Below are positions 1-64,000 of a stretch of DNA of 64,000 nucleotides, piece after piece. The notes under the pieces are model-generated. The model saw nothing but the letters and a program-made list of their open reading frames with translations, made no database searches and was not told the origin of the DNA. A program made the position numbers and the translations under genes. Position 1 is the first letter of the stretch. Each line of letters opens with the position of its first letter. Origin of the DNA: Sialis fuliginosa (taxonomy: Eukaryota; Arthropoda; Insecta; Megaloptera; Sialidae); contig OY540809.1 in the NCBI GenBank assembly GCA_961205875.1, positions 17,744,267-17,808,266 on the forward strand. The letters are read 5' to 3'.

Positions 1-1085
1 TTTCACTTTGAGCGTATATAACTAGGAAACAAATAATTGTAAAAAAATCAAGGGCAGATTTGGAAAGCTGAAAGTTTTATCTTTAAGGCCCTTTAGTTGT
101 TTATTTAATAAAAAATAATCATTCTGAAAAATCCACTTGAAAGTGACCTAAAAAATTACATATTTTTCATTTTTCATAAAATATGGGGGAATTTCGGAAG
201 AAATCATGGGATCATTAAAGTGTCTATGTTTTTTTAAGTTAAAAGTATCCCTAATGCCGTGTTCAGATCGAAAAAACAAAACAGCAACATCTTGTCTTTA
301 TGACAAAAGTGCAATAAAGCCTATGCATTTTTAAATACGACGTGTTTTCAAACACCGTGTTGCTGTTTTGTTTTCTTTGGTGTGAACACCGCATAAGATA
401 TCTGCGAAACCCTGAATCGCTCAGATTTGTTTTAGTGATATCTTAATTTTGGAGTTTAGTGTACAAGAACAGATTTTTATAATTGCACGTCGCATCAAAC
501 CTGCCCTAAAAAAACAGGATCAAAATTTTAGAGGGGGGTGTGTGTGTAAAAAGTAGTCATTGCCCCCACACTGAAAATTTCGTGGGGGGGCTGCCCCCCA
601 GATTCGGTGCCACTGGTTATAGTATGTAATAATATCTATGAATAGTGATGATAAATTTGAATTTTGCAGAATATCGAACGTCCGTTTACGCGTGCGCACA
701 ACCTTTTATTTTGGTTCTTAGCGTATTGCAAATGCAATCAATTTACTTTTGCTTTGTAATCAATCCAACCAGATCAGTGGGTTTTCTATCTCATCGGTGA
801 ATAATAAAACTCATCTGAAATATCTTACGTTGCAAGTGTAACTTTTTGACGAGTTTTTAATCTACGTGTAAAAATTATAAAATGGCAGTGCTAACAAAGT
901 CAACGGGTTCTGCACAATCATTCGCCGGACGTAATGTATAAATAGCAAATATATAAATCGGTCTTGTCATTCGATTGCATTATTTTATTAGTGCTTTAGG
1001 TTGTTATAAAACGTGTTAATTATCTTCGTTATTGTTTTTGTCTTAAAATATTTGTGTTTAATTATAAATTTATTTGGCCATAAAA
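1..1085. promoter_or_regulatory. RAD23 upstream region
   Basis: This is non-coding DNA upstream of the RAD23 start codon. It holds a 139-bp MITE (255-393), a G-rich/C-rich foldback near 530-600, and the presumed promoter and 5' UTR in roughly the last 200 bp. No TATA box or initiator stands out well enough to place the transcription start. The phrase around 547-566 (AAAAAGTAGTCATTGCCC) recurs near 37800, so part of this region is dispersed repeat. Confidence 0.4.
255..393. mobile_element. PIF/Harbinger-type MITE, copy 1 (139 bp)
   Basis: The terminal inverted repeats start TGCCGTGTTCAGA on the left and end TGTGAACACCGCA on the right, followed inward by AACAAAACAGCAACA and its complement. The element is flanked by the direct repeat TAA at 252-254 and 394-396. 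A 3-bp TWA duplication is the hallmark of the PIF/Harbinger superfamily. A second copy of exactly the same length lies inverted at 46226-46364. There is no coding content. Confidence 0.8.
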
Positions 1086-4000
1086 ATGCTTATCACACTT
1101 AAAAATTTACAACAACAAACTTTTACAATAGACATAGATCCCAATCAAACGGTATTTATGAATAAAAGTATCTTATGATTCGCCTTCTATAACTCATTAT
1201 GTTTGTAGGTTAAACAGTTAAAACAAAAAATTGAAAATGAAAAAGGGAAGGATTATTCTGCAGAAAATCAAAGATTAATTTATGCAGGTAAGTAATTATA
1301 TGTAATGATATAAGGCATTTGTTTTAAACTCTTGAAATTACAGGTAAAATTTTATCTGACGACAGTGCTCTTACTGAATATAGTATCGATGAAAAAAAGT
1401 TCATCGTTGTTATGGTTACAAAACCAAAGACAGGTGGAACTTCTGATCAACCATCCGGAGATGGTAATGCTGCTTCTGTGCCTGCTCCGGCTCCAGCTCC
1501 TGCACCGTACGTATAGTTGAGATACCATTTAATAATTTCAGTTGAAATGTTTTATATATTTGTTTATTTGTAGAGTTCCAGCAGCTCCAGTGGTAGCTTC
1601 ACCAGTTGCAAGTCAGCAGCCCCTATCAGTAAATGCACCGACAACAGAAGATACGAGTTTGAGTAATGCCGAGAGTGCTTTAATTATGGGTGACGACTAT
1701 TATAGTATAGTACAAAACATTGTTGATATGGGATACGAGCAAGTTCAGGTAGAACGTGCATTGAGAGCATCATTCAATAATCCAGACCGTGCTGTTGAAT
1801 ATTTAATAATGGGAATACCAGAATTTGGTGATGATGGGGACGATGATCCAGCTGCGCAGGTTGATATGGCCGGAGTAAATGCAGGTGAAGGTAAGAATAT
1901 CGTTTTTGTGTTTATCAAAGCGAGATACAGATACTAAAAATGGCAACTTATGTTTATTCACAAAACTTCACATTGATTTGTCTCAATTCATAGAGGCATC
2001 CTACCATCCCTCTGCAAAGCATATGGCAGTTTACAGAGGCTATTTTATCATTGCTTTTGTATATCAGAACTATATGGGAGGGTGTGGCAGTGCCCACCAT
2101 TTGAGCATATTTTTTTACATTTAAATTTAAAATTGACTTAAACTAAATATACACCTTAACCACAATAAAACACATGTCAAGTGCAGGGGTCAAAATTGGT
2201 CAATAAAATCAGTAAAAGTCAGTTTTTTGTAACCCAGTCAGTTTTGTCAGTTTTTTGGGTTTAGAACTCAAAGTTTTCACATCGAAGCCCTATTTATCAT
2301 GAAAAAACTCACTATTTGACTTAATAAATAATGTTCTATTTTCATTACTTATTTGTATTGTTTATTACAAACTTTTAAAAGATATTATGTGACATAATTG
2401 TAACGTATGTATATGTGAATATATAAACAACATAATCTCACTCTAGCACTCGCTATGCCAAGTTCTGTAAAAAAATTAACAAAAATTAACTGTAATATTT
2501 GTTACTTTTGTTATGAACATTATAAAAAGATGGTAAGGGTTAGCTATGGGGATGGTGGAAGCCAATAATTATAAAAGTATTTTTTAATACATAACACCTA
2601 CATTTTTTAATTCGGTTCAGATAGTCAGTAAAAGTCAGTATTTTTAGATTTCTGTGTCAGTAAAATCAGTATTTTTAGATTTCTGTGTCAGTAAAATCAG
2701 TATTTTTGAAGACTGAACTCGTTTCGACCCTTGCAAGTGATATTGCTTTATTTTTGGTTAAGGCATGATATATGCTATCTCCTCTTGAAATTTGACACAA
2801 CTGGTGATACCAGGTTTGTGTTTCTGTCATACACAATAACACAATTCATAATTAAATCGTAGGTACAAGTTGTTTATGCAGCGAATCTTTCTAATATTTA
2901 TTTTTACTGTAGTGATATGTGCTGTACGTACATAACAGGTTTCTTTAGATTCCCAAAAAAAAAAAAATCTGCAGAGTGTTTAGCTAGTGTAGTGTTTAAG
3001 AACAGACCAATTTAATATGTAGTCTTCATTTTATGAAAGACCAATTCAAAAGAAATTGCTGTTAAAAATTTGCCAAAACAAAATAATCCTAGCAAAAGTG
3101 AAATTGAGCACGAAAAAATAATAAAGTTTAAAAGTCAATGACAGCTAGTTATTCTATTCTAAATAATGTTAAATTAGTTGGTTAAAAATGTACCTGATAT
3201 TTCGTAATATTGCTCCGTATTTGACCCAGTAATTTAATTAATTGTTTATGGTACTGCTTTATGAGTTATGTGAAAAATACTACAAGTTAGGCTAATTTGA
3301 CTAGTTTTTATTTAAAACTAGCGCATTGCACCCGGTGTTACCCGGATTAATATCCTCAAAATCATAGTGACCTAAAATATTCAACTTGCCCACCCAACAT
3401 GCCCACAACGGTCCATTGCGAATTGTTTTTTTTTTCGAATATACACAAAATATCCACAAATTATATACCTAAACCTAACCTATCCATTAGTGTAAACCGG
3501 AATAAAATCCGTTCAGTAGTTACTGAGAAAATCGTGTAAAATTATATTTTCAAACTCGCAGGAAATACCAGATCCTGTCTTAGATTTTGTATGAAAATAA
3601 ATAGATAGGTTAGCAACAATCATAATCAATTTTGACATTTACGCTTTCTTGGAAGTGGAATGTTTCTTTATATTTCAATTTTCAATTAATATATTTCAAA
3701 ATATTTAATTGTTAACACTGTTTTTATATAAATGACAATTGTATGCTTGACATCATGGAAACAAAACACAACTTGATGATTTTTTTTAATCTTTTGATGT
3801 TAATGAACATTTATTTTTATTATATTTAGAGATATGTACAAAGAAGAGAATTATTCAACAGATATTTTCTTTCAGAGTCAGCTGAAGATCCTCTAGCATT
3901 TCTACGATCGCAACCTCAGTTTACACAGATGAGAGCCGTGATTCAACGCAATCCCGCTTTGTTGAATGCAGTGTTGCAACAGATCGGCACGACGAACCCA

Positions 4001-5353
4001 GCGCTTTTACGGTTAATTTCTCAGCACCAGGATGCTTTTGTGCGCATGTTAAACGAACCTGTAGAGCCGAGCGCAGCGCCTGCTAGCGCACCTGCTACTA
4101 CTGGTGCAGCTGCAACACAAGCTCAGGCAACTGCAGGCCAAGGTCCTGAAAGTGGAGTTATCCAAATATCTCCACAAGACAAAGAAGCCATTGAAAGGGT
4201 AAGATGCTTTTACGTATAGACCAGTGCTTTTAAGGTATTGTTGTATGTGGTTTACAGTTATTAATGTGTCATATCGTGTAAACCAAACTTCAGTGATGAA
4301 GACGAGAATTATTTTAAATTAAAAAGGGAGTCTAATTTATGGAAAACATGGAAAAGTCAGGGAAATTTTTGTAACAGTGATATCAGAATTGTCCTACAAA
4401 TATTTAAACAATTTTCTATTATTAAAGGCCAGTGGCGTAGTAAGTAGTAGTTGTCCCGAAGTGTCTACGCCACTACTAAAGGCTATAGCCTGGTAAGCAT
4501 GCAAAACATACCTTTGCATAGATTTGGCTGGTTTGTTTTTAAGTTTGTTTGAAATGATGTTCAACAAGAATTTTATAACAAATGATTTGTTCTAAACTGG
4601 TCAGAACATATGGCCTCAACACGTGCTCACGACATTTGTGATTTATTTAACGTATTCAAACAATCAACAATAGTTCTTTATAAGAAAACTTTGATAAAAT
4701 TTGGTTTGTTTGTAATTCAATTAAATCTAAAGACCTCTATACACCACCCAATCTGCAGGGCCGATTTGTATGGAGGTAGAGTGGGGGTACTGCAGATTGG
4801 GTCAACTATTCGTGAAATAATCGGCCTGATTTACCTCCATACAAATTGGGTGGTGTATAGAGGCTTTAAGTGACATGTTTTTTTTATACTTGCCGAGACA
4901 GCTATTGAAGGGGGGGAAACAAAGTTTTACAATTTTTTTAAATCAGAAAAAATACTAAAAATTCACCAGTAAATGTCAGGTAAATTTGTTCCGGAGAAAG
5001 AATGGCCACCTTGTGGGAGTTATTTTACATAAAAAAGGGGATTCAATTTCTTGTAGATGATATATTATATATGACAAGATTACTGTTTCTTAACTCTTTA
5101 ACTATGACAAAAAAGTTCATTTCATAATATTCAAAATTTTATTGCAATTTTTGGTAAATGTAATCAAACATGTGCATTATACATATTTAAAAATATCTTG
5201 ATATGAAGCGGAAAATAATATTGTTTGTTGTTTTGATTTCAGCTGAAAGCTTTAGGCTTTCCGGAACCAATGGTGATTCAAGCATATTTTGCATGTGACA
5301 AAAATGAAAATATGGCAGCCAATTTCCTTCTGTCGCATAACTTTGATGATTGA
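1086..5353 (+). CDS. Rad23: RAD23, UV excision repair / proteasome shuttle protein
   Basis: The six exons are 1086-1151, 1209-1287, 1344-1506, 1574-1890, 3876-4198 and 5243-5353. All have GT..AG borders and the phases close to one 352-aa frame ending in TGA at 5351. The domains come in the order of the family: ubiquitin-like domain at residues 1-75 (starts [13 protein letters not shown]), Pro/Ala-rich linker at about 90-130, UBA1 at about 142-185 (core [14 protein letters not shown] and [10 protein letters not shown]), XPC-binding domain at about 212-270 ([25 protein letters not shown]), and C-terminal UBA2 at about 306-349 ([18 protein letters not shown]). RAD23 proteins bind polyubiquitin through the UBAs and the proteasome through the UBL, and stabilise XPC in nucleotide-excision repair, in nucleus and cytosol. 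The length is within the usual 340-410 aa. The gene is convergent with TSR2. Introns 4 and 5 carry transposon debris; the exons look intact. Confidence 0.95.
2184..2733. mobile_element. hAT-like non-autonomous element (about 550 bp)
   Basis: The ends are CAGGGGTC and GACCCTTG, an imperfect inverted repeat of the hAT type. They are flanked by the 6-bp direct repeat CAAGTG (2178-2183 and 2734-2739); hAT duplications are normally 8 bp, so this one is either eroded or the class is wrong. Internally, motifs built on AAAGTCAGT and AAATCAGTA repeat, with a tandem duplication of about 31 bp (2 copies) at about 2635-2707. There is no ORF. Confidence 0.5.
3303..3815 (+). repeat. RTE-like interspersed repeat, copy 1
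   Basis: The repeat contains GCACCCGGTGTTACCCGG, then cccacccaacatgcccac, then a segment around GTTCAGTAGTTACTGAG, and a tail with atcatggaaacaaaacac. The same blocks occur in the same order at about 40555-41180. The style (a 'CCGG..TTACCCGG' head and a 'CGTTCAGTAGTT' phrase) is that of degraded RTE-clade LINE 3' ends or derived SINEs. No reverse transcriptase is present. Confidence 0.55.
4199..5242 (+). other. RAD23 intron 5
   Basis: The donor GTAAGA is at 4199 and the acceptor gatttcag ends at 5242. The intron holds a small palindromic MITE at 4735-4863 and a short 'AAAAGTCAGGGAAA' phrase near 4350 that resembles the repeat at 57720-57880. Nothing else is recognised. Confidence 0.85.
4735..4863. 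mobile_element. Small palindromic MITE (about 129 bp)
   Basis: The ends CCTCTATACACCACCCAAT and its complement form a 19-bp near-perfect terminal inverted repeat. Internal blocks (gatttgtatggaggta with its complement, and ctgcagattgggt) extend the foldback. No clear target duplication was found, so the superfamily is undetermined. Confidence 0.65.
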
Positions 5354-7406
5354 ATCTGAATATACTTACCACTAAGAATAACATTTTGATCACCACAGAT
5401 AATTTATACTGGTGTCTACAGTCTTGTTTGTTATAATAATAATTCAAATACGGTTTATATGTTTTAAATTAGCTTTATAAAGAGTTTTTAAAACTAAATT
5501 GTACATGTTTTACTTTCAGTTATCATAAAAAAAACTGATGTATTATAAGAAAATCACCACCTTTAATTTTGTCAGCAATGCATCTTATACAAAAATTTTG
5601 CTTTAGATATGTATTATTTTTTTTGTAATTAAAGATAATTTTGTAAAAATATCACTCTTAATGTAACAAATTCTTTTCTTGGGTAAATATTTGTGCAGTG
5701 TTTCGCTTAGATATAATATTGTAATATAGTTAAACAAATATAAGATATGATATTGTTTCTGTACCTTCATTTTCTTCTTTTATCGATTGTTGAAGATATG
5801 TTTATTGTTATAGTTAATTAAAAACCTGGTGCTTTCTAATGTGGCACACTTTGTATTATTTAGAGACGACACCTCGATGGAAAAATACAAATTAATTTTA
5901 GTATAAGAAAGATTAAAACAAAATACTTAATAGATGAGTGTTCTATGTAACTTCTCTAATAATTTTCTAGCAAAAAATACATAAATATAATAAAATGAAA
6001 TCAGTGTCAGATACCAAACGTACTTCATAAATAACTAATACAGTAAGACCCTGCTTAACGCAGGGGATACGTTCCAGAAAATGTCGGCGCTAACTAAAAC
6101 AGTGTTTAAAGGGATTATCTTAACATGGGGATAAATGAAATAACAGATTACGATTAAAAAAAATTATTTTGTAACAACACATGTCATAAATATTCAAATG
6201 TAAACATAATGTCATAAAATATTTTTTTCAATACTTTGGTAACTTTTATTTTTACGGGGTGACATACGAGTAGATGGCTGATAAAATAAGTGAATTTTTG
6301 GAATTATTTCAAAAACTATTTGTTTGATTTCGTCCAGGTTTGTTTTAATCTAAAGTATATATATATTGATATATGTTTACGAATTTTTTTATTAATACAT
6401 ATCGACTGGGATTGGTTGCTGTCGTAGCCGGAGTAAAACGTCCCTCGATGCGGTTCCCAAAATTACTGGCAGTCAGTTGATCTGAAACAGAAATTTTAAA
6501 GAGATTCTTACAAGTTAATTTATGATACCCTTCGGTACGAAGGATTTAAAAAAAAAAAAATTCACAAAATGGCACCTGATGAACGTTAAATTCATTTTTC
6601 AACCACAATTTTTGACCCTTCTAGCTTGATAAAATAAAATCCTACGTTCCGAAGGACATCATACATTAACTTCTAAGAATCTCTTTGAAATTTCTGCAGT
6701 AGTATCCTATATTAATCAACTAGTAGATTAATTATGGTAGTATCAAGCAAATTATTGTTACCACCATAACTCAATTTTGCAATAAATCTCGTTTACGATA
6801 CTTTGCGTTCGAGGGGACGTTATGTTGATATCAATTATATATTTTTCTTTTAAAAAGGGTTTATTTTTTTGATTTAAGAAATGAGCATTACAAAAAGTAG
6901 TACTTAACCGTTTGACATTTGCTACTTTTTTTACCCTCACCGCTTTGTTATCAAGGATTATCCAATCAAAAATAATTAATGTGGTGAACTATCTTCAGAG
7001 TATCATCATATATTAATTAACTAGTAAATTAATATATGGTATCATCCCAACCAACCAATGACTACCAAAAAGGGAGGGGGTATTAGGCCACGAGCAGTTT
7101 TTAAAGCCCACAGTTGCTTGTATTATTATATTCTGCAATGTTTCAATGAGAATATCTCAAATAGTTGTCAGTTCTGATTACATATTTCTCATTTTATATC
7201 AAACATCTGAAATCTTATTAATTATTAAAAAAAACTAATGAAGGTACTAATATCGATAAAATACATTTTTGAATGTATGTAATTTTAAGATTTAAAATCA
7301 ACTATGAAATTGTTAATTTGAAATCATTAGAAAGGTTTATTTAATAATTATTATATTAAAAATAAATATTTACAATTTTTAAAGTATAATAAGTCATTAA
7401 AATTAA
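5354..7406. other. Convergent RAD23-TSR2 intergenic region
   Basis: This carries the 3' UTRs of both genes and no recognisable gene. Candidate poly(A) signals are AATAAA at 5989-5994 (+ strand, RAD23) and, on the - strand, the complement of tttatt at 7336-7341, about 65 bp past the TSR2 stop. Near 6043-6120 is a start resembling pogo/Tigger-like MITE ends (cagtaagaccctgcttaacg). An imperfect inverted repeat lies at about 6484-6700, and two related palindromes centred on ACTAGT lie near 6709-6745 and 7003-7046. Confidence 0.6.
6484..6700. repeat. Imperfect inverted repeat, MITE-like
   Basis: The left block (gaaacagaaattttaaagag, then a 'ttaatttatgatacccttcggtacgaagga'-like segment) is mirrored on the right by (tccgaaggacatcata, then cttctaagaatctctttgaa). 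The arms are about 70 bp and diverged. No target duplication is evident and there is no coding content. Confidence 0.45.
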
Positions 7407-7943
7407 TTATTTCCGTCTTTTTCCTGTTATAGTTATCCATTCAGAAGGTTCTTCAGTTTCCATATTACTTCCACATGGTTCTTCTACTTGTTCTGTAGTG
7501 TTTTGTCTGATCTGTCGTGCTTGTCGATTATTTGGTAACTTTGAAAATTCTAATTGAAATTCTTCTAGTTTATTTTCCTTTAATAAATTAAGGAATTTTA
7601 CTAATAATAATGAAACCTCTTTTGGAGAATTATCTTCACAAATTGTATCAAACTCTTGATCGAGAATATCAGTTAAAGCGTCTTCTAAATCAGTTGCGCT
7701 AATATTCGACTGATTAAAACACATATTGCATACATAGTTTTTTATTTGTATTAAAATCTGAAATAAATTAAATAGATATTTAACATTTAAACCAATTTTG
7801 TACAATATTAACGTAGACAAGAGCATGTATTAATAAAAACTAACCTCTTTTACATCTGAATTAGACGAATTTTCTATCGATAATTGTAAAGCTGTCCAAT
7901 TATTAAATATTAAATCTACTACAGATTCAAAATGTTTTTCCAT
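7407..7943 (-). CDS. Tsr2: TSR2, pre-rRNA-processing protein (eS26 escort)
   Basis: The two exons on the - strand are 7943-7845 (33 codons) and 7757-7407 (116 codons plus stop TAA), joined in phase 0 across an 87-bp intron with GT..AG borders; the protein is 149 aa. Exon 1 reads MEKHFESVVDLIFNNWTALQ. The TSR2 signature lies at about residues 56-75 (DLEDALTDILDQEFDTICED), matching the conserved 'L..EFDT..ED' core of the family. The tail is acidic then basic (METEEP, WITITGKRRK). In yeast, Tsr2 shields ribosomal protein Rps26/eS26 and delivers it to pre-40S particles, and its loss blocks 20S pre-rRNA cleavage; the same role is inferred here. The longer open frame reading into the intron from 7826 is not the gene start. 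A giant foldback element begins 65 bp upstream of the start codon. Confidence 0.9.
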
Positions 7944-7999
7944 TTTTGTATTGAATATGTGAATATTTATAGTATTAAATTAATCAAAATATTAAACCA

Positions 8000-8008
8000 T
8001 TATTTCGG
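8000..8008. repeat. 9-bp target duplication of FB-1, left
   Basis: TTATTTCGG here is repeated exactly at 16764-16772, directly outside the other end of FB-1. Confidence 0.9.
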
Positions 8009-8981
8009 ATGTATGTGTAGATAGCGACGATCCAGCGACGGTAGTGGTACCAACGTAAAATAAAGAAATTGTACAAATAAAAATTGCAAATAAAACCTAA
8101 TTAAAGCATCGGGAGTGGAATTAATTAGCATAATTATAACAAACAAACGATTATCTTTCTTATTACGTTATAATTATTCATAATACAACAATTTTAATAA
8201 ACATAACCTTAACATCTGTCAGATACAAAAGTTAATGAAAAAAGTGCTCAAACAGTATTGTTTCAGAGACATAACGCGACAACTATTAATAATATAATAT
8301 TGAACATCTAATTTCATTAAAACAAGTGCTTCGGGTGCCTTAACTATTCTATACTATCGTAAAATGAAGAAAATGTGTCAACAATAGATCCGACCGGCTG
8401 ACTAAAAAAAATATTTCTGAAAGACTATCACCGTTACAGTTGTGAAATTTTTACATAATGTAGAGGGAACCCTAAAGTTTTCAAAAAAAAATTGTCCTTT
8501 ATAGGAACCCCAACTGATTTTAAATAAAAAAATAATTATTAGCCCCTCTAACAATTCGACGGCTTTAATTGATTACGGTATCAAAACGAGCTAACGAAAT
8601 GTCATGAAATTTTAATCCAAACATACAGAAACATAATTACACATTCTAACGCAAACAGCATTTCAAAAAAATGCTTTTACAAAAAAAAGATTACAAAAAT
8701 TTTTTGGGAAAAAAACATTATGTAGAAGTGTGGAATTATAGTGAGTAGGTCCATAAAACTTCACTGATTCGCGTGAAATAGTTATTTTTTTAGAAACTCC
8801 AACCGATTTATTACAATTAATTATTAAATATCAAACATTAATCGTGAGTACATATCAAATCACGTTGGTATACCGGATTCGGCCACACCCCCTTTTATAA
8901 CAGCAAAACAATCGGCTAACGTAACCTAACAAGCCAGCGAAGTGACAAGTAACGTGCAAACATTTCCGAAATTCATTATTA

Positions 8982-9785
8982 TCGGGTGATTCATGTAGAG
9001 GTACTTGTTTCTGTATGGTATTTTTGTTCAGTATTGTTTAACATTTCATCATCGAAAGGCTTAACGCGGTACAGCGTCTACAAATTATTCAGCTGTATTA
9101 TGAAAATCAGTGTTCTACAAAGAATGTGTTTCGTGCGCTTAGAACAACTTATGGTCCACATAATTGGCCTACCGAACGTACAATTCGATATATTTGCAAC
9201 TCAATATTCATTATTGGGTGATACACGTAGTGAACAAAATGTAGCGTCTTATGGGCTGGTGGAATAATTTGAATGACGCCCGTTATCGCGCCATGATAAC
9301 GGACTATTTGCTGCCTGAAATTGAAGCCCGTAATCTCGACGACATTTGGTTCCAATAAGACGGCGCTACTTGCCACACAGCCCGTGAAAGCATGGCTTTA
9401 TTGCGAGAACAATTCGGTGAACAGTTAATTTCACGCTTCAGATCGATGAATTGACCGCCTAAATCTTGGGATATCACACCTCTAGACTTTTTCCTTTGGG
9501 GCTACGTAATGTCCTAAGTCTACATGGATAAGCCGGCTATGATTGAGGAATTGGAAGCCAATATTATTTGCGTCATTTGCCAAATACCACTCGAAATGCT
9601 CTAACGCGTCATCGAAAATTGGAACTGCAGAATGGACCATGTTAGGCGTAGTTACGGCCAACATTTGAAACAAATAATCTTTAAAAAATAAATGTAAAGA
9701 ATTGTTCTTTTATATGATAACAAAGATTACCCGATACAATTGATTTTGATATTATTTTAAAAGTGCATCTAAATGAATCACCCAG
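8982..9785 (+). mobile_element. Internally deleted mariner-like element, copy 1
   Basis: The terminal repeats are tCGGGTGATTCATgTAGAgG and its complement, flanked by TA (8980-8981, 9786-9787). The unit without the insertion reads cattattatttgatc, which proves a TA duplication. The body encodes, with stops, an N-terminal HTH (RLNAVQRLQIIQLYYENQC, PTERTIRY), then jumps to the C-terminal catalytic part (DGATCHTARESMALLREQF, ITPLDFFLWGYV, KPAMIEELEANI, RVIENWNCRMDHVRRSYGQH). This is the insect mariner-like family whose transposase begins with a DUF4817-type HTH. The middle of the transposase, including the first catalytic Asp, is missing. It is 804 bp and cannot move by itself. Confidence 0.85.
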
Positions 9786-11063
9786 TATTTGATCATAATT
9801 GACTTTATAACGTTTTACTGTGTATTGTGTAATAATAAATAACATAATAACATATATCTAGTTGTTTTTTTCATCTGCTTACTATATGAACATTCATATT
9901 ATTATTTTCAGGTATTTTAAATAAAATAAACACTAAGGTAAGTAAATTCTTTATTAACAGTGCATTAATAACTAAGTACATTTGCATAACATGTTTTGTT
10001 AAATATAAATAAGAATGTCACAACAAACGTTCCTGTAAAACTTTCAGTTACTCGTGAAATACAATATTTGCCATATTAAAATTATTTACTTGATCATGCA
10101 TCTTTTTTAGAAGCATGTATAATTCTTTTAATTATCCTTACATTAGTTTTCCTACAGAATTCAAAATTGACAATCAGTTTACATAGGTTATGTCGATCGT
10201 GTTATGTTTACATATAAGAAAAAATAAATTTGGATAAAAACATTGTCGCGATCGTGATGAAAATTACAGAGAATATAGAAAAAATGCTCGGCATTCGATA
10301 CACGAAGAGAAAATTTGCCAAAGTACTACAGATTTTTAAAAATTTGCTTCGTCGTCAGTTATTAACAGCCAGCGACGGAGCTGAAATCTAAAAATCTGTT
10401 GGAGTCGCGCAAATTTTTTCTTTGTTATTCGAACACTGAATATTCATACTACATCCCCTGCAATTTTCATCACGATCGTGTGTATATTTCCAATGAAAAT
10501 TAATATTTACATATACGATACATGACAACAAGGAAATAAATAAAAAAGGCTACCAATGGCTACCATCGACGGTATCCGTTTCGATAATAACGAACATACA
10601 CACGCATACATCTCAAATTATAATGACCGGCCAATATAAAATTTAATTAAGAAAATAATATTGTCTCGATCGTGATGAAAATTACAGGGAAAGTAGAATT
10701 AATACTCAGTGTTCGAATAACGAAGAAAAAATTTGCGCGGCTCCAACAGATTTTTAGATTTCAGCTCCGTCGCTAACTTCCAACTTTTAAAAACATCACG
10801 TAGAAATATGTAAATATGGTCAATAGGTCCATAAAACTTCACTGATTCGCGTAAAATAGTTATTTTTTTAGAAACTCCAACTGATTTATTACAATTAATT
10901 ATTAAATATCAAACATTAATCGTGAGTACAAACCAATTAACGTTGGTATGCCGGATTCGGCCACACCCCCTTTTGTGACAGCAATCCTTATCTATGCAGC
11001 AATCTTAACCTAACAAGCCAGCGAAGTGACAAGAAACATGCAGACATTTCCGAATTTCATTAT
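9786..11063 (+). repeat. FB-1 tandem unit a (1,278 bp)
   Basis: The unit runs from TATTTGATC to the next such junction. It holds in order the block gactttataacgttttac, a tacagaattcaaaattgac block, an inverted sub-repeat bounded by gatcgtgatgaaaatt and its complement, a second half-copy of that sub-repeat ending near gcgacggagctgaaatc, and a block shared with the FB terminal segment (ccggattcggccacaccccc, gccagcgaagtgacaag). Unit b is a near-identical tandem copy. Confidence 0.8.
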
Positions 11064-12316
11064 TATTTGCTCTTAATTGACTTTATAACGTTTTACTGTG
11101 TATTGTGTAATAATAAATAACATATATCTAGTTGTTTTTTTCATCTGCTTACTATATGACCATTTATATTATTATTTTCAGGTATTTGAAATAAAATAAA
11201 CACTAAGGTAAGTAAATTCTTTATTAACAGTGCATTAATAACTAAGTACATCTGCATAATATGTTTTGTTAAATATAAATAAGAATGTCACAACAAACGT
11301 TCCTGTAAAACTTTCAGTTACTCGTGAAATACAATATTTGCCATATTAAAATTATTTACTTGATCATGCATCTTTTTTAGAAGCATGTATAATTCTTTTA
11401 ATTATCCTTACATTAGATTTCCTACAGAATTCAAAGTTGACAATCAGTTTACTTAGGTTATGTCGATCGTGTTATGTTTACATATAAGAAAAAATAAATT
11501 CGGATAAAAATATTGTCGCGATCGTGATGAAAATTACAGAGAATATAGAAAAAATGCTCGGCATTCGATACACGAAGAGAAAATTTGCCGAAGTACTACA
11601 GATTTTTAAAAATTTGCTTCGTCGTCAGTTATTAACAGCCAGCGACGGAGCTGAAATCTCAAAATCTGTTGGAGTTCCGGAAATTTTTTCTTTGTTATTC
11701 GAACACTGAATATTCATACTACATCCCCTGCAATTTTCATCACGATCGTGTGTAAGTATATTTCCAATGAAAATTAATATTTACATATACGATACATGAC
11801 AAGGAAATAAATAAAAAAGGCTACCAATGGCTACCATCGACGGTATCCGTTTCGATAATAACGAACATAAACACGCATACATCTCAAATTATAATGACCG
11901 GCCAATATAAAATTTAATTAAGAAAATAATATTGTCTCGATCGTGATGAAAATTACAGGGAAAGTAGAATTAATACTCAGTGTTCGAATAACGAAGAAAA
12001 AATTTGCGCGGCTCCAACAGATTTTTAGATTTCAGCTCCGTCGCTAACTTCCAACTTTTAAAAACATCACGTAGAAATATGTAAATATGGTCAATAGGTC
12101 CATAAAACTTCACTGATTCGCGTAAAATAGTTATTTTTTTAGAAACTCCAACTGATTTATTACAATTAATTATTAAGTATCAAACATTAATCGTGAGTAC
12201 AAACCAATTAACGTTGGTATGCCGGATTCGGCCACACCCCTTTTTGTGACAGCAATCTTAACCTAACAAGCCAGCGAAGTGACAAGAAACATGCAAACAT
12301 TTCCGAATTTCATTAT
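11064..12316 (+). repeat. FB-1 tandem unit b (1,253 bp)
   Basis: This is a near-identical direct repeat of unit a with a few indels (for example cgtgtgtaagtatatttcc instead of cgtgtgtatatttcc near 11750). The first part belongs to the left arm. From about 11804 the unit lies in the unpaired loop. Confidence 0.8.
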
Positions 12317-12967
12317 TATTTGATCTTAATTGACTTTATAACGTTTTACTGTGTATTGTGTAATAATAAATAACATATATCTAGTTGTTTTTTTCATCTG
12401 CTTACTATATGACCATTTATATTATTATTTTCAGGTATTTGAAATAAAATAAGCACTAAGGTAAGTAAATTCTTTATTAACAGTGCATTAATAACTATAA
12501 GTACATCTGCATAATATGTTTTGTTAAATATAAATAAGAATGTCACAACAAACGTTCCTGTAAAACTTTCAGTTACTCGTGAAACACAATATCTGCTGTA
12601 TTTATTATATTATCCACTTGATTAAATATATCTTTTAGAAGTATAAATAATTCTTTTAATTATCCTTACATTAGATTTCCTACAGAATTCAAAATTGACA
12701 ATCAGTTTACTATAAATTAAGCTCAGAGTTCAATAAATATTTATTTATCATTGACCGTTAATTCTATATTAGTGAAGTTTCATGAAATAGTTGACTATAA
12801 TTACTTTAATTATAAATTTCAGCATTTTTTTGCAGAAGCTATAAACGCTATAAACTATGTCTATGATCTTGACTTTCTATCCAAGTTAAATTTTATATTT
12901 GCCGCGTCTTATCAAATCATCAACTGTATACTTGAATTTGATTGGCTGCGTGCGTCGGTGTGTTTCC
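12317..12967 (+). repeat. FB-1 loop: partial third unit and unique spacer
   Basis: A third unit starts at 12317 and stays recognisable to about 12590. Diverged unit-like sequence then follows (cttacattagatttcctac near 12666) and non-repetitive spacer up to about 12964. The same spacer lies in the opposite orientation in FB-2 (about 22257-22636). An open frame of 93 codons spans it but resembles no family known to me. Confidence 0.75.
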
Positions 12968-15900
12968 TTGTGTCATGTATCGTATATGTAAATATTAATT
13001 TTCATTGGAAATATACTTACACACGATCGTGATGAAAATTGCAGGGGATGTAGTATGAATATTCAGTGTTCGAATAACAAAGAAAAAATTTCCGGAACTC
13101 CAACAGATTTTGAGATTTCAGCTCCGTCGCTGGCTGTTAATAACTGACGACGAAGCAAATTTTTAAAAATCTGTAGTACTTCGGCAAATTTTCTCTTCGT
13201 GTATCGAATGCCGAGCATTTTTTCTATATTCTCTGTAATTTTCATCACGATCGCGACAATATTTTTATCCGAATTTATTTTTTCTTATATGTAAACATAA
13301 CACGATCGACATAACCTAAGTAAACTGATTGTCAACTTTGAATTCTGTAGGAAATCTAATGTAAGGATAATTAAAAGAATTATACATGCTTCTAAAAAAG
13401 ATGCATGATCAAGTAAATAATTTTAATATGGCAAATATTGTATTTCACGAGTAACTGAAAGTTTTACAGGAACGTTTGTTGTGACATTCTTATTTATATT
13501 TAACAAAACATATTATGCAGATGTACTTAGTTATTAATGCACTGTTAATAAAGAATTTACTTACCTTAGTGTTTATTTTATTTCAAATACCTGAAAATAA
13601 TAATATAAATGGTCATATAGTAAGCAGATGAAAAAAACAACTAGATATATGTTATTTATTATTACACAATACACAGTAAAACGTTATAAAGTCAATTAAG
13701 AGCAAATAATAATGAAATTCGGAAATGTCTGCATGTTTCTTGTCACTTCGCTGGCTTGTTAGGTTAAGATTGCTGCATAGATAAGGATTGCTGTCACAAA
13801 AGGGGGTGTGGCCGAATCCGGCATACCAACGTTAATTGGTTTGTACTCACGATTAATGTTTGATATTTAATAATTAATTGTAATAAATCAGTTGGAGTTT
13901 CTAAAAAAATAACTATTTTACGCGAATCAGTGAAGTTTTATGGACCTATTGACCATATTTACATATTTCTACGTGATGTTTTTAAAAGTTGGAAGTTAGC
14001 GACGGAGCTGAAATCTAAAAATCTGTTGGAGCCGCGCAAATTTTTTCTTCGTTATTCGAACACTGAGTATTAATTCTACTTTCCCTGTAATTTTCATCAC
14101 GATCGAGACAATATTATTTTCTTAATTAAATTTTATATTGGCCGGTCATTATAATTTGAGATGTATGCGTGTGTATGTTCGTTATTATCGAAACGGATAC
14201 CGTCGATGGTAGCCATTGGTAGCCTTTTTTATTTATTTCCTTGTTGTCATGTATCGTATATGTAAATATTAATTTTCATTGGAAATATACACACGATCGT
14301 GATGAAAATTGCAGGGGATGTAGTATGAATATTCAGTGTTCGAATAACAAAGAAAAAATTTCCGGAACTCCAACAGATTTTGAGATTTCAGCTCCGTCGC
14401 TGGCTGTTAATAACTGACGACGAAGCAAATTTTTAAAAATCTGTAGTGCTTTGGCAAATTTTCTCTTCGTGTATCGAATGCCGAGCATTTTTTCTATATT
14501 CTCTGTAATTTTCATCACGATCGCGACAATGTTTTTATCCAAATTTATTTTTTCTTATATGTAAACATAACACGATCGACATAACCTATGTAAACTGATT
14601 GTCAATTTTGAATTCTGTAGGAAAACTAATGTAAGGATAATTAAAAGAATTATACATGCTTCTAAAAAAGATGCATGATCAAGTAAATAATTTTAATATG
14701 GCAAATATTGTATTTCACGAGTAACTGAAAGTTTTACAGGAACGTTTGTTGTGACATTCTTATTTATATTTAACAAAACATGTTATGCAAATGTACTTAG
14801 TTATTAATGCACTGTTAATAAAGAATTTACTTACCTTAGTGTTTATTTTATTTAAAATACCTGAAAATAATAATATGAATGTTCATATAGTAAGCAGATG
14901 AAAAAAACAACTAGATATATGTTATTATGTTATTTATTATTACACAATACACAGTAAAACGTTATAAAGTCAATTATGATCAAATACTGGGTGATTCATT
15001 TAGATGCACTTTTAAAATAATATCAAAATCAATTGTATCGGGTAATCTTTGTTATCATATAAAAGAACAATTCTTTACATTTATTTTTTAAAGATTATTT
15101 GTTTCAAATGTTGGCCGTAACTACGCCTAACATGGTCCATTCTGCAGTTCCAATTTTCGATGACGCGTTAGAGCATTTCGAGTGGTATTTGGCAAATGAC
15201 GCAAATAATATTGGCTTCCAATTCCTCAATCATAGCCGGCTTATCCATGTAGACTTAGGACATTACGTAGCCCCAAAGGAAAAAGTCTAGAGGTGTGATA
15301 TCCCAAGATTTAGGCGGTCAATTCATCGATCTGAAGCGTGAAATTAACTGTTCACCGAATTGTTCTCGCAATAAAGCCATGCTTTCACGGGCTGTGTGGC
15401 AAGTAGCGCCGTCTTATTGGAACCAAATGTCGTCGAGATTACGGGCTTCAATTTCAGGCAGCAAATAGTCCGTTATCATGGCGCGATAACGGGCGTCATT
15501 CAAATTATTCCACCAGCCCATAAGACGCTACATTTTGTTCACTACGTGTATCACCCAATAATGAATATTGAGTTGCAAATATATCGAATTGTACGTTCGG
15601 TAGGCCAATTATGTGGACCATAAGTTGTTCTAAGCGCACGAAACACATTCTTTGTAGAACACTGATTTTCATAATACAGCTGAATAATTTGTAGACGCTG
15701 TACCGCGTTAAGCCTTTCGATGATGAAATGTTAAACAATACTGAACAAAAATACCATACAGAAACAAGTACCTCTACATGAATCACCCGATAATAATGAA
15801 TTTCGGAAATGTTTGCACGTTACTTGTCACTTCGCTGGCTTGTTAGGTTACGTTAGCCGATTGTTTTGCTGTTATAAAAGGGGGTGTGGCCGAATCCGGT

Positions 15901-16763
15901 ATACCAACGTGATTTGATTTGTACTCACGATTAATGTTTGATATTTAATAATTAATTGTAATAAATCGGTTGGAGTTTCTAAAAAAATAACTATTTCACG
16001 CGAATCAGTGAAGTTTTATGGACCTACTCACTATAATTCCACACTTCTACATAATGTTTTTTTCCCAAAAAATTTTTGTAATCTTTTTTTTGTAAAAGCA
16101 TTTTTTTGAAATGCTGTTTGCGTTAGAATGTGTAATTATGTTTCTGTATGTTTGGATTAAAATTTCATGACATTTCGTTAGCTCGTTTTGATACCGTAAT
16201 CAATTAAAGCCGTCGAATTGTTAGAGGGGCTAATAATTATTTTTTTATTTAAAATCAGTTGGGGTTCCTATAAAGGACAATTTTTTTTTGAAAACTTTAG
16301 GGTTCCCTCTACATTATGTAAAAATTTCACAACTGTAACGGTGATAGTCTTTCAGAAATATTTTTTTTAGTCAGCCGGTCGGATCTATTGTTGACACATT
16401 TTCTTCATTTTACGATAGTATAGAATAGTTAAGGCACCCGAAGCACTTGTTTTAATGAAATTAGATGTTCAATATTATATTATTAATAGTTGTCGCGTTA
16501 TGTCTCTGAAACAATACTGTTTGAGCACTTTTTTCATTAACTTTTGTATCTGACAGATGTTAAGGTTATGTTTATTAAAATTGTTGTATTATGAATAATT
16601 ATAACGTAATAAGAAAGATAATCGTTTGTTTGTTATAATTATGCTAATTAATTCCACTCCCGATGCTTTAAATAGGTTTTATTTGCAATTTTTATTTGTA
16701 CAATTTCTTTATTTTACGTTGGTACCACTACCGTCGCTGGATCGTCGCTAAGTTACTACAGCT
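12968..16763 (-). repeat. FB-1 right arm
   Basis: This is the reverse complement of 8009-11803, with the mariner copy at 14987-15790 and the terminal segment at 15791-16763. The outermost 13 bp differ from the left end (AGCTGTAGTAACT against ATGTATGTGTAGA), so the two ends can be told apart. Confidence 0.85.
14987..15790 (-). mobile_element. Internally deleted mariner-like element, copy 2
   Basis: This is the mirror copy of 8982-9785 with the same length (804 bp), the same internal deletion and the same 11-bp loss in the HTH region. It is a duplicate made together with the arm, not an independent insertion. Confidence 0.85.
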
Positions 16764-16772
16764 TTATTTCGG
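16764..16772. repeat. 9-bp target duplication of FB-1, right
   Basis: TTATTTCGG, identical to 8000-8008. Confidence 0.9.
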
Positions 16773-17206
16773 CTGTAATTATTTATGTACATATTTTTAT
16801 TCCAATGTGAACCTGCGTAAACCTCATGAATAAAGAGTTGGTAATATTGGCTGGAAACATGGATATCATTTCAAATTGTTTTAGCGGGAACTAAGAATAC
16901 AATAAAAATAAAATAGAAAAGTACAAACATTTTACCGTATTTTACATTCTTTAAAATTAATAGAATTATTCTGAAAAAAATAAATAAAAATTCACAGCAA
17001 CAGTTCAGTCAGTTAGGTCCTAACATTTTGGCCATTTCCGCTGATAAACACAGAAATTTAAAATTTAGGATTAAAATGATCATTATAGGACATTCCATGT
17101 CAACACTTTTATTTTTTAACATATAGTACCCATAAACATATAGTACTCATAAATTCTTTCAATTTTTTTAAATGTCTGTAAGTTCTACATTTTTCTGAGA
17201 AAGGTC
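16773..17206. other. 434-bp host spacer between FB-1 and FB-2
   Basis: This is AT-rich single-copy-looking sequence between the two foldbacks. By the duplication evidence it was originally continuous with both the TSR2 5' flank (before 8000) and the sequence after 28473. It may contain part of the former TSR2 promoter. No motif is convincing. Confidence 0.6.
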
Positions 17207-17215
17207 AATATATTT
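17207..17215. repeat. 9-bp target duplication of FB-2, left
   Basis: AATATATTT is repeated exactly at 28465-28473, directly outside the other end of FB-2. Confidence 0.9.
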
Positions 17216-18188
17216 ATGTATGTGTAGATAGCGACGATCCAGCGACGGTAGTGGTACCAACGTAAAATAAAGAAATTGTACAAATAAAAATTGCAAATAA
17301 AACCTAATTAAAGCATCGGGAGTGGAATTAATTAGCATAATTATAACAAACAAACGATTATCTTTCTTATTACGTTATAATTATTCATAATACAACAATT
17401 TTAATAAACATAACCTTAACATCTGTCAGATACAAAAGTTAATGAAAAAAGTGCTCAAACAGTATTGTTTCAGAGACATAACGCGACAACTATTAATAAT
17501 ATAATATTGAACATCTAATTTCATTAAAACAAGTGCTTCGGGTGCCTTAACTATTCTATACTATCGTAAAATGAAGAAAATGTGTCAACAATAGATCCGA
17601 CCGGCTGACTAAAAAAAATATTTCTGAAAGACTATCACCGTTACAGTTGTGAAATTTTTACATAATGTAGAGGGAACCCTAAAGTTTTCAAAAAAAAATT
17701 GTCCTTTATAGGAACCCCAACTGATTTTAAATAAAAAAATATTTATTAGCCCCTCTAACAATTCGACGGCTTTAATTGATTACGGTATCAAAACGAGCTA
17801 ACGAAATGTCATGAAATTTTAATCCAAACATACAGAAACATAATTACACATTCTAACGCAAACAGCATTTCAAAAAAATGCTTTTATAAAAAAAAGATTA
17901 CAAAATTTTTTTGGGAAAAAAACATTATGTAGAAGTGTGGAATTATAGTGAGTAGGTCCATAAAACTTCACTGATTCGCGTGAAATAGTTATTTTTTTAG
18001 AGACTCCAACCGATTTATTACAATTAATTATTAAATATCAAACATTAATCGTGAGTACAAATCAAATCACGTTGGTATACCGGATTCGGCCACACCCCCT
18101 TTTATAACAGCAAAACAATCGGCTAACGTAACCTAACAAGCCAGCGAAGTGACAAGTAACGTGCAAACATTTCCGAAATTCATTATTA

Positions 18189-19003
18189 TCGGGTGATTCA
18201 TGTAGAGGTACTTTTTTCTGTATGGTATTTTTGTTCAGTATTGTTTAACATTTCATCATCGAAAGGCTTAACGCGGTACAGCGTCTACAAATTATTCAGC
18301 TGTATTATGAAAATCAGTGTTCTACAAAGAATGTGTTTCGTGCGCTTAGAACAACTTATGGTCCACATAATTGGCCTACCGAACGTACAATTCGATATAC
18401 CATCGAAAAATTTACAACTCAATATTCATTATTGGGTGATACACGTAGTGAACAAAATGTAGCGTCTTATGGGCTGGTGGAATAATTTGAATGACGCCCG
18501 TTATCGCGCCATGATAACGGACTATTTGCTGCCTGAAATTGAAGCCCGTAATCTCGATGACATTTGGTTCCAATAAGACGGCGCTACTTGCCACACAGCC
18601 CGTGAAAGCATGGCTTTATTGCGAGAACAATTCGGTGAACAGTTAATTTCACGCTTCAGATCGATGAATTGACCGCCTAAATCTTGGGATATCACACCTC
18701 TAGACTTTTTCCTTTGGGGCTACGTAATGTCCTAAGTCTACATGGATAAGCCGGCTATGATTGAGGAATTGGAAGCCAATATTATTTGCGTCATTTGCCA
18801 AATACCACTCGAAATGCTCTAACGCGTCATCGAAAATTGGAACTGCAGAATGGACCATGTTAGGCGTAGTTACGGCCAACATTTGAAACAAATAATCTTT
18901 AAAAAATAAATGTAAAGAATTGTTCTTTTATATGATAACAAAGATTACCCGATACAATTGATTTTGATATTATTTTAAAAGTGCATCTAAATGAATCACC
19001 CAG
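18189..19003 (+). mobile_element. Internally deleted mariner-like element, copy 3 (longest)
   Basis: This copy is 815 bp, flanked by TA (18187-18188, 19004-19005). It matches copies 1, 2 and 4 but keeps 11 bp (ccatcgaaaaa, about 18400-18410) that the others lack. With these bases the HTH end reads PTERTIRYTIEKF, matching the family pattern, so this copy preserves the ancestral state there. The same catalytic core is missing. Confidence 0.85.
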
Positions 19004-20273
19004 TATTTGATCATAATTGACTTTATAACGTTTTACTGTGTATTGTGTAATAATAAATAACATAATAACATATATCTAGTTGTTTTTTTCATCTGCTTAC
19101 TATATGAACATTCATATTATTATTTTCAGGTATTTTAAATAAAATAAACACTAAGGTAAGTAAATTCTTTATTAACAGTGCATTAATAACTAAGTACATT
19201 TGCATAACATGTTATTTTTAATATAAATAAGAATGTCACAACAAACGTTCCTGTAAAACTTTCAGTTACTCGTGAAATACAATATTTGCCATATTAAAAT
19301 TATTTACTTGATCATGCATCTTTTTTAGAAGCATGTATAATTCTTTTAATTATCCTTACATTAGTTTTCCTACAGAATTCAAAATTGACAATCAGTTTAC
19401 ATAGGTTATGTCGATCGTGTTATGTTTACATATAAGAAAAAATAAATTTGGATAAAAACATTGTCGCGATCGTGATGAAAATTACAGAGAATATAGAAAA
19501 AATGCTCGGCATTCGATACACGAAGAGAAAATTTGCCAAAGTAATACAGATTTTAAAAAATTTGCTTCGTCGTCAGTTCTTAAGAACCAGCGACGGAGCG
19601 GAAATCTCAAAATCTGTTGGAGTTCCGGAAATTTTTTCTTTGTTATTCGAACACTGAATATTCATACTACATCCCCTGCAATTTTCATCACGATCGTGTG
19701 TATATTTCCAATGAAAATTAATATTTACATATACGATACATGACAACAAGGAAATAAATAAAAAAGGCTACCAATGGCTACCATCGACGGTATCCGTTTC
19801 GATAATAACGAACATACACACGCATACATCTCAAATTATAATGACCGGCCAATATAAAATTTAATTAAGAAAATAATATTGTCTCGATCGTGATGAAAAT
19901 TACAGGGGAAGTAGAATTAATACTCAGTGTTCGAATAACGAAGAAAAAATTTGCGCGGCTCCAACAGATTTTTAGATTTCAGCTCCGTCGCTAACTTCCA
20001 ACTTTTAAAAACATCACGTAGAAATATGTAAATATGGTCAATAGGTCCATAAAACTTCACTGATTCGCGTAAAATAGTTATTTTTTTAGAAACTCCAACT
20101 GATTTATTACAATTAATTATTAAATATCAAACATTAATCGTGAGTACAAACCAATTAACGTTGGTATGCCGGATTCGGCCACACCCCCTTTTGTGACAGC
20201 AATCGTAACTGATCGTAACCTAACAAGCCAGCGAAGTGACAAGAAACATGCAGACATTTCCGAATTTCATTAT
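19004..20273 (+). repeat. FB-2 tandem unit a (1,270 bp)
   Basis: This has the same organisation as the FB-1 units. It carries a small variant patch near 19545-19590 (attttaaaaaatttgcttcg, cttaagaaccagcgacggag) that is also present in the mirrored unit at about 26090-26145. Confidence 0.8.
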
Positions 20274-21534
20274 TATTTGATCTTAATTGACTTTATAACG
20301 TTTTACTGTGTATTGTGTAATAATAAATAACATATATCTAGTTGTTTTTTTCATCTGCTTACTATATGAACATTCATATTATTATTTTCAGGTATTTTAA
20401 ATAAAATAAACACTAAGGTAAGGAAATTCTTTATTAACAGTGCATTAATAACTAAGTACATTTGCATAACATGTTATTTTTAATATAAATAAGAATGTCA
20501 CAACAAACGTTCCTGTAAAACTTTCAGTTACTCGTGAAATACAATATTTGCCATATTAAAATTATTTACTTGATCATGCATCTTTTTTAGAACCATGTAT
20601 AATTCTTTTAATTATCCTTACATTAGTTTTCCTACAGAATTCAAAATTGACAATCAGTTTACATAGGTTATGTCGATCGTGTTATGTTTACATATAAAAA
20701 AAATAAATTTGGATAAAAACATTGTCGCGATCGTGATGAAAATTACAGAGAATATAGAAAAAATGCTCGGCATTCGATACACGAAGAGAAAATTTGCCAA
20801 AGTACTACAGATTTTTAAAAATTTGCTTCGTCGTCAGTTATTAACAGCCAGCGACGGAGCTGAAATCTAAAAATCTGTTGGAGTCGCGCAAATTTTTTCT
20901 TTGTTATTCGAACACTGAATATTCATACTACATCCCCTGCAATTTTCATCACGATCGTGTGTATATTTCCAATGAAAATTAATATTTACATATACGATAC
21001 ATGACAACAAGGAAATAAATAAAAAAGGCTACCAATGGCTACCATCGACGGTATCCGTTTCGATAATAACGAACATACACACGCATACATCTCAAATTAT
21101 AATGACCGGCCAATATAAAATTTAATTAAGAAAATAATATTGTCTCGATCGTGATGAAAATTACAGGGAAAGTAGAATTAATACTCAGTGTTCGAATAAC
21201 GAAGAAAAAATTTGCGCGGCTCCAACAGATTTTTAGATTTCAGCTCCGTCGCTAACTTCCAACTTTTAAAAACATCACGTAGAAATATGTAAATATGGTC
21301 AATAGGTCCATAAAACTTCACTGATTCGCGTAAAATAGTTATTTTTTTAGAAACTCCAACTGATTTATTACAATTAATTATTAAATATCAAACATTAATC
21401 GTGAGTACAAACCAATTAACGTTGGTATGCCGGATTCGGCCACACCCCCTTTTGTGACAGCAATCGTAACTGATCGTAACCTAACAAGCCAGCGAAGTGA
21501 CAAGAAACATGCAGACATTTCCGAATTTCATTAT
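20274..21534 (+). repeat. FB-2 tandem unit b (1,261 bp)
   Basis: This is a direct repeat of unit a. It ends with the variant ccttttgtgacagcaatcgt followed by a short aactgatcgt duplication that also marks unit a of FB-2, but not the FB-1 units. Confidence 0.8.
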
Positions 21535-22636
21535 TATTTGATCTTAATTGACTTTATAACGTTTTACTGTGTATTGTGTAATAATAAATAACATATATCT
21601 AGTTGTTTTTTTCATCTGCTTACTATATGACCATTTATATTATTATTTTCAGGTATTTGAAATAAAATAAACACTAAGGTAAGTAAATTCTTTATTAACA
21701 GTGCATTAATAACTAAGTACATCTGCATAATATGTTTTGTTAAATATAAATAAGAATGTCACAACAAACGTTCCTGTAAAACTTTCAGTTACTCGTGAAA
21801 TACAATATTTGCCATATTAAAATTATTTACTTGATCATGCATCTTTTTTAGAAGCATGTATAATTCTTTTAATTATCCTTACATTAGATTTCCTACAGAA
21901 TTCAAAGTTGACAATCAGTTTTCTTAGGTTATGTCAATCGTGTTATGTTTACATATAAGAAAAAATAAATTCGGATAAAAATATTGTCGCGATCGTGATG
22001 AAAATTACAGAGGATATAGAAAAAATGCTCGGTATTCGATATTCGAAGAGAAAATTTGCCAAAGTACTACAGATTTTTAAAAATTTGCTTCGTCGTCAGT
22101 TATTATCAGCCAGTGTTATTATCTGTTGGAGTTGCGGACATTTTTTCTTCGTTATTCGAACACTGAATATTCATACTACATCCCCCGCAATTTTCATCAC
22201 GATCGTGTGTAAGTATATTTCCAATGAAAATTAATATTTACATATACGATACATGACACAAGGAAACACACGGACGCACGCAGCCAATCAAATTCAAGTA
22301 TACAGTTGATGATTTGATAAGACGCGGCAAATATAAAATTTAACTTGGATAGAAAGTCAAGATCATAGACATAGTTTATAGCGTTTATAGCTTCTGCAAA
22401 AAAATGCTGAAATTTATAATTAAAGTAATTATAGTCAACTATTTCATGAAACTTCACTAATATAGAATTAACGGTCAATGATAAATAAATATTTATTGAA
22501 CTCTGAGCTGAATTTATAGTAAACTGATTGTCAATTTTGAATTCTGTAGGAAATCTAATGTAAGGATAATTAAAAGAATTATTTATACTTCTAAAATATA
22601 TATTTAATCAAGTGGATAATATAATAAATACTTACC
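21535..22636 (+). repeat. FB-2 partial third unit and inverted spacer (loop)
   Basis: Unit sequence continues to about 22256 and is followed by the spacer 22257-22636. The spacer is the reverse complement of the FB-1 spacer (about 12587-12964). Arm pairing stops at about 21687 and resumes at about 22637, so about 0.95 kb is unpaired. Confidence 0.75.
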
Positions 22637-23646
22637 TTTACTTACCTTAGTGTTTATTTTATTTCAAATACCTGAAAATAATAATATAAATAGTCATATA
22701 GTAAGCAGATGAAAAAAACAACTAGATATATGTTATTTATTATTACACAATACACAGTAAAACGTTATAAAGTCAATTAAGATCAAATAATAATGAAATT
22801 CGGAAATGTCTGCATGTTTCTTGTCACTTCGCTGGCTTGTTAGGTTACGATCAGTTACGATTGCTGTCACAAAAGGGGGTGTGGCCGAATCCGGCATACC
22901 AACGTTAATTGGTTTGTACTCACGATTAATGTTTGATATTTAATAATTAATTGTAATAAATCAGTTGGAGTTTCTAAAAAAATAACTATTTTACGCGAAT
23001 CAGTGAAGTTTTATGGACCTATTGACCATATTTACATATTTCTACGTGATGTTTTTAAAAGTTGGAAGTTAGCGACGGAGCTGAAATCTAAAAATCTGTT
23101 GGAGCCGCGCAAATTTTTTCTTCGTTATTCGAACACTGAGTATTAATTCTACTTTCCCTGTAATTTTCATCACGATCGAGACAATATTATTTTCTTAATT
23201 AAATTTTATATTGGCCGGTCATTATAATTTGAGATGTATGCGTGTGTATGTTCGTTATTATCGAAACGGATACCGTCGATGGTAGCCATTGGTAGCCTTT
23301 TTTATTTATTTCCTTGTTGTCATGTATCGTATATGTAAATATTAATTTTCATTGGAAATATACACACGATCGTGATGAAAATTGCAGGGGATGTAGTATG
23401 AATATTCAGTGTTCGAATAACAAAGAAAAAATTTGCGCGACTCCAACAGATTTTTAGATTTCAGCTCCGTCGCTGGCTGTTAATAACTGACGACGAAGCA
23501 AATTTTTAAAAATCTGTATTACTTTGGCAAATTTTCTCTTCGTGTATCGAATGCCGAGCATTTTTTCTATATTCTCTGTAATTTTCATCACGATCGCGAC
23601 AATGTTTTTATCCAAATTTATTTTTTCTTATATGTAAACATAACAC

Positions 23647-25005
23647 CACAGAATAATAAATATACAGAAGCGACACTCAACGTTATTTTACTGGAAACAT
23701 CGTTTGACATTAAGAGGTGCGACGGTTCTGATTGGTTGGGTATATATATACTCTGAACCAATCATGTACCAGTATACGAATATTTGAAATCCACATATGT
23801 TTTCTGTTTATTGGAATTAAACCTAACCTATACAACCCATGATGTTTTATTATGTCAAACAATATTTTTTATTGTACAAAAAATTAAATGCACAAATTAT
23901 GTCAGACACAATAAAACATCACGGATTATTAAGGAATAAATAAAATATTCTTACGTTAAGATTAATGAAATAAAAATACAAAATTGTTTTAATTAATGTT
24001 TATTAACTATGACAAATTACTTGATTTACATTTTTTTACACTTAATTCACATAATTTATATATTTCAAGTACAATATTACATTATTTCAATTGCGTTATT
24101 AAGACTAGCACGTTTTATTTCTTACGAAAACTAGCATGTATGATATTTTGCCATGAAAATTAGCACATTTTATTTCTCACCACGTTATCTAGCATTTTTG
24201 ATAACTCACTGCATATTTTAAACATGTTAATTTTCTTTAAAATATGTTAAACATGTTAGTTTTCCTGATATTTCAAAGGTGCTAGTTCTCGTAAGTTAGG
24301 CTCAACTCAGACACTTCAAGTCACTAAAAAATGGCTCGAAGTTGAATACAAACTGAAGTCGAGTTTTGAAGGCATACAGTCACTGGCAGTGGCTGTTACT
24401 TGGCAACATTGAGCCATATTTTAGTTGCTGGAAGTGGCTAGTCGGACTTGAGCCTTAATTATAAAAACACATCAAACTTGAGTACATACCAATATTCTTA
24501 ATGTTTCTTTATCTTCAAGATCTGGAAATATGATGTATGTAGTGTCTGTAAAGTGAAAAATAAATTTCATTAAATTATAAGTTTAATTATTAGCATAAAA
24601 ATATTTATACTTGTTTTTAATAAAAATAAGTTCAATTCAAAGTTGTATCTCAACACATCAATTAAAATAAAGAAGCAAATCAGTCATATGTAATAGAAAA
24701 ACTAATAATAATTAAATACTTACATTAATATTAAAAAATAACGTTAACGTTTTGCAAACCATACACTTCCCGAAGTTCTATACGCCATTTTAGAATACTT
24801 CGCATCTTCCTTCATGTCTAAACTTTTTACATCGTTGCAAAATTTGTATCAACGTTGTACTGTTGTGCAAGACACTTCCTCTTACCTCTCATACGTCTGA
24901 GATCCCAACACCCGGCATCCCCTTACCGCCCATGCCCCTGAGATCCCTACACCCGTTAATGTCAAACTGTGTTTCCAATTTTACCACTAGAGTGACACCC
25001 CCGTG
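23647..25005. mobile_element. hAT-like insertion in FB-2 right arm (1,359 bp)
   Basis: It interrupts the FB unit between gtaaacataacac and cgatcgacataacc. The exact 8-bp direct repeat CATAACAC (23639-23646, 25006-25013) flanks it, as expected for the hAT superfamily. The ends are CACAGAATAATAAATA and AGTGACACCCCCGTG, with only a short match (CAC..G) between them. There is no transposase frame. It carries a smaller MITE at 24299-24454 and degenerate internal copies of a 'gttaaacatgttagtttt'-like phrase. Confidence 0.75.
24299..24454. mobile_element. PIF/Harbinger-type MITE nested in the hAT-like element (156 bp)
   Basis: The ends GGCTCAACTCAGACACTTC and its partner (GAAGTGGCTAGTCGGACTTGAGCC, last 20 bases quoted as TGGCTAGTCGGACTTGAGCC) form imperfect inverted repeats. 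The element is flanked by TTA at 24296-24298 and 24455-24457. The 3-bp TTA duplication fits PIF/Harbinger. Confidence 0.75.
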
Positions 25006-26688
25006 CATAACACGATCGACATAACCTATGTAAACTGATTGTCAATTTTGAATTCTGTAGGAAAACTAATGTAAGGATAATTAAAAGAATTATACATGGT
25101 TCTAAAAAAGATGCATGATCAAGTAAATAATTTTAATATGGCAAATATTGTATTTCACGAGTAACTGAAAGTTTTACAGGAACGTTTGTTGTGACATTCT
25201 TATTTATATTAAAAATAACATGTTATGCAAATGTACTTAGTTATTAATGCACTGTTAATAAAGAATTTCCTTACCTTAGTGTTTATTTTATTTAAAATAC
25301 CTGAAAATAATAATATGAATGTTCATATAGTAAGCAGATGAAAAAAACAACTAGATATATGTTATTTATTATTACACAATACACAGTAAAACGTTATAAA
25401 GTCAATTAAGATCAAATAATAATGAAATTCGGAAATGTCTGCATGTTTCTTGTCACTTCGCTGGCTTGTTAGGTTACGATCAGTTACGATTGCTGTCACA
25501 AAAGGGGGTGTGGCCGAATCCGGCATACCAACGTTAATTGGTTTGTACTCACGATTAATGTTTGATATTTAATAATTAATTGTAATAAATCAGTTGGAGT
25601 TTCTAAAAAAATAACTATTTTACGCGAATCAGTGAAGTTTTATGGACCTATTGACCATATTTACATATTTCTACGTGATGTTTTTAAAAGTTGGAAGTTA
25701 GCGACGGAGCTGAAATCTAAAAATCTGTTGGAGCCGCGCAAATTTTTTCTTCGTTATTCGAACACTGAGTATTAATTCTACTTCCCCTGTAATTTTCATC
25801 ACGATCGAGACAATATTATTTTCTTAATTAAATTTTATATTGGCCGGTCATTATAATTTGAGATGTATGCGTGTGTATGTTCGTTATTATCGAAACGGAT
25901 ACCGTCGATGGTAGCCATTGGTAGCCTTTTTTATTTATTTCCTTGTTGTCATGTATCGTATATGTAAATATTAATTTTCATTGGAAATATACACACGATC
26001 GTGATGAAAATTGCAGGGGATGTAGTATGAATATTCAGTGTTCGAATAACAAAGAAAAAATTTCCGGAACTCCAACAGATTTTGAGATTTCCGCTCCGTC
26101 GCTGGTTCTTAAGAACTGACGACGAAGCAAATTTTTTAAAATCTGTATTACTTTGGCAAATTTTCTCTTCGTGTATCGAATGCCGAGCATTTTTTCTATA
26201 TTCTCTGTAATTTTCATCACGATCGCGACAATGTTTTTATCCAAATTTATTTTTTCTTATATGTAAACATAACACGATCGACATAACCTATGTAAACTGA
26301 TTGTCAATTTTGAATTCTGTAGGAAAACTAATGTAAGGATAATTAAAAGAATTATACATGCTTCTAAAAAAGATGCATGATCAAGTAAATAATTTTAATA
26401 TGGCAAATATTGTATTTCACGAGTAACTGAAAGTTTTACAGGAACGTTTGTTGTGACATTCTTATTTATATTAAAAATAACATGTTATGCAAATGTACTT
26501 AGTTATTAATGCACTGTTAATAAAGAATTTACTTACCTTAGTGTTTATTTTATTTAAAATACCTGAAAATAATAATATGAATGTTCATATAGTAAGCAGA
26601 TGAAAAAAACAACTAGATATATGTTATTATGTTATTTATTATTACACAATACACAGTAAAACGTTATAAAGTCAATTATGATCAAATA

Positions 26689-27491
26689 CTGGGTGATTCA
26701 TTTAGATGCACTTTTAAAATAATATCAAAATCAATTGTATCGGGTAATCTTTGTTATCATATAAAAGAACAATTCTTTACATTTATTTTTTAAAGATTAT
26801 TTGTTTCAAATGTTGGCCGTAACTACGCCTAACATGGTCCATTCTGCAGTTCCAATTTTCGATGACGCGTTAGAGCATTTCGAGTGGTATTTGGCAAATG
26901 ACGCAAATAATATTGGCTTCCAATTCCTCAATCATAGCCGGCTTATCCATGTAGACTTAGGACATTACGTAGCCCCAAAGGAAAAAGTCTAGAGGTGTGA
27001 TATCCCAAGATTTAGGCGGTCAATTCATCGATCTGAAGCGTGAAATTAACTGTTCACCGAATTGTTCTCGCAATAAAGCCATGCTTTCACGGGCTGTGTG
27101 GCAAGTAGCGCCGTCTTATTGGAACCAAATGTCGTCGAGATTACGGGCTTCAATTTCAGGCAGCAAATATCCGTTATCATGGCGCGATAACGGGCGTCAT
27201 TCAAATTATTCCACCAGCCCATAAGACGCTACATTTTGTTCACTACGTGTATCACCCAATAATGAATATTGAGTTGCAAATATATCGAATTGTACGTTCG
27301 GTAGGCCAATTATGTGGACCATAAGTTGTTCTAAGCGCACGAAACACATTCTTTGTAGAACACTGATTTTCATAATACAGCTGAATAATTTGTAGACGCT
27401 GTACCGCATTAAGCCTTTCGATGATGAAATGTTAAACAATACTGAACAAAAATACCATACAGAAACAAGTACCTCTACATGAATCACCCGA
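26689..27491 (-). mobile_element. Internally deleted mariner-like element, copy 4
   Basis: This is the mirror of copy 3 in the right arm of FB-2. It is 803 bp: it lacks the 11 bp kept by copy 3 and has one further 1-bp loss near 27166. In this it is closer to the FB-1 copies than to its own partner arm. Confidence 0.85.
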
Positions 27492-28464
27492 TAATAATGA
27501 ATTTCGGAAATGTTTGCACGTTACTTGTCACTTCGCTGGCTTGTTAGGTTACGTTAGCCGATTGTTTTGCTGTTATAAAAGGGGGTGTGGCCGAATCCGG
27601 TATACCAACGTGATTTGATTTGTACTCACAATTAATGTTTGATATTTAATAATTAATTGTAATAAATCGGTTGGAGTTTCTAAAAAAATAACTATTTCAC
27701 GCGAATCAGTGAAGTTTTATGGACCTACTCACTATAATTCCACACTTCTACATAATGTTTTTTTCCCAAAAAATTTTTGTAATCTTTTTTTTGTAAAAGC
27801 ATTTTTTTGAAATGCTGTTTGCGTTAGAATGTGTAATTATGTTTCTGTATGTTTGGATTAAAATTTCATGACATTTCGTTAGCTCGTTTTGATACCGTAA
27901 TCAATTAAAGCCGTCGAATTGTTAGAGGGGCTAATAAATATTTTTTTATTTAAAATCAGTTGGGGTTCCTATAAAGGACAATTTTTTTTTGAAAACTTTA
28001 GGGTTCCCTCTACATTATGTAAAAATTTCACAACTGTAACGGTGATAGTCTTTCAGAAATATTTTTTTTAGTCAGCCGGTCGGATCTATTGTTGACACAT
28101 TTTCTTCATTTTACGATAGTATAGAATAGTTAAGGCACCCGAAGCACTTGTTTTAATGAAATTAGATGTTCAATATTATATTATTAATAGTTGTCGCGTT
28201 ATGTCTCTGAAACAATACTGTTTGAGCACTTTTTTCATTAACTTTTGTATCTGACAGATGTTAAGGTTATGTTTATTAAAATTGTTGTATTATGAATAAT
28301 TATAACGTAATAAGAAAGATAATCGTTTGTTTGTTATAATTATGCTAATTAATTCCACTCCCGATGCTTTAATTAGGTTTTATTTGCAATTTTTATTTGT
28401 ACAATTTCTTTATTTTACGTTGGTACCACTACCGTCGCTGGATCGTCGCTAAGTTACTACAGCT

Positions 28465-28473
28465 AATATATTT
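28465..28473. repeat. 9-bp target duplication of FB-2, right
   Basis: AATATATTT, identical to 17207-17215. Confidence 0.9.
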
Positions 28474-29605
28474 ATACAAAGTAAAAATTACATATAAAAA
28501 AGGTCTGCACAATACCTGAAGACCGTCTTCAGACATACTAATGATAAATATTTTTGTTTATTTTTTTATAAATTTTTGAATTTTTTTTATTACAAAAAAA
28601 ATTAAATGGGGCCCCTGAATTATTATTTTATCTAGAGCCCTGATAGTGGCGCGTTATGATAGTCGGGGTCTTCAGGCAAAAAAAATCACTTTATTTTGGT
28701 ATTATTATTTTTCCAAAAAACAAAACAAAGAAAGCTCCTTACATTTTTTTTTCTCCTCAGGGGTATCCCAATCACCTAGCCGCTTTTTGCTATTGCCTAA
28801 AGTGCCTACTGGATAACGCACCATGCACTGGGAATGGAATAAAAAAAGTTTTGCAGTAGCCACAGGCAGTTAATTATTTTTAAAATAGTTCGTAAAAGAC
28901 AAAATGTTTTAAATAATTTTTTTGAGACTAATAAGAATCTAAAATTTATATTATTATTCCTAGATATGGTCATAATGATTAATTACATTTTTTGGAATTT
29001 AACGATTAATCGCATTAAAGGTTTTCAAATATTCGTTTCTGTATAATCTGTATAAAAAAAGTCTTGTGGTGGCCGCATCAGTTTGTTGTATTTGTCTTAA
29101 AAATCATTAAATTTAATTTTTCAGACGTTTAACAATGTAATTTTAATTAATTGAATGGTATTTTTGTTAACAAATTACGAAATATTGTGCAACAAATGCA
29201 ACCGTCGAAAAATTTAATACGCAGCCGAGCCTGTTCCTAGTTCCTGTAGTATCACGAAATATATTGTAGATGGCATTGCAGATGTAATCGCGCGCCGTGC
29301 TTTCGTGTGTAATGCGTGGAGTTGTATGGCGTGGACGTGTTTCAAAAAGGCTGTGCGTCCAGAAAACAGGACGAATTATAAAGTACCGGAGTCGCATATT
29401 GTGATTTCGGTTGCAGGAATAGTGTGCACAGCATGATGTTTAAAAAAATTTGGACCTAAGACAAGGTCATCCGTGTTACCGTTTGCCGGTATAGTCGACA
29501 TCTATTGGGATAGGTTAAAGTAGGTTTGAAACCGAACTCGGATAGGCGAACACCAGCTGTGTTGCGGACGGACTGTGTGAGTGGAAAGAGAGAGGAAGCT
29601 ATATA
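28474..29605. promoter_or_regulatory. Upstream region of the 29.6-kb gene
   Basis: The first 700 bp are AT-rich with nothing recognised. From about 29150 the sequence becomes richer in CG dinucleotides (gtagatggcattgcagatg, atcgcgcgccgtgctttcg), as expected of a promoter and 5' UTR in this genome. Open frames here show no protein signature. Confidence 0.45.
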
Positions 29606-29648
29606 ATGTCGGATTTGGGTAGCGGTGACGAAGGACTGTCAGGACAGA
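29606..29648 (+). CDS. First coding exon of an unidentified gene (partial)
   Basis: ATG at 29606 opens MSDLGSGDEGLSGQ, followed by a consensus donor GTGAGT at 29649 (phase 1). The upstream CG-rich stretch suits a 5' UTR. The acidic, Ser/Gly-rich start is typical of nuclear regulatory proteins, but I do not recognise the gene. Joined to 30407-30451 it gives 29 residues and remains open. The strand is opposite to TSR2, so the two genes form a divergent pair now separated by the foldbacks. Confidence 0.55.
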
Positions 29649-30406
29649 GTGAGTTTACTCTTGTTTTTGCTCGATCTGTCCCAGTTTTACTTAATTTCCT
29701 TATTTTCGAACTTCTGAAAATATTTTCGGGCGTCCGAAATTCGCTTGTCTTTTTTTGACGTTTCTTGAGTGACACAATATGGCTGACCTATTTTGCAAAA
29801 TATTTCGTACGAAATGATCGATTGTTAATTTTGTTGTATTTCGGCAAAATACATCCTTTTTAATTTTATTTAGATCTTTGTCGATTTATTTTGTGAACTA
29901 AACATAATAGACGGCTGTTTAAATGATGGTTTTGTTTCAAACCGGACACTATTCTGTGCATTGGCATAGGACTATTAGTGACCTTGGACAAGACTCCCTT
30001 TTGTAAATGTATTTGCTCTTAAATTGAAACGGTTACAAGTGAACCGGTTTTTTTGAAACGGTACGGAGAGCTTACATTTATATGATATACATTTTTTACA
30101 ATAACTTTGAGTTACCGATTTAACGGGTCAACATTAGCAAAAATCATAAATCAAGAACAAGAAAAATGTGAACATTTTATGAAATTAAAGCGTTTTTACG
30201 TATTTAACATTGATGAAATGATCAAATTAAATTAAGAGGTAGTGTGGATGTGTCTAAATTAATTTAGAGGTGCAATTTCATGTTATATCATTATGAATAT
30301 GAACAAAGGAATGGTTTTATTGGAGTGACCTAATTGTTTGACATATTGCAAATTTCAGTTATTTTTGTAATATACGTATAATCCTTAATTCATATTTGTA
30401 TTCCAG
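29649..30406 (+). other. Intron 1 of the 29.6-kb gene
   Basis: The donor is GTGAGT and the acceptor gtattccag ends at 30406. It is AT-rich and nothing else is recognised. Confidence 0.5.
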
Positions 30407-30451
30407 AGTATCAGCAAGGGATGGAGGCAGGGGGCACGGATTTTGACTCTG
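30407..30451 (+). CDS. Second coding exon of the unidentified gene (partial)
   Basis: With the phase-1 A from exon 1 it reads KYQQGMEAGGTDFDSG, ending at the consensus donor GTAAGT (30452) again in phase 1. The alternative acceptor 2 bp downstream would hit a stop within the exon, which supports the chosen border. The product remains unknown. Confidence 0.55.
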
Positions 30452-31699
30452 GTAAGTGTTTACTTAAATTTACTATTTTGTTAAAAAACATTTATTTAGT
30501 GTTTGTTTTAAGTCTTTACACATGTGTATTTATTTTATTAGTTTTTTAATATTCTATTTCTTTAACAAATAAGTGGTGTATTCTATAATAAATAGGCAAT
30601 TTGAATTTAATTCAAATTATAATCGATATGATATTTTAATAAAGAAAACATACTTATTATCTAGTATTGAAACAAAAAATACAAATATGTATTCTAAATA
30701 TATTAATTAAAGATTAAAAATGTGTACAGTAGATAGATAATTTAAAATTCAAATATTGGATTCAGAACCGGATTAAGGTATGAATTGTCAAGGAAAGTTA
30801 TTTGAAGTACTAAGTTCATAGTAATAAAATATTATAAATATACATTTATTTTATTATAAGATACTTAGTTAAAAATATTGTCAACACATAAGGTGCATTT
30901 AATCTGATTTAATATTATGCATCTTGTGAATCCATAATACATTTTTTTGTATTAATAAAGATTAACAATAAAATAAAGTTTTCTTTAATCTGTAATATTC
31001 TATAACCTCCTCGACAGTTCATCAAAATTAGACAGCTTTTTATATATAAAGGAATAATATTATGTGTAATAATAATAAAAATGTAAGAATGAAAAAATTA
31101 AAAGTTTATATTTAACGGTATTTTTTTGAAAATATTTTTCTATTGATAAAAAAATGTACCGAAATAGGTTAAAAATGTTGAAATATTACATAGATATAAC
31201 AAGTATATTTTTTTAAATAAATAATTAAGTAAATAACGTTTAAAAAGATAATACATTTCGGTTACTACTAATTACTAACGTTCTTTTGAACTATTTTCGA
31301 TTTTTTGGAGAAGGGTGTTTCAAGTCTGGCCCCCTCCCCTTTTTATTCGTTTGCCCGCCGACGGTTCCTATGCTTAACAACGATATAAGCGAGATAGAAT
31401 GAATACGTTTGGTTTGTATTCGAGTGAGAGCGATATATACGAAATCTTTTTCGGTAACGGTCCGTAGAATATTGGTTTACACACGTCGGCTACAATTTAC
31501 AGAGTGGGCCAAATTCCGTTTCCAATTTAAGGTTCTAATTTTTAAATTAACATTGTTGTTTTTTTAAAAATTAATTTTATATCTTGTCTTAATTTGCATA
31601 TTATTGTTACGTTATTTGTAATTTTAGAAGAAAAATGGCGAAAATCAATATAAAACGAGTTTGTCGCATTTATTCAATGCAGAAACGTGTAAAGCGTTT

Positions 31700-32110
31700 G
31701 TAGGTATGGACGGTATGGTGCTTTTACAGTTTTACACCAGAGAAAACACCAACAAACAATAGCTTCTCCTATTCCTTCGGATATTGCCAGGAAGCAAAAT
31801 ATAAACAATTGGTATTTAAAAATGTAGATTATGTTTTGTTTTAAACACAATTGTTGGTATTTTTTTCTATTTGTTTTAAAACCACAATTATACTAGTAAA
31901 TTTTTTCACCAAGTGCTTCTCCCTTGTTATATCCGAATGATAGGGGAAGCTACGTGATACGTGATCATTTTTCAAAAGAAAACAAAAACCACTGAACCGA
32001 TATTGACGAAATTTGGTTTGTTTGTTGTGTTTGGTAAGTAGATAGTCCTATATAAAAAGTCGTCAAAAGCTTGTGTTGAAGGAGGAGTGGAAAATCCTGA
32101 CAATTAGGGA
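31700..32110 (+). repeat. Fragment of dispersed repeat R3
   Basis: It shares the phrases 'aaccactgaaccgatatt' and 'tagcttctcctattccttcg' with the longer copies at 35115-35830 and 43640-44400. It is a degraded, partial copy. Confidence 0.4.
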
Positions 32111-32995
32111 TTCTTATTCAATAAAACCCTTTTTTGCCCGACAAGATCCGAATCAGGGCCAAATTCAGAAAAAAAATTGAAAATTATGTTGAACACGATT
32201 CTGTACTAAAAAACACAGGATGCTATTTGAAAAGAAATAGATTTCGACCATGGTCTCAAATAGGGCTTTGGACCCAAAATCTAAACCACCTATTAAATAG
32301 CTTACCCGAAAGTCATGACTTTTGTATTTGGATTTTTTTTTCATAACAAAAAACATTTACTACTTAGGTCTTGCTTTATTTCCACATCTTGGGACAAAAA
32401 TCACCTACTTATTAAACAATGAATAGTGGTGTTCACTTTGGTGATAGCAAAATGATTGTTTGGTAACAGGTGCCTACAATTGTAATCTCTGCAGGGCTAA
32501 AAGATTATTGTATTCGAACGAAAGATGTCAGTGCAATAATTAAAAAGGTAAAAAAGTCCCAAGGTACAAGCCTTTCCCCTACATGTACGAACGGTTCTTT
32601 CTCGTTGCAGCAAATGAGCGATTTAATAAAAATAAATGCACAATGTTACATAAAATGTTATTATGACATCATTCATCTGGTAGTGAAATTGTTCGTTGAA
32701 CTAAAGTAATTTTATGCGATGTGTCAGCACACTTCATTAATAATAATATATGATTCATTCTTTGCATTCTGCATTATTTCCCTTGTACGAAGATAGTCGG
32801 AGATATCAATGGTTACTCATTAATTCTAAAAAAAAACATTTAATCATTAATTGAAATTTAAAAAATTAAAAGTTTTTGGCACTTTTTAAGTTACCAAAAA
32901 CATTTTTTATATTCAATCCCGGCGAGAGGGGTATCAAATGAAAGCTGACAATTCAAGGAATTTATGTATGTAAATGTTTTGTTATTATTATAAAA

Positions 32996-33682
32996 CTAGC
33001 TATGCCCGCGGCTTCGCTCGCGTGGACTACGGAATTATTGTTTAGGATTTTTGAAAAATATAGTTGAATTAAGTACAAACACGATTAATAACAAAATAAA
33101 CTCGGACGATCAAAAAAGACGACCGATTGAATATGTTACGTATATAAATTTGTTTCAAGAGATTTCCTAAACTATACGACCAAATTGGATGCTGTAAAGC
33201 ACAAGTTATATCTACATTAAGTACTTATGATGATGAAATCATTTATTTCGATAAGGATTAATGTTTTGCAGGTCATAAGTCCATGTAAACAGAACCCAAT
33301 ATTTTTAATTTTCTTTGTAACATAAAATTAGTCATTGTGGCTTAAATATAAAAGTTAGATAAATGGTATCGCGGATCTTGTTATACTACACAGTTCTTTA
33401 CTACATTATATTGTTCAATATTTAACGGTTTAGACAGCGTATTGCAAAAGAGCGCACTGGCGGCAATGTTTTCTCCCGACTTGATTTACTATTATCGTTA
33501 CTGCTTATTCCTTATGTTACCTAACGTAACACAAAATATATCTTATAACCTGGCCGGAGAACATATCTTTTAATTAAAAAAAAAACACGTAAATCGGATA
33601 AGTGGTTCTCGAGTTACAAGCGCACTAACGGACAGACAGACAGAGAGAAGTTGAGGTTTATATATATCAAGGAAGACGCCAA
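32996..33682 (+). repeat. RTE-like 3' end, copy A
   Basis: It begins actagctatgcccgcggctt (cgctcgcgtggactacgg follows) and ends with a GACA-type run followed by tttatatatatcaagga. A second, longer copy in the same orientation lies at 41696-42582. Heads of the form 'CTAGCTG.CCCGCGGCTTCGCTCGCGT' and tails with 'GGACAGACAGACAG' are typical of RTE-clade LINE 3' regions or their SINEs in insects. There is no reverse transcriptase. Confidence 0.6.
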
Positions 33683-34077
33683 TTAGATATTTTCCGAGGT
33701 GGGGGAATTATTCAACATTTACGAGGAATCAAATTGTTTTCAAAATTATAAAAAAAAATTCATTCCAAAAAAATTTAAAATTAACTTATTGTAGGTACCT
33801 ACTAAATTTAACAATTACTGTAAACATTTGCATATCCTGTATTTGAAAAATTCAAGTTGAGGTAATAAAAATAGATTCGAATTTGTCATAAGTCAAAAAT
33901 ATTTTCACCGATATTACTCAGTAACAAAATAGAGTATGCGTAAACTGATAAGAATTTCGCATTATTTGCTTTGCTATTTTTAACCATGAACCAGTTAATA
34001 TGACGTCACTACGTTCAGCGGAATATTACGTCACCCTCACTATGTCACTGTTGTAGCGTGGCTGATTGTGAGTCTTA

Positions 34078-34112
34078 TGTATGTATGTGTGTATGTATGC
34101 ATGTGTGTGTCA
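34078..34112. repeat. Microsatellite (TATG/TGTG type)
   Basis: This is an interrupted run of TATG and TG motifs. Confidence 0.8.
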
Positions 34113-34515
34113 GGGGCTCTCAACAATTTACGGTTGGTACGTGCAACACTTATTGTTAGTTATGCAATTGAAAATTATATAATATATGGAATTTATTCGG
34201 TGAAAAGTTTTTGTTAGTGATCCTTTGAATTTTGTCGTAAGGTTATGTTATGTTAAAGTTATGGTCGCTATAATATCAAGGTTTACTATTTTTGGGGACG
34301 ACCCCCTCCTCTCCCCGAAATATGAAATATTCAATATTCTAAAAAAAACTATGTTTTGAAATAAAATCAGTTTTAAATACCTTCAAAAAATGTAACTCAA
34401 ATGTACTTATCCCCCCGATTTTTTTCTTACTACGACACTGATTGCGTGTGTGTAAAAATTAGGGGAGTCCCGATTTCGCCATTTGGCTGATACTGTAACG
34501 GCCGCATTGTCATTT

Positions 34516-34634
34516 GACCAGAGCCGCATTAAGGTACCTAAAGGCCACTAGGTAAATGTATTACAATTATAATATAGGTAATAATGAATTACAATTTGGT
34601 GGAGGTCTACATGGTTAATGCGGCCCTGGCCGTA
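34516..34634. repeat. Short MITE-like inverted repeat
   Basis: CCAGAGCCGCATTAAGG on the left is mirrored by TTAATGCGGCCCTGG on the right, about 90 bp apart. No target duplication was found. Confidence 0.45.
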
Positions 34635-35114
34635 ACTAAGGCCCCTGGAGATTTATTGTGTACTCTTCGTTTACAGTTTATAAAAGTAAATTATTGGTAC
34701 TGGAATTCAGGTAATTTTTAGAAGTGTACCGGAATTCCGGTCGGAACTCACAATGTAGATTTAAAGTGAATATTTTAACTATATTATTATTATTTTTATA
34801 TTATATTATTATTGACACTATAAATGTAAGTAATTACATTCGATCGAAAAGAATGTATGCTATACAAATAATTTAATGAAATTAATGAAAAATAATTTAA
34901 CGAAATTATAGCTATACAAATAATTTACGAAGCTATAAAAATTGCAGAATATATAGAAAACACAATTTTTATAATTGTAAAATATTTTCTTAAAGAAATA
35001 CCATATGTAACAATGTTATATTAATTTAAGATAATAATCTATGCATTTATATTTCAAATATATGTAATAGTAGTGACGTTAGATATGAATTCCGGTACAC
35101 CTCTAGTAATTTTG

Positions 35115-35830
35115 CTTACTCGCCATATCGAAGATACGAGAAGCTTTGTGATCGTTTTAAAATGAGACAAAAAATTATTCTCCGATTTCAAAATTTTAAC
35201 TTGATCTTTCCGCATTAGGTCAAGTCTGTGTGTATAACACGTATGAAATCAATACTGTGTCCGTCTGTCTGTTTATCTCCGTGTAGGCGTTTGCCGCCCC
35301 TTCTAGCCTGGCACTCCGGGCGGCCCTCCCCCCCCCCCCCTCAAAGCCGGCATTACTGTTCTACATTAACAAAAGATGCAACGCATTTTAATAAATTATA
35401 AAAATTGTAAACATCAACCATTCTTTTTTCCAAAGCTTTCTTGACTTGAATTTAATATTACACTGATTGTGAGTGATTGTTGTAGTTTTGATTGACGTCT
35501 CGACTAACAAACATATTTTAGTTTTTCATGGCAATTGTGATTTTTATTCAATAATGATTAAAACACTTTAGGTATATCTTTGTTATGGGGTGTTTTATAA
35601 TGTGTGATCTTTCCGTTTCAAGTCAAGACAAACACTTTTTTCTTTTTTTCTCGTGTCTGTCCCCTGAATCCTCGTCACACGCATAACTCATGAACCACTG
35701 AACCGATATTAATGAAACTTGGTTGGTTGGTTGGGTCTGGCTTTAGTTTGAGGACGGTCCCACTTCGAAGTCCTGTTCAGAACTGTTTCTGAAACTGGTG
35801 CTTTAAACTAGGTAATTTCTCAAAATTCAT
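35115..35830 (+). repeat. Dispersed repeat R3, copy 1
   Basis: Recognisable blocks are cgaagatacgagaagctttg, tctagcctggcactccgggc, ccattcttttttccaaagct, tttttattcaataatgatta and aaccactgaaccgatattaa. The same blocks recur at about 43640-44400 (+) and about 46920-47965 (-). The family is unclassified. Confidence 0.6.
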
Positions 35831-36840
35831 CTCCATCATTTTTTAAATTTTTTCACCATCTTGGTAATTGGATCATTTTATATCAATTTCAAATCCCAAT
35901 ATAAACGGCGCTCCCGGCAGTTACCCTAATTGCTTACTTAATGCAATTTAAAAGTTTTTATGTTTATATTATATTATTTATCATTGTAACAGTGGAAAAA
36001 ATATTCCAAAACAAATTCTTCATAAAATAAAAATTCAAAAACACTCAATAATATTTGCTAGAGTAAAACTTCAGCGATTATTTTTTAAGATGGCGAAACA
36101 ATTAAAAAATCAAAAAGGACGTATTTTGGAAAATAACTTGAAGTTTGACGGTTAAAAACACTATAAATTGTATGGTAGGGTGTTTTGCAAACATTTTTTT
36201 AACAAATTGCCTAAAGTAGACTTATACATTTAATTATACTTAACATAATATTTTTTTAAACATTAATAGAGCATGGACCGCGCATCTGACTCGAAAACAG
36301 AGTCGTGTCAAAAGAAAGAGATAGAAAATGGTTTGGGATATACTTGTCCTTTTTCAAATAGGAGTGTCTATTTCATTCTTATTAGAAATAGAGATATATG
36401 TATATATCCTAAACCTACCGCATCTTTCTCACTGTCTTGGAGAAATGTTTCACCATTATGTTAATATAGAATACGCTCTTTGCCTATGCAACTAACGAAT
36501 TGTAGTCATAACTTCATAACATTGAACCCTAATTTTGATAGCGTGATGGACTATCAGAAATAAATTGTAGGCCACTGAATTACATGCTTTATGAAAATGA
36601 ACCACGGCCTGAACAATTTTGAAAAACGCTGGAATGTATTATGGTATCTAGGAAAAAAAAATACATATCATTTAAAAAATATTAAATTCATTAGTACACA
36701 ATATTTGAATTTTCAAAATAATTATAAATAATATTTACTATTTAATTTAATTTTGGAATAGTGAGTTCTTGTGGTTGGCGCCCATAATTACTTGACACTT
36801 TACTTTGGCAACCAGAAAAGATGTAACAGTGACAATATTT

Positions 36841-37400
36841 ACAAATAATTTCACGAACTAAAAACGATGCAGAAGGTTGCATCAGTGATTGCTCGAAGAT
36901 GCCGCGTCGCCGCCGGTTCTCCGCCCCTGGTCCAGTAGTATGTTATGTTCTGTTGTGATTACTAGGAAGAACATTAATAGCTGTAATGTGTGTGAGTGTG
37001 TATGTGTGTGTGTGTGGTTACCGACTGACTCACTGCCGTGTCCCCACTGTCAGCCACCGCGTGGGTTCATTCATACCCGGCTCAATGGTGTGTAGTGTTA
37101 GTTAGGTATGCAGTTGTCTTTCCGTAATGACATTCGATACAGTTTTTACCGCCAAAAATAGTAATGCACGCGCGGTAAAACAAGTGCGCCGATTGTCGAA
37201 TGTGTCGTCATTGTTGTGAAAGTTTTTGAATTTCAGTGTTTTGATTGGTTGGTTTTTAATAAGTGATTGTTGTTGTTTTTGTATTGAATTTAAATCGTTC
37301 GGTGTTATTGGTTGTTTGGTATTTTAAAAATATGTGATTTTTGATCGGTGTTGACCCAGATGGTTTACGAGGAATATTTTAGGTGAAAAACGACACTACC
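36841..37400. promoter_or_regulatory. CG-richer segment with GT microsatellite
   Basis: Local GC and CpG density rise well above the surroundings (gatgccgcgtcgccgccggt, aatgcacgcgcggtaaaac). A (GT)n tract lies at about 36986-37016. It could be an internal promoter or 5' UTR of the gene whose intron it sits in. The longest frame has no protein signature. Confidence 0.35.
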
Positions 37401-37566
37401 TCCAATTCTACATTGTTTCTGATTTGGTGTTATTTTTCGTTAAATAATTTTTATTTTTAAGAAGCCTCAAAAATTAAGTTGATCTAATTTTACTTGGCGT
37501 TCTTAAAATTCAAAATAGACTTCAATTTTTATTATATTTATTAAAAAATAAAAATAAATAGAAATA

Positions 37567-37705
37567 CAATGTAACCTCGTTTGTACGTTTTTGAAGGGAC
37601 TGGGGGAAAACACATACTAACGAAATATTTTATCATGGGGTCTTATGGAAGAATGCAAGGACCTAAAAAAAGAAAAAGACGTACTAACATAACGAAGTTT
37701 CACTG
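37567..37705. mobile_element. TA-flanked MITE (139 bp), mariner/pogo type
   Basis: The ends CAATGTAACCTCGTTTGTA and TAACGAAGTTTCACTG are imperfect inverted repeats (CAaTGtAACcTCGTT), flanked by TA at 37565-37566 and 37706-37707. The TA duplication and the 'AACCTCGTT' end suit the Tc1/mariner-pogo superfamily. The frame crossing it is not a gene. Confidence 0.6.
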
Positions 37706-37849
37706 TACTCACTTTTTATTTTTCTTTGTTTCATTTTATAATTTGTTTACAAATATTAATGAATTTTTAAGAGTAAAAAAATAGAACCCAAGTTTGGGCA
37801 AAAAGTAGTCATTACCCTCCCCAGGCACCGGCGCGTCTGGAATCAGCTG

Positions 37850-38632
37850 TTGATAAATATATGAATTTAAATATCGGTATGGAGAACCATACATGACTTC
37901 CATGTTCTTTCTATCTTTTTAAATAATTTTTAAATATGAATTTAAAAAAATTTATATAACCTACTACTATGAATATAAATTTCGTAATACATAAAAAACA
38001 TATATACTTACCACGGTTACAGCTGTTATTGCCATTTTTATATAAATATAATCTAATTTCCTAATGTCCAAAACATAATACACATTTGTAGAACAACTAA
38101 TTTGACAATCTGAATTTAGTTACATTTGTTTCCAAGGCAACATGAATTAATGACTAGACATATTAATTAGTATTTAAAATTCAAATTTTGAGGGTGTTTT
38201 TCACCCCTTCAATGGCTGTTTAGGCACGTACAAATAATAAATGTCCCTTAGGTTCAATTGAACTACAAAGTATCAAGTCTTATCAAAATTAGTGAGATAA
38301 TACTCGCAATGTTCGCTTTTTTAGACGAAAATTTCAAATATTTCCAAAACCCCTAATCCGATTAGCACCAAAATCAATAGGTCTGGAGTACTCACTGAGA
38401 CAAATATTTTCCCCAAAAATAATTCAGATCGATGAATTTTTACAGTAGTTATCGTGAACGAAAAAAATTCTATATCCTGACACAGACGCACGCACAGCCG
38501 CCATGCGGAAATTAACTTTTCTTTACGTTTTGAAGTTAGTACAATCAGAATTTGTCATTTTCTCGGACACGATTTTTCGATGGTATTACAATACTTCCAT
38601 TTCTTTCAGAATATGGAAGTAAAAATGATTAG
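37850..38632 (+). repeat. Dispersed repeat R4, copy 1 (about 780 bp)
   Basis: It runs from about tcggtatggagaaccataca to ttcagaatatggaagtaaaa. The inverted copy is at about 51762-52545 and most of the length is alignable by eye. Both ends contain versions of acttccat..ttct, giving a short imperfect terminal inverted repeat. No coding frame is shared by the copies. Confidence 0.7.
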
Positions 38633-40539
38633 GATTTTACTTTTCTTATTTGAGCCATTTCTGTACACTGGTGGCTCAGGACTAGGGAGGGGGGCTATAA
38701 GCTTTTTGAGGCTCGGGGCTATTGGGGGGGGGGAGGGGTAACAAGCATTTTTTAGTCTTCGTAAAAAAATGTTTTAGATTTCTTAGCAGCAGATAGTGGC
38801 TTACTTTAAAGAAGGGGCCACCAAAAATTCTGACATGGGGGTCCGCGATAAGATGTGGGGTCATCGGTGATTGAGTACCTATTTAAAGATTTGATTATGG
38901 CGGGCTTATTTAATTTATAAACAAACTGGAGCAGTGGGCCAATCAAAATTTATGAGCTCCGTTTCAACTCCGGACTCCGTTACAATGCTATAATGAAGAT
39001 AGTTTAGAATATTGAATAATATAGTAACTCAAAGTGGAATTATTTAAATTAACGTCTCCCTCCCTTACATTTTAATTCTGGACTTCCCCTTCATTACTTA
39101 TACCGGGTGTTCAAAATAAAACGTTACAAATTTTTATTTCGAAAATTAAGCTGCTTACAGAAAAACTTTTCAAACAGAAGTTAATTTGGAGGCGGCAATA
39201 TAATGATATTTTTATTTGTTGGTGTTTTTAAAGTGAGAACGACCTGATTCTATATAGATAAATAAATAATACATTTTTTCAAATCCGAGATTTTAACAAA
39301 AAAAATTTGTAAATGATTTTCTTCTTTTTATATGTAGGTATTTAAAAAAAAGTACTTTCTTTTGTATTGATCGGTCCTGTGAGAAATTAGTAAAGTACTG
39401 TTAAATGTAGTAGTATTTAGTACATATTTTATGTAATTTATGCGCACAACAAAGGAAAAACGAAACAAAAAATACAAAATAAAAATCGAAAGGCTCACAT
39501 GCTCCATGATCTAAATAGTTATTGGTTGATACTAAAGATCGATAACATTTATTAATAATAATGTTATAACTGCATCACAATGTGTTCTTCAGATAATGAA
39601 TAAAAATTAGTTTTGGGGCATATTTTTTGACGGACTGTGGCTCTCTCACGGAGAATTTCCGGACACAAGTTCATATAAACATTTTTGCTTACATTAGGAT
39701 TACTTCTGCCATCCACGGTTGAAATTATTTATACATGCGGAATGTAGACAGATGACAGAGCATTGTTGGCCAACTTTTACCTTGATGAGAGACAATCTAG
39801 ACAATCTTTAAGAAATGTATTGTATTTAATCGATAACCAATATTCGAAACAAAGGTGCTATTGTTAGAAGTAGGTATGTTTAGAAGTATTCGTTGAAATA
39901 ATGTTTGCTTGTAAGTGATTTTAATAGAAATACATAAATATCACGGATATATTTATACCAGACTTGTGTTTTCTTTATTTATTTATTATGTCAATGTTTT
40001 AATTAATAATTTCTCTTGTTATTGTGAATTTTAAATTCCCAAATTAATTGAGTTTGTTCTTTAAGAGGCTTATCTACTGAATTGAATTTTAATTGTTATT
40101 TGATTTCATAATTTCTTGTTCATATCATTTTGAGAAATTGAATTATAATAGGGTATTTGACATTATTAATAATTAAGATTAAAATGCTGTTAATAGTGTA
40201 GTATATATTACTATAACTTGCAATTAGGTGTTTTTTTTACGTGAAATAAATCAGTATTTTATATAATAAACCTATATAATTTAAAATTGTAATTTTTAGC
40301 CTGTTTGTCACGTGATCACAAACGCGTCTAGCAGAACTGTCACTAGCATGACGTCAGAACATATTAAAAAATTTAGAAAACTAGATCCCTATTGGTTGAT
40401 TTCAGTTTGCTTACCAGACAGTGACGTCACGCATACCACGTGACTTTAAATGAGGATTTAGCGGGAATTTTTTCATTTGAATAGAAAAAGATTATTTTCA
40501 ACATTTTTTAAACAGTATTTTGGAAAAAAATACTAAGAA

Positions 40540-41180
40540 AGTATCTTATATATGTATATTACTTGCGCATGGGACCCGGTGTTACCCGGGAATGTTAATT
40601 CAATTAAACATAAAGTAATCATGCTCACCCGACATGCCCACCCAACATGCCCACAACACACGATTCACCGCGAATTGTTTTTTTCCGATTTCATGAAATT
40701 TACACAAAATATACAAAAATTATACACCCAATCTTGAACTATCCATTAGCGAAAACCGGAATAAAATTCGTTCAGTAGTTATTGACAAAATCGTGTAAAA
40801 TTATATTTTAAACTCCCAGGAAACACCAGGTCTTGTCTTAGAATTTGTATGAAAATAAAAAATAAATAAATTAATAGGTTAGCAACAATCATAAAAATTC
40901 ATTACGATATTTTACCTTTCTTGGAAGTGAAATGTTTCTTTATATGTATATCAATTTTCAATCAATATATTTCAGAATATTTAATTGTTAGGCATTATCT
41001 ATTTGTTCGACAAAATATTTAGTGACCTAAATTAATAAAATACTGAAACCATAAATTATAGAACTGTATTCCATGGCTAGGTACTATGTTTTTATATACC
41101 TAAACAGTTGTATGCTGTGACATCATGGAAACAAAACACGACTTGATGAAGATTTTTTAGTCTTTTGATGTTATGTCTTA
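40540..41180 (+). repeat. RTE-like interspersed repeat, copy 2
   Basis: This has the same order of blocks as 3303-3815 (gacccggtgttacccggg, cccacccaacatgcccac, ttcgttcagtagttattg, acatcatggaaacaaaacac). Confidence 0.55.
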
Positions 41181-41493
41181 GATTTTCATAAAATATATAC
41201 TGCCCAGAAAAAGTATCTAACAATTGGTGAAAACCGCATTGAAATCGGTTCGGTAATTCCCGAGTCTATAAGACTCATACAAACGAATATATTTTAAAAT
41301 TTAGTCAAGTACTCTATTGTTGATAATATATTTCTTCGCACATTATTACCTAATTTACATTCAGAAACAATGAATACTTAATTTATTTATTTAGATATAA
41401 GAAGGTTTGTAAATAAAAACATCTGTGTTTTGTAAAAAAAAATAAAATAAGTACCCACTTTGTATTGATAACTTATTGACGGTTTATAATAAG

Positions 41494-42943
41494 TATATCG
41501 GTCATTCCATAAATAACTGCACAATTTTTTTTGTTGTTGTTACCGATTTTTTTAATTTTTACATATGTTTTAGTACTAGTTAAAAGAAGATTTTTAACGG
41601 TACTTAAAAATCGAAAAAAATAATCCCCCCAAAAATATCGACTTTTGAAAATTTGATTTTTTTTTTAAAAACGAAATATCTAGCTTATATGTATGACTAG
41701 CTGGGCCCACGCGGCTTCGCTCGCGTAGACTACGGAATTATTGTTTAGGATTTTTGAAAAATATAGTTTAATTAATTAAGTACAAACACGATTAGTTATT
41801 ATTGTAATAATAATTTATCAATACCTAAATTACCTAACAAAAACGAATCAGAAGAAAAAAGTACAAATAATTTGTGTTCTGTTTAAATTTAAATGTTAAT
41901 TATTGAAAACAAAATAAACACAAACGATCAGCCGAGGGACTCCGAATATCTACCGAGCGTACGCGAATCCAGTCTGATGTACTTGCTTCGATGCGGCACG
42001 ACACCATACATTTAAGATATTATCTTTATAAATATATTTTAAGATATTTTCTAAACTATACGACCAAATTGGATGCTGTAAATGGCAAACTATATCTACA
42101 TTAAGTACTTATGACGATGAAATCATTTATTTCGATAAGGATTAATGTTTTGCAGGTCATAAGTCCATGTAAACAAAACCCAAATATTTTATGTTTTCTT
42201 TGTAACATAAAAGCAGTCATTGTGGCTTAAATATAAAAGTTAGACATATCGTGTCGCTGACTTAATTGTAGAACTTTTGATTCTACACAATTCTTTAATA
42301 CATTATTTTGTTCTATATTGAACGGTTTAGGCAGCGTATTACAAAACAGCGCGCCGACGGCAAAATTTTTTCCGACTTGATTTACTATTATCGTCACTGC
42401 TTTGTTGTTATGTTACCTAACGTAAAAAAATATAGCCTATAACCTGGCCAGAGAACGTACCTATGAATTAAAAAAAAAAACTCGTAAATCGGATAAGTGG
42501 TTCTCGAGTGATAAGGTAACTAACGGACAGACAGACAGACAGACAGACAGAGAGACGTTGAGCTTTATATATATTAAGGATTAAGCTACAACATATATTT
42601 TTATTTTTAAAATTCAGAGTTGACATGTGCCCCAAATTTTCAGTTAAATTTTATAAATAGGAAAAATATATTTAAACAAAAGTTTTGTGCAGCAAAAAAT
42701 TTTTAAAATAAATTATATACATTTTCCTACAATTGATCTCTTGTATTTTTACGCTATCTTTGATAGTTTTTGAGATATTTCGTTTTTTCGAAAGTCGATA
42801 TTTTTGGGGGGAATTTTTTTTCGATTTTTAAGTACCGTTAAAAATCTTCTTTTAACTAATACTAAAACATATGTAAAAATTAAAAAAATCGGTAACAACA
42901 ACAAAAAAAGTGTGTAGTTTATTTATGGAATGACCGATATATG
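41494..42943. mobile_element. Long inverted-repeat element carrying a nested RTE-like 3' end
   Basis: The left arm is 41494-41690 (tatatcggtcattccataaa, then an A/T-rich stretch with gttttagtactagttaaaag) and the right arm about 42765-42943 is its reverse complement. Between them sits an RTE-like 3' end (41696-42582) plus about 180 bp of loop. A TA dinucleotide borders each end, so a mariner-type origin is possible. Confidence 0.6.
41696..42582 (+). repeat. RTE-like 3' end, copy B (nested)
   Basis: It starts gactagctgggcccacgcgg and ends with a (GACA)n run at about 42525-42557 and tttatatatattaagga. It matches 32996-33682 block by block and has extra sequence near 41800-42000. Confidence 0.6.
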
Positions 42944-43077
42944 TATATAATATAATATCAGCACATATGATTATGTAATGGATATATTTTGATTCATAGA
43001 ATTGAAACAACGTCAATGGCGATTATCTTGCGTTACGTATTTTGATAACAATATTTTTTCCTGTGTAGTTGTAAATA

Positions 43078-43456
43078 ATGGGATCGTTCACGTGTGACCA
43101 AAAAACGGAACAACGAACTTTGATTGGTTGATTCATGGAATTTCTGGTGGAATGTACCAGAAATTAAAAGAATGTCATTTTTTAAGCGTGTAAGGAAGTG
43201 AGAAAGAAGTAACTAGAAAGAGATAGAAACTAATGACCAGGCTAACCAAAAAACTTTATGTTCACTTCATGTTGAGCGTTTCTGCCAGAACACTAGTTTC
43301 TATCTCTTTCTGGTTACTTCTTTCTCACTTCCTTACACGCTTAAAAAATGACATTCTTTAAATTTCTAGTACATTCCACCAGATATTTCATGAATCAACC
43401 AATCAAAGCTTGTTGTTCACTGTTTTTGCTCACAATCAGTCGTGAACGTGACCATT
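43078..43456. mobile_element. Palindromic MITE (about 379 bp)
   Basis: Both halves contain tttgattggttgattcatg, tttctggtggaatgta and aagcgtgtaaggaagtgaga or their complements, giving arms of about 170 bp around a short loop. The ends are ATGGGATCGTTCACG and CGTGAACGTGACCAT. TTGTA occurs just outside both ends, but too loosely to call the duplication. Confidence 0.65.
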
Positions 43457-43639
43457 GTATAAGAAAATTGACATTAGGACACTGTTTTGCACTAATGTAT
43501 CAGCCCATACAAAGCTCATTTCGAGTTATCAACGTTTTTGATTTGATTTTATTACATTATTTTTATTGGAAAAACGTAATTTGACGTTTGCATGGTTAAT
43601 TTGAAGAAATTAAAACTAGAATATATATTTTTGTGTGTT

Positions 43640-44400
43640 CCGTACCAGAATTAAAGAAATATAACACGTATGGAATCAACATAGCGCCTGTCTGTCTTTC
43701 TTGAAAAAAAAAAATAATTTCTACTAGAATTTAAGCTAATTGTAAGTTTGTCTCCATGTGGCCGTCCGCCGCTCTTCTGGCCTGGCACCCCGGGAGTTTG
43801 TCCAGCCCTCCCCCTCCATGGCATTGCTTTTACTGTTATGCATTAAAATATGCAACACATTTTAATAAATACAATTATCAACCATTCTTTTTTCCAAAGC
43901 TTACTTGATTGAATTTAATATTGCACTCGAGTGATAGTTGTAGTTTTGGCTGACGTAACAAATATATTTTAGTTTTTCACGGCAATTGTGATTTTTATTC
44001 AATAATGATTAAAACGCGTTATATCATTGTTATGAGTTGTTTTATGATGTGTTCTTAGAATTTTCTAATGCTTACATGATTTTATTATTAAAAATATACA
44101 AAATATAGACTGCTCTATTTGATCGTTTTATTAAAGAAAAACAATACTTTACTTATAGGTACTAAATAGTATATTTGATATACCTACATGGTATAAGAAA
44201 ATAAAAAAGTTGTTCTCCGATTTAAAAATTTTCACTTGATATTTCCGTTTCAGGTCAAGACAAACACTTTTTTCGATATCAATGAAATTTGGTTGTCTGT
44301 CTAGGGGACGGTCCTATTTAAAAATCATTAAAATCGTGTGTAAGGGGGAGGGGCGACATTTCATAACTTTTATTTTTATATATCTAAAAAACGACACGTT
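43640..44400 (+). repeat. Dispersed repeat R3, copy 2
   Basis: It carries the block series of 35115-35830 (ggcctggcaccccgggag, ccattcttttttccaaagct, tttttattcaataatgatta, ggtcaagacaaacactttt). Related sequence may reach to about 44790. Confidence 0.55.
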
Positions 44401-44922
44401 ACGTGAACATTTTATAGAATCTTTTTTGTAGAGTAATAAATTTTATATAAAATAGGTCACTACAGCTTTTGTAGTAAAATATTCCCTTACGTAAATTTAT
44501 CTTACTTGCTTTTAAAAAATCGTCATTTGTTTTGCTCAAACGCTATTTGTTTTGACATATTTAATGTCATTTTGACGTTTGCATAGCAGAGAAATTTAGA
44601 TTTAGAAATTTGTTAATGTATTAGTATTATTAGTATTAAGAAAAATGTCGTATAAATATTTTTAAATAAAATTGTTTAAAAATTAAATGGTTAACCAATG
44701 GCAATTTATGTGAATACGTTATAGGTGTTTATTAAAATTAATTAATTATATTTTGTGAATTTGACACGAGGTAAGCACTGTGCATTTACTTGGCAGATGT
44801 TTTTCGTATATTGAGTCAATAAAAATTTGCATTCAATATATTTTGCTACTACTATAAACTATATACACACATGTATTAAAAAAAACGTAAGGGCAGGTGT
44901 AGTGATCAACTTACACTTATGA

Positions 44923-44938
44923 GGGGGGGGGGGGGGGG
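44923..44938. repeat. Poly-G run (16)
   Basis: This is an uninterrupted G tract. Similar tracts lie near 38730 and 50105, and a C tract near 35330. Confidence 0.9.
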
Positions 44939-46225
44939 TGTATCGAAAATCATTCTTTTTGCGTGGTTTGTAAACTCCGATATTAAAACAGTGGTGATAT
45001 TATGAAAATTATTTTGTACGGTCAAAGTCGCCAACTGTGTTACAATAAGTTGAAGTATCACTGCTCTAATCCAAACATACTATGCTCTATTTCATCGTGA
45101 ATTTTACCGTCAAAAACCCCGACAACCACTGCATTCTTAAATGAAATAGAGTATATACAGAATTAATACTCCATTTGAGAGTGCTTGCAAGCTAGCAACA
45201 TTTGCGAGCTCCTTTATAATACCGAGCATAAGTTCAAATGGAAATTCCCTAAAAGTAATTTTGTTTTACAAAATGAATAACGAATATGGTATTGTTTGTG
45301 ATCGTGTGAAGCGACCCGTGCACACGACGTGATTTCCGCGAGTCAGTCTTGTTAGTCATCTTTGAATGAAATAACTTTTGTGAATCAATGTGCGCTACCA
45401 CGTGAGTGATGCTGTTTATAAAATATATTATGTTCATGCAGTAATCTCGCAATTGAACAATTCTGTTCCAGTCTTGCATGTTTACAATCGATATCTTTGG
45501 CAAGGACGTTTGTTCAAATTAATAATAATAATGCTTTATTGTTTGTACGTTTTTACATTCTTATACCCATGTATATATGAAATATACGAATACGAAATAA
45601 ACGATTTTCGAAATCCGGATTTTGATGAAACTATCCATTTTAACCTTCTCTGAACCCATTCTAACTATTTTCGCCATAATGTCTGTCTGTAAGCTCTGTA
45701 ACTCAAATACGACAAATCGTAGAAGGGTGAAATTTTATATTTAAGATTAATTTTTATCTGGGAAGAAAACCGGATACGGATGTTTGCTGATGTTGATTTT
45801 TGAATTTTTCGAATTAGTTTGAAACAGTGCGAATTAGAGAAAAATGGTCAAGTTATCTATAAATTATGTTGTGTTCATTTTTTCGAAAAAACAAATTTTT
45901 GAAGAAAAAAAATATACATATATTATTATTTTTGTAATTAGGTATAGTGAAATTGGTAAGAGTAGACATCCGTTTTCGGTTAAGTTATTACGTTCAAAAA
46001 ATCCATTTGATGTATAATTTAGAGAATAATATTATCTATAGTTTTTTGTCCCATTGATTTTATTCTGTCTTTTATTAGTTTGTCAGAAATATGTAGATAT
46101 TAATAAAATAAGAATCACGTACAGTGATTACGTATCAGGATTATGTATAAGAAAGTTCCGTGGCTCCCATGGCAGATATTTTTCTATAATCATATTTACG
46201 ATATTTATAATATACTGTAATCTTA

Positions 46226-46364
46226 TGCGGCGTTCACACCAAAGAAAACAAAACAGCAACACGGTGTTTGAAAACACGTCGTATTTAAAAATGCATAGGT
46301 TTTATTGCACTTTTGTCAAAAAGACACGATGTTGCTGTTTTGTTTTTTCGGTCTGAACACGGCA
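46226..46364. mobile_element. PIF/Harbinger-type MITE, copy 2 (139 bp)
   Basis: This is the inverted counterpart of 255-393, identical in length, flanked by TTA at 46223-46225 and 46365-46367. Ends are TGCGGCGTTCACACC and GGTCTGAACACGGCA. Confidence 0.8.
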
Positions 46365-46730
46365 TTAGAACTATAAGATTTCTTCTGCGAACTCCTTCCC
46401 ACCCTTAGAAAAATACTATTCTTCAGAAGTATTTCTGAAACTGTTTCAACTAACACTTCTGGAGAAGCTCCGGCATGATAGTCGAATCGTAAAAGAATAC
46501 GACAACGTGGACATCGGTCCGGAAACCTTGTTCATTGCCGGATTACAAAAATGAATTTTTGCGGATATGAATCATGCATTCAAGTCAGTGGAGCAATCGG
46601 TGGACGGGGGTGGGGTCCTGAACGCGTCCTCCGAATGTATCAATTTATACATTGTTGCATTCAACAATTATGATTGATAAAAAAATTAGTTAATTATCAT
46701 AATTGTTAAATTCAATAATGATATTGACAA

Positions 46731-46917
46731 ATTACCCACGAATTTGTCCGCGTGGAATCTGTATTTTTGCTCATCAATTTTTCGGGATTTAAAGTGGTTT
46801 ATGTCCAGGACACAAGCTATCTTCCTGCCAAATTTCATCAAGATTGGCTCAGCGGTTTAGTCGTGAAAAGGTAACAGACAGACAGACACACTTTCGCATT
46901 TATAATATTAGTATAGA
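46731..46917 (+). repeat. RTE-type LINE 3' end
   Basis: The sequence runs through ccaaatttcatcaagattgg, ctcagcggtttagtcgtg, then acagacagacagacacactt and finally tttataatattagtatagat. This phrase order is the classic 3' end of RTE-clade LINEs in insects. Only the 3' UTR remains. Confidence 0.7.
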
Positions 46918-47965
46918 TTGAATAAAAATCACAATTGCCATGAAAAAAAACATCTGCCAAGTAAATGCACAGTGCTTCCTCGTGCTAAATTCACTAAAAC
47001 CGATAGTGTTCAGATAAATTGCCTGGCATTGGTTAACCATTTAATTTTTATACAAATTTTACTAAAATATCTTAGTTCGAATTTTTTCTTAAAACGCACC
47101 TGAATATTTTTTCATATATTTTTAATTTTTTGACAATTTCAATCTAAATCTAAATTTATGCAAATGTCAAAATGACATTTAAAACGTCAAAGTGACATTT
47201 AAAACGCCAAAGTGACATTTAAAACGTCAAAATGACACTTAATATATCCAATCAAATATCAATTTAGAAAAACAAAACACGAATTTTTAAAATTAATTTA
47301 GATAAATCTTTGTAAGGGAATATTTTACAACAAACGTAGTAGACCCATATTATAGGAAATTTAATTCTCTACAAAAAATATTCTATAAAATTTTCTCGTA
47401 ACATGTGTCGTTCTTGAGATATCTTGAAAAAATAAATATTTTGGGGTGTCACCCCTCCCCCTTACACACGATTTTGATGATTTTGAAATGGGACCGTCCT
47501 CAAACCAAACCCAACCATCCGACCAAGTTTCAATAATATCGGTTTAGTGGTTTATGAGTTATGCGTGTGACAAGGATTCAGGGGACAGACGGACGGACGG
47601 ACACACGGACAGACAGACAGACACGGAACGAAAAGTGTTTGTCTTGACGTGAAACGGATAAATAAATTTAAAATTTTGAAATTGGAGAACTTTTTTTTGT
47701 CTCAATCTGAAACGATCACATAGCTTCTCGTATCTTCGATATTGCGAGGAAGCAATAAAATATGATTGTTAGTCGATTGAGACGTCAGCAAAAACTAAAA
47801 TCACTCGAGTGCAAAATATTAAATATAAGTCAAGTAAGCTTTGGAAAAAAGAATGGTTGATTTTGACAATTTTATATTTATTTAAATACGTTGCTTATTT
47901 TGTTAATGTATAACAGTAATGCCAGATTTTTGGGGGAGGGCGACCGCCCGGGGTGCCAAACCAGA
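46918..47965 (-). repeat. Dispersed repeat R3, copy 3 (inverted)
   Basis: It contains the reverse complements of the R3 blocks (agctttggaaaaaagaatgg near 47836, cgtatcttcgatattgcg near 47730) and four tandem copies of a 20-bp motif (gtcaaagtgacatttaaaac) at about 47165-47240. Confidence 0.55.
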
Positions 47966-48284
47966 ATTTAAGCCTTAATTTAAATATCAGAGTAAAATCT
48001 ATTTTGATTATATTCGAAAGCAACCTTAAGTATTTAACATAATTTAAAGTTATTTGTATGTGAGATTCATTTCCGCCTTGGAAATAAGCGAATACGGATC
48101 TCTCTTTTTTGCGGATCATCTGCAAAAAGCTAATTTAACGTTATCTGCTAGGTGTCAAATCATTATGAATTTGCTAATTGCTTGGAATTTAAGAGCAGTG
48201 GTAAATAAATGTATAATAATGTAAATGTTATGCATTTTATGATATACAAATGTCACCACTGCTTTGTCATTCAAATACAAGTAT

Positions 48285-48755
48285 GTGTGGGATTATACTG
48301 AGCGGTTTAGAAATTTGATTTGAATGACAATTTTTGTAAGAAAATTGGAATGGGTGGAATACAATTTTGTAAATGTTTGATGTAATATCGCAATAATAGA
48401 GCATATACCAAAACTATTTTGAGCAAGAGAACACATTTTTTTGGTTATAATTGGAAAAATTACACGGTGTAGAAAATATTACATTTTTTTTTATACAAAT
48501 ATTGTCATAATACACACATGCTTGTATCAAAATGTCCAAAAAATGCTTTTAGATTATCAATTAAAAAACACTTTGTATTTAAAAAAAAAAACTAATTTAT
48601 AACGCACTTATGGGTCACCTTATATAAAACTATTTTAAAAATTTGCTTCTTGTCTATCCTGACAAGTTTTGTATTTAAAGTTTTCTTCCATTTGTTATAT
48701 TAAATGAAATATTGAACTTTGACACAGTCTTGGGACACCCTGTATACCAAACAAT
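48285..48755 (-). repeat. Dispersed repeat R5, copy 1
   Basis: It shares long stretches in inverted orientation with 54893-55300 (atatcgcaataatagagcat, tttcttccatttgttata, gacacagtcttgggacac). The end 'gggacaccctgtata' is common to many insect MITE ends. There is no coding content. Confidence 0.6.
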
Positions 48756-49199
48756 TCATAAGAACTGTCTGTGCAAAAAATTCTTTATAATACCGGACTT
48801 TAAGTGGAAATAAAGATATATCACAGGAGTCAATTAAATCCTACAAAATGATTCTGATTCCGAATTCATGCATATTTTTTTCGCGAAACCCTTTAAAAGG
48901 AACACGTGTTGACGACCGCTGTACTAGAGATATCCAATTTTCTGCTAAGATAAATGTTTAAATCTCGATCTCATTTTCAACCCTTCAGGGTAACCTAATC
49001 AAACCTATCTGGTAGATAGATAACCCTCGTTTCTAAAATTAATTAATTTAAAAGACCCGCAGCCCTGTCGTGTTTTTATTTAGGGAATTTCTTTGTATGT
49101 TTTAAAAACTGTATAACTCAATGTTATTTCCAGAAATGTGTTCTATTAGTCATATATAATTCGGAATAAAGTTCTTGCGATTTGTACGCGGGTCGTTAG

Positions 49200-49817
49200 A
49201 ACTACGGTGGTCCAGTCAGTCAGTACGTGTTTTAGCGTAGACTCAACAAACTGTCACCATTGTTTATTATTTATGGTTTAAACATTTCTATTATCAGTTA
49301 TTTCATTGATTGGAATTAATGTTTATTATATAAATATTTATTTATTTCGATTATAAAGATTTTATTATGATCGTCGTATAGTGTTTTATATTGTGTGTGT
49401 TCATATATGAATATTTTAATACTTTTATAAGTTAATATCGTTCTGTCATTTATACGATAGAGATTTGACCGAAGTTTTACTTATCACAATAACAGAATAA
49501 CACATTTCAGAAACCAATATTGACTATTTTATTTTATATTAAAAATAATTAATCGATTTATAAAAATATAATTAAAGTGTAGGCAAGTTTAAATGACACG
49601 TTTTAAAAAATAAAAACATAAAATGTGTTAAAATGAAAGTTGATTGTAACATCTGATTTGAATATTATTTATACGATTGTGTGTGTGTGTGTGTGCGTTG
49701 GTATCAGTGACACAGTGTCGGACATGACTTGTGACGCTACAGTGATGGCACAACACCCGGCAGACACCAACATTCGCGGGTGGGAAGGCGGTAAAATCCA
49801 GTACTGGCACGATCCAG
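49200..49817 (+). promoter_or_regulatory. Candidate alternative promoter and first exon
   Basis: A frame opens at ATG 49724, reads MTCDATVMAQHPADTNIRGW and then EGGKIQYWHDP, and stops at a donor GTAATG (49818) in phase 1. That is the phase needed to join the acceptor at 63991. Its composition is unlike the AT-rich surroundings. About 500 bp upstream is tccagtcagtcagtacgtg, containing the arthropod initiator TCAGT. A (GT)n tract lies directly upstream (49678-49697). The coding status is inference and no family is recognised. Confidence 0.3.
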
Positions 49818-50103
49818 GTAATGTTGTTGGTTATAAAGTTATAATATACAATGAACAATGAAATCATTCATGCTATAGGTATTGTGCTGGTCTTAGTCCA
49901 ATCGCGCTCCGATACAGTATTACTATACTGAATATTTGACTGGAGCGTGACGAGACTGAGACTGGTACAATATTCTGGATCAACAATCAAATCAGCTGTT
50001 ATTTTTCTGTACTTAGAAAAAATCAAACATGATCTGTTGATACAGAGGTGTTCTACATTATGGGTCGTCCATAAAATATATACGTAAAAAGGGAAGAGGG
50101 GTA

Positions 50104-50170
50104 GGGGGGGGGGGGGGCACGATCCAGGTAATGTTGTTAGTTATAATGTTATAATAGGCATGATGCCAGT
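50104..50170 (+). repeat. Second copy of the exon-end/donor sequence
   Basis: gcacgatccaggtaatgttg and the following 25 bases repeat the sequence at 49807-49853 (end of the candidate exon plus donor) with few changes, directly after a G tract. It is a short local duplication. Confidence 0.7.
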
Positions 50171-51761
50171 AAGTATCACTGAAATTATGATTTTAAATAA
50201 TGAAATAAGTTAAGAAGATTATAATAAATGTATTTATTTTTATATTAATAGCAAGATTAATATGATTTTTGTTAAAATAAAAACGCAAAATACAGCAATC
50301 TGTCATGTTTGATAAAACACCAGTCAGAGTGGATGACGTCACGGCTACGTAAACGCCATTTTTGTTTCATTAATATCTGCACTGTTTATAAATTATTTTG
50401 TGGTTTTAAATTATCAATTTGCTCAGTTTTGTGTTACAAAAAGTAAAACCGAGAAACATTAGTGATGAAACTAGGATTTATAATAGTTGACAAGGAGTGT
50501 TTATAAGGTGCTATAAGGTACTGGCACCAGTTATAGTCGCTGTAAGAACAAGGTTTACTGTTTTTGTGATTGACGGACTTTTTTTAAGTAACTATTTATT
50601 TAATCAATTTAATTACAAAAGTCCACAAATATAGTTTTTTTTTAATTATAGCCTTTTATTTTGTTTATGTTTTTTCTTCAGTAATGGATAAAGTAAAACC
50701 AGTAATGAGCACGCATTGCTATTGATTACAAAATGATAAGTACTGTGACACAAAAGATATAAAATCGTCTTTGAAACAATTTAAATCAGTTGCTATGATA
50801 ATATAATAATTAATAAATAAATTATACTAATAATTAGTTCACCATTTTGACACCTATTGACCGATTGTCATCAAATCACGCTGTAAGACAGTTAAATGTA
50901 TGTATTAATATTCAGAAATGGAAGTAATCAAATATCAAGAAATATTTCTAATTCGGTACATTTAATTAAAAAATAGCCATTACTGGTGTCATATCCAAGA
51001 CTGGTGCCAGTATCTTATTTCAAAGTAAACGAACCTGGACCTAAATCCGAACCTTTTCATGGATAACCGGTAATGGCGATTATCATATATTTTTAAAAGA
51101 TTCAATAAATTATTTTTAATATTTTTCTCCAATGATTTAAAAAAAAGATTATAAAATGTACTAACTCGAAATCTGTTTAAATTTTATTATGGTATGATGT
51201 GAGTTAAGTCAACTACTAAAATTTACAAATTGTTTACTTTCTTTTTTAATTCTATAACTGAATTACATTTAAATTTGCAAAAAAAATTGAAAAATAGACA
51301 TTTAAATCTTAAAAATGTAATTTTATTTTTCGCCATTTTTCTAATCATATTTTATGGGCTATTGTTTTTTCTTTAAAAAAAAAAAGTTTTAATTGTTAGT
51401 TATAATTTTTTTTCGAACAAAATAATTTTCTTTCAATTACAAACTTGAACCCAAACCTGAACCCTGCAAAAATAACGGTTTTTGAACCCAAATAATTTGC
51501 ATCATGCTGAACCTAAACCCGAACCAAAATTTATATTTGAACCCGAACTAGAGCTAAACGGTGAGAGATATTAAAAAAAAATGTAATAACAAAAATTACT
51601 CCACTCATTTAGATCTATCATTTGGCACCCCCAACAAATCAATTGTTTGAACAATTGAAAAAAATGATTAAAAATTTCATGAAAAAAATTGAAATTTGTT
51701 AATAACTTTTTTTAATTGTATAAACAGTTGATTGCTAAATGATAGATTTAAATGATTCAAC

Positions 51762-52545
51762 ATTTTACTTCCATGTTCTGAAAGAAATGAAAGTATTGTA
51801 ATACCATCGAAAAATCGTGTCCGAGAAAATGACAAATTCTGATTGTACTAACTTCAAAACGTAAAGAAAAGTTAATTTCCGCATGGCGGCTGTGCGTGTG
51901 TCTGTGTGTCAGGATGTAGATTTTTTTTTTCGTTCACGATAACTACTGTAAAAATGCACCGATCTGAATTATTTTTGGAGAAAATGTTTGTCTCAGTGAG
52001 TACTCCAGACCTATTGATTTTGGTGCTAATCGGATTAGGGGTTTTGGAAATATTCGAAATTTTGTAACTTTTTTCGTCTAAAAAGTGAATATTGCGAGTA
52101 TTATCTCACTAATTTTGATAAGATTTGGTACATTTGCAGTTCAATTGAATCTAAGGGACATTTATTATTTGTACGTGCCTAAACAGCCATTAAAGGGATG
52201 AAAAACACACTTAAAATTTGAGTTTTAAATACTAATATGTCATTAATTCATGTTGCCTTGGAAACAAATGCAACTAAATTCAAATTGTCAAATTAGTTTT
52301 TCTACGAATGTGAATTATATTTTTGACATTAGAAAATTAATATTTGTATACAAATGGCAAAAAGAGCTGTAACCGTTGTAAGTATATAGTTATGTTTTTT
52401 TAATGTATTACGATATGTATATTCATAGTAGTAGGTTATATAAATAAAATATTTAAAAAAATGTATATTTAAAAATTATTTAAAAAGATAGAAAGAACAT
52501 GGAAGTCATGTATGGTTCTCCATACCGATATTTTTTAATATCTTA
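51762..52545 (-). repeat. Dispersed repeat R4, copy 2 (inverted)
   Basis: This is the reverse complement of 37850-38632. Easily seen blocks are accatcgaaaaatcgtgtcc, aactactgtaaaaatgcacc and catggttctccataccgata-like sequence. Confidence 0.7.
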
Positions 52546-52840
52546 CCATTTAGGAATAATAAAATTATTATATTGTGCGCGAACCGTGGGTCGTGAGTCA
52601 CGTGCCCAGCTCTAACCCGAACCATACATAAATTCCGGTTCAGGTCCCCGATTTAAACCCCCACAACATAATTTCGAATCCGCACAATGTTTGTACGCTG
52701 GCTCTGATCCACTTCACGCGGAACGTCCCGTTTGTAAAAAAAAACCGTTATTATTCATAACATGTTTTATTACCACTAATAACTATTCGTGATGAAGATG
52801 CATTTCGCGGAACACACTCTGTACACAATGTAAATAATGA

Positions 52841-53160
52841 TTTCCGAATGTTCGCCCGGTGGTATTCTGTACGCACTATTCACGAAACAGTCTGCAGCCG
52901 GCTGTGTGTTTGTGTGTGTGTGTGTGTATGTGTGTGTGTGCTTAGAGGGGGTTTACAGACGGCGGGCACTAGCCCCCACCCCGTGCACACGCTCACCCAC
53001 TCCGACACCCACCCGCCGGTGTCGCGCCACTGCTCGATATTCCCGAAATCTGACAAAACCGAATAACACGGTCGCTGTTTGTTGCCAGGCCCGGATTGTT
53101 AATAACGGATGTCTGTTTATATGCAAACTTTGTCGGGCCAAACCTAACCTTACCTAGTCC
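52841..53160. promoter_or_regulatory. CG-richer segment with GT tract
   Basis: A (GT)n tract (about 52905-52940) is followed by C/G-rich sequence (cagacggcgggcactagccc, acccgccggtgtcgcgccac). Several overlapping frames on both strands are low-complexity products of this composition. It may be a promoter-like segment of the host gene. Confidence 0.3.
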
Positions 53161-53751
53161 AACCCTGTTTGACCGCAAATTAATGTTTTAAAAGTATTAA
53201 GGGGTAAAACCACTGTGACGAAAAAATTGTTATAATTCCGAAAATTGCCTGAGTTACAGTCAATTTTGTGAGACCAGGTAATGCGGCCTGTTATGACCCT
53301 CAGAAAACTTTAAACGCGTTTTTCTCGAAACGAATTTTTTCGACCTTATGTCCCAGCGATTCCTCAAAGACTAATGAACCGATTAAATTCTCTTTTTTTT
53401 TTTTCATAATCGCAGTGGCCGGCTAAGTTTGTGCGTAGCTGATTTTTGAAATTTTGATAATTACTTGAATTAAAAAAAAGGTGTTAAAAAAAATCAAACC
53501 GTCGCCATTTTGTGAAATAATAAATTTATATAGTTATATTCATATAGATATTAATAAAATATTTATTCTGTTTTTTCGATAATCCATCCCGAAATTTCGA
53601 TGGGACATGGAGAAAAATATTTTTTTGTCGACACAGACTTATATAAGTAAATAAATAGTGTTTTTTTTTTTTTTTGTTTACTATGTACAGCAGAGGATCA
53701 TAATAATATTATCTCTGATGAATCATAAGTACCTTTAGCATCGGCAAATGG

Positions 53752-54250
53752 CTCTTTTTCCACACACCGGTATTCTCAGTGCCGGTGCAGTTGAGTTCTA
53801 GCTGTGGTGATAGAAACATGTCTGCAGTGTTCAACAAGCGTTACCTTCTTGGATTATTATATTTCAGAAGGAAGTATATAAATCGCAAATATGAAAAGGC
53901 AGTATTGAGTACATCCCCTGCTGACTGTAAGGTACTTGGAAAGAAGTTTCTATACACTATTCGTGAAACTTAAAGCAGATGACACCAAATTTGCCGACTA
54001 CATTCTCATGAGTACCGATATTTTTGACTTCCTGGTCGAAAAACAAAATATCAAGCATCAAAATACCATAATGAGAGTATATGTTTGGTCCGGGATCCGA
54101 TTGTCGAGTTCAACGCCGGCAGTATTTGACGGTGACGTCGCCGGCAAATCAGCCGAGTCGGTCTACGTGGAAAAGCTCTGATTTGATTACATTGCAACCG
54201 TTGCCGTCACCGACACAGGCACCGGTTTTGCCGGTGTGTGGGAAAACGCC
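53752..54250 (+). mobile_element. Deleted PIF/Harbinger element with transposase remnant
   Basis: The ends TTTTTCCACACACCGG and GCCGGTGTGTGGGAAAA are inverted repeats. Inside, frames read KRYLLGLLYFRRKYINRKYE, then FYTLFVKLKADDTKFADYIL with MSTDIFDFLVEK. This matches the N-terminal pattern of Harbinger transposases (a 'GxYHTLxxxLxxDxxxFxxYFRMSxxxFDxLL'-like region). The two parts lie in different frames, and the DDE domain is absent, so this is a non-autonomous, decayed copy. A clear 3-bp duplication was not found. Confidence 0.6.
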
Positions 54251-54560
54251 CTTATAATATATTACTACAAGCGCTATTAAATTCGATTAACGGATTATCA
54301 AAAAATATATTTGTTTGAAAATCGGATATTTTTTCCGAAAACTGTAAACTTTTGGAAGCTAATATTTGGTCAGGTTAAAGGATATAGGTATTAAAATGTA
54401 ACTTCCAAGAAAAATCAGCTAAATCTATGCAAATGCCGATTTTGCAAACTTACCCTGCTGCACCGTTTTCAGATTTTTTTTGTAATTTATTAGAAACAGA
54501 ATCTTTAATTTAGAAATTATTAATAACCATTAAATACACACTTTGTTTAATTAAATCTTA

Positions 54561-54726
54561 GACAGAGGTTACACGATCATTCAAGACTGAGCGTGTAATG
54601 CATTAAATGCGGACTGATGGAATGACAGAATGATCGTGTAACCTCTGTCTTACTCGCTCAGTCTTGATAAAGGTCACGGACTGAACTGATGGAATGGAAT
54701 GACAGAATAATCGTGTAACCTCTGTC
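54561..54726. mobile_element. TTA-flanked MITE with duplicated right end (166 bp)
   Basis: The ends GACAGAGGTTACACGAT and ATCGTGTAACCTCTGTC are perfect inverted repeats flanked by TTA (54558-54560, 54727-54729). A second right end occurs internally (finishing at 54649, also followed by TTA), so the right half has been duplicated. The duplication size fits PIF/Harbinger. Confidence 0.7.
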
Positions 54727-54892
54727 TTACAATAAGTGTATACCAATGTTTCCCAAAATGGGGTTCCAAGTGCTTTTTGTGTTATATAGTTTACTTATTT
54801 TTATAACGTTTAAATTGCAATTTTTAAAATATAAATATGGTTAGAGTTCCGTAATTTTTAATTTTTACTTTCTTATACCATGTATAAGGAAT

Positions 54893-55300
54893 ATACATAC
54901 AGTGTCCCAATACTGTCAAAGTTCAATATTTCATTTATTGTAACAAATGGAAGAAAACTTTAAATACAAAAGATGTCAAGTTAGACAAGCAGCAAATTTT
55001 TAAATGCTTACACATGGTGTCCCATAAGTGCGTTACAAATCAAAGTTATATTTTTTGAAATACAAAGTATATTTTTTTAATTTATAATCTAAAAGCATTT
55101 TTTCAGATATTTTGATATAAGCATGAGCGGTTTAGAAATTATGACCATTTTTTTAAGAAAATTGGAATATTTTCAACACCTTGTAATTTTCTAATTACAA
55201 CAAAAAAATTTTGTTCTCTGCCAAAAATAGTTTTGGTATATGCTCTATTATTGCGATATTAGGTACTTCAAACATTTACAAAATTGTATTCTTTGTACAG
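54893..55300 (+). repeat. Dispersed repeat R5, copy 2
   Basis: This is the inverted match of 48285-48755 (acagtgtcccaatactgtc, aacaaatggaagaaaacttt, tatgctctattattgcgata). Confidence 0.6.
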
Positions 55301-56126
55301 ATGTATCAAAACTCTGGACTCAATTTTTTTCAAAATTTTCAAATGGAACATCCTTTATATTTTCACATTTTCTAATTACCTATTAAATTCTAAACACATT
55401 TTATAAACTCAGGATTACGTATAAGAAAGTACCATGGCAGATATTTTATATACGCGATTTCGCGACAATTAAGCTTGGGTATCGCTAGTGTAAAAAGTGT
55501 TAACATAAGCTTAATCATTCAGATAACCCAACAAAAAATAATGTTACGGTGCTGTAAGATTCAGCGATCTCACTGATATCTCTAAATCTGGAAATTAAGC
55601 GATCTGAAAAAGCATCTAAAAGTGTCATTTTGTTTGTTAAAATCATATGTTTTGTCAAGTTCTTTTAGCTTTTTCTTTTACAACTCACTTTTCACATACT
55701 TGTAATTGTTGTATCGATTTGAAACTTTGCAAACTTATGAATTTCTTGTGACAATACAATAATATGGTACTATCGAACTTGTATGATAATGTAGGTGGGG
55801 GGTGGTCACTAGGGTGTGTCAAAAAAAAGCAATATGTTTTTTTGTTCGCTCTCATTACGAAATAAGTTAGTTATGCAATTAAATTCAAATTCTCAGATTA
55901 GTTATTCAAAAAATGTGTATTATATTATCGAAATTAGGATATTAGAAAACTAATATTTATAATACAATGTTTTATTTTTGACAAATAATTATTAGTTTTT
56001 TTAACGTGGAGTATCGCTTCTTACTATCTGTGGGCTAACCTAGTGCGAGAATAGTGCCTGTGTAAATCGTATCGTCTAATCCCCACCCACCACTGCAATC
56101 TTAAATGAAACAGACTATAAGATTAT

Positions 56127-57130
56127 CAGCCGTATTCATAAACGTTCCTTATCTCAAGGTCTGAAGAAGCCTTGATCAAGGCTTCCTTAGACATCCAAGG
56201 CTCCCTTGTTTCATAGTCAGATCTCAAGGCTTCCTTCAACGAGGAACGAATATTTAAGGTGGTAGCGCCGTTTTATTGTGTCTACAACTAATTTCACTGC
56301 CATTAGACTTTTTAAAACTATTACTTAACTAATTCAATAAAAATGAAAAAAAAAATTAACTGCTGTTCATTTATTTTGAATGCAAAATAGTAAAATTTTG
56401 TGTATGAAGGGTGTTCGAAAAAGGTTTCTCAGAGAAATTGTTGAAGATCACATCAATTATGAACATAATATTCAAAATACCATCGAAGAGATTAGTTTAT
56501 AGCCATTTCCAAAGGCATTGAAGGTGTTGATATTCAGACTTTGTTAAAATCAAACGGCAAACTAATGAAGAGTTGCAAGAAATGGACTGCCATACTATGT
56601 CCCAAGAAAATTATAGTTTCGGAACCTGTTGCCGTGCATTAAAGTTAAGTGTCAAAATCATTAAAAATTCCCTTCCTCGTCATAATTAATGCGTGGTTTT
56701 GTTAGATGAAAATTACGAGCAAGTGAATGCTATAAAGCGTGGTTGTAACAGATTATTTGACAGTTATCGACAAATTTTGCATAAAAATCGTAGAAGACAA
56801 ACAAGGAAATCTTATCATGTATTATTTTTATGTTATTAATAATGTTTATTTTATAAATACAGTGTTTTTTTAAATTTTGTTGTCCATTATCTTATTTTTT
56901 CTTTTATTCACTTTGTCTAAAAGGGTAATGACAGCACAAAACTATAGATTGAAATGTGCAACTACTTTTAGAGGTTATGTTAAATTGTATTTTATCTAGA
57001 CTCAAGGCTCCCTCAAGGAAGCTAGCGACCTACCTTGAGATAAGGAAGCCTTGGTAGTCAAGGAAGGTTTATGAAACGTCAATTCAAAACAAGGAATCCT
57101 TATTCCTCAAGGAGGAACTGAATACGGCTG
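56127..57130. mobile_element. 1,004-bp DNA transposon with CAGCCGTATTC ends
   Basis: CAGCCGTATTCATAAACG on the left is mirrored by GAATACGGCTG on the right. The subterminal regions repeat 'CAAGG.TTCCTT'-type motifs in both orientations (ccttatctcaaggtctgaag, ccttgagataaggaagcc). TAT occurs directly outside both ends. The interior holds short frames (MKGVRKRFLREIVEDHIN; VLLDENYEQVNAIKRG) that I cannot assign. There is no complete transposase. Confidence 0.65.
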
Positions 57131-58477
57131 TATATATTACTTTGTTAGATATTATATACTTACATATTTTTAGATACAATAAATAACAATAACTATTTCC
57201 GTATATTTATTAAAAATGAAAATAAAATTAACAAATATTAATTTCTTTAGCTTGTACTTACACCTACATTATAACAAAATTTAAAATTAAAAAAAAACAA
57301 TTAAAAATTTATAAGCTAATTACTTCTGGAAACGCTATGTCCTAGGTATTAAAAATAAATGACAACCACTCACAGATGTAGTGAATGAAATCGTATATAC
57401 AGGGTGTCCAAAATAAGCTTGAAATGTATGGGGATTTCCTAAACGGTAAGAGAGATGGATTATTTTTTGTAAGGAAAGGGTGATTATTACTTCATCAAAA
57501 AATATTAATCATTTTATGTGGTTTAGGCAGTATACTCAAAAATCTTAAAATTTGGAAATTCTTTAAAGGACTAAATATTTTTGGTTAAAAGTAAATAGGT
57601 ACTTTTTGTTTGCGGTTTCTTAAAGCACTTTTTGTGTAGAATTGATTGGTGTATTTAGAACTTTTATATCAATTTTAGTTTCTAGCCCTAACTTTAGTAT
57701 TTCTTATGAGTCACTGTTGGCTACAGCATCAGGGTGTCCACTTTCTGGAAAGTCAGAAAAAGTCAGGGAATCCTAAAGTGGTCAAGAAAAGTCAGGAAAT
57801 TAGTTAATTTTTTTTTGAAAGGCAGGGAATTTATTATAAATTCTGGGAAGTCAGTCAAGACAGCCAGGGCAATGCCTTTATACTTATTACTAATTTTGAT
57901 TTTAATGACCCTTTTTTTCTCAACTTTAATTATACACTAATTATTTATTTCAAGAAAAAAGTATATATGTAAATTTAAATTGACGAGCAAAAAAATCATT
58001 AAAAGTAAGTAAGAAGTGTAAAATTTTCAAATCCCGAGCTAATATATAACGATTTGACACCTCGCAGATAGTGTTTAGCCAGAATACCGGGCATTCATTT
58101 TTAATTTATAGTTGGTGTAAAAAACAGTAATAAATTGAATCGGTTACCAAAAAAAAAAAAAATGATCCAGAACCGTACCGGAACTTTATTTTCTTTGTGA
58201 ACCGGAGTCAAACCGATAAAATTACCTGAACCGGTTTGATTCAATGCTCAAAACATATGGATTTTAAAGTAAATGTGCCGAATCGGCACAGACATACAAA
58301 TTCTTGTCAATTAATGATCGCAAAAAATATAGGTATTGTTGTTAACCTTGAATATAATTAATAAAAAACATACACGCGCGCGTGTCTATTCCTGTACAAA
58401 AACAGTAGAGTTATATAAGATACATGCAACTTACTTTTATAATCTATATTCGATACGGTCAGGCAAAAGTGAGGACG

Positions 58478-58820
58478 TCAGATCCACGAAGACCTGTTCG
58501 CGGCGGAGGGAGGGATTGATAGTTTTCAATCGGGGCATTAGGATTTTCGGCGCGCCGGTGCGTGCGTGCGTGCGTTGACCCTGGGGGGTCACTGACCCCG
58601 CCGTCACGTCTATTGTCTGTCTGCTGTGTGCGGCGACTGTAGGCGGCGGCAGGCAGGCAGGCAGGCAGAGCAACGGGGCTGGTGTGTTGTGTGTGCGCCG
58701 CGAGGAGAGAGCGCAGCGCGCGCGCGCGTGTGCCCTGCAGTCCGGCGCTTGCGTACCCTGCCGCTTGTGTGTTGCTCTTGGAGTTGGTCGCCCACTCCGG
58801 CGGCAGGCTAGGGATTACCA
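58478..58820. promoter_or_regulatory. CpG-rich island
   Basis: This is by far the most GC- and CpG-rich part of the window (gacctgttcgcggcggaggg, cggcgcgccggtgcgtgcgt, gagcgcagcgcgcgcgcgcg). It includes short GGCA and GTGC repeats (58652 on, 58558 on) and an alternating CG/GT tract at about 58711-58732. Open frames occur on both strands as a result of composition and none has a protein signature. The likeliest role is an internal promoter or first exon of the host gene; the direction is not determinable. Confidence 0.45.
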
Positions 58821-59579
58821 ACACTCGCTCTGTCTCATAGATTTTAATTTTTTGATTAGATTGGTTTTAAACCGATGCTGGATTTGTCAGTTGGACAGTG
58901 CTCTCTCTCTCTTGATAAATGCGTTTGTTTTTTATCATTAAGGATGTGTGGCAGGTATCTAATTTCCCCGAGAAATAGTTGTAAATTTGAGGAGTTATTC
59001 CTTAATAAATCTAAAGTACCTACCCACAAAACAAAATTCAGAAAGTTTTACCATGCACAAAGTTTGAAAGTTACTATTTTTTTTTAAATTTATTTAACGT
59101 GGGTTCTTATAGCATTTATTATTAATTTTTTGGCTAAAATTCTAAAATAACAGGTTTTAAACAAAAATATTATAGTTTAATTAAATACTATAGTTTATAA
59201 ATCAATTTGACATTCCTGCAGTTTGGAACTATAAGGTAATTACATAGGTCCTTTTTATTTTTTTAGTTCTAAAAGAGAGCCTATGCCGAATTCTCCGCTA
59301 ATAAATATTAATTTTTGTAACATTGTGATGGAACGAGATGAAACTAATTAAAATATAAAAATTACATTTTTAAGACTAAACTATAAATTAAATTTATTAA
59401 AAATTTCTTTTTAATACCAAATATCAGAATTTAAAAACTGATTGTCCCTGGGTACATCACCCCATTTGCCATATTATTTGCAAATAATGGAAAAACATTT
59501 TTTTTAATAACTACATAGTGTAGAGTGTAGACAACCGACGTTGTCTGTTCTTGAAAAACAAATTTGTGGTGACCTAGTC

Positions 59580-59860
59580 CAAGCTTGTTCAACCCGCGGC
59601 CCTCGAGGATCCTTGGTGCGGCCCGCGAGGATAATTAAAAAAAATTATAACAATAAATGTATATTGAAATTGGTACGACTAAAAAGAAAAATGTCTTCAG
59701 TTTTTATTTTTCCTAATCTAAGTCTCTATTTATTCAATAAAATTAGGAATTGAAAAAAAAGGTCCTCAGTTTTATATTCTGGCCTGCGGCCCTTGGTAAT
59801 TTAAATTCAATACAATTTCTGCTATGCGGCCCAGAAGGTTCAAAAGGTTGGACACCTATG
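59580..59860. mobile_element. hAT-type MITE (281 bp)
   Basis: The exact 8-bp duplication ACCTAGTC flanks it (59572-59579, 59861-59868). The ends CAAGCTTGTTCAACC and GGTTGGACACCTATG are imperfect inverted repeats. 'Gcggcccg' motifs repeat inside. All of this fits the hAT superfamily. There is no transposase. Confidence 0.85.
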
Positions 59861-59944
59861 ACCTAGTCCACCCACTCACCCTCTCTAAATCCGACACTAT
59901 ATTTATTTACATGCCCTTTTTCTGGAATTTGAATAGTTGGTACT

Positions 59945-60524
59945 GGAGCTGGACGCGGGCCGTGACCCGATGTGAGTGTGAACGATTTTCAAATCTTGAA
60001 TCATGAGCGTGCGTGATTGTGAGTCAAATTAAAACAACCATGTGTTGTTTTAATTTGACTTGTTTTAGTTTGTGTGAGTACATTTTTCTCGTGCGTGAGT
60101 CCGTGAGTATATTTTGAAGATAATTTTTTTTATAAACTTATTTTATCTTTTTTTTAATATCTGAACTAATAAAGCATAAATATAATAATGTTTTAAAACG
60201 AATTTTGACATCAGTATAAAAAATAAATGTTATTTTTAAAAGCACTTTCATATGGTCAGTATTGCCAACTGTATCATCAAAAAAATATTTAAAAATGCAT
60301 TGTAGCTTCATTTTCTTATTGTTTTGTTTGCAGTTTCTTGTACTAGAAATGCAGTTTAGAAGAAATAATATGATTATAAAATATACACATAATATATTGC
60401 ACGTAAAAATCATTAATTTTCATCATTTCGCGGGTGTAACCGTGAGTGAGCGGGCCTGAAACAAATTTTTTTCTCTCGTGTGCGTGCGTGATGGCGAGCA
60501 AAAATTACTATTGCGTCCAGCTTG
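59945..60524. mobile_element. hAT-like element (580 bp) with internal hairpin
   Basis: It is flanked by the direct repeat AGTTGGTACT (59935-59944, 60525-60534), 8 to 10 bp depending on where the ends are set. The terminal repeats are GGAGCTGGACGC and GCGTCCAGCTTG. Subterminal 'gtgagtg' and 'gcgtgcgtga' motifs recur in both halves. A perfect 16-bp hairpin lies at 60023-60059. There is no coding content. Confidence 0.65.
60023..60059. repeat. Perfect 16-bp hairpin with 5-nt loop
   Basis: GTCAAATTAAAACAAC, loop catgt, then the exact reverse complement. Confidence 0.9.
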
Positions 60525-60811
60525 AGTTGGTACTCCTAAATAAACCACATAACTTTTAGGCGACTGGATAGAACAATACAATGCGTCAAAACCGCAACTT
60601 ACATGCCAAGCCTTTAGATGGTATTGTTTGACACTATAAATAGACTATATGTGCATTGTGCATCCCTATTAACATTGCAGTAGATATTGGATTATTTCTG
60701 TGACCCATATTTCATTGCACAACTAGGTCACAACTGTAGCATTAAAAACTGTAATATTTATTAGGGTAATTGATAGTATTTTTTTGACACTAATGTCCGA
60801 TATTATAAACC

Positions 60812-61189
60812 AAGGCTTCGAACCGTTATTTTTTTCGTTTCGGTTTTCGTTCCGGTTCGAGCAAAAAAATTTATTTCGGTTCGGTTCCGGTTTTCGTTCC
60901 GCAAAAAATAACGGTTTTTTCGGTTTTCGGTTCAGCTCCGAGTGATTAATTAAAAAAAAAATTATTTGTATTAAAAAAAAATGTTCTACCATAATTTAGA
61001 ATATTTTATAGTACTTGTATGATAGTCCGAACGACAACTGAAGTGGGAAATAAGATCATGTTAACGCACGTATTTTAACATGTACTGAACCGTAAAAACC
61101 GATATTTTTATTTCGGTTCTGTTCCGGTTTTCGTTCCGGAAAAAAATAACGGTTTTCCGGTTTTCGGTTCAGTTCCGGTTCGAAGCCTT
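60812..61189. mobile_element. MITE-like element built of CGGTT/TTCGG repeats (about 378 bp)
   Basis: The ends AAGGCTTCGAACCG and CGGTTCGAAGCCTT are 14-bp perfect inverted repeats. Much of each half is made of 'ttcggttttcgttccgg' type repeats, present twice in direct orientation. The B-box-like ggttcgaagcc is part of the terminal repeat and not a tRNA. The open frame on the - strand is low complexity. Confidence 0.55.
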
Positions 61190-61307
61190 ATTATTAACAA
61201 TTGGTTTATATGACCTTGACGCATACGTGTTAAGTAGAAATCACCGTTCTAAAAGCAGTGATGATAATTGTACTTCATAAATTGCATAGTATTTACATTA
61301 TTATATA

Positions 61308-62265
61308 CACTCCGCAACAAAATTATCGCAACAACAATTTTCATTGAAATTTTATCAATTTTCAAATGCTTGTATTTCCGTCAATTTTGATCGTATGGAG
61401 ACGAATTTTTTTTTGTTTTCTTGGAAATTTTCTCTAGTTTAAGCTTATATATATTTTGAATAGGTTCAAGTCAGTGCCGAGTCAGTATTGTTTAATTAAG
61501 CGTACCACCTTTTATTACTGAAAAAAATGGATCGTTCAAACGTGTACCTGGACTACAGTGAAACTACAATGAAATTTATATCACTGTAAAGTACTCTTTT
61601 CGACGAGTAATTAAAAAAAAAAGAGTTCTCTGCGATTTTTTTTGAGCCCTGTAGGCCGTTTTAAATATATTTTTCCGTATTTAGCCAATACCGCCAACAT
61701 GTGCATTAAATAGAGTTTGGAGTCATTAAATACTGTGGAAGTGACGAGCCACGGGGTCCCTTTGTTTAGAAACATTATAAACAATCGGCCCTTTTCAGGG
61801 TCAAATGATACGTTAAATCCGACCAACAACCTCCTCGCGGTACGTATTGGGTAATGCTGATGTTGGCGGTATTGGCTAAATACGGAAAAATAAATATCTT
61901 TAAAACGGCCTACAGGGCTCAAAAAAAATCGCAGAGAACTCTTTTTTTTTTTTTAATTACTCGTCGAAAAGAGTACTTTACAGTGATATAAATTTCATTG
62001 GGAGAAAAAAATTACTGTTGTCCAGGTACACGTTTGAACGATCCATTTTTTTCAGTAATAAAAGGTGGTACGCTTAATTAAAGAATACTGACTCGGCACT
62101 GACTTGAACCTATTTAAAATATATATAGGCTTAAACTAGAGAAAATTTCCAAGAAAACAAAAAAAAATTCGTCTCCATACGATCAAAATTGACGGAGATA
62201 CAAGCATTTGAAAATTGATAAAATTTCAATGAAAATTGTTGTTGCGATAATTTTGTTGCGGAGTG
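61308..62265. mobile_element. Tc1/mariner-type snapback element (958 bp)
   Basis: CACTCCGCAACAAAATTATC and its complement terminate the element, flanked by TA (61306-61307, 62266-62267). The arms (about 61308-61705 and 61868-62265) are near-identical reverse complements of about 400 bp. The core of about 160 bp has no recognisable transposase. The 103-codon frame crossing it is composed of arm and core and is not a gene. Confidence 0.75.
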
Positions 62266-62682
62266 TATTTATTAGCATTGTTTTAAAATCTCTAACAAAT
62301 TCATAACGATTTGACACTTCGCAGATAGTATTAGGTTAGCTTTTGCAATAGAGAAAATTCTTTATAATACCCAACATTTGTAAGTTCCAGTTGTGTGGAC
62401 TAATATCACATTTTAATTCATATTTCATAATATGTACAATTAAAAAAAAGTTATTTAATTAATTTTTTTTCTTGAAAATTTTGTTACTGTCATGAATATG
62501 GGGTAAATAGTTGTTTAATGTTCAGAATAGGTACAGGAGATACGATAAATATACTTATAATTAGGTACAATAGTGACACCCTTTCGTACTTACAAATACT
62601 TGTAATATTAAATATTTTTATTTTTTTTGGTGATTTTTAAATAATGTATTACCCTTTTCACCGGCTGTGCACTTCTCTAATA

Positions 62683-63963
62683 CCGTAAACCGGGGTTACT
62701 TTGCTCCACTTTTATGATTATTTTTTAAAACTCTATAGAAATAAATAGAAAAATCGATAGAAGTGACTTTTTGCCGTTTAGTACTTATATATGGGATCTA
62801 ATACAACATATTCACATGGTCACTTATTTGATAAATAGTAAAGTAATGTTTAATTTTTTTTGTTGAAAAGTGGAGCTAAGTTTCCCATAGGCCGGGGTTA
62901 CTTTGCTCCATTCTATAGTTTTTCATTATAACGCCACTATTTAAGTAGATAGAGCAAAGTTAAGCATGTGTTTTATCGACTTTTATCCGGGGTTCATGTC
63001 TGTTCAAAAAAATTCCAAATATTATACCTAAGGATTTTGTTTTTATTATAAAAAAATGAAACTACATTTATTCATTAAAAAATTAAAATAAATCGCACAA
63101 AACAATTTTTTTTAAATAGCCAACAGTGTATTAAGTTTGAATTAAGAATAAATGTTAAATCTGGAACGGAAAAAAACCCTCTTAGAGATTTGCTTGGAAG
63201 GCTTAATGAAGCCTATGGCATCAGACCATGTTTCAAGGGCCATTTCCAAATTGTTCTTCTTGGTATTTTATAGATTTGTTCTGCTCTTCTATGTGAAATA
63301 TCACCTCTTTTTATTTCATTTAAGCATTGTTGCAAGGCTTCAGGTGTATAATCACAATACCGCCTTGACTTTGACACCAGCTATCTTTTATAGTTTCTGG
63401 CATTTCTGTAACCAAAAAACGTAAATAAATATAAAAAATAAAAAATATAAGAACCAATAATGCATTTGAATTAGGTATTATTATTCAAAATGTAACTTAA
63501 AATTGTTTCCTCTCTGAATTTTAACGTCTTTCGGGGTTACTTTGTCTGGAGCAAAGTAACCCCAAAAGACATTAAAATCTGCCAGTTTGGAGAGAAAATA
63601 ATTTTAGGTTATTTAGTATCATCAAGGAATGGTAACTTCATCTACAACATTATAATAAAAGGATATAAAAACTAATTTATAAACACTTACTTGATAGTCA
63701 TGAAGAGGAACCGCCACATACACCAAATTTTGCACATTAAAAAAAATATAGTTTTATCGACCACCACTTCACTGACTAGCTGTTTCTTTAATAATGAACA
63801 TACACCGATATTTTAGGCTACAATCATATTACAAAACAACCCTTAATAACTTACATTTTGTTTGGTAGAATATGTATCATGTATAACCGTAAAACTACAT
63901 TGAAACTCTTTTACTAATGGAGCAAAGTAACCCCCACCGGCGCACAGTAACCCCGGTTTACGG
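62683..63963 (-). mobile_element. Pogo-like element with residual psq-type HTH (1,281 bp)
   Basis: The ends CCGTAAACCGGGGTTACT and its complement are flanked by TA (62681-62682, 63964-63965). The motif ggggttactttgctcc recurs inside in both orientations (near 62891, 63535 and 63920). On the - strand, 63350-63246 encodes YTPEALQQCLNEIKRG, D and ISHRRAEQIYKIPRRTIW, a pipsqueak-type HTH as found at the N-terminus of pogo/Tigger-like transposases. The rest of the transposase is absent, so the copy is non-autonomous. The + strand frame here is an antisense shadow. Confidence 0.7.
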
Positions 63964-63991
63964 TAGTTTGAATTGTGTTTTTTTTTTACAG

Positions 63992-64000
63992 GGCAGCAGG
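63992..64000 (+). CDS. Possible next exon of the 29.6-kb gene (cut by window end)
   Basis: A poly-T tract and acag precede GGCAGCAGG. Joined in phase 1 to the donor at 30452 or 49818 it would read G-Q-Q. The acceptor lies 28 bp beyond the pogo-like element. Only nine bases are visible, so this is tentative. Confidence 0.25.

Follow-up and report, generated by a model that had tools for sequence, protein, structure and literature searches.

Two large palindromes lie close together in the window (the whole stretch of 64,000 nucleotides from Sialis fuliginosa that was analysed), and the question that they raise is whether they are mobile elements and, if so, which transposase moves them. A preliminary description, made from the letters of the window, had read them as foldback DNA transposons with 9-bp target duplications. 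When the 392-Mb genome is searched, the two palindromes, W1 (8009-16763) and W2 (17216-28464), are found to be two of the 13 full copies of one foldback family, family A. Their lengths and both 9-bp duplications are exact on rechecking, and a perfect pair of 9-mers is expected at random at about 1.3e-5 per pair at the local base composition. The features of the two elements are as follows:

8000-8008, + strand: target duplication of 9 bp, TTATTTCGG, left copy of W1
8009-16763, + strand: foldback element W1, family A, 8,755 bp
8009-8021, + strand: left terminal 13 bp of W1, non-inverted, ATGTATGTGTAGA
8009-8981, + strand: terminal segment of W1, its first ~90 bp homologous to the ends of families B, C and D
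8022-11801, + strand: left arm of W1, 3,780 bp, 99.8% complementary to the right arm
9042-9218, + strand: mariner-like fossil, DUF4817 helix-turn-helix (Pfam PF16087, E 9e-12)
9786-12710, + strand: tandem units of W1, about 2.3 x 1.25-1.28 kb, from the left arm into the loop
12971-16750, - strand: right arm of W1
about 15554-15730: mirror image of the mariner-like fossil in W1, placed by arm symmetry
16751-16763, + strand: right terminal 13 bp of W1, non-inverted, AGTTACTACAGCT
16764-16772, + strand: target duplication of 9 bp, right copy of W1
17207-17215, + strand: target duplication of 9 bp, AATATATTT, left copy of W2
17216-28464, + strand: foldback element W2, family A, 11,249 bp
17229-20686, + strand: left arm of W2, aligned part, 3,458 columns, 99.4%
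19004-22266, + strand: tandem units of W2, left side
23509-26275, no strand: extra 2,629-bp block of W2 compared with the copy on C6, starting somewhere in 23509-23647
25006-28451, - strand: right arm of W2, aligned part
28465-28473, + strand: target duplication of 9 bp, right copy of W2

The arms of W1 are 1,169 bp apart. In W2 the arms align over 3,458 bp and beyond that the units are rearranged, so that of the arm lengths first proposed, 3.8-4.5 kb, the lower value stands (W1) and the upper value does not correspond to one single clean arm. As had been described, the arms contain units about 1.26-1.27 kb long that enclose inverted sub-repeats; the tandem units of W1 include two copies (about 87-88%) of part 703-974 of the terminal segment. 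The mariner fossil is likewise supported, by the match to DUF4817, a domain of mariner/IS630-like transposases; three further ORF fragments of this mariner-like stretch have no Pfam matches. The outermost 13 bp on the left and on the right of the family A elements are not inverted repeats of each other. In the 13 copies the left terminus reads ATGTATGTGTAGA or ATGTGTGTGTAGA, and the right terminus, in inward reading, is AGCTGTAGTAACT, with one right-end change, in copy L020.

All 13 full copies of family A are flanked by a perfect 9-bp target duplication, and all 13 duplications are different, so that every one of them withstands the check on other copies that the preliminary description had proposed. 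When the paired ends of all families are considered, 22 of the 27 pairs have a perfect 9-bp duplication and two more match at 8 of the 9 letters. This count covers the ends for which a partner is found, leaving out partnerless ends, and it includes the pair C14:1639293/1691284 (4 of 9 letters match), which is probably a duplicated single end because the DNA flanking one end is mirrored at the other. Two family A insertions have paralogous sites that are empty. For L015, three of the six paralogous sites listed were examined, and two of these carry the 9-mer once and intact, the third having four extra bases within it; for L012 there is one paralogous site with a single 9-mer, whose alignment starts just left of the duplication. 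The D element described below also has one empty site, with CCATTTAGT once. Family A, with long inverted arms, internal tandem repeats, target duplications and differing as well as empty sites, belongs to the foldback structural class. Between W2 and L016 (the C6:4.12-Mb copy), on different contigs and with different target duplications, there are two mismatches in 8,620 bp, apart from the extra block of W2, which shows that family A moved recently.

Misassembly can create palindromes, and the evidence comes from a single assembly, taken without reads; it is nevertheless very unlikely that W1 and W2 are assembly artefacts, since the family occupies 13 loci with differing flanks and 9-mers, its arms are not perfectly identical, and empty sites are present. 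A segmental duplication that is palindromic by chance is rejected: the joined flanks of W1 and W2 match their own locus only, besides short matches (up to 103 bp, at 75-87%). Taken together, these two alternatives are considered extremely improbable. The preliminary interpretation of W1 and W2 as foldback transposons, and not segmental duplications, is therefore borne out; taken as a whole it is partly supported, as seen when the transposase is considered.

The earlier suggestion of a MULE-type transposase in the loop did not hold. None of the 13 family A copies encodes a detectable piece of the foldback-linked transposase described below (tblastn, E 1e-3), and none of the 10 Pfam MULE-domain matches in the genome lies between paired foldback ends when coordinates are compared. 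Autonomy of the A copies is rejected: in the 15.9-kb copy L018, which owes its extra length to nested and duplicated DNA, the longest stop-to-stop ORF has 144 codons. The transposase had to be sought in relatives, where it is found in a C copy and, truncated, in D. The terminal ~90 bp of families A, B, C and D and of a 332-bp miniature align with each other. The gene in the C copy at C14:6105963-6118635 (12.7 kb, with ~955-bp inverted ends at 99.7%) codes for a DDE-like transposase that combines an Ulp1 domain (Pfam PF02902, 4.7e-13) with a PHD-like finger; it spans two ORFs, of 585 and 508 codons, in which the motifs DATG, TDF, CVAH and STVEAW are read by eye. The finger is a C4HC3 pattern at the end of the 508-codon ORF, where the Pfam PHD match is below the cut-off (E 0.019) and C1_1 is equally weak. 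The two ORFs are in different, overlapping frames, so that the gene of this copy may be broken. This copy has no 9-bp duplication around it (3 letters of the 9 agree), and tandem repeats are not seen in its examined parts. Its middle contains the repeat into which D inserted, and other DNA may therefore be nested in it. In a 13.6-kb C copy, the 7-kb interior stretch examined holds a reverse-transcriptase element, as judged by eye.

The D foldback (~22 kb) has a 9-bp duplication at its flanks and contains a truncated and interrupted form of the C-copy transposase, residues 1-316 in two pieces at 80-88%. Two near-identical relatives of the transposase keep open frames of 1,190 and 1,174 codons, which suggests that this lineage was recently active in the Sialis fuliginosa genome; 165-bp repeats adjoin the L073/L074 gene. 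Most of the 81 transposase matches listed in the genome fall outside paired foldback ends. Three B copies and the C stretches L040, L041 and L044 have no transposase pieces (tblastn, E 1e-3), and five C copies (two on C2, two on C10 and one at C14:4.1 Mb) have no transposase match among the 75 of 115 candidates scored. The link of family A to the transposase is thus by the shared termini and the duplication length.

The ends are precise and the duplications 9 bp long, there are empty sites and recent copies, and termini are in common with transposase-carrying elements. W1 and W2 are likely to be recent non-autonomous foldback insertions, moved in trans by a Rehavkus-like (Mutator-related) transposase of a related element. 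The C-type gene, a putative Rehavkus-like DDE transposase with Ulp1 protease and PHD-like domains, would be the mover of family A. The related element would supply the transposase in trans, which would recognise the conserved terminal block TAGC(G/A)ACG..CAGC(G/A)ACG.., cut at the outer ends and join the element to a 9-bp staggered cut.

It is unlikely that the same foldbacks are moved instead by another transposase, such as the Phantom-like MULE (FLYWCH and MULE domain) present in two similar copies. These two of the 10 MULE-domain matches are 94.8% similar, with ORFs of 479 and 482 codons and tandem repeats beside the gene, and 9-bp duplications are consistent with MULEs; their apparent ends, however, are unrelated to the foldback ends, for which reason they are rejected as engine. 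A profile of the foldback-linked lineage gives no significant match to the MULE-domain proteins of the same genome (tiny alignments). The PF20700 'Mutator' proteins are rejected as engine as well: the ends of two recent lineages bear no relation to those of the foldbacks, and these lineages seem to be bordered by TTAA, clearly so on both sides only in L066 and L069; TTAA elements go by the name Kolobok. P-type elements make 8-bp duplications, and the 9-bp duplications at 22 of the 27 paired ends, together with foldback-linked ORFs that have no THAP match, leave a P-element (Galileo-like) or other non-Mutator origin with convergent structure highly improbable. Such an origin would agree with the finding that the foldback-linked transposase matches no Pfam transposase model, MULE (PF10551) included, and Galileo illustrates that foldback arms arise in other superfamilies too (PMC4079207, PMC3169594). 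Nematode Tm1 foldback-like elements are described as having a Phantom-like transposase inside (PMC3169594), which speaks for the Phantom-like alternative.

The aligned arms of family A are 3.0-3.8 kb long and differ within a copy by up to 3.7%. In two copies the arms look homogenised, with no differences to each other but at least 7 (L014) and at least 4 (L017) to the nearest other arm. Arm-to-arm divergence exceeds the divergence to some other copy's arm in 8 of the 13 (W1, W2, L009, L013, L015, L016, L018 and L020), so arm copying is not general. D has a 0.93-kb end with arrays of 571-bp units of 5.4 and 7.7 kb, and one C foldback has ~570-bp units. The huge arms may derive from simple inverted ends of ~955 bp in which an inner unit was amplified in tandem, and in some elements one arm may have been copied onto the other.

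Precedents for such foldbacks exist in Tetris, Tm1 and Rehavkus-1_TC; the comparisons that follow are with their published descriptions. Tetris of Drosophila virilis (PMC4079207) is likewise non-autonomous, with arms in three parts (outer flanking domain, tandem units with a stretch in common with it, inner domain), with 8-10-bp duplications, units also in satellite arrays and a short (MITE) relative; its arms (up to 1,735 bp) and units (~220 bp) are smaller than those of family A, it differs also from the D arrays, and its transposase is reported as not found. Rehavkus (PMC6446971, PMC10218199) has the 9-bp duplication, a transposase PHD finger and a minisatellite before the 3' end, and Rehavkus-1_TC of Tribolium is 9.5 kb with 164-bp satellite monomers in inverted termini (PMC10218199). 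The units here are longer, and the non-autonomous palindromes and the Ulp1 domain are further differences. The transposase looks Rehavkus-like by its described features, rather than by comparison with a reference sequence; the inverted ends of the C copy and of family A exceed the descriptive range of 26-400 bp (PMC6446971), hence Rehavkus-like and not Rehavkus. In the Tm1 Mutator/foldback elements of root-knot nematodes (PMC3169594) the duplications are likewise 9 bp, the arms are composites of tandem repeats, short asymmetric motifs lie beyond the inverted repeat, one rare copy has a transposase and MITE forms occur; the tandem motif, however, is ~14 bp long and the transposase is of the Phantom type (FLYWCH/MULE). 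Drosophila FB4 shares long inverted ends (~700 bp, in contrast with those here) and 9-10-bp duplications, its mover being given as an unknown transposase (PMC8277862). The claim that the window elements are unlike described ones holds for arm length, which exceeds that of arms found in print, and not for large tandem units (Tetris, Rehavkus-1_TC); in the open-access literature, most subscription papers being outside its scope, no foldback with arms as long as those of family A was found.

The miniature of 332 bp, the gene-carrying copy with its ~955-bp ends and the palindromes of 7-22 kb, all with shared termini, form a series within one genome, which also holds a near-identical recent pair; where foldback arms come from and what their engine is can thus be tested directly. 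Foldback elements are linked to inversions and satellite formation in insects. It is possible, as a tentative reading, that these elements form a new animal foldback lineage. Its engine would be a Rehavkus-like transposase in fusion with an Ulp1 domain, which is SUMO-protease-like, and with a PHD-like finger, and its simple ~955-bp ends would repeatedly have been inflated, through amplified units and copied arms, to palindromes as long as 22 kb. The Mutator-like transposase of a rarely described type in the related elements is a testable candidate engine for the foldbacks and, if this is true, foldbacks whose engine is reported as unknown (Tetris, FB4) would gain a candidate transposase family.

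The window (C1:17744267-17808266, in a genome of 392 Mb assembled in 20 contigs, C1 to C14 being contigs of this genome) contains two palindromic elements of family A:

8009-16763, W1, palindromic element
17216-28464, W2, palindromic element

Each is enclosed by its own perfect 9-bp duplication, and the spacer between them is 452 bp, including one 9-mer from each element. The arms of W1 are 3,780 bp long, with a complementarity of 99.8%, and enclose 1,169 bp; the arm of W2 is aligned over 3,458 columns (99.4%), beyond which the units are rearranged. In both, the arm consists of a terminal segment of ~0.97 kb, a degraded mariner-like stretch (DUF4817 match, E 9e-12) and units of ~1.26 kb, in which part of the terminal segment recurs in diverged form, along with internal inverted sub-repeats. 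No stop-to-stop ORF of at least 150 codons is listed in the window, when considering ORFs that do not run off its ends.

The preliminary description had taken W1 and W2 as giant foldback transposons with 9-bp target duplications, and this is in agreement with genome searches made with the terminal segment, which find at least 13 full family A elements of 7,451 to 15,858 bp; the best 40 of 109 and the best 40 of 68 candidates were scored, so that these counts are lower bounds. The flanking 9-mers are identical on both sides in 13 of 13 elements, and all 13 9-mers are distinct. Within single elements, the arm-to-arm identity is 96.3-99.97% over 2,965-3,789 aligned columns. The outermost 13 bp of the left end are unlike those of the right end, yet each recurs among the copies, resembling the asymmetric terminal motifs that passages of PMC3169594 report for Tm1. 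The longest copy (L018, C5:17.34 Mb) has extra DNA at element positions of about 3400-8600, with direct repeats of 727 bp and 448 bp (each 97.5%), which is probably nested and duplicated mobile DNA.

The joined flanks of W1 and W2 match their own locus and otherwise give only short matches (<=103 bp, 75-87%). The same search with the joined flanks of the 11 remaining copies, with the best 40 of 3,332 candidates scored, gave at least six places that span the junction of L015; two of the three inspected paralogous sites carry TTTAAATAA once and intact, and in the third the 9-mer is interrupted by 4 additional bases. For L012, one place carries CAGGAACAT once, with homology that starts just left of the duplication and continues onwards. 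L017 is a less clear case, where two repeats are alike on the left side of the junction and over the next ~25 bp, with an altered 9-mer. W2 and the copy at C6:4.12 Mb (L016) differ by 2 mismatches over 8,620 bp outside a 2,629-bp block of W2, and their duplications differ. By simple arithmetic, the chance that 2 of 13 insertions fall only 452 bp apart at random is about 2 in 10,000, a value low enough to suggest that insertion is local or targeted.

The outer 1,687 bp of the arms were compared for the 13 copies. The two arms of W2, and likewise those of L016, are 8 positions apart, and each arm is identical to its counterpart in the other copy; therefore, transposition between them carried both arms unchanged. 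The arms of L014 are identical to each other, with at least 7 differences from every other arm, and those of L017 are identical, with at least 4; such sequences, alike within the copy and distant from all others, indicate that one arm was copied onto the other. The arms of L010, L011 and L012 are identical within and between these copies and are uninformative on arm copying. Homogenisation is occasional, because in 8 of 13 copies (W1, W2, L009, L013, L015, L016, L018 and L020) the two arms differ more from each other than one of them does from an arm elsewhere. The arms would change by unequal exchange among units and, inside the palindrome, by gene conversion or template switching.

Pattern scans with the terminal motifs (66 and 47 matches, versus 11 and 8 with reversed control patterns) revealed families B, C and D and one 332-bp miniature with the duplication CGAAAAATA, all sharing the terminal ~90 bp with family A. 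Family B has three elements of 3.4-5.5 kb, with perfect duplications in two, and its arms hold a reverse-transcriptase fragment (PF00078, 4e-14, in L022, the one copy tested). To the left of two insertions of family B (L022:55-578 and L023:26-549) the DNA is itself palindromic, representing other inverted-repeat elements beside or under the foldbacks. Of the eight end pairs of family C, five have a perfect duplication, two match in 8 of 9 letters and one has none. Two of the related elements are:

C11:1616277-1638235, the single family D element, 21,959 bp
C14:6105963-6118635, family C copy with a transposase gene, 12.7 kb

The D element has outer ends of 934 bp (99.9%), two arrays of a 571-bp unit (13.4 and 9.4 units), and about 3.7 kb of other DNA between the right array and the right end. 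Its duplication is CCATTTAGT, and an empty counterpart of this insertion is found inside the C14 copy. Several further foldback ends gave no partner end when this was looked for. Three ends on C14 (L055 at 1470807, L053 at 1639293, L054 at 1691284) have common flanking DNA, one being inverted, and probably stem from a segment that was duplicated, with one copy in inverted orientation.

In the C14 copy, which has no 9-bp duplication, the inverted ends are 99.7% identical over about 955 bp, beyond which the likeness ends. It carries a 585-codon ORF with DDE-like motifs and, overlapping it in another frame, a 508-codon ORF with Ulp1 (PF02902, 4.7e-13) and a C4HC3 finger pattern. Residues 1-316 of this transposase are present in the D element, split in two pieces (80-88% identical). 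The 585-codon ORF has at least 81 matches in the genome among the best 75 of 115 candidates, mostly degraded and outside paired foldback ends; degraded copies are clustered at C1:42272478-42303274 in a tandem-duplication-like pattern repeating at about 5 kb. Two diverged open-frame relatives, L073 (C1:7.59 Mb, 1,190 codons) and L074 (C8:4.64 Mb, 1,174 codons), are about 99.8% identical in DNA and have 165-bp tandem repeats beside the gene; their C-terminus is ubiquitin-protease-like by eye, with no Pfam match. A third, L075 (C6:4.73 Mb), has an open frame of 1,312 codons in the genome search (1,215 in the piece retrieved), with an N-terminal OTU (3.8e-5), a C-terminal Ulp1 (4.1e-6) and the transposase core between them. 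Neither the 585-codon nor the 508-codon ORF matches the Pfam MULE domain, and profile comparison of the transposase with MULE proteins of the same genome gave no significant match; D, D, (C)xxH and E motifs, read by eye, are common to both.

Other DNA transposons are also present. The PF20700 'Mutator' transposase elements L065-L070 (C2:32.3 Mb; C14:6.66 and 6.69 Mb; C8:7.24, 7.90 and 22.8 Mb) are 99.7-99.95% identical, with apparent TTAA flanks and ORFs of 587 (L065) and 578 codons (L070), and are a recently active DNA transposon. Two Phantom-like MULE copies, L026 (C7:18.2 Mb) and L029 (C8:1.32 Mb), are 94.8% similar and have ~135-bp tandem repeats adjoining the gene; FLYWCH and MULE domains were found in L026, on which the domain test was done.

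The plan of an outer domain and tandem units with short duplications is already known from Tetris, for which the part of PMC4079207 concerned gives 8-10-bp duplications and arms of up to 1,735 bp. The family A arms are longer than these, and than the inverted ends of the arthropod MULE survey, for which the sections concerned of PMC13359780 give maxima of 1,193 bp (text) and 1,527 bp (table). Rehavkus is described, in portions of PMC6446971, as having a 9-bp duplication, a PHD finger, a minisatellite and inverted ends of 26-400 bp; Rehavkus-1_TC is 9.5 kb long, its inverted termini containing 164-bp monomers (PMC10218199, in part). The candidate transposase is not placed within Rehavkus itself, because it gives a weak PHD match, the inverted ends go beyond the 26-400 bp range, the gene-carrying C14 copy has no 9-bp duplication and the likeness is one to published descriptions. 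Elements of the W1 and W2 type are non-autonomous foldbacks, and, judged by the 9-bp duplication, the PHD-like finger and the tandem repeats near the ends, their engine is likely Rehavkus-like.
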